IMG/VR virus record: IMGVR_UViG_3300009593_000095
Location: 1-27,860 of that record
DNA length: 27,860 bases
Source: a virus
Direction: 5' to 3' (one strand)
Part shown: positions 1 to 27,860 of the stretch, in pieces
Numbering within the stretch: the stretch's first letter is position 1
How the letters are laid out: each line of letters starts with the position of its first letter
The notes under the pieces: generated by a model
Told to the model about the DNA's origin: nothing
The model's input: only the letters and a program-made list of their open reading frames with translations
Databases searched by the model: none
Position numbers and translations under genes: made by a program

Positions 1-588
1 AATAGTTGGATAAACGGAAGCAAAGAAATCATCAGCAATGTGATTCGGGATGAATGCGAACTCATCCAAAAATATGACATTATAAGATCCACCACGAACA
101 GCAGAGGAAGAAGTAGAGTTTGCTGATATTTTAGATCCATTTTCTAATTCCAAAGAACCTTTATTCCAAGATATTATACCTTGTTGCATCCATCTAGGCA
201 AATTTTCATATGCAAGTTGTAATCTGCCAAGTAAATCTCTAGCCGTGGACGCTTTGTTCGCCAGAACAGCAATATTGACATTATCGTTGAAAACCGCATA
301 GTGTAGAAGATATGATATACATGTAGTAGATTTACCTGTCTGCCGAGGCATCTTACAGATATTAAATCTATTCTCGTGGAATCTTTTAATTAACTTCTCT
401 TGGAAGTCGTACATATTAAAGGGGACCAATCCCTCATCAAGAGAAACGATCCTGATATACTTCCTTGCGAAATATACAGGATCATCTTTACACTTTAAAA
501 ACTCAAGAATATTATCCTGAGAAAATTCTATAGGCGTATTCGCCTTCTTCAGGTTGGGATTACCTAAGTATACCTCTTGTTGATTCAT
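1..588 (-). CDS. 17: Terminase large subunit gp17 (N-terminal part, cut by window edge)
   Basis: This is the ATPase/nuclease motor that packages DNA into the prohead through the portal. Only the first 196 codons are present; the reading frame is still open at base 1, so the nuclease domain lies outside. Residues 81-89 (PRQTGKSTT) are the Walker A loop, matching SRQLGKTT of T4 gp17. Residues 171-176 (VIFLDE) are Walker B with the catalytic acid E176, followed by FAFIPN as in T4. Residues 7-17 (YLGNPNLKKAN) match T4 YMGLPNLKRAN, which lies near residue 90 in T4, so the first ~80 residues of T4 gp17 are absent here; as I recall this is usual in cyanophage relatives. The start is supported by that conserved block beginning six residues downstream. 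It sits 15 bases after the preceding gene, and no Shine-Dalgarno sequence is visible. Confidence 0.96.
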   Translation of the reverse strand, partial: MNQQEVYLGNPNLKKANTPIEFSQDNILEFLKCKDDPVYFARKYIRIVSLDEGLVPFNMYDFQEKLIKRFHENRFNICKMPRQTGKSTTCISYLLHYAVFNDNVNIAVLANKASTARDLLGRLQLAYENLPRWMQQGIISWNKGSLELENGSKISANSTSSSAVRGGSYNVIFLDEFAFIPNHIADDFFASVYPTI

Positions 589-603
589 AATAAAAAGAAA
601 CTA

Positions 604-852
604 TTAGTTTGCGTAGGCAACTTTTGCAGCTAAAATATTTGCTCCACCTTCTAATGTATCAGTAGGATCCTTTTCTACAAAAGCAGATTCATTTCCTGCC
701 ATAGTAAAACTACCAAGAACGCTACCACCAGAATCTTTTCTTATGACTTGATCAGCTGAACCTTGATTATTCAAAAGCTTAACTACAGTAGCAGTACCTA
801 CATTCGTAGCAGATCCAAGGTTAGTTTCAGCAGCTAAAACTTTAATTAACAT
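604..852 (-). CDS. Small hypothetical virion-type protein, 82 aa
   Basis: I do not recognise a named family with certainty. The sequence is a small, soluble, Gly/Ala/Thr-rich protein beginning MLIKVLAAETNLGSATNVG and containing a KDPTDTLEG segment near its C-terminal end. It has no signal peptide, membrane segment or cysteine. The composition (short beta-type segments broken by Gly, Asn and Ser) resembles small structural or decoration proteins of marine T4-like phages. This is an impression from memory, not a domain match. It has its own late-promoter-like octamer 25 bases upstream and an AAGGA-type ribosome site, and it is followed closely by gp17. That points to late expression, probably at higher level than the genes before it. 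A minor capsid, tail or packaging accessory role is inference. Confidence 0.75.
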   Translation of the reverse strand: MLIKVLAAETNLGSATNVGTATVVKLLNNQGSADQVIRKDSGGSVLGSFTMAGNESAFVEKDPTDTLEGGANILAAKVAYAN

Positions 853-877
853 GATACTTTTTTGTCCTTTATTTAAT

Positions 878-885
878 TATTTATG
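878..885 (-). promoter_or_regulatory. Probable T4-type late promoter (CATAAATA)
   Basis: On the minus strand this octamer reads CATAAATA, one base from the T4 late -10 consensus TATAAATA. It lies in the largest intergenic gap of the window (853-915), 25 bases before the ATG of the 82-residue gene. The leader contains AAAGGAC as a plausible ribosome site. Placement and spacing resemble the other two octamers in the window. Late promoters of this type are recognised by the phage gp55 sigma factor with gp33 and the sliding clamp in T4. Confidence 0.6.
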
Positions 886-915
886 CCAAAGTTCATTTGT
901 TTTTAATATTTTCAT

Positions 916-2379
916 TTAACCTACCTTTGTTTTTTTATCCTTTTTCACCAATAATCTATTTTGAGAAGGTGTAAGAGGAACTTCTTTTATTCCTCCTGGT
1001 ATGGATTTGATAGAATCAGGTAAACCAAATTTATTTCTAGATCCACTTGGATTTATAATTGTACCACCTTTATAACCACCAAATGCCTCAGTTACTTTTG
1101 GTGCAATAACATTACCATATCTATCCTTCCATGTAGTATTCTTTCCTACCCATTTTGTTTTTCCTGTTGGTCTATTACCACTAATCTTATTTTTAACTCT
1201 TGCATCTCTTCTTTCACGTCTTCCTTCCTTACTACTTAAAGCATCATTTCTCTGATTCCTTAATTCTCTCTTAGTAGGTTGTTCAGTTTTACTATCATTG
1301 GTTATAGGTGCTGCAGGTGTAACTTTACTTGGAGATTTGCTAGTAAGTTTACTACCAGCAACTATACCTGCAGTAACAGCAGCTGCACCGCCTCCCATTT
1401 TACCTGTAACACCAGTTATCTTATCACCAATAGAAGAAGGTGTAATATTCTTCATGGGTTTAATTTTGGTTGATGGGTTGGTAGCAGCACCACCCAATAC
1501 ATCTACATCCTTTGCAGTTTGTACAACTTCTGCCTTTCTAGAATTATTAATTCTAGTTAATTTTTCTTTAGTTCTATTTGCTAGATTACCAGTAGAATCT
1601 TTAACATTCTTCATAAAACCCTTAAAGGATTTTAATAGACCACCACCTTTACTTGATGCATTAGTACTTGGACTTTTAATTATTGATACACCATCAGGAT
1701 TTCTTAATTTTTTAGCAGTAGAGAGAATATCTTTCGTTAGTTTAGTATCTTTTGCACCACGATTAACAACACTTCTTACACCTTTACCTAAATCATATGC
1801 ACCTTTAACACCTCTAGTTGATAGATTCCATGCACCTTTAAAAGCACCAGTTACAATTGGAGCAAGTGGTATTTTTGGCAATTCTTCTGTCAATATAGTA
1901 ACAATATCCTCATCATTATATCCTTCAGAGATTAAAGATTCAACTGCCATTTCCAATTGCCAGTTAGAAGCACCTTTAATTGGTTCTGGTTTAATTATAT
2001 CTACCGTCTCTACTTCTGTAAAATTTAATCCGTCAGCAACATTCTGAACACTTATACCACCTTCTACATGTTCTAATTTTACACCAGTTGCTTTTTCAAT
2101 ATCAGATTTTCTCTTATCTCCACCTATCTTCATATTCTTTCTTGCATCATCAAGTGCTGCATCACCCTTCTTCTTTATCCACTTACCAGCTTTATTAGCA
2201 GCCCAAACACCAGCACCAACCTTAATTAACTTACTGGCAAGACCTTCATCAAGATCGTGACAATTACCACCACATTTTACACATGGATCTTCTCCACAGT
2301 TACAATCACAATTAGATTCTTCTATTAATTCAGATCTCCAATCGTTTAGAGGTTTCTGTTTAACTCTTATATTATTCAT
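916..2379 (-). CDS. Lys/Gly-rich protein with N-terminal cysteine cluster, 487 aa, unknown function
   Basis: No family was recognised. Three parts can be seen. Residues 1-23 contain NDWRSELIEE. Residues 24-41 hold six cysteines (24, 26, 28, 33, 36, 40) plus His41, arranged CxCxC-x4-C-x2-C-x3-CH, which looks like a metal-binding knuckle. There are no other cysteines in the protein. The rest is basic and rich in Lys, Gly, Ser and Thr, with two short acidic helical segments (about 140-170, containing EMAVESLISEGYNDED) and a small hydrophobic Gly/Ala stretch (GGGAAAVTAGIVAG) in the second half. It is probably largely disordered. It lies 8 bases after gp16 and before gp17, two genes that touch in T4, which suggests a packaging or head-interior role. 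LIE at residues 18-20 fits the L/I-x-E rule of T4-type prohead proteases, so an N-terminal propeptide is possible. The functional ideas are inference. Confidence 0.85.
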   Translation of the reverse strand: MNNIRVKQKPLNDWRSELIEESNCDCNCGEDPCVKCGGNCHDLDEGLASKLIKVGAGVWAANKAGKWIKKKGDAALDDARKNMKIGGDKRKSDIEKATGVKLEHVEGGISVQNVADGLNFTEVETVDIIKPEPIKGASNWQLEMAVESLISEGYNDEDIVTILTEELPKIPLAPIVTGAFKGAWNLSTRGVKGAYDLGKGVRSVVNRGAKDTKLTKDILSTAKKLRNPDGVSIIKSPSTNASSKGGGLLKSFKGFMKNVKDSTGNLANRTKEKLTRINNSRKAEVVQTAKDVDVLGGAATNPSTKIKPMKNITPSSIGDKITGVTGKMGGGAAAVTAGIVAGSKLTSKSPSKVTPAAPITNDSKTEQPTKRELRNQRNDALSSKEGRRERRDARVKNKISGNRPTGKTKWVGKNTTWKDRYGNVIAPKVTEAFGGYKGGTIINPSGSRNKFGLPDSIKSIPGGIKEVPLTPSQNRLLVKKDKKTKVG

Positions 2380-2387
2380 GGAACGGA

Positions 2388-2819
2388 TTAATCGTCTTTA
2401 TTATTTAGAATACCTTCCTTTAGCATTTTTGATAATTCACTTGTAGAACCAACAAATAATGCGTTATTTGTAACAGTATTTGGACCTTTAGGTTTATCTT
2501 CATCCAAATCTTTCATTTTCTTCTGAAGATCTGCTAACTTATCTGTAATATCTGCAGTTGACTTTAATACTTGACCAGCAACTTCATATGCTCTAGGACT
2601 TGCACTTTCACCTGCAAGTTCCATAACTCCATTTAAAGTTTCCTGTCCCTTCTCTATTAATGAATATAACTGTGCTCTTGCATACTTATAATCCTTATCA
2701 GCATCATCAGCGATATCAGTTACAGCATCCTTTCTTCGGATACCAACAGGTTCATTAACTTGCTGAACTTCTATTTCGGTGTTGAATGTATCATTCAAAT
2801 TGTCATAATTATCTTTCAT
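2388..2819 (-). CDS. 16: Terminase small subunit gp16
   Basis: The small terminase recognises concatemeric phage DNA and stimulates the ATPase of gp17 at the start of packaging. At 143 residues it is slightly shorter than T4 gp16 (164). The family pattern is visible: GIRRKDAV near residue 27, matching the T4 GVVRRNMH region, then a long helical core. ESASPRAYEVAGQVLKS matches T4 NADSPRHMEVFATLMG, TDKLADLQKKMKDL matches the second core helix, and the C-terminal NNALFVGSTSELSKML matches T4 NATVFMGSPTELMDEI. No DNA-binding domain beyond this helical core is evident. It starts 3 bases after the gp15 stop and is followed 8 bases later by the cysteine-cluster gene. In T4 gene 16 runs directly into gene 17, so two extra genes separate the terminase subunits here. 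Confidence 0.95.
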   Translation of the reverse strand: MKDNYDNLNDTFNTEIEVQQVNEPVGIRRKDAVTDIADDADKDYKYARAQLYSLIEKGQETLNGVMELAGESASPRAYEVAGQVLKSTADITDKLADLQKKMKDLDEDKPKGPNTVTNNALFVGSTSELSKMLKEGILNNKDD

Positions 2820-2822
2820 GAT

Positions 2823-3665
2823 TTAAAGATCTACTTTTCTAGTTGGGCTGTAATCCTTTCCATCACCGTAGAAAGTACGTTCTTCAGTAAATCCAAAATC
2901 ATCACCTGGTGGAATTAATGGATCATCATACTGATCAATCACAGTATCTTCATTATAATCTTTCTTCGCTGCTGCTTTTACACTATACCTTTGCATACGT
3001 TTTGCTGTTTGTGTATTACTATCAGAGTAGTAATCAACCTGAACCTTACGAATGAGACCCTCTGTAGAATCTGCAATAGGTCCAAACATATAAGTCTTAG
3101 CAGTAAAGTTTAATGTGTATATTAATGCTCTTCTGGTTTCAAAATTACCTTCATAATCATCTGAAAAAGTAATACTATCAAGAACCATTGGAACATCTCT
3201 TTTTTCACCTATTTGTTTAACCAAATCAATAGTTAAAGTAAAACCTGGTTGAAAGAATGGTAAAATCTGTTCCAGGATCTGCATAGAATCATCTTGGAGT
3301 TTTGTTAAAATATTTAACTCAAATCCCAAATTATATGGAACTGGCATGAAAACTTTTTTTAACTTAGTACCTTCCTGTGCTGTAAAAGTTTGAGAAATAC
3401 CCGATTTTCTAGATGGATCATACTGAATATTATTAACTTCAAATGACATTCTAGGTAATGAAATTTGAACAGCCTTGTTTAAATCTGGTTGTTGCTGAAT
3501 TCTTGCTAAAAATTTCTGCTTAGGACCATATGAAATAGGTACTTTAATATCGCTAATATCTTTTCCTGTACCATCTTGATGTCTAACATGAACCTCATTA
3601 AAAAGAGTTCCAAAAGAGATAACAGTTTTTCTTATTATTTCGTGATAAAAATAGGTTCCTAACAT
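2823..3665 (-). CDS. 15: Tail completion / sheath stabiliser gp15
   Basis: gp15 forms the hexameric ring that caps the tail tube and contracted sheath and joins the tail to the head neck. Its 280 residues are close to T4 gp15 (272). Matches to T4 seen by eye: YFYHEIIRKTVISFGTLF at the N-terminus (T4 YFYNSSFRRYATLMGDLF); DIKVPISYGPKQKFLARI; the LPRMSFEVNNIQYDPSRK block; QILEQILPFFQPGF (T4 QIVEQILPYFQPHF); a central RRALIYTLNFTAKTYMFGP; and DSTEGLIRKVQVDYY (T4 DAEGLIRTTYTDFH). The C-terminal ~50 residues, acidic and proline-containing, are variable in this family. The start codon overlaps the gp14 stop by one base (TAATG), implying coupled translation. Confidence 0.95.
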   Translation of the reverse strand: MLGTYFYHEIIRKTVISFGTLFNEVHVRHQDGTGKDISDIKVPISYGPKQKFLARIQQQPDLNKAVQISLPRMSFEVNNIQYDPSRKSGISQTFTAQEGTKLKKVFMPVPYNLGFELNILTKLQDDSMQILEQILPFFQPGFTLTIDLVKQIGEKRDVPMVLDSITFSDDYEGNFETRRALIYTLNFTAKTYMFGPIADSTEGLIRKVQVDYYSDSNTQTAKRMQRYSVKAAAKKDYNEDTVIDQYDDPLIPPGDDFGFTEERTFYGDGKDYSPTRKVDL

Positions 3666-5077
3666 TAAAAATTACCAAAAGGATTTGATTCAGTGAAGTC
3701 TAAGATTTGATCTGCGTTAAATTCAAATTCATCTCCATCATTATATTTATCATTAGCATCATCAGAATTATATGAAGCAAGTGAAAATTCTGCGCCAGAA
3801 GTTTTTCCTTTAATAACCTCACCAACATAGAATCCAGTTAAAGTTCCACCAATACCAACATTACTTACCTGTAATATATTAGTATCAGCATCCCAAGATT
3901 TGACTCTTGCTTGTACAAATGATCTGGATCCTTCTATAATTTCATTAAAGATAAATGTACCAATACCTGACAAAGAAGGAGGACCAGCAACAACTACATT
4001 TGGTGTTGCAGTATATCCACGACCTGGATCGCCAATATAAACTGATTTAAGAACTTGATCTGACCCTGCCATACCTATAGATGCTATTCCAACAGCAGTT
4101 GTTCCAGCACCAGGTTGAGTAACCGCTATTGAAGGTTCTGTTCCATATCCAACACCACCATCAACAACGTTAAAGTTAACAACACCTTGATAAACAGTTT
4201 CGATAGAACAAGTTGCAGCAGCACCAACTCCTCCACCACCAGAAATTGTGATAGTTGGTGGAGTGTTGTAACCACCACCAGCACTAGTCAATAAGATCTT
4301 CTCAATAGAAGTAACGTTTGCTCTAGTTGTTAGAATACCAACTGCTCTTGCTGGCTGATTTGATGGAGAATCTGAGAATGTTATTGTTGGTTGTGAAGTA
4401 AATCCAGAACCATCATTATTAAGGAAGATTTCTCTAACATATCCAATACCAATAGATGCTGCTACTTCAGCAGTCCTTCCTACACCAACTAAAGTTAATG
4501 TGGAAATATAACCATCATCTTGAACCTGAGTATCGATAACACCGATAGAAGTATCAATAATTTCATCCTCATATTCAAAGAGTTCACATTTAAGTTGATA
4601 AACGTAGTTTTTACCTAACTGATAAAATGGATCTTCATGTTCTACAAACTTAACTTCAAATAATCTCTCACCCAAAGGAAAATATACTAAATCACCTTCT
4701 CTAGGTCTAGTAGCAAGTATAATCTCTTCATTACCACCAGGACCATCATCTAAACCTGCCATAAAAGGTGCTATGAAATCTTCAAATCTTTCTTTTGAAA
4801 CTGTAAGAGTAACTTCATCTCTTATACTCATTCCAAATTTAGTTAATACATCACCTTGTCCACCATACCCTTCATAGGTATTGACATATGCTTCTATAGC
4901 AAAATTATCATCAAACTTAGAAGATTGAACTTCCTCTATAATAGATTTTGTATTTACATACTTTCTTGGAATATAAGTTACTTCTACACCGTAAATCTTT
5001 AGATGTTCATTTATAAGATCTTGAGTTAATCTCTGCTCAGAAGAAGAACCTTGTAAAAAATATGAATTTAATGCCAT
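3665..5077 (-). CDS. 14: Neck protein gp14 with a large beta-repeat insertion
   Basis: gp14 and gp13 build the head-completion collar that seals the filled head and receives the tail. The first 175 residues match T4 gp14 closely: GVEVTYIPRKYVNTK (T4 GVECYYVPREYVSPD), YVNTYEGYGG, TKFGMSIRDEVTLTV (T4 SNFGMQVQDEVTLSI) and EGDLVYFPLGERLFEVKF followed by DPFYQLGK (T4 EGDLIYFPMDNSLFEI and DPFYQLGQ). The C-terminus NPFGNF corresponds to T4 SPFDNDF. The protein is 470 residues against 256 in T4; most of the extra length lies at about residues 185-440. That segment begins with four units of a Gly-rich beta repeat, described separately, and ends with an acidic linker. The gene begins 6 bases after gp13 and overlaps gp15 by one base. 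Confidence 0.95.
   Translation of the reverse strand: MALNSYFLQGSSSEQRLTQDLINEHLKIYGVEVTYIPRKYVNTKSIIEEVQSSKFDDNFAIEAYVNTYEGYGGQGDVLTKFGMSIRDEVTLTVSKERFEDFIAPFMAGLDDGPGGNEEIILATRPREGDLVYFPLGERLFEVKFVEHEDPFYQLGKNYVYQLKCELFEYEDEIIDTSIGVIDTQVQDDGYISTLTLVGVGRTAEVAASIGIGYVREIFLNNDGSGFTSQPTITFSDSPSNQPARAVGILTTRANVTSIEKILLTSAGGGYNTPPTITISGGGGVGAAATCSIETVYQGVVNFNVVDGGVGYGTEPSIAVTQPGAGTTAVGIASIGMAGSDQVLKSVYIGDPGRGYTATPNVVVAGPPSLSGIGTFIFNEIIEGSRSFVQARVKSWDADTNILQVSNVGIGGTLTGFYVGEVIKGKTSGAEFSLASYNSDDANDKYNDGDEFEFNADQILDFTESNPFGNF
3953..4525 (-). repeat. Four-unit GGxGYxxxP beta-repeat inserted in gp14
   Basis: Codons ~185-375 of gp14 encode four related units. Each has a short beta strand ending in I/V, a Gly-rich turn with an aromatic, then PTI-type strands: GSGFTSQPTITFS (residues 223-235), GGGYNTPPTITISGGGG (267-283), GGVGYGTEPSIAVTQPG (307-323) and GRGYTATPNVVVAGPP (352-367). 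Spacing is about 40-45 residues. The same motif style occurs in gp8 and in the giant protein of this window. T4 gp14 has no equivalent, so this is an inserted, probably surface-exposed module. Confidence 0.8.
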
Positions 5078-5083
5078 GTTACA

Positions 5084-5929
5084 TTAACCCACAAAATCAT
5101 AAGGAGGCAGTTCATATTCTGATGCCATCCTTGCCCTTAGACCTTCTATTTCTCTTTCAGCATCATCAAAAATCTCTCTACCATTAAGTTCTATACCACC
5201 TGGTAACTTAACTCCACGGAATTTGATTAAATTCTGTCCCCACTGTCTCTTTATGAGAGCCGTGAGATACTGTTTTAAGAATACATCATTATAAACTTGA
5301 GTAAATGATGTTGGATCTAATGCTCTGTAACAATCAAGAACTAAGAAATTATCAAGTGATTCTGCACCCCAATCTATATCCAAATATAATCTATCTTGTC
5401 TCTTATTAAATCTTACCTGCTTATCAGTTGTTAATAGGAAATCAATATCTTCAAGATATGATTTAACCATAGCATACTGAAGTAATTCAACTGAATTAAA
5501 ATTATAAAGATCATTCAAAAATAACTGATATTTAATACTAAACATGCCACCTGATATGGTGCTAGTATCAAATTTAAAAATCTTTTCTATACCAACTACA
5601 GAATCTGGAACCTGTATGAAATTAGAAGTCTCATACCAACTACTTGTTGTAGTTCCGTAACCTGCTATATTTGTGGATGTTGCTGTTGTAGTTACAATAC
5701 CAACTCCATCAATATCCTTTGCTCTACCCCTATCAAGATCCTCTTGAGTGATCTTATACTTAAGAAACATCCTCTCAACACCATCAAAATGACGTTCGTT
5801 GAAAAGTTGAATAGCATCATCAACTGCATCATCTATTTGATCGTCATCAATATTAATTTCTAATACAGGAGCACCCAGCTTCCGTAAGCAGTAATCTATT
5901 AATTGTTGTCTACTTGCTGGTTTTGCCAT
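5084..5929 (-). CDS. 13: Neck protein gp13 (head completion)
   Basis: gp13 works with gp14 to complete the filled head before tail joining. Its 281 residues compare with 309 in T4. The N-terminus is diagnostic: LIDYCLRKLGAPVLEINIDD followed by QIDDAVDDAIQLFNERHFDG matches T4 [20 protein letters not shown] and [20 protein letters not shown]. Later segments also fit the family: VPDSVVGIEKIFKFDTS, YDIDWGAESLDN-type residues near the middle, and an RQWGQNLIKFRGVKLPGGI segment followed by LNGREIFDDAEREI near the C-terminus. A GAGG-type ribosome site lies immediately before the ATG (AGAGGAAATG), with unusually short spacing. It begins 5 bases after the coiled-coil gene and is followed 6 bases later by gp14. 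Confidence 0.95.
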   Translation of the reverse strand: MAKPASRQQLIDYCLRKLGAPVLEINIDDDQIDDAVDDAIQLFNERHFDGVERMFLKYKITQEDLDRGRAKDIDGVGIVTTTATSTNIAGYGTTTSSWYETSNFIQVPDSVVGIEKIFKFDTSTISGGMFSIKYQLFLNDLYNFNSVELLQYAMVKSYLEDIDFLLTTDKQVRFNKRQDRLYLDIDWGAESLDNFLVLDCYRALDPTSFTQVYNDVFLKQYLTALIKRQWGQNLIKFRGVKLPGGIELNGREIFDDAEREIEGLRARMASEYELPPYDFVG

Positions 5930-5934
5930 TTCCT

Positions 5935-6153
5935 CTAAGTATCAGTTTTCTTGGTCTTTTTCAATTTTTGAATTTCTTCTTGTAAAGTAACTATTTCCTG
6001 TTGAAGGAGTTTTGTTTCTTCTTCAAAATCATTTTTTATTGTTTGTAATTTTGCTTCCAAAAGTACATTTTGATTTAATGATTGTGCCAATTTATTATTA
6101 TATAAACTGACAAGAACATTAACATCAACGTCACCATTATTTTGTTGTTGCAT
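5935..6153 (-). CDS. Small coiled-coil protein, 72 aa
   Basis: The family is not recognised. Residues ~15-65 form one long predicted helix with heptad-spaced Leu/Ile/Val (LVSLYNNKLAQSLNQNVLLE, then LLQQEIVTLQEEIQKLK). It is flanked by a Gln/Asn-rich N-terminus (MQQQNNGDVDVN) and a Lys/Thr tail. It has no Cys and no membrane segment. The gene lies between the fibre-like protein and gp13, where T4 carries wac (fibritin), itself a trimeric coiled coil of the neck. A structural or chaperone-like oligomerising role at neck or fibre is possible, but that rests on position and coiled-coil character only. It is tightly packed, with 11 bases before and 5 bases after. Confidence 0.75.
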   Translation of the reverse strand: MQQQNNGDVDVNVLVSLYNNKLAQSLNQNVLLEAKLQTIKNDFEEETKLLQQEIVTLQEEIQKLKKTKKTDT

Positions 6154-6164
6154 GATCTATTAGG

Positions 6165-7748
6165 TTAGAAAGTACCCCCATCAAGTGTAGAAGACCAGTG
6201 AGGCTTATTAGTATATATCACAGAAACTGATGATGGAATTACTGATAAATTCTCAATAGAACCATTTTGCCCTTCTCTTCTAATGTTGTAAGTATTGGTA
6301 AAGGTTCCTTCAACACCAATTAGATCAATTGAATTTCCGTTAGATACGGATGACTCAACAACACCGTAAGCATTACTGGTGTCTTGCCTAACAACATCAC
6401 CAGCAGTAACTGTTACGTTAGATGGTAATGGAAGAGTGTTCTTAGTAACAGCAGTTAGAATCTGCTTAGATGTTACTATAGGAGCAGCTGGATTATTAGT
6501 TGAGGTCTGTAATCCATTCTCATCGAAGTATACAGCACCATTAGCATTATAATCAGCAGTCTGATAATAAATTCCTTTAATATCTAGGAATCCTCTAGTA
6601 CCAGATACTGTATTACTTGCTGTACCTGCATCTGGAACGTATGTCCAAGATCTTGCAGGAGCATTACTTCCAGTATTTGTATCAGCATCTACATAACCAA
6701 AGAAACCAGTTTTGTTATTTCCAGTTCCAATACCAGTATTATATTTAAATGCTATACCACGATCTGTATTAGTATCGTAAGCATGAGTTATTGTTAATTC
6801 TGAAGTTGTTGTAATACCAGCAGTAGTTGTTCCCTGAATGGTAATAACTTTACCTGTAGTATTAACTTCAGTAACTGTTGTTAATCCAGCATTTGGAAGT
6901 GATGCATGACCACTTACAATATCACCAGTATTAATACCAACAACAGAATCAATTGTAATTGTACTAACACCAGTTGTGGCAGGAGCAGTAACTACCCTAG
7001 AACTGGTAACATCACCAATAACAAATATTGGATCATTAACTGTTACTGCGGTTGAGTTAACTGAAGTTGTTGTACCATCAATCTGTAAGTTACCTTTGAT
7101 GATAACATCACCTTCATTACTTAATCCATCGGGAAATGGGTCAATAAACAGTTTATCTCCAGCACCACTTACAGTAGAAATTATATTATCTTCTATCTTA
7201 ACCTTACCGAAGTATGACTGAGTGTCTACATTTAATGGAGTAGTAAACTTAACTTGCTTACCAGTAGGACTGGATACTACTAACTCATCATTACCATCTT
7301 CATCATATTCAAATTTAACATCCTTATCAGAACCAAATGAGAATGCTGTATCGTCAGTAACAGCAAATTCACCAGTTCCATCAGTCGCAAATATAACATC
7401 CCCATCTGTATTTGTAGATGATAAAGTATTACCATCCATTCTAAGATTATCTACATTCCACTGATCAACTTTTCGGTTATCATCAAGAACAGCAACGATA
7501 CCACCATCTGTATTTCTTGAGTTAGTAACACCAGCAACAGCACCTGGTTGATGGTCCATCATAGAAGTATAATAATGTCCTCCTACTGAGAAAACATTAC
7601 TTCCATCGTCACCAACAAATATTCTATCTTTATATTGATTTACTCCACCGTAACTGCCGATACCAGTTACATAACCCATTTCACCCCAATTTAGGCTGGC
7701 AGGTTTTGCTGTACCAGAGGATCGTTTGATCCTGATAATGCTAGCCAT
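6165..7748 (-). CDS. Tail-fibre-like virion structural protein, 527 aa
   Basis: The N-terminus IIRIKRSSGTAKPASLNWGE is the K-R-S...P..L..GE pattern found at the start of many phage fibre proteins, probably an attachment segment. Around residues 215-245 is the common fibre segment NLQIDGTTTSVNSTAVTVND followed by PIFVIGDV. Around 325-400 come RGIAFKYN, KTGFFGYVDAD, ARSWTYVPDA and GTRGFLDIKGIYY, which also recur in marine myovirus fibre proteins (from memory). The whole is Gly/Thr/Asn-rich beta sequence. The C-terminus, LDGGTF, resembles the NGGNF end of the 75-residue protein encoded just upstream. It sits in the T4 gene 12/wac interval. Receptor binding or whisker function is plausible but not shown. 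It starts directly after the stop of the 75-residue gene, with no gap. Confidence 0.85.
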   Translation of the reverse strand: MASIIRIKRSSGTAKPASLNWGEMGYVTGIGSYGGVNQYKDRIFVGDDGSNVFSVGGHYYTSMMDHQPGAVAGVTNSRNTDGGIVAVLDDNRKVDQWNVDNLRMDGNTLSSTNTDGDVIFATDGTGEFAVTDDTAFSFGSDKDVKFEYDEDGNDELVVSSPTGKQVKFTTPLNVDTQSYFGKVKIEDNIISTVSGAGDKLFIDPFPDGLSNEGDVIIKGNLQIDGTTTSVNSTAVTVNDPIFVIGDVTSSRVVTAPATTGVSTITIDSVVGINTGDIVSGHASLPNAGLTTVTEVNTTGKVITIQGTTTAGITTTSELTITHAYDTNTDRGIAFKYNTGIGTGNNKTGFFGYVDADTNTGSNAPARSWTYVPDAGTASNTVSGTRGFLDIKGIYYQTADYNANGAVYFDENGLQTSTNNPAAPIVTSKQILTAVTKNTLPLPSNVTVTAGDVVRQDTSNAYGVVESSVSNGNSIDLIGVEGTFTNTYNIRREGQNGSIENLSVIPSSVSVIYTNKPHWSSTLDGGTF

Positions 7749-7976
7749 TTAAAAATTTCCCCCGTTAATGTCTAAATTTGCTTCTGAGCCAGGTGTTAAG
7801 GATAGTGTAGCGTCCCATTTTTGGGTTGCTCCATTATATACCAATATCATTCCATTAAGTAGGTTCGCAGCATTTACGTCACTAAGTTCAGCTAAGGACA
7901 ATCCTTGGGCTCCAGCAAGTGAAGATATAACCTTAACAGCGTTTTTTTGCCCTACTCTGACCTTAATATCTGCCAT
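7749..7976 (-). CDS. Small fibre-associated structural protein, 75 aa
   Basis: A compact protein starting MADIKVRVGQKNAVKVISS, with a central LAELSDVNAANLLNGMILVY and NGATQKWDATLSLTPGS, ending NGGNF. The 'LsDV..a.l.nGmiLvYn..t.kW.a' core is a motif I associate with short segments of phage tail-fibre proteins, where it often precedes a trimer domain. Here it stands alone as a complete gene abutting the 527-residue fibre-like gene. The shared GG-[TN]-F C-terminus suggests that both products join the same assembly. A CATAAATA octamer 28 bases upstream makes it the likely first gene of a late transcript that also covers gp13 to gp16. Exact function unknown. Confidence 0.82.
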   Translation of the reverse strand: MADIKVRVGQKNAVKVISSLAGAQGLSLAELSDVNAANLLNGMILVYNGATQKWDATLSLTPGSEANLDINGGNF

Positions 7977-8003
7977 TTATTAAGCAATTCAAGAATCTAT
8001 CTA

Positions 8004-8207
8004 TTATTTATGTTTACGATTAGCTAACTCTTTAAGCAAAGACTTGATTTCATCAATATCCTTTTTCATCTCATCCAGTTCCGCTTTCTCATCAAGTTTT
8101 TTATTTCTTTTAGAAATATGATGAGAATATGAATTTGAATCATAATTTAAAATCGCACCTGTTTCTGGATCACGAAACAGATTTTTATGTCCTTCAACTG
8201 GTATCAT
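8004..8207 (-). CDS. Small conserved-type hypothetical protein, 67 aa
   Basis: The N-terminus MIPVEGHKNLFRDPETGAIL then YDSNSYSHHISKR is a pattern I associate with a short protein carried by many marine T4-like phages, but I know no function for it. Residues ~35-67 form a charged helix (KLDEKAELDEMKKDIDEIKS) with heptad hydrophobics, probably a coiled coil. The RDPETGAILNYD segment resembles a short beta-hairpin. The gene overlaps the stop of the 44-residue gene by four bases (ATGA), so its translation is probably coupled to it. It is the last gene before a putative late promoter. Assembly factor or minor structural protein are both possible. Confidence 0.8.
   Translation of the reverse strand: MIPVEGHKNLFRDPETGAILNYDSNSYSHHISKRNKKLDEKAELDEMKKDIDEIKSLLKELANRKHK
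8005..8012 (-). promoter_or_regulatory. Probable T4-type late promoter (CATAAATA)
   Basis: The minus-strand octamer CATAAATA overlaps the last codons of the 67-residue gene and lies 28 bases before the ATG of the 75-residue gene. It differs from the T4 late consensus TATAAATA at the first base only, and its spacing to the start codon resembles the other two sites. It would start the transcript for the fibre/neck/terminase genes. Chance occurrence in AT-rich DNA is possible. Confidence 0.5.
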
Positions 8208-8338
8208 GCTTTTGGTATTGGTAGTCCGTTAATTAAATCCTTTTCAGATGGTTTTTTAGGATTAGTGATATCCTTATATTGACGCATTATACGATCATCT
8301 TTACTGAGTTTTTCTAAGAGTTGTTTAAATGATTTCAT
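8204..8338 (-). CDS. Very small basic protein with capsid-targeting-like N-terminus, 44 aa
   Basis: Read directly from the sequence: ATG at 8336-8338, TGA at 8204-8206. The product begins MKSFKQLLEKLSKDDRIMRQ and ends KDLINGLPIPKA. It is supported as a real gene because it exactly fills the space between two neighbours. Its ATG overlaps the upstream TAA (TAATG) and its TGA overlaps the downstream ATG (ATGA). Its N-terminus also resembles those of the two genes before it (MKTFQQFQED, MRTFQEFLQL), all reminiscent of the T4 capsid-targeting sequence MKTYQEFI. LLE at residues 7-9 fits the L/I-x-E cleavage rule of T4-type prohead protease. Function unknown; the internal head protein idea is inference. 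Confidence 0.7.
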   Translation of the reverse strand: MKSFKQLLEKLSKDDRIMRQYKDITNPKKPSEKDLINGLPIPKA

Positions 8339-8544
8339 TATTTTTTCAATTCTCGACTAAGTGACCCTAAGGTATCTGCTAAGGTATTCTTACCTCTATT
8401 TTTCACCTTGTCAATAGTTTTCTTTCTTTTATCGGGATTGATAAAATCACCAACTTTAACATTTTTATTTTTGTTTATAAATGAAGTAATGCCACCCTTT
8501 ATGATGTCATCAATATCTTCTTGAAATTGTTGAAATGTTTTCAT
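8338..8544 (-). CDS. Small basic protein with capsid-targeting-like N-terminus, 68 aa
   Basis: The product begins MKTFQQFQEDIDDIIKGGIT. The first eight residues differ from the T4 internal-protein signal MKTYQEFI by Tyr to Phe and a few conservative changes. The remainder is strongly basic (NKNKNVKVGDF, PDKRKKTIDKVKNRGKNT) and ends in a short helix (LADTLGSLSRELKK). There is no cysteine and no membrane segment. No clear L/I-x-E protease site is present in the first 20 residues. The gene starts inside the stop of the 169-residue gene (ATGA) and its stop overlaps the next start (TAATG). A DNA-associated or head-internal protein fits composition and N-terminus but is unproven. Confidence 0.75.
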   Translation of the reverse strand: MKTFQQFQEDIDDIIKGGITSFINKNKNVKVGDFINPDKRKKTIDKVKNRGKNTLADTLGSLSRELKK

Positions 8545-9050
8545 GCGTAGTGCATACTCCTATCGTTCTTTTTATCTTTTAATTTGTCACCTCTCTGACG
8601 TTTTTCACCAGTTTCTCCATACTTTTGTGGATGTGAACCTGGTTTTTCATGTCCCAACCCTTCAGATTTTCTCTTACTCTTATCAGTATAATGTAGTCTT
8701 GCCTTTTTACCTGGTTTCTTAGTGATTACAGATTCCTGACCTTCTTCACGACCATATTCTCTCATCTTCTTACCAAACGCACGTCTTGACATATTTTTAG
8801 GTTTAGTAACAGAATAAGATACTTCTCTACCCTCAACTCCATCATCATATTGATATCTACCAGTTGTCTTACGATAACCAATACCACTTTTCTCTAACTT
8901 AGATTCAAGTCTTCTTCTCTTTCTACGATTTTCATCCTCATCATCACCACGATCAGCAGAGATGTGACCAGTATCTTTAGTTCTAGCATTACTCAATTGT
9001 CTTGCTAGACCACCTTCACATAGTTGTAGAAATTCTTGAAAAGTTCTCAT
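8541..9050 (-). CDS. Highly basic protein with capsid-targeting-like N-terminus, 169 aa
   Basis: Family not named. The first residues, MRTFQEFLQLCEGGLARQLS, resemble the T4 capsid-targeting sequence. L10-C11-E12 followed by Gly-Gly fits an L/I-x-E cleavage site of a T4-type prohead protease. The body is extremely rich in Lys, Arg, Glu and Asp, with a basic patch ENRRKRRRLESKLEKSG (about residues 40-56). A more ordered segment follows, GYRKTTGRYQYDDGVEGREV, then MREYGREEGQESVITKK and LHYTDKSKRKSEG. The tail is His/Gly/Lys-rich (GSHPQKYGETGEKRQRGDK). The start overlaps the stop of the DUF4815 gene (TAATG). Nucleic-acid binding or packaging inside the head would suit the charge, but that is inference. 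It is the largest of four translationally chained small genes. Confidence 0.8.
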   Translation of the reverse strand: MRTFQEFLQLCEGGLARQLSNARTKDTGHISADRGDDEDENRRKRRRLESKLEKSGIGYRKTTGRYQYDDGVEGREVSYSVTKPKNMSRRAFGKKMREYGREEGQESVITKKPGKKARLHYTDKSKRKSEGLGHEKPGSHPQKYGETGEKRQRGDKLKDKKNDRSMHYA

Positions 9051-12000
9051 TACGCTAATGCAATCGCTCTAAAGTCTTTTAATCTAACTGGAACACATTC
9101 ATTTATAGATGACATCACTATTTTGATTACAAATCCATCAAACTGTTCCAAATCATTTATGGTAAACTGATATTCTGAGAAATCATTTTGACCATTCTTC
9201 TTAACTTGAGCATCTGCTCTACCATCATTTAAACCTATATCAATAATATCATCACCAAAACCATCACCATCAGTATCTATTAAATTCTTATATCCAGGGA
9301 AGGCTCTGTATGTTTGAGAAACTTCACTAGAATCAGCACTGAATAGTCTGTAGAATACTCTAAAGTCTGCTTCTGGTTGTGCATTAGCACCAACAAATAC
9401 TTTTAATGAACTTGCTGGTTGCTTCAAATTAACTCTCTTAGATACGAATATTGAACCATGTGGATCATTTTCTAATGAATTTGATCTTGTATCAGTAGCA
9501 TAATCCAATACTGGAGCATTAATCTTATTTCTACCTAAAACAAAAGTAGCATATTTTGCATCCAATACTGGAGATAAATTACTATCAGTTGATTTGAAAT
9601 CAACCTTTAATGCTAATGATTTATGCTTAGGTAATGTACTTAATCTAAGTGATTCATTAGTTTTGGATGCTACTAATCTTGGTGTTGGGAAGAAAGTAGT
9701 TTCATTTAATATAGTTGGTTCAAATCCTTGATCTATAAAGGATACTTCAGATCCACCAGCACTAGTTCCACTAACGGTCCTAACTGCTGTATTAACAAAA
9801 GTTCCCTTACCAGGAGTAATCACATTAAACTGTGGGGATAAGGTACTGAATTGATGGTTCTGAGATACTTTCACAGTCTTACCACCTACAGCTTTTTCAC
9901 TAGTAAAGCATACTAATGCCTTATTATCAGCAACATTATTACCTCTAGGACCAGTTCCCCTATCAATTTCTAAGAAATAGTTATCAATATTTGATTCAGA
10001 TCTAAGTGTAGTATTTGCAGGAACATTTATAGTACTATTAATACCAGCTAATGGGAATCCATTTATCTGATATGGTTGAACAGAAACTCCTGTACTGTGT
10101 CCAATTGCAGTAGAACCACCAAGTCCTCTACCATCAAGTGTTAACTGTCCAGTTCCTACAACATAAGAAACAATTTCACTCTCTATTAGAGCATCACCTC
10201 TATCTGTTGCGATACCAGCAAAATTAACGAATGATGAAGTAGAAGCAACTGATACTAATGTGCCACCTAAGGTTAAATCAGCAGTTGTTTGAGTTGCTAC
10301 AGAATCTGGTTCGATTCCTTCAAGTTTAACAGCATTATTTGCACCATGATGTCCGTGATTGTACTGTACAACTTCAAGAACATTACCTGTATTAAGATCA
10401 CTAAGAACTTCAGAATCTGAACTTACAGTTCCACCTGTTGCTGCAGTTCTAGTATCATTTGCAGCACCATAATGAATAAGGTTTTGACCTTGCTTGAATA
10501 CTTCACCTTGAACATCTGTTAGATGTATTGTATCTAATGTAGAACTAATTGCTTTAATTGCAAATTTAGCACCAGCACCTCTTGCAACCAAAGCACTACT
10601 GTTATCGATAGTAACAACATCACCAAGAGCGAATCTACTACCAGCAGTAATATTTTCAATTAATTTAACTGCTCCAGTAGTACCATCAATAGTAATAGTT
10701 GCAGTTGCGCCAGCACCATCCCCACTTATTGATTTGATAGGAATAGTATTAGCAATAGGATCAGGATCTGCTGATTGGTTAGTAAACTGATATTGTGTAC
10801 CACCATAAACTAACTCTGGTTGTGTACCAGTATTAATAGGAGCAAATACATTTTCAACTACACCAGTAATACTTCCGTCTTCTTCATCTGTAGGAAGACC
10901 AGTACTCATCTTTCTACCAACAGGAGCATCTGCAGCAGCAAGACCAGAAACTTTAACTTTTAATTTTCTAGGTAAAGTTCTGATTGGGTTGTCAGGTAAT
11001 GCTTGAGTATTTTCATTACCTGCTTCAACTGGACTATTATAGAAAGTAACTGTACCATTCTCTACAAACGCCGCTTTATATAATTGGAATGTTAAATCTT
11101 GATACTGACTTGGAGTCCAAATTGTACCATTCTGTGATTTAAATAAACTACCACCAATATATTGCTTAGTACAAACAGCAGATTCAACATCAGGTAGATT
11201 TGCAGTTTTAACCGTCTTCTGACCCATAGTTGAAACCCACATCTCATACAAATCAGATGCTGGAGATAAAAATACTATTGCATATTCCTTACCACCTTCT
11301 AAAAAGACTGGTGATGGGAATTTAATATTTGTTGCTATAGAAGCATCTATAGATGTTGTAATATCTCTTGGATTTAATGAAACTTGTCCATAATCCTGTA
11401 CTAGGAAGTTTGTTGGTGTTCCCAACTCAACATCTCTAATCTCAACAAATACTTTAGCTGCTGGATCTTTACTTGCAAAGTAAACATCAACAGAAGTTAA
11501 GAACATACCAGTTTCATCAACTCTGAATGATTGTGCTAGAGGATCCCTATAAGGAGCTTCTATTCTTACAGTCTCTGATGTTTGACTAATGTTTATACTA
11601 GTTGTAGTCTCATTAGGTCTTTGTGCAGGTTCGGGTGGATTTCTAACTCCAACTGTAGATGTTTGTTGTGTAAGGATCGTTCCTGTTGCATGATAGGTTC
11701 CTGTTGCATCACTTGCAAGAGCAGTACTTCCTGGTAGGGTTACTGTTCCTGGAGTAGTAGCAGTTAACTTAAATGTCTTAGTTCCACTATAAAACAATAC
11801 TGGTGGTTGTGGTGTTTGATTCGCATTTCTAAAGAAGAATGCACCTAAAATATCACCCCAATTATCTGACATTAATGCAGAGTTTGTTACTGTTGCTGTT
11901 GCACCACTAGATTCTCCAACAATTGAACATCCATCTGTCACATATCCAAAGTAAGTTTCGTCATTTGCTAATGAAACAACATCAGCATTAAATAGGTTTG

Positions 12001-15000
12001 ATGTTGATGAATAAGCATCAGATGGAGCAGGTCTTGTTCTATCAAATATATCAACTTGATAAGTTTCTACACTTCCATTTAATACATTAATTCCACTTGG
12101 TTCTCCCATAGGAACTGCCATTACACTTGCATCACCGTACTTATGTTCGGGAGCCATTACCCTAACTTTACCTATCTGCTTACCATTCTTAAAGATGATT
12201 GCATCTTCATATACGGAAAAAGTACCAGAAACCATATCAATTTGGATTACTTTAGGGAAAACATCAGGAATTCCACTATCAAGATAATGGTAATGCTTAG
12301 TAAATGGTTTTAATCCATTTCCATTAAATGCAACGTTCCTAGAACGCATGAATGGATCTGTTGCACCACTAATCTTAATACTCTCAACATAATCAAATTC
12401 ACGGTAAATATCATTTTCTAATTGATTAGTAAAGCTTAATTCTTTTGTTGTAGTTGTGGTTGTAGTTGTAGTTGTAGTAACATCTGTATGATTACCATCA
12501 AAAAATCCATGTCTGTCTGGATCATCCAATCCTGGATCAACTTCAACTTCAGTTACAACTACATCTGTTTGTGTTGTTGCGTTCTCAGAAACAACATTTG
12601 ATTGCTCAGCCCAAGTTGCTCCAGTAGATTCTGTTCTATAATCATCAACATATATTGTTCTAGTCCAGTTATCTGATGGTGGATCTAAAATAACAGCACC
12701 AGCAAATACAATAACGTTGAATGGGTTAATGTTTTCAACTTGAGTTGCTTGAAGATTCTTAATTTCACTAGCAACTTCATCATATTTTAATGTAATTAGA
12801 TCTCCAGTTTTTTGGCAATTATCATCAAGTAATTTTAAATTTGCACTTCTATCACAAGAATTCTCATCTATTGAAGGATCGAATGCCAAATCTGCCTTTA
12901 ATGACCAGAAATCAACAGCACTAATTAATTCTTTATTAACAACATCAACATCACATCTAGAACCTTGTGTTCTATTGAAGTTAATGAAACTTCTATCTTT
13001 AAAATCATTTACTACAAATCCAGTTTTAAATCTGGTTAATCCATCAGCATCAGTAACTTGTATTGATTTAGTATCCAATTCTAATGCAGTAAGAGAAGTC
13101 ATTACTTCTAAGTTAGCAACTCTCTTTTCAATTTTACCAATATCTCTCATGGTAAATCTTCTATTATCATATAACCTAATGTTTGGTCCTTTTACAGGAT
13201 CATACAAATAAGGTGGAAGTGTTATTTGTGCTACTTCCATAGAAGGTCCTAATTCAGTAGGTGGTGCAGGATTATCTGCAGAAACACCCTTAATTAGTTT
13301 TACCTCTTCAAATTTATTAATAACTAATTTGTCTATTCTAGGTAAGTAATAAGTATATCCAATAATAGAAGTTTCATTTGGAGCAACAACATACTTAGAT
13401 ATTGATTCAAATGTTCTAGCAGCAAAATCAAAAGGTGATTTATCAGTTGTTGTAGATGGATCAAATGGATTAACTCTAGGTCTAAAGTCTAAGATATCAG
13501 TTCCTCTATCTAAAGCTATATGGGGAACATCATGAGTATATCTATCCTTATTATAAGAATTTGCAGTAAATAAATCTGCACTCTCTGCACTTTGAGTCTT
13601 ATAATAATCAAAGATAACCAATAATCTATTTGTTGGTGGAGAAGAATTTCTCTTCCTGACAATTTTAGAGTAATCGCTATATTGTTTCTTATGACCTTTA
13701 TCTAAAGTATAGTTTGCAGTTCTATCCACATAGTTACCATTTGTTATACCTTGTAGATTAGTTTCAATATTAGATTCATAGAATGTAATAGCTTCTCCTT
13801 TAGAGAAAGTATTATCATTTAAATACACATACTCAATTTCTGTTGCAGATACTCTATTAACAATTTGACCGATTGCTCTACTATTCTTACCTATAAATTT
13901 CTCACCAATAATTGTATTTGTATCTAATGCTAATCCAGAAACAAATGTCAATTTATCAAGAGATGGTATATTTGTATCCTTTGATTCATATACTGCATGA
14001 ATTTTTACAGCATCAGGAACATTTAATGAAATCTCATTATCTTCAACTCTCAATCCATAATACTTACTTGATACAAGACCACTATTTGTAGATACACCTA
14101 CCTGTCTTGTTACTTCTAATTTATGACTTCTAACAAAATCTTTAGATCTTGTTTTTAAACCAACCTTCTTCAAGGTTACATTTACAACACACTTAGTACT
14201 TGCAGATAGTCCACTAAATGCAATATCATTACCAGCATTTGTTATAGAAACTTGATCTGCACTTAAAGGTTCTGTACTTCCATCTTCATAATGAATAGAA
14301 TATCTTTCCTCATCAAATGTTTCAAAGAAAGCACTACCTATACCAGAAGAAACAAACGCTGAACCACTACCTGTAGTTCCTTCTAACGCTGCATTAGTAC
14401 TAAAAGATAATGTACCATTTGCAGATGTTTCTCTTTCTGCTACCTGACGATTAATAAGTAGAGTTGAATCTGATAAATCAACAGAAGAAACATTCTTCTT
14501 AGGCAATCTACTGTACAAACCAGAATTAGCAAGATTAAGAATCTTTGGATACTTAATTCTGAATATATTTGATGTAGTTAATCCAGCAATAATTTCACCA
14601 CTATTAACATCAGCAATATTAGTGATAGGTGCTAGTCCCATGCTTGTACCATCTGCAGATATGGAAGTAACTCTATTATAAGTTTGAAGTCCAAAATCTG
14701 TAGAATATCCTACAATAGTATCTGTTTTTACTCCAACTTGTCCTGAAAATCTTCTTCTAGGAGATTGTGCTGTTGCACTATTACCATTAGCAGCACCACT
14801 TACTGTTAATGGATCAACTATTGAAAAATTGGGTAATACTTTATCATACAGAACAGTATCTGCACTAAAATCACTAGTATTTGTAAGACCAGTTAAACCA
14901 TTGAAATCTTGGAATACTGATTTAATATCATCTGTTGTATATGCAGTAACAGTAATTACAGAACAATTGGTTGCTTTTATCTCTTCGTTGAATATTAACT

Positions 15001-16591
15001 TCTCTCCTTGAATAAATGTTCCAGTTGTTTGCGTTACATAAATTTCTGCTGGATTATGAGCTGCAACATATCCTATTGCACCACTACTAAGTCCTCTAAC
15101 ACGACTAGAAAGTGGAGCAGTAGTTGTAATTGTTCCAGGATTGGAAATATTTAATACTGTATATGTTTGAACATCATATAGATGAAGATCCCATTCTGAA
15201 CCAGTTCCGCTATATTCTGCAGCAGAAAGTCCAAATGCATAAACACGGGCTTCACCAATTTTTGTTCCAGCACCCGCAGTTGGGTTAAGAGCAGCACCTT
15301 TTCTTTGACTGTGAAGAGCAATAGTATTAGCAGTAGATCCACCAACATTAATCCAAGGAGTACCTTCAACATTATTAACTTTCACCAAACTACCCATTCT
15401 AAATGGAACGGATGCTTTGTTTATTGTCTTCGTATCTCTTGGCTTATCTACATCTAGAACTGTAGTGCCTGGTAATGTTACATCAAATCCCCTAACATAT
15501 GCCTTACCTGGAGACAATTTAACACACATGGTATCTTCTGAAGGATCATTACCTTCATCAGTCTTTTGTCCTTCTACATATAAACCATTTGAGGAGATTT
15601 CATCATTCAAAGAATTTTGAATATTAACTCTAAATGGATTTACTGCATAGTTACCAGATTCATCATATGTTCTCTTAGCAAAATACTTCTTAATTTCAGA
15701 ATATACTGAAGTATCTTGTAATTTCTTAATTTCGCCATTTGTAACACGAATTAATTCTACAAAATTCGTATCTTCAAAATCTAAAAGTGCTTTTTTCGCT
15801 AATTTAACACTTATTTTAAACCTATCTGCACCTGGTGCTGCATAGTTAGTAAATCCTTTAGCGTTATCATTTAGAGAAGAATCGTCATTTGCATTAATTA
15901 CAGTTTCAGATATCTCAAGACCAACTCTATATGATGGTTTATTTGAATATGGTTCTAATATAACAACATCTTTAGTAACATTAACAAAGACTCCTCTTAT
16001 AAAATATACACCATGATCAATACCAACTGAAGATCCAATAGTGCAAGGTTCTTCTGTTAATGTTGTTAAAATAGTTTCACCAGCATTTAATGTAGTATTT
16101 CCATAAGTAATATTTTCTTCAAGTGTTAAAATTTCCTCACCAGGGAACATTTCACTTATTGAACTTGTTCCAGATTCGTTATACTTTACAAAAAGAGTAA
16201 TATCATCAACACCTTCATCTGGTGGTAAGACATAATTCTTGATAGTACCAACTATTTGAGATTTCTGTCCTCTAACTTTAGTACCTTTTCCATTATTATT
16301 GTTTACTAATGCATCCAAATATATTGTTATATCAATCCCTAAATGATCTGGATTTACTTTTACTGAAAAATATGTACTATCGTAGGTAACTGCTCCAGGT
16401 ATAACCATAGAGCCTTCTTTGAAGATATGACTTCCAAAAGATTCTAACTGATTCTGCAATATTGACTGGAGACTTGTTAGTTCTCTAGCTTGAACTGGAA
16501 ATCCAGGTTTAAACAGTACCTTATAAAAGTTATCTGCCTTATCAAAATCATCATAATAAGGACTTATATTTAAGTTAGTCTTTTGTGGCAT
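9050..16591 (-). CDS. Giant DUF4815-type baseplate/tail structural protein, 2513 aa
   Basis: The N-terminus is the recognisable part: NLNISPYYDDFDKADNFYKV followed by LFKPGFPVQARELTSLQSIL and FKEGSMVIPGAVTYD is the opening of the DUF4815 family of phage structural proteins. Around residue 1680 a second recurring block begins with DPLAQSFRVDETGMFLTSVD, continues with FVEIRDVELGTPTN, and ends with FLEGGKEYAIVFLSPASDLY. The C-terminal ~150 residues (KRVNLKQPASSLKVFVGANA, DFRVFYRLF, EYQFTINDLEQFDGFVIKIV, VRLKDFRAIALA) form a third conserved-looking domain. Between are long Gly/Thr/Ile-rich beta segments and an 11-threonine run at residues 1372-1382. No catalytic motif, coiled coil or membrane segment was seen. 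It occupies the place of T4 genes 9-12, six bases after gp8, so a baseplate periphery or fibre-attachment role is likely but not proven. ATG is preceded by AAAGAAA as a weak ribosome site. Confidence 0.9.
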   Translation of the reverse strand: MPQKTNLNISPYYDDFDKADNFYKVLFKPGFPVQARELTSLQSILQNQLESFGSHIFKEGSMVIPGAVTYDSTYFSVKVNPDHLGIDITIYLDALVNNNNGKGTKVRGQKSQIVGTIKNYVLPPDEGVDDITLFVKYNESGTSSISEMFPGEEILTLEENITYGNTTLNAGETILTTLTEEPCTIGSSVGIDHGVYFIRGVFVNVTKDVVILEPYSNKPSYRVGLEISETVINANDDSSLNDNAKGFTNYAAPGADRFKISVKLAKKALLDFEDTNFVELIRVTNGEIKKLQDTSVYSEIKKYFAKRTYDESGNYAVNPFRVNIQNSLNDEISSNGLYVEGQKTDEGNDPSEDTMCVKLSPGKAYVRGFDVTLPGTTVLDVDKPRDTKTINKASVPFRMGSLVKVNNVEGTPWINVGGSTANTIALHSQRKGAALNPTAGAGTKIGEARVYAFGLSAAEYSGTGSEWDLHLYDVQTYTVLNISNPGTITTTAPLSSRVRGLSSGAIGYVAAHNPAEIYVTQTTGTFIQGEKLIFNEEIKATNCSVITVTAYTTDDIKSVFQDFNGLTGLTNTSDFSADTVLYDKVLPNFSIVDPLTVSGAANGNSATAQSPRRRFSGQVGVKTDTIVGYSTDFGLQTYNRVTSISADGTSMGLAPITNIADVNSGEIIAGLTTSNIFRIKYPKILNLANSGLYSRLPKKNVSSVDLSDSTLLINRQVAERETSANGTLSFSTNAALEGTTGSGSAFVSSGIGSAFFETFDEERYSIHYEDGSTEPLSADQVSITNAGNDIAFSGLSASTKCVVNVTLKKVGLKTRSKDFVRSHKLEVTRQVGVSTNSGLVSSKYYGLRVEDNEISLNVPDAVKIHAVYESKDTNIPSLDKLTFVSGLALDTNTIIGEKFIGKNSRAIGQIVNRVSATEIEYVYLNDNTFSKGEAITFYESNIETNLQGITNGNYVDRTANYTLDKGHKKQYSDYSKIVRKRNSSPPTNRLLVIFDYYKTQSAESADLFTANSYNKDRYTHDVPHIALDRGTDILDFRPRVNPFDPSTTTDKSPFDFAARTFESISKYVVAPNETSIIGYTYYLPRIDKLVINKFEEVKLIKGVSADNPAPPTELGPSMEVAQITLPPYLYDPVKGPNIRLYDNRRFTMRDIGKIEKRVANLEVMTSLTALELDTKSIQVTDADGLTRFKTGFVVNDFKDRSFINFNRTQGSRCDVDVVNKELISAVDFWSLKADLAFDPSIDENSCDRSANLKLLDDNCQKTGDLITLKYDEVASEIKNLQATQVENINPFNVIVFAGAVILDPPSDNWTRTIYVDDYRTESTGATWAEQSNVVSENATTQTDVVVTEVEVDPGLDDPDRHGFFDGNHTDVTTTTTTTTTTTKELSFTNQLENDIYREFDYVESIKISGATDPFMRSRNVAFNGNGLKPFTKHYHYLDSGIPDVFPKVIQIDMVSGTFSVYEDAIIFKNGKQIGKVRVMAPEHKYGDASVMAVPMGEPSGINVLNGSVETYQVDIFDRTRPAPSDAYSSTSNLFNADVVSLANDETYFGYVTDGCSIVGESSGATATVTNSALMSDNWGDILGAFFFRNANQTPQPPVLFYSGTKTFKLTATTPGTVTLPGSTALASDATGTYHATGTILTQQTSTVGVRNPPEPAQRPNETTTSINISQTSETVRIEAPYRDPLAQSFRVDETGMFLTSVDVYFASKDPAAKVFVEIRDVELGTPTNFLVQDYGQVSLNPRDITTSIDASIATNIKFPSPVFLEGGKEYAIVFLSPASDLYEMWVSTMGQKTVKTANLPDVESAVCTKQYIGGSLFKSQNGTIWTPSQYQDLTFQLYKAAFVENGTVTFYNSPVEAGNENTQALPDNPIRTLPRKLKVKVSGLAAADAPVGRKMSTGLPTDEEDGSITGVVENVFAPINTGTQPELVYGGTQYQFTNQSADPDPIANTIPIKSISGDGAGATATITIDGTTGAVKLIENITAGSRFALGDVVTIDNSSALVARGAGAKFAIKAISSTLDTIHLTDVQGEVFKQGQNLIHYGAANDTRTAATGGTVSSDSEVLSDLNTGNVLEVVQYNHGHHGANNAVKLEGIEPDSVATQTTADLTLGGTLVSVASTSSFVNFAGIATDRGDALIESEIVSYVVGTGQLTLDGRGLGGSTAIGHSTGVSVQPYQINGFPLAGINSTINVPANTTLRSESNIDNYFLEIDRGTGPRGNNVADNKALVCFTSEKAVGGKTVKVSQNHQFSTLSPQFNVITPGKGTFVNTAVRTVSGTSAGGSEVSFIDQGFEPTILNETTFFPTPRLVASKTNESLRLSTLPKHKSLALKVDFKSTDSNLSPVLDAKYATFVLGRNKINAPVLDYATDTRSNSLENDPHGSIFVSKRVNLKQPASSLKVFVGANAQPEADFRVFYRLFSADSSEVSQTYRAFPGYKNLIDTDGDGFGDDIIDIGLNDGRADAQVKKNGQNDFSEYQFTINDLEQFDGFVIKIVMSSINECVPVRLKDFRAIALA
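12446..12478 (-). repeat. Microsatellite-like run encoding 11 consecutive threonines
   Basis: Eleven Thr codons alternate almost perfectly between ACT and ACA (one ACC) in the DUF4815-type gene, residues 1372-1382, flanked by HTDV and KELSF. The hexamer-like alternation suggests slippage expansion. The stretch probably forms an exposed linker between two structured halves of the protein. Confidence 0.9.
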
Positions 16592-16597
16592 TTTTCT

Positions 16598-18199
16598 TTA
16601 GAATTCCAGGATGATTTTAACGTCTTCTTTTTGTCTCTCATTACGAGCGATCAAAGGTCTATTGTCTAAGTAAACAATCTCCCCTGATCCTTTATTTATC
16701 TCTGAATTGGATAACCCATTTGAGAAGTTAACTCCCAAATCAATTAACTTAGTTCCAGTTGGATTAGTTGTTATTCCACTAAATGAGGTATTAATACCTG
16801 CAGAGAAGTTGGAACTATCACCTTTTATTGCATTTGATGATGCTTCAAAGGAATAAATTGCACCAGAAGTTGATATACCAGCATAATCAGTTTGATCATT
16901 TGTAGCCTTTGTATAGTTTAGGGATCTATCTCTAAAATACTTCATCACTTTAGTATCAGCATCATATGAAGCAACATATCCTTGAGCAATTCGCCCATTT
17001 GTCAATACTTGTGTTATACGCTCACCAACCTTTGGTTCAACTGATCCACTAAGCGATTCAAAAATGAATGCTGATGTTGATGAAAATGTAGAATCACTAT
17101 AAGTTACTGCTGTTCCCACTTTAGTTGGGTTCTTAACAATACCTACCTGTGCAAATTTAGTATCAGATGGGAAATCTTTTGTAGAATCGTCAAATCTAGC
17201 ATATACCAAAATTCTATCAGTACCTAATTCCTTGTAAATATCATATCCATGACCCAAGGATGGAGGTATAATAGGAACAAGTTTTGCTCTCTGGTTTGAT
17301 GGATGAGCAGCATCTTGCAATCCACCCAAATCTACTAGTCCGTAACTATAACCATTTCCACCAGAACTAACAGTAGCATTAGTTATTTTACCACCTACTA
17401 CATCAACTCTTGCCTTACCGCCGTCACCATCACCTAATATATCAACTTCTTGTCCCAATCCATCAGCATATTTACCGCCAGCATTAGCAATATAAATGTG
17501 TTTAATTTGATTGTTGTTTAGAGTAGAATTTCCATTCTCTCTAACAGCTTTAATTTGGGCATCTGTACTAGTTGACCAATCATTAGGAACAGTAATATAT
17601 TCTGTAGAGTCAAACTTTAATATATCTGCAGGTGAAACAGTATAAAGATACTTCCAAATATAACCATCACCACTAGTACCTGCTCTAGAAGGTTCTAAAT
17701 CGGTGAACATTGGTTCATCTTGAGAAATATTCCCAGTTGGATTATCACCACTTGAACCATTTGAAATGCAAACATATACTTTGAACTCAGAGTTCATTAC
17801 ATAATAACTTGCACCATATAATCTACTAGAATCATTTATAGGACTCTGTTGACCAGATTCGGTTGAATAATCATCACGATACATTTCATATCTTTTACCA
17901 GCAGTCCAATCTATTCTTCTAATAATTCTTCTTATGTTAGCAGAAGCAATTCTCTTAGCAAACATCATAGTATCGCCCACATGAGCAGTACTAGAGAAAC
18001 TATCTAAAGGTTTTGGTGTTGAATTAGTTTTATTCCAATCACTAGATCTTCCATACCCAACTTGAACACTAGGTGATGGTGTTCCTGTTGGATTAGACAA
18101 TCCAATAAAAACATAATATGAATTTTTTTCTGATTCTACTGATTCGACAAAATTGCTTGCGTTTAAGATTCTAAACTGATCAGTAACAATTGCTGGCAT
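16598..18199 (-). CDS. 8: Baseplate wedge protein gp8, enlarged
   Basis: gp8 is a dimeric wedge component joined to gp7, gp10 and gp6 in the T4 baseplate. Matches to T4 gp8: N-terminal VTDQFRILNASNFVES (T4 VTSKFRTEKMLNFYNS); YYVFIGLS and VGYGRSSDW (T4 TIFITFGRSEPW); IIRRIDW (T4 VIPRRDW); GDGYIWKYLYTVSPAD then STEYITVPNDW at ~177-207 (T4 GDGYVWEYLFEIPPD and NEYIVVPW); and C-terminal GSGEIVYLDNRPLIARNERQ then DVKIILEF (T4 GEMIYMENRPPIIMAMDQ and INILFTF). It has 533 residues against 334 in T4. The extra length is mainly after residue 207 and includes a GDGGKARVDVVGG/SSGGNGYSYG beta module at ~235-295. It has its own late promoter 31 bases upstream and lies six bases before the DUF4815 gene. Confidence 0.95.
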   Translation of the reverse strand: MPAIVTDQFRILNASNFVESVESEKNSYYVFIGLSNPTGTPSPSVQVGYGRSSDWNKTNSTPKPLDSFSSTAHVGDTMMFAKRIASANIRRIIRRIDWTAGKRYEMYRDDYSTESGQQSPINDSSRLYGASYYVMNSEFKVYVCISNGSSGDNPTGNISQDEPMFTDLEPSRAGTSGDGYIWKYLYTVSPADILKFDSTEYITVPNDWSTSTDAQIKAVRENGNSTLNNNQIKHIYIANAGGKYADGLGQEVDILGDGDGGKARVDVVGGKITNATVSSGGNGYSYGLVDLGGLQDAAHPSNQRAKLVPIIPPSLGHGYDIYKELGTDRILVYARFDDSTKDFPSDTKFAQVGIVKNPTKVGTAVTYSDSTFSSTSAFIFESLSGSVEPKVGERITQVLTNGRIAQGYVASYDADTKVMKYFRDRSLNYTKATNDQTDYAGISTSGAIYSFEASSNAIKGDSSNFSAGINTSFSGITTNPTGTKLIDLGVNFSNGLSNSEINKGSGEIVYLDNRPLIARNERQKEDVKIILEF

Positions 18200-18230
18200 G
18201 ATTATAAATTAAGTTGCTACTTTTTTTCTT

Positions 18231-18239
18231 TATTTATAG
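18231..18239 (-). promoter_or_regulatory. T4-type late promoter (CTATAAATA)
   Basis: On the minus strand the 48-base gap between the giant gene and gp8 contains CTATAAATA, a perfect T4 late consensus TATAAATA with the preceding C commonly seen in cyanophage late promoters (from memory). It lies 31 bases before the gp8 ATG. The leader is A-rich (AAAGAAAAAAAG) and has no strong Shine-Dalgarno sequence. This is the best promoter in the window and would drive gp8 and the genes after it independently of the giant gene. Confidence 0.8.
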
Positions 18240-18247
18240 ACATAATT

Positions 18248-21200
18248 TTATAGTCCACTAACAATTCGGATAGAACCAGTATTTCTTAGTCCAAATTCAG
18301 AATTTAAACCTTCAAAATACCTTCTTTGAATTGTTGGGAAAGTTGATAAACCTGAATCAACTGTCAAACCAGTAACCCCAATAGAAATTGGAGAAGTTGA
18401 TCTTTCCCCATTATATATTCTACCCCAAGATAAAGTTCCTAACGAAGTTGTTAATCCAACGTTAGTTATATCATAATAACCAGTTTGAGCGAAACCAGTA
18501 GTGTTAGTTGAACTTAAGATATCGCATGTAATTTCTGCTCTAAAGTCGCTAAGTTGTGAGAATGTATGAACTTTGTAAATGTTATCTAGGAAGTGTGTTC
18601 CAATAGCAACTACGCTATTATCATGCCCATCAACAGAAGTAACTCCATCTCCTATTGTAGTATCTTTAATTAACAGTGGATATCCAACTGCTAACTTATT
18701 AGCATTTGATTTATGTGAAGTAAAGAAGAACTTAAGTGCCTTGGTTCCTGCACCACCAGAACCTTCTACTGAAGCAATTCCAGTAATAATTCCTGTATAA
18801 CCCTCAACATTATCAAATGAAGTCATTTCCTCTGTTTGATAACGAGGATTTTTGATGATTACTTGTGGTGGATTTGTATAAGTGTATCCCAATCCAATAT
18901 TGTCTGTTGATACAGAATCAACTTTACCGTTTACAATATTTGCAGTTGCTTCTGCAAATGTAGAAACTCCAACTTGTGCATACTCATTTTTAACTGTTGT
19001 TCCAATACCAACTCCAATTGGTGCTGCGATTGATAATGTAACTGCAGAACCAACATAACCACTACCAGATTCAACAATAGTGAATCCTGATATATCACCC
19101 TTAGCAGAAACAGTTGCGGTAATTGCTGCTGCTACTGAATTATCAGGTGACATTAATAATGCATCTACTGCAGTAATATTAACGTTATACCTATCAACAG
19201 TTCCTAATGCAGGGTTAGCATCATCTTCATAGAAGAATGCTTCTGCATCATCAACAAATATTCCACCAATACCTGAGTTTCCTGATGTAAGGCTAACATC
19301 ACCAATAACTTTTGCTGTTGGATAAATCTGTGGTTCAATAATTTCTCTTGCTTTAGAGATTAATTCACCCTTAATAATCTTATCTTCCTTCTGTTTTGTC
19401 CAATCAACAGGTTTGAAGTCAGACTCATTAATACCTTTTCCTCTGTATAGAGTTGTTTCTACAAGATCAGAACCAAGAATGTCCTTAATAATTCTATCCT
19501 TCTCCTGATCTATAGTATTTGTAAATGCAGGATTCTTAAAGATGCGAATATCATCACCAATCTTGATAGTTTCATTAATATTAACTATCTCAACATCAAC
19601 TCCATCCTGTCCCTTATAGAAGAATACATCAACTTTATCTTTTACTGATGGTGCTTCTGTGAAGGTAAATGTTGTTCCACCTTCAAATTGGTATGCAACA
19701 TTAGGAGTCTGCATAACACCATTTACAAATATTACTAGAACTGCATTTAAATCAATTTGCTCTCCTAGTAGAGATTCTTCATCAATTTCAAAACTTAATA
19801 ATTGTCCATTTCGGAATAGTGGGAATCTCTTTCTGGTTCCAGTTTGCATAGGTGAAATATCATCTATGAAATCTAACTCACCAAACTGCCAAGCAGCAAA
19901 GAAATCGTTAAATGTTGATACAACTTCTAGTTGGAACTCTTGTAAAGGTTTCTGCAATCTCTTATCAGTTACTAATCCGATTGGTTTTAATTTGTCACCA
20001 ACAGCGAATGAGTAACCAGATCTGGCAACATCAAATTCTGAAATCTCAAACATGCTTCTAGCAGTTCCAACATTAGTTGTTGCTGGAGTAACATTAAGAT
20101 TCAATAGTAAATTTCTACCAGTATCTTCTGTTTTACCAATACCTAATCTAGAAATACCAACAACTGGCATATTTTCGTAAATTGGTTCTGGTGTTGAAAC
20201 CTCAGGATTAACATATCTTGAACCCTGATTAGTAACAGTAAACTCTAAAGCACCACCAGTTCCAGCAGGAGATTTACCTACCTGCAATCTCATAGTGTTT
20301 ATTGTTACTCTACCTACAGGTAAATCTGTATGATATGCTGGATCAGTTATACGTGGATATAGATGATTTGTTTGATAAACATCTTGAGCACATTGGAATA
20401 CCAAAGATCCTGGTGTAATTTGAACAGAAGCATTTGATTTCTGAATACAGTTGGTTACAGTTTTACCAGGTACAAATGTATGTGTAAATTGAGATAATGA
20501 TGGACTTGGATTTACATTAACTTTAAATGTGTTAGTTGTTACTGCATAAATTGAAAGCCATCTTCCACTTGCGTAATCAGTCGGTCTTGGATATCTGTGT
20601 TCTGTTTGATTATTATCCTTTGTACAGGTAAATGTTAACCCATAATCTTCAATTAGAATCTTATCACCAACAGAATAACCGTGATTTGCCTTAGTTAGAG
20701 TTAGATTTCCAGTATTCTTAACATAAGATGCATTTGTTGGTGTTGTTAAAGATGCACCAGAAATGCCATGATTGTTACTAATAACAACCAATTCACCAGT
20801 TGTTGGATCGTAAGTTACATTACTTGCTGTTGTAGATCCATATGAAACAGTAACTCCCTGATACTGAGGTGGAATACCAACATTTACAGTTACAGTAGTT
20901 CCTGTTACAGCAGTAATTCCTAATTCTCTATTATATGCAGGATCAGATGTTCTTGGATAAGCGTGTACTGTTGCATGATCATCAGCATCACAAGTAAAGT
21001 TAAGTGCTTTAGATTTTATTGTTAAAGTATTTAATGCTCTCTTAATAGAACCTGCTGCTCCACTTACAAATGTATGTGTGTCTGTATTAGTAGAAGGAAT
21101 TGTATCTAATATTTGAATATCAAATGTATCTGTCTGAACATTAGAAATTGCAACCCACTTATTACTAATAGGATCACTAACACGAGGATATGCAGTTGTT

Positions 21201-24200
21201 GCATTACCACTTACAGCACCAACATTACAAGTAATAGTACCACCAGATTGATCAACAGCAGTTATTGCAATAGCAGTATTATATGCAGGATCAGTTGTAC
21301 GTGGATATGTCTTAGTCTTAACGTTACCGTCAGCAGTACAAGTAAAGGATAATTTATTAGCACCAATTGTAACTGTATCACTAGTTGTAAAACTATGCGA
21401 TCCAATAGTCATTACACAAAGACCAGTATTAGGATCATATACTGCATTTGTTACATTTTTCTGGACACTACCAGCAGTAATTGTAATAGCATTAGTTGAT
21501 GTTCCACCAACCCACGTATGTGCTGAACCTACACCATATTGGCATTTAAATGTAACTGCACCATCATCGAGTCTTACATAGTCACCATTAGAGAAGTTAT
21601 GACCAGTAATCTTCAAGGTCATAACACCTGTAGTTGGATTATAACTAGTGCCTGATTCTGCCTGATGTGAAGTAGCAGCAGATAATCCAGTAGTAGATCC
21701 AATATTTAATTCTAATTCACCTGTTACTGCATTATATGTGGCAGCAGAAACAGATTTCTTCGTAGTGCCAACAGTAATAGCATCCCACTTATTAGTTCCT
21801 ACAAATGTATGAGTTCCAATAGAATTTACAAACTTATGCTTATTTGTTGCAACCTTAGCGGTAAATAATGCACCAGTTCCTCCTCCACCACCAGATCCAA
21901 CATTAACACTAATAGTATTAGTTGTGGCATCATCTAATCCTAATGTCTGTCCTGCAGCAGGATCAGTAGCACGAGGATATGGATGAACACTAACATGCTT
22001 ATCTCTAGAACAAGTAAAGCTTAAAGATTCTGTTCCAATAGTAACTGTGTTTGTTGCTCTCTTAATAGAATCTACTGCTACAGGTAGATTTGCAACAAAT
22101 GAATGTGTGTAATTACCACCCGTCTTAACTGCATTTGCATCTGCACCAGAGAAAGTATGTCTTGAAGTATGTGTTGATGGTACTGTATCTAAAGTTTGAA
22201 TCGTAATAGTTGTATCAGTAACAGATTGAATATTAATTGCAGTATCATGATAAGGATCAGATGCTCTTGGATATGCCTTTTCAGCAGTATTATCATCAAG
22301 GTCACAAGTAAATTTAATTGATTCTTGATCAAGTTTGATGCTAGTTCCTGGTTTTAATGTATGAGGACCAACTGTTATCTCCATTAATCCTGTTGTAGGA
22401 TCATATTCAGCAAAGGTTGGTGTGAATGCTACTTCTGGTGAAGCACCAACATTAATATCAAAAGTAAATTGAGTTACATTTGATATTGCTATCCACTTAC
22501 CACTTATTGGATCTGAAGGTCTAGGATAAGTATGGTTGCTACCATTACTATCCATAGTACAAGTAAATGTGATTGAATTATCGGCAATCTTTATAAGATC
22601 ACCATTAGAGAATCCGTGACCGTTAGTCAATACACCTGCGGTGATTGTCATCGCACCAGTTGTTGGATTATATGTTGCACCATTAACATCGTGTGTGGTT
22701 GCAGCAGTTAATCCATGATTGTTTCCAAGAGTTAATATTAATTCTCCAGTTGATGAGATATAATCTACAGTCTCAGGTGTATATTGAGTTCCTGTATTAG
22801 CGGTAATTGAATTTGTATTTGATGAAACAAATTTATGTACAAACTGTATATCAGTAGCTCCGATAGAAACTGGATCACGATATCCAGAACCAAATGTTAG
22901 ATCGTTATACCATTCATACACACTTCCACCACCGTGATAGTTGTGTGAAATTGTTGTTAAACCTGCTTGAACTTCAAATGTTCTCTCAGATATAATACCA
23001 ACTATAGGTAAACCTCTTTCATGATCTTGGAAGAAGTTGGTTGTAACACCAACATATCCACCATCACCAATTGTTTTTACTGCGTCAGATGTTGCTGAAA
23101 CGAACGTGTGAGCACCTGTAAAGGTTGGTGCTGTTCCTAGTAGGATATTTACCTTAAACGTATTTGTCGTTACGTCAGAGACGTATAGGTACTGATCATG
23201 AGCAGGATCGGTAGCACGAGGATATGTCTTATTCTGACTTGCTGATGTAACTTGCCCAACATTAACTGAAAGTGATGTTCCAGTTACTCCAATAATTGGA
23301 AGAACTTGACCAGATGCAGGATCAGTAGCACGAGGGTATGAATGATTTGATCCGTGAGAATCCATATCACAGGTGAATGTAACAGCACCGTCAGCAAGTT
23401 CAATAGTGTTACTTGTAGTTAAAGTATGAGGTCCAATCTCTAATACCAATTCACCAGTTGCAGGATTATAGGTTGTACCAGTTGCAGCAGTTTTAGTAGA
23501 ACCAGTATTAGGAGTAATAGCGTTTGGAACACCACTTACGAATGTATGTTGACCTTCACCACCATTACAAGTAAATGTTAATGAATCTTTTTCAAGTTTG
23601 ATTGCATCTCCATTAGAAAGACCGTGATCATTAATCTGTAAGGTTAAATCTCCAGTAGAGGCATTATATGCTGTTGAACCTGTAACAACTGTTCCAACAA
23701 CATTAGTTGGGCATCTAAATTCCAAATGCTTTAGATGAACTGTAGTTGGATACTGTAATGCATATCCATGAACAGAACTTGTTGTAACTGTTATGATTCC
23801 AGTAGTGTTATCATAAGCAGCAGTCTGAATACCAATTTCATACTTAGATGATGCACCTATTCCAGTAATCTTATCAATAGAACCAGCAGCAAATAAATTA
23901 CTGTTACTCTTTAGGTTAGGTTTAACTTTAGCACCGACAAGTGGAGCATATCCAATACCTGGAGTAGAACCCATAGAAACAATCAATCCACCTCTTGGTA
24001 GTTGATTCTGATTAATATCAAAATCAGATTGCATAGGAGTACCATTCTCTGAAGATATTCCAGTAAAGATAACGCTAGAAATACCAGCAGTAGAATCTGC
24101 TTTTATCTCATAGTTATTACCTGCGTTGTTTAATGTAAGAGGAGTCTGGAATACACCGTTAATGAATAAGATACCATTTCCAACAGCAACACCAGTTTCA

Positions 24201-27200
24201 GTATTAGCACCACCAACAGTCATCGTATAGGTCTTACCAATTCCAGTAAATGTATCTGAAACATCATCAAACACCATATTAGTGTCATAATTGCTTCTTA
24301 AGAAGGTTCTACCACTAAATTCTGCTCTTACATATGGTAAGTTTGTGTCATTCCTTCTTTCTCTAGTATTTCCTTTTGGTGGATCTAAGAACCATACTGT
24401 ACTATCGACTATATTGAAGGATCCTCTGTGAACCCTCGTAGCGGTTGTGTCAGCGTGAGAAGTTGCTGCTATACCCAAAGCTCCTCTATTAACTCTAACA
24501 ACTGGTAGAGTACAAATACCGAGGGCAACATCAGTAGAATCGTTTATAGTTCCATCAAAAACACTTGCAAATCCTACTTGCTCAACCTTCATATATTCAT
24601 TTTCAATCTTCAATACATCTCTTGGTTGAACCGAACTAATTCCACTAAGAACAAACTGAGATGTTCCAGCACCAATAGCACCATCAAGTGTATGTTCAAT
24701 TGAAGTAAATGAAATTGGTTGCTGAACAATACCATCTAAACCAATAACAGTCTTAGATAGTTTCTTAGTCATATCAAGTTGGTGTGCATTACCTTCACCA
24801 ACACCAGTAAATGTTATTGCAATACCAGATGAAATATACTCCTTTCTACTGAATAACTTAAATTTATTTTCATTAGAAACCTTAACAAATACTTTTTCTG
24901 GTAAAATATCAGTTGTAATACCAGCACTATTAGTTGTAGATCCTATTGATACTGCAGTTGATCCAACACCAACAAATGTTGATCCAGGAGTATAAGTTAA
25001 TTGCTCATTATCATTAAAGAAATGATCTGGTATGGTAAACTCACCAGTTACCATGTTCAACTGAGTTGAATCTGCAGGATTGAATACTTTAGTATAAATT
25101 GGAATATCATTATGTTCCAATTCAAAATTAACTTTATTTGCTCTGCTTCCATTTACACCATCATAAGCAGATAATAATATACTCTTCTCTGCAGGTCCAA
25201 CCACTAGAGATGATGGAGTATTGCGGAAATCATTTATTGTATTGAATACTTCATTATATGCCTGAACTTCAATTAAACCTGTTTGTGAAGCATCAGGATA
25301 GAAATTAATATTAATATTATTTCCAGATGTAATTGCTCCAATTGTACCTAATCCAGAATTAGATTGTCCTGTGAATGGGTATTGTATAGTAGTTGCAGTA
25401 CCATCATCCTGTAAAACAACTGCCTGATGTATAGCAGATTCAGTAGTACTAGAAACCCTTACAAGAGTCTTAACTGAACTATCAATTCTCTTATCAATTG
25501 TAGAGATCAATATTGGTGTTGAAGTTCCTGAATGATAGGTTGATTCCAATCTAGCACTTCTCTCAGCACCTGCAGGTTGTCCAGGAACTGCATATCTGTA
25601 TGTTCCTACTCCAACTGGTCCATTACCATCAATAGTTACACCTAAACCAACAACATTTGCACTTGCATTAATTACCCTCTTCGTATCATTTTCACATTCA
25701 AAATAAATTGTACCAGAATCGTATCTTGCAGTAAGAACTCCAACTCTAGATGCACTATAAGAAACGTTTAATGCATCAACATAAGTTTCTGCATAGAAGA
25801 TATTAGTCCCATCAAAGTCTACTATAACCTCACCATAGTTAAGTTCCTTAGTGATATCATCCTGAACTAGAACATCAGCAAAGAATCCGTTAAAGTCTGA
25901 TTCTGGGAATTGTGCTATTATTGTTGTAGTAACTCCAATAATATTATCATTAGCATCTGTTTGTCCAATTGCAACTTTTACATTAGCACCAGTTAGATCA
26001 ATCTGCCCTATTGAGGTTGATTCAGTCTTAATTGCATTAGTAACAAACTCTGTTTTAAGGATCTTAATATCATGATCCCTATCATACTTATCAGTAGGTA
26101 AGAAGTTTAATGCCTTTCTCTGGAATGCATCTGATGTTGCCTCAAAATCACCCAACTTCATATTTGTAAAGTCTGATGATTTCTCAACTAAAAATGCATT
26201 ATTTGTAGTTGTTAATACTGCAATTTCTGATAATTGAACATCTAATGTATCTGCATTAACAATTTGTACCAAATACTTAGTAAAGTTACCATCAATTTCT
26301 TCTACTTCAGTAAATACATCTTGGAATCCTTTACTTGAGAATCTTCCACTAATATCATCATGAATTAGAACTCTGTTTGACTTACACTTCGTATAGTCTG
26401 TTAATTTTGTATTTTGGAATGTTGCAAACTTAGATTTTGTTGGATTTACTTCAGGTCTAGCATCATAATCTCTTCCAAAATCAAAGTTGTTGATTGTATC
26501 AACTCTCTTATCAGCCATAAGATCAACAACTATAACTGGAGTTGCCTGAATTGTAGTTCCAATACCAACAACAACAGAAGATGTTATACCAACATCAGAG
26601 AAATTCTTAAGTCCTGATGGGTGAACCAATCTGTTAAGAGGGTTAACTAGATCATCCCAAGGAACTGGACTCTTAACTGAGTATGATAGATTCTGGTAGT
26701 AATCATTATTTGGTATAACTTGGAAATCTTCATTTAATTTTCCAGTATTATCCAACCAACCATAATCCTGTCTATTGGAATAATCAACCTTAAATTTAGC
26801 TCTATTGCCAGTAATACCAGTTACTGTTGCACTAACATTACTATTAGCACCCTGTATTCTATCACCAACCCTTAATTGATAATTGCCATCAATTTTAATG
26901 AAATCTTCTCTAGATTCTACTACTGTTAATCCCCTTTCAATAAACTTATTTGTACCTTTAACAAGAATACTTTCATTAAGTAGTAATAAACCTCTTTCTT
27001 GAACAACATCAAATACAGGATAGTTCTTTCTATTAATAATATTTGCATAACCAGACTGATAAGTCTTAGCAATACCAGGATTAGTTGTTAATCCAGCAAT
27101 ACTATACTTTAGAATAGCAGGATTTGAATTTACATAATCATCAACTATAAAGAACCTATACTGATAATTTGCAGAGTTATAACCATCTCCACCAGTAGCA

Positions 27201-27860
27201 ATACCAGAAGAGTTTGTATTGGTTTGTGTTCCAATACCTGCTTCACCAAATAATTCAACACCTTCTACAAAAATCTCATCTCCAGTTGCAAATGGTGGGT
27301 TCACAAACCCGTTTATTGGAGTTTCTAGAACACAAGTAACAATTCCACTTCCACCACCAGTCATGGAACTAATTCCAACACCATTAGAGTTGTTAATAGT
27401 AACAATTCTATGAGTTACTGATTGTAGTCCTTGAATAGGTGCAACAATATTAACTTCAGAAATTGATTGATGTGGAGTTTCTGCGGTTAATGAAGTTTCA
27501 TCTACAACTTTATCAGCCTCAGGATCATAAACAATAACATCTGGAGCAGATAGGAACTGATTACCACCATCTACAACTTCAATAGATTTTATACTATCTA
27601 CATTATCAATCCTAATTACAGGAGAAACAAATGCTTCTGGACTTAGAGTTTTGTCTGATGGATACTCATAACCAATATCAAGAATTCTTACATCATTAAT
27701 TCTTGCAATTGATGTAGAAAGTGCTACAACGTTTGCATTTTTTCCTCTTTCACTAACAATCCTTTCAAATTTTGGAATCTTCTTATAATCAACACCCTTA
27801 GAAATTACTTTAAGGTCTTTTACTGAACCAATTACAGACTTAGATTCTGTTGAGTATTCA
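18248..27860 (-). CDS. Giant virion structural protein in the gp7 position, 5'-truncated by window (at least 3203 aa)
   Basis: The frame is open from the window edge to the TAA at 18248-18250. The ATG at 27364 is internal: the preceding 165 codons are open and encode similar sequence (for example VVDGGNQFLSAPDVIVYD), so the true start lies outside. Visible parts in order are as follows. A GGxxY-type beta module lies at 27530-27580, and a segment with NDYYQNLSYSVKS and NRLVHPSGLKNFSDVG at 26590-26710. An NGVFQTPL domain lies near 24150, a ~3.5 kb tandem-repeat region at 20275-23820, and a second NGVMQTPNVAYQF domain near 19710. Two further GxGY modules lie near 19060 and 18880, and the C-terminal signature FPTIQRRYFEG/GLRNTGSI near 18300. 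The place upstream of gp8 corresponds to T4 gene 7 (1032 aa), a wedge protein, but I see no clear gp7 sequence match. As I recall, cyanophage genomes carry comparably large 'VrlC'-type structural proteins here. Role in baseplate or side fibres is inferred. Confidence 0.88.
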   Translation of the reverse strand, partial: EYSTESKSVIGSVKDLKVISKGVDYKKIPKFERIVSERGKNANVVALSTSIARINDVRILDIGYEYPSDKTLSPEAFVSPVIRIDNVDSIKSIEVVDGGNQFLSAPDVIVYDPEADKVVDETSLTAETPHQSISEVNIVAPIQGLQSVTHRIVTINNSNGVGISSMTGGGSGIVTCVLETPINGFVNPPFATGDEIFVEGVELFGEAGIGTQTNTNSSGIATGGDGYNSANYQYRFFIVDDYVNSNPAILKYSIAGLTTNPGIAKTYQSGYANIINRKNYPVFDVVQERGLLLLNESILVKGTNKFIERGLTVVESREDFIKIDGNYQLRVGDRIQGANSNVSATVTGITGNRAKFKVDYSNRQDYGWLDNTGKLNEDFQVIPNNDYYQNLSYSVKSPVPWDDLVNPLNRLVHPSGLKNFSDVGITSSVVVGIGTTIQATPVIVVDLMADKRVDTINNFDFGRDYDARPEVNPTKSKFATFQNTKLTDYTKCKSNRVLIHDDISGRFSSKGFQDVFTEVEEIDGNFTKYLVQIVNADTLDVQLSEIAVLTTTNNAFLVEKSSDFTNMKLGDFEATSDAFQRKALNFLPTDKYDRDHDIKILKTEFVTNAIKTESTSIGQIDLTGANVKVAIGQTDANDNIIGVTTTIIAQFPESDFNGFFADVLVQDDITKELNYGEVIVDFDGTNIFYAETYVDALNVSYSASRVGVLTARYDSGTIYFECENDTKRVINASANVVGLGVTIDGNGPVGVGTYRYAVPGQPAGAERSARLESTYHSGTSTPILISTIDKRIDSSVKTLVRVSSTTESAIHQAVVLQDDGTATTIQYPFTGQSNSGLGTIGAITSGNNININFYPDASQTGLIEVQAYNEVFNTINDFRNTPSSLVVGPAEKSILLSAYDGVNGSRANKVNFELEHNDIPIYTKVFNPADSTQLNMVTGEFTIPDHFFNDNEQLTYTPGSTFVGVGSTAVSIGSTTNSAGITTDILPEKVFVKVSNENKFKLFSRKEYISSGIAITFTGVGEGNAHQLDMTKKLSKTVIGLDGIVQQPISFTSIEHTLDGAIGAGTSQFVLSGISSVQPRDVLKIENEYMKVEQVGFASVFDGTINDSTDVALGICTLPVVRVNRGALGIAATSHADTTATRVHRGSFNIVDSTVWFLDPPKGNTRERRNDTNLPYVRAEFSGRTFLRSNYDTNMVFDDVSDTFTGIGKTYTMTVGGANTETGVAVGNGILFINGVFQTPLTLNNAGNNYEIKADSTAGISSVIFTGISSENGTPMQSDFDINQNQLPRGGLIVSMGSTPGIGYAPLVGAKVKPNLKSNSNLFAAGSIDKITGIGASSKYEIGIQTAAYDNTTGIITVTTSSVHGYALQYPTTVHLKHLEFRCPTNVVGTVVTGSTAYNASTGDLTLQINDHGLSNGDAIKLEKDSLTFTCNGGEGQHTFVSGVPNAITPNTGSTKTAATGTTYNPATGELVLEIGPHTLTTSNTIELADGAVTFTCDMDSHGSNHSYPRATDPASGQVLPIIGVTGTSLSVNVGQVTSASQNKTYPRATDPAHDQYLYVSDVTTNTFKVNILLGTAPTFTGAHTFVSATSDAVKTIGDGGYVGVTTNFFQDHERGLPIVGIISERTFEVQAGLTTISHNYHGGGSVYEWYNDLTFGSGYRDPVSIGATDIQFVHKFVSSNTNSITANTGTQYTPETVDYISSTGELILTLGNNHGLTAATTHDVNGATYNPTTGAMTITAGVLTNGHGFSNGDLIKIADNSITFTCTMDSNGSNHTYPRPSDPISGKWIAISNVTQFTFDINVGASPEVAFTPTFAEYDPTTGLMEITVGPHTLKPGTSIKLDQESIKFTCDLDDNTAEKAYPRASDPYHDTAINIQSVTDTTITIQTLDTVPSTHTSRHTFSGADANAVKTGGNYTHSFVANLPVAVDSIKRATNTVTIGTESLSFTCSRDKHVSVHPYPRATDPAAGQTLGLDDATTNTISVNVGSGGGGGTGALFTAKVATNKHKFVNSIGTHTFVGTNKWDAITVGTTKKSVSAATYNAVTGELELNIGSTTGLSAATSHQAESGTSYNPTTGVMTLKITGHNFSNGDYVRLDDGAVTFKCQYGVGSAHTWVGGTSTNAITITAGSVQKNVTNAVYDPNTGLCVMTIGSHSFTTSDTVTIGANKLSFTCTADGNVKTKTYPRTTDPAYNTAIAITAVDQSGGTITCNVGAVSGNATTAYPRVSDPISNKWVAISNVQTDTFDIQILDTIPSTNTDTHTFVSGAAGSIKRALNTLTIKSKALNFTCDADDHATVHAYPRTSDPAYNRELGITAVTGTTVTVNVGIPPQYQGVTVSYGSTTASNVTYDPTTGELVVISNNHGISGASLTTPTNASYVKNTGNLTLTKANHGYSVGDKILIEDYGLTFTCTKDNNQTEHRYPRPTDYASGRWLSIYAVTTNTFKVNVNPSPSLSQFTHTFVPGKTVTNCIQKSNASVQITPGSLVFQCAQDVYQTNHLYPRITDPAYHTDLPVGRVTINTMRLQVGKSPAGTGGALEFTVTNQGSRYVNPEVSTPEPIYENMPVVGISRLGIGKTEDTGRNLLLNLNVTPATTNVGTARSMFEISEFDVARSGYSFAVGDKLKPIGLVTDKRLQKPLQEFQLEVVSTFNDFFAAWQFGELDFIDDISPMQTGTRKRFPLFRNGQLLSFEIDEESLLGEQIDLNAVLVIFVNGVMQTPNVAYQFEGGTTFTFTEAPSVKDKVDVFFYKGQDGVDVEIVNINETIKIGDDIRIFKNPAFTNTIDQEKDRIIKDILGSDLVETTLYRGKGINESDFKPVDWTKQKEDKIIKGELISKAREIIEPQIYPTAKVIGDVSLTSGNSGIGGIFVDDAEAFFYEDDANPALGTVDRYNVNITAVDALLMSPDNSVAAAITATVSAKGDISGFTIVESGSGYVGSAVTLSIAAPIGVGIGTTVKNEYAQVGVSTFAEATANIVNGKVDSVSTDNIGLGYTYTNPPQVIIKNPRYQTEEMTSFDNVEGYTGIITGIASVEGSGGAGTKALKFFFTSHKSNANKLAVGYPLLIKDTTIGDGVTSVDGHDNSVVAIGTHFLDNIYKVHTFSQLSDFRAEITCDILSSTNTTGFAQTGYYDITNVGLTTSLGTLSWGRIYNGERSTSPISIGVTGLTVDSGLSTFPTIQRRYFEGLNSEFGLRNTGSIRIVSGL
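20275..23820 (-). repeat. Diverged tandem repeats with YxPTTG, FTC...H.YPR and HTFV motifs
   Basis: About 1180 codons of the giant gene are built from repeats of roughly 80-120 residues. The fullest unit reads Y-x-P-T-T-G, two beta strands, H/G turn, GD-x-I, then FTC-x2-D-x5-H-x-YPR-x-(T/S)DP, then a V-T-x-x-T-x-x-V-N-V-G strand and often HTFV. I count ten YPR copies (near 20355, 20590, 20955, 21185, 21300, 21975, 22270, 22525, 23220 and 23335), eleven F-x-C copies and eleven Y-x4-G copies. Units are not all complete: some lack YPR, some have doubled Y-x4-G segments, and two long stretches look like later duplications of one another. Function unknown; a modular adhesin or spacer is likely. 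Confidence 0.9.

Follow-up and report, generated by a model that had tools for sequence, protein, structure and literature searches.

In T4, the baseplate-wedge protein gp7 (NP_049765.1) has 1032 residues, and its gene order, 6-7-8, is shared with P-SSM2, where gp7 (YP_214343.1, PSSM2_111; baseplate wedge subunit) has 5195 aa and lies between gp6 and gp8. At the protein level, hhalign aligned only ~100 residues in the N-terminal part of P-SSM2 gp7 (residues 197-296) with residues 727-812 of T4 gp7 (probability 83).

We analysed a window of 27,860 nucleotides, i.e. positions 1 to 27,860 of the IMG/VR record IMGVR_UViG_3300009593_000095. The virus can be classed as a P-SSM2-like cyanophage (88.8% DNA identity to P-SSM2, over 97% of the sequence), and its host is probably the ocean cyanobacterium Prochlorococcus. 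A reading frame of at least 3203 aa with an open 5′ end occupies 18248-27859 on the minus strand, as do all features below; it comprises the C-terminal 3203 residues and the stop codon of a protein whose 5′ end is outside the window. The profile of phrog_2885 (baseplate wedge subunit) matches this protein with 2379.6 bits, the best stretch being residues 1-1692. The next gene downstream, used as a synteny marker, encodes the baseplate wedge subunit gp8 (16598-18199; Pfam PF09215, 1.2e-15; phrog_438). The gene order is that of T4-type gp7, with gp8 directly downstream in the window and the gp6 side, which is outside the window, read from the P-SSM2 orthologue. Synteny and annotation identify the window protein as a gp7 baseplate-wedge protein, and a free-fibre identity was rejected on the same grounds.

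The protein contains an array of repeated units bordered by two conserved flanks that serve as anchors in orthologues, i.e. residues 901-1375 on the N side (23735-25159) and residues 2546-3203 on the C side (18251-20224). P-SSM2 gp7 has the flanks and the array, including a block designated block 2, in common with the window protein; it lacks the first of two nested insertions, and its array has 1068 residues versus 1170 in the window. The array and its flanks have no match to T4 gp7. As the likeness to T4 gp7 is limited to the ~100 residues on the N-terminal side, outside the window, we only infer that the array itself sits in the baseplate. Searches of the whole protein against the PDB by sequence returned nothing at E up to 1, no Pfam or NCBIfam family scored above its cut-off, and no match was found in the plasmid sequences searched.

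The first-pass annotation had placed ten copies of an FTC...YPR...DP block at 20275-23820. The unit array indeed falls inside this region, at 20276-23626 (residues 1412-2528), and the repeats are real, with domain E-values of 1e-18 to 9e-29 in an iterated HMM search, far beyond chance. The count, however, has to be revised to eight complete units and a further two that are interrupted, giving two Cys-strand halves (starting at residues 1412 and 2087) and two YPR halves (1541 and 2220). Six of the complete units stand by themselves: residues 1748-1805 (22445-22618; 9.3e-29), 1833-1889 (22193-22363; 1.8e-21; Lys for His), 1935-1988 (21896-22057; 2.8e-19; a variant without the HGxxxGD entry), 2277-2328 (20876-21031; 1.9e-20), 2393-2449 (20513-20683; 3.9e-26), and 2475-2528 (20276-20437; 1.2e-18). 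As had been noticed, each full unit in the window has one Cys with an Asp three residues later (8/8), and most have a His before YPR (6/8, with Lys in 2/8). The unit HMM matched 89 ORFs of the fetched loci, and the same units are also present in tail fibre proteins of P-SSM2 and in other fibre proteins.

The initial statement that no named domain is recognisable holds for Pfam at its cut-offs, but not for PHROGs, in which five families match the protein (phrog_2885, 701, 5342, 18802, and 1276). Four of them, phrog_1276 (325 positions), phrog_701, phrog_5342, and phrog_18802, have several matching stretches in the unit region, and the sequence family is therefore already catalogued. No function is assigned to phrog_1276, the other three carry general virion terms only, and the library defines no repeat for these families and lists neither nesting nor copy number. 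A literature search for an earlier description of this repeat found none in the papers searched.

The partial pieces, previously taken as incomplete units, are halves of units that are interrupted between Cys and YPR by a second complete unit. Host unit 1 consists of an N-half with the Cys strand (residues 1412-1435, 23555-23626; unit HMM positions 1-24) and a C-half with the YPR strand (residues 1541-1573, 23141-23239; positions 26-58). The module inserted in its Cys-YPR loop, at about residues 1435-1540 (23240-23557), contains the complete unit of residues 1478-1535 (23255-23428; 6.6e-24). This module is absent in P-SSM2 and in three further loci (L032, L049, and L088), and in the latter three host unit 1 is intact in the orthologous position. 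Block 2, at about residues 2055-2275 (21035-21697), comprises split host unit 2 and its inserted unit, i.e. an N-half (residues 2087-2109, 21533-21601), a nested complete unit with Lys for His (residues 2155-2214, 21218-21397; 5.5e-20), and a C-half (residues 2220-2251, 21107-21202), all detected with the unit HMM. The nested layout also occurs in P-SSM7 (L053) and in the loci L036, L072, L005, and L011. In an AlphaFold2 model of the nested arrangement (pLDDT 89), the insert and each of the two host halves have the strand pattern of the unit. The alignment thus shows, and the prediction supports, that a complete module can be inserted in another one, separating the Cys strand of the latter from its YPR strand. 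The linkers of the nested layouts are related, so that these layouts may have a single composite module as their ancestor instead of having arisen by many separate insertions.

The predicted fold of the unit is a small beta module, and its strand pattern recurs in an AlphaFold2 model of three units (pLDDT 86). Its likeness to E1-FCCH and endosialidase barrels is weak and sub-threshold. In 23 of 58 family stretches, the E1_FCCH beta-barrel (PF16190) is matched by the YxPxTGxxTxTxxxHGLxxGD entry (best 1.1e-6); in singly examined members only positions 2-25 of 70 are covered, the best score (28.1, positions 3-25) stays below the Pfam cut-off of 29.5, the Cys-YPR hairpin is outside the matched part, and the window stretch itself has no match. 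A Foldseek search of the unit model against the PDB yielded nothing below E 0.001. The FCCH domains of UBA1/UBA6 were listed with probabilities of about 0.4-0.8 and E above 0.001 (e.g. 2v31: probability 0.80, TM-score of the target 0.45, E 0.24), and the best rows were endosialidase beta-barrels (PF12195; 4hiz, 3gvk) with probabilities up to 0.91 and TM-scores of about 0.24. Weak Pfam matches to PF12195 were found in six members (best 0.077). With the nested model, Foldseek returned no FCCH match and nothing else of use.

In the explanation that we favour with moderate confidence, the array would be a chain of small beta modules within a giant, cyanophage-specific extension of gp7. Each module would consist of a strand with the Cys (FTC) and a strand with YPR, joined by a short turn that a salt bridge between Asp and His/Lys closes; the invariant Cys would pack on the buried side of the strand that carries it. 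Recombination between cyanophage virion genes would move modules. As to the direct function, we infer that the array could provide the baseplate with an adjustable spacer or a surface layer that sets where the host-facing parts sit, and it may add weak host contacts.

Host contact could also be the main role, the array being a receptor- or carbohydrate-binding surface under diversifying selection on which module swaps change host specificity. The units in fibre proteins, the differences between the arrays of close relatives, and the weak resemblance of the fold to endosialidase and tailspike domains are compatible with such a surface, as is, for context only, the selection on virion structural genes in an evolution experiment with cyanophage S-PM2d (PMC9910659). 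However, gp7 is by synteny a wedge protein and not a known receptor binder, and the weak Pfam matches to carbohydrate-binding domains remain below the cut-offs; we regard this role as conceivable but rather unlikely.

The movement of modules in the favoured explanation is based on comparisons of related phages. Between the fixed flank anchors, the array length of orthologues varies from 384 to 1693 residues, and thus copy number is not constant among relatives. Seven length changes were placed on the flank tree, which is unrooted, so that gain is indistinguishable from loss. P-SSM2 and AG-345-E02 have flanks that are 99.2-99.4% identical in DNA and differ in a block of 215 aa, and the identity of the part bordering it drops to 91.9%. 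Block 2 is 95.8% identical in DNA to P-SSM2, is absent from AG-345-E02, L004, and L049, and has 76% DNA identity to a structural protein of P-SSM7 over 292 bases. Two units of the window array never share more than 54% identity, and the maximum within the arrays examined is 69%; against units of other phage proteins, the identity of window units rises to 78%. As they resemble no unit of their own array, the new blocks seem to have been imported and not copied recently in tandem.

It had been proposed that the array grows and shrinks by recombination, as in bacterial adhesins. Module-sized length changes between relatives agree with the proposal, and a variable copy number among close relatives is shared with adhesin-like arrays, whereas near-identical, recent tandem units are lacking. 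Recent tandem duplication was rejected in view of the low identity within arrays and the DNA, in which high-copy tandem repeats were not found. Classic expansion by slippage or unequal crossing-over would account for the differences in copy number, but these two results and the nested inserts, both of which are closer to units of other proteins or phages than to their neighbours, make it improbable.

Conservation was determined family-wide over 239 clusters of units (below 80% identity). All clusters have the Cys, in line with its supposed invariance, and the Pro of YPR (239/239 each); the Tyr and Arg of this motif occur in 98% each. The Asp at +3 is found in 91%, His in 74%, and Lys at the His position in 22% (His or Lys, 96%). 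Asp and His/Lys vary together in the manner of an ion pair (D23 with H/K29; Fisher p = 3e-5, 2e-4, and 0.0095 at 80, 65, and 50% clustering). At unit positions 16, 18, and 20, every residue is hydrophobic or Cys (100%), versus 24% and 2% at positions 17 and 19. Sequence pattern and secondary structure place the Cys on the hydrophobic, presumably buried face of its strand and suggest the salt bridge. The absolute invariance of the Cys exceeds what simple core packing usually needs.

The first-pass annotation had offered two roles for the Cys, pairing between adjacent units or a metal site in each unit together with Asp and His. Both are unsupported because of the ion-pair covariation, the location of the Cys on the hydrophobic face, and its retention in lone units. 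Disulfides between neighbouring units or subunits, locking the array or linking it to another protein of the virion, would suit a residue that is never lost and is enriched in the array (13 Cys in 1117 residues versus 6 in 2086 elsewhere). But the Cys is retained where a protein has only one unit and hence no partner unit (S-RIM8, ACG-2014b), which speaks against pairing as a requirement, and complete arrays have odd or even numbers of full units (3, 6, 7, 8); the Cys may still pair with a different protein, but we give this role little credence. Even less probable is a metal that stiffens the array. Some units of three divergent loci (L058, L070, and L083) lack YPR and retain Cys, Asp, and His, in favour of a metal site, but a ligand set conserved in every unit was not found: Lys stands for His in 22% of the clusters and Asp is lost in 9%, and in short-loop (CTQGGGTHAYPR) and long-loop (CNYNGATGSAAEKAYPR) units, as well as in split units, Cys and YPR persist while the Asp/His set is incomplete. 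Lastly, a chemically active Cys near His/Lys and Asp, with covalent or redox-sensitive links (e.g. a bridge from Cys to Lys, or a disulfide with a second baseplate protein) at sites in series in one virion protein that stiffen or trigger the baseplate array, is highly improbable.

Abundant marine cyanophages have giant virion proteins that are rich in uncharacterised repeats, and one such repeat, common to baseplate and fibre proteins, is now defined. It provides a concrete picture of protein change, in which whole modules differ where the neighbouring DNA is >99% identical, including the insertion of a module into a fixed loop of another. A link between array composition and host adsorption becomes directly testable in isolates such as P-SSM2.

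The array of FTC...YPR...DP units is modular: an invariant core of Cys and YPR is combined with module-sized length changes among close relatives. It lies in an open reading frame on the minus strand (window positions 18248-27859), which encodes at least 3203 residues and is open at its 5′ end. A unit HMM, seeded with the window units and then iterated across related loci, placed the array at residues 1412-2528, i.e. positions 20276-23626 (minus strand). It comprises eight complete units, two N-halves, which stop just past the Cys strand, and two C-halves, which begin just ahead of YPR. The domain E-values of the complete units range from 1e-18 to 9e-29, so that chance can be excluded. The first-pass annotation had listed ten copies; the repeats are real, while the count is corrected by the HMM to eight complete and two split units.

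A comparison of the window with Prochlorococcus phage P-SSM2 (Kyanoviridae) yielded 88.8% DNA identity across 97%. P-SSM2 gp7 (5195 residues, annotated as baseplate wedge subunit), the gene of which lies between gp6 and gp8, is orthologous to the array protein. In the window, gp8 (PF09215) and then a DUF4815 protein follow downstream. In profile comparisons, only residues 197-296 of P-SSM2 gp7 resemble T4 gp7 (probability 83), and no such likeness was found in the array or its flanks, i.e. the conserved gp7 stretches on either side. The array thus belongs to a cyanophage-specific extension of gp7, and is itself presumably positioned in the baseplate. Comparison of six loci (L002, L078, L079, L081, L086, and L089) revealed two layouts, i.e. 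a single giant gp7 adjoining gp8 in P-SSM2-like Kyanoviridae, and a giant gp7, a gp9-like connector, a second large protein, and then gp8 in others. The minus-strand DUF4815 gene (9050-16591; 2513 residues) contains a GTTGTA tandem repeat (12447-12478), which codes for part of a threonine run.

Structure prediction for consecutive units, suggested in the first-pass annotation, was performed with AlphaFold2 for three units, using 58 sequences from the window and the loci. The model (mean pLDDT 86) shows a repeated strand-turn-strand pattern, in which one strand runs up to the Cys, a short helical turn follows, and the next strand contains YP. A Foldseek comparison with the PDB gave no match below E 0.001; the top rows were endosialidase barrels (probability up to 0.91), followed by tailspike and E1 FCCH domains. 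Independently of Foldseek, Pfam E1_FCCH matched 23 of the 58 family stretches (best value 1.1e-6). For members examined singly, the match spans only positions 2-25 of 70 and is below the cut-off, and therefore the unit is best named FCCH-like, not an FCCH member.

Alignment showed that the half units of the window represent one unit with a complete unit inserted between the Cys strand and the YPR strand. The orthologous host unit is unsplit in three loci (L032, L049, and L088), and the nested layout recurs in P-SSM7 and four others (L036, L072, L005, and L011). When the first nested pair was modelled from 12 sequences (pLDDT 89), both halves and the insert took on the unit strand pattern. Alignment and prediction thus support the view that modules were inserted into the Cys-YPR turn. 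The nested cassettes have related linkers, so that one ancient composite that spread later is possible.

The array, which had been proposed to grow and shrink, indeed varies among relatives. Between flanks common to 29 orthologues, its lengths are 384, 400, 745, 759, 848-853, 953-955, 1068, 1168-1170, and 1693 residues, with at least seven length-class changes on the tree of the flanks. The flanks of P-SSM2 and AG-345-E02 are 99.2% and 99.4% identical in DNA, whereas a block of ~215 residues is present in only one of them and identity of the adjoining stretch falls to 91.9%, which fits import or replacement by recombination. An assembly error is unlikely, because the block is present in both P-SSM2 records and the shorter length recurs in several further loci. 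Block 2 of the window (21035-21697, minus strand; the second host unit with its insert) is 95.8% identical to P-SSM2, compared with about 90% for the gp7 flanks, suggesting exchange between phage lineages. The two nested units share 67% and 78% residue identity with units of other proteins, but no more than 54% with those of the array in which they sit, a result that speaks against recent tandem duplication. The array may provide the baseplate with an adjustable spacer or surface, perhaps one that touches the host; the closest alternative is that it functions as a host-binding surface.

Residue conservation was determined for 239 unit clusters with <80% identity between clusters. Neither the Cys nor the Pro of YPR varies; the Tyr and Arg of YPR are found in 98% each, the Asp of DP in 96%, and the Asp at Cys+3 in 91%. 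The metal site per unit that had been proposed from Cys, Asp, and His is not supported: a fixed ligand set is absent, the His position being occupied by His in 74% and by Lys in 22% of the clusters. Of the 23 clusters without the Asp, 6 lack a basic residue, compared with 3 of the 216 with it (Fisher 3e-5; 2e-4 and 0.0095 under stricter clustering, with kinship reduced by clustering only). This covariation is as expected of a salt bridge across the turn, but not of a metal site that needs a fixed ligand set. Variant loops of 8, 9, or 13 residues (usually 10) have lost the Asp/His set, yet keep Cys and YPR. In favour of a metal site, some units of the divergent loci L058, L070, and L083 retain Cys, Asp, and His although HALP, HTLP, or HASP replaces YPR, possibly a subfamily in which the Asp/His set counts for more. 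The long reading frames of L058-L063 contain a separate stretch (about residues 1253-1320), e.g. ILLECxxxxxxxxKVYPSFSIP, which links a Cys to K-x-YP and may be a distant relative or a case of convergence. The proposed disulfides between neighbouring units are likewise unsupported and are not why the Cys is kept, because proteins with a single recognised unit retain it. Unit positions 16, 18, and 20 (the Cys) are hydrophobic or Cys in every case and positions 17 and 19 are mostly polar, placing the Cys on a probable buried face. The Cys would thus be a buried structural residue, and Asp and His/Lys would clasp the turn.

Every related unit found in searches of annotated phage records at E ≤1e-5 or 0.01 (326 and 292 records) came from a phage of Synechococcus or Prochlorococcus or from an unnamed marine virus; a few weak matches to other phages appeared at E ≤10. 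Plasmid searches gave zero matches, and the genome collection contained one archaeal metagenome bin with a relative. This contig (L091, NHGE01000052.1), assigned to a metagenome genome of Euryarchaeota, carries a cyanophage-type array and is probably a mis-binned phage contig. Two P-SSM2 tail fibre proteins also hold single units, and other virion proteins have from one (S-RIM8, ACG-2014b) to about 22. The unit sequences are already present in PHROGs, and no description was found in the literature searched. The repeat is thus real, widespread in cyanophage virion proteins, and catalogued, although undescribed as far as these papers go. The array shows clear modular evolution, and its modules would have been moved by recombination between cyanophage virion genes.
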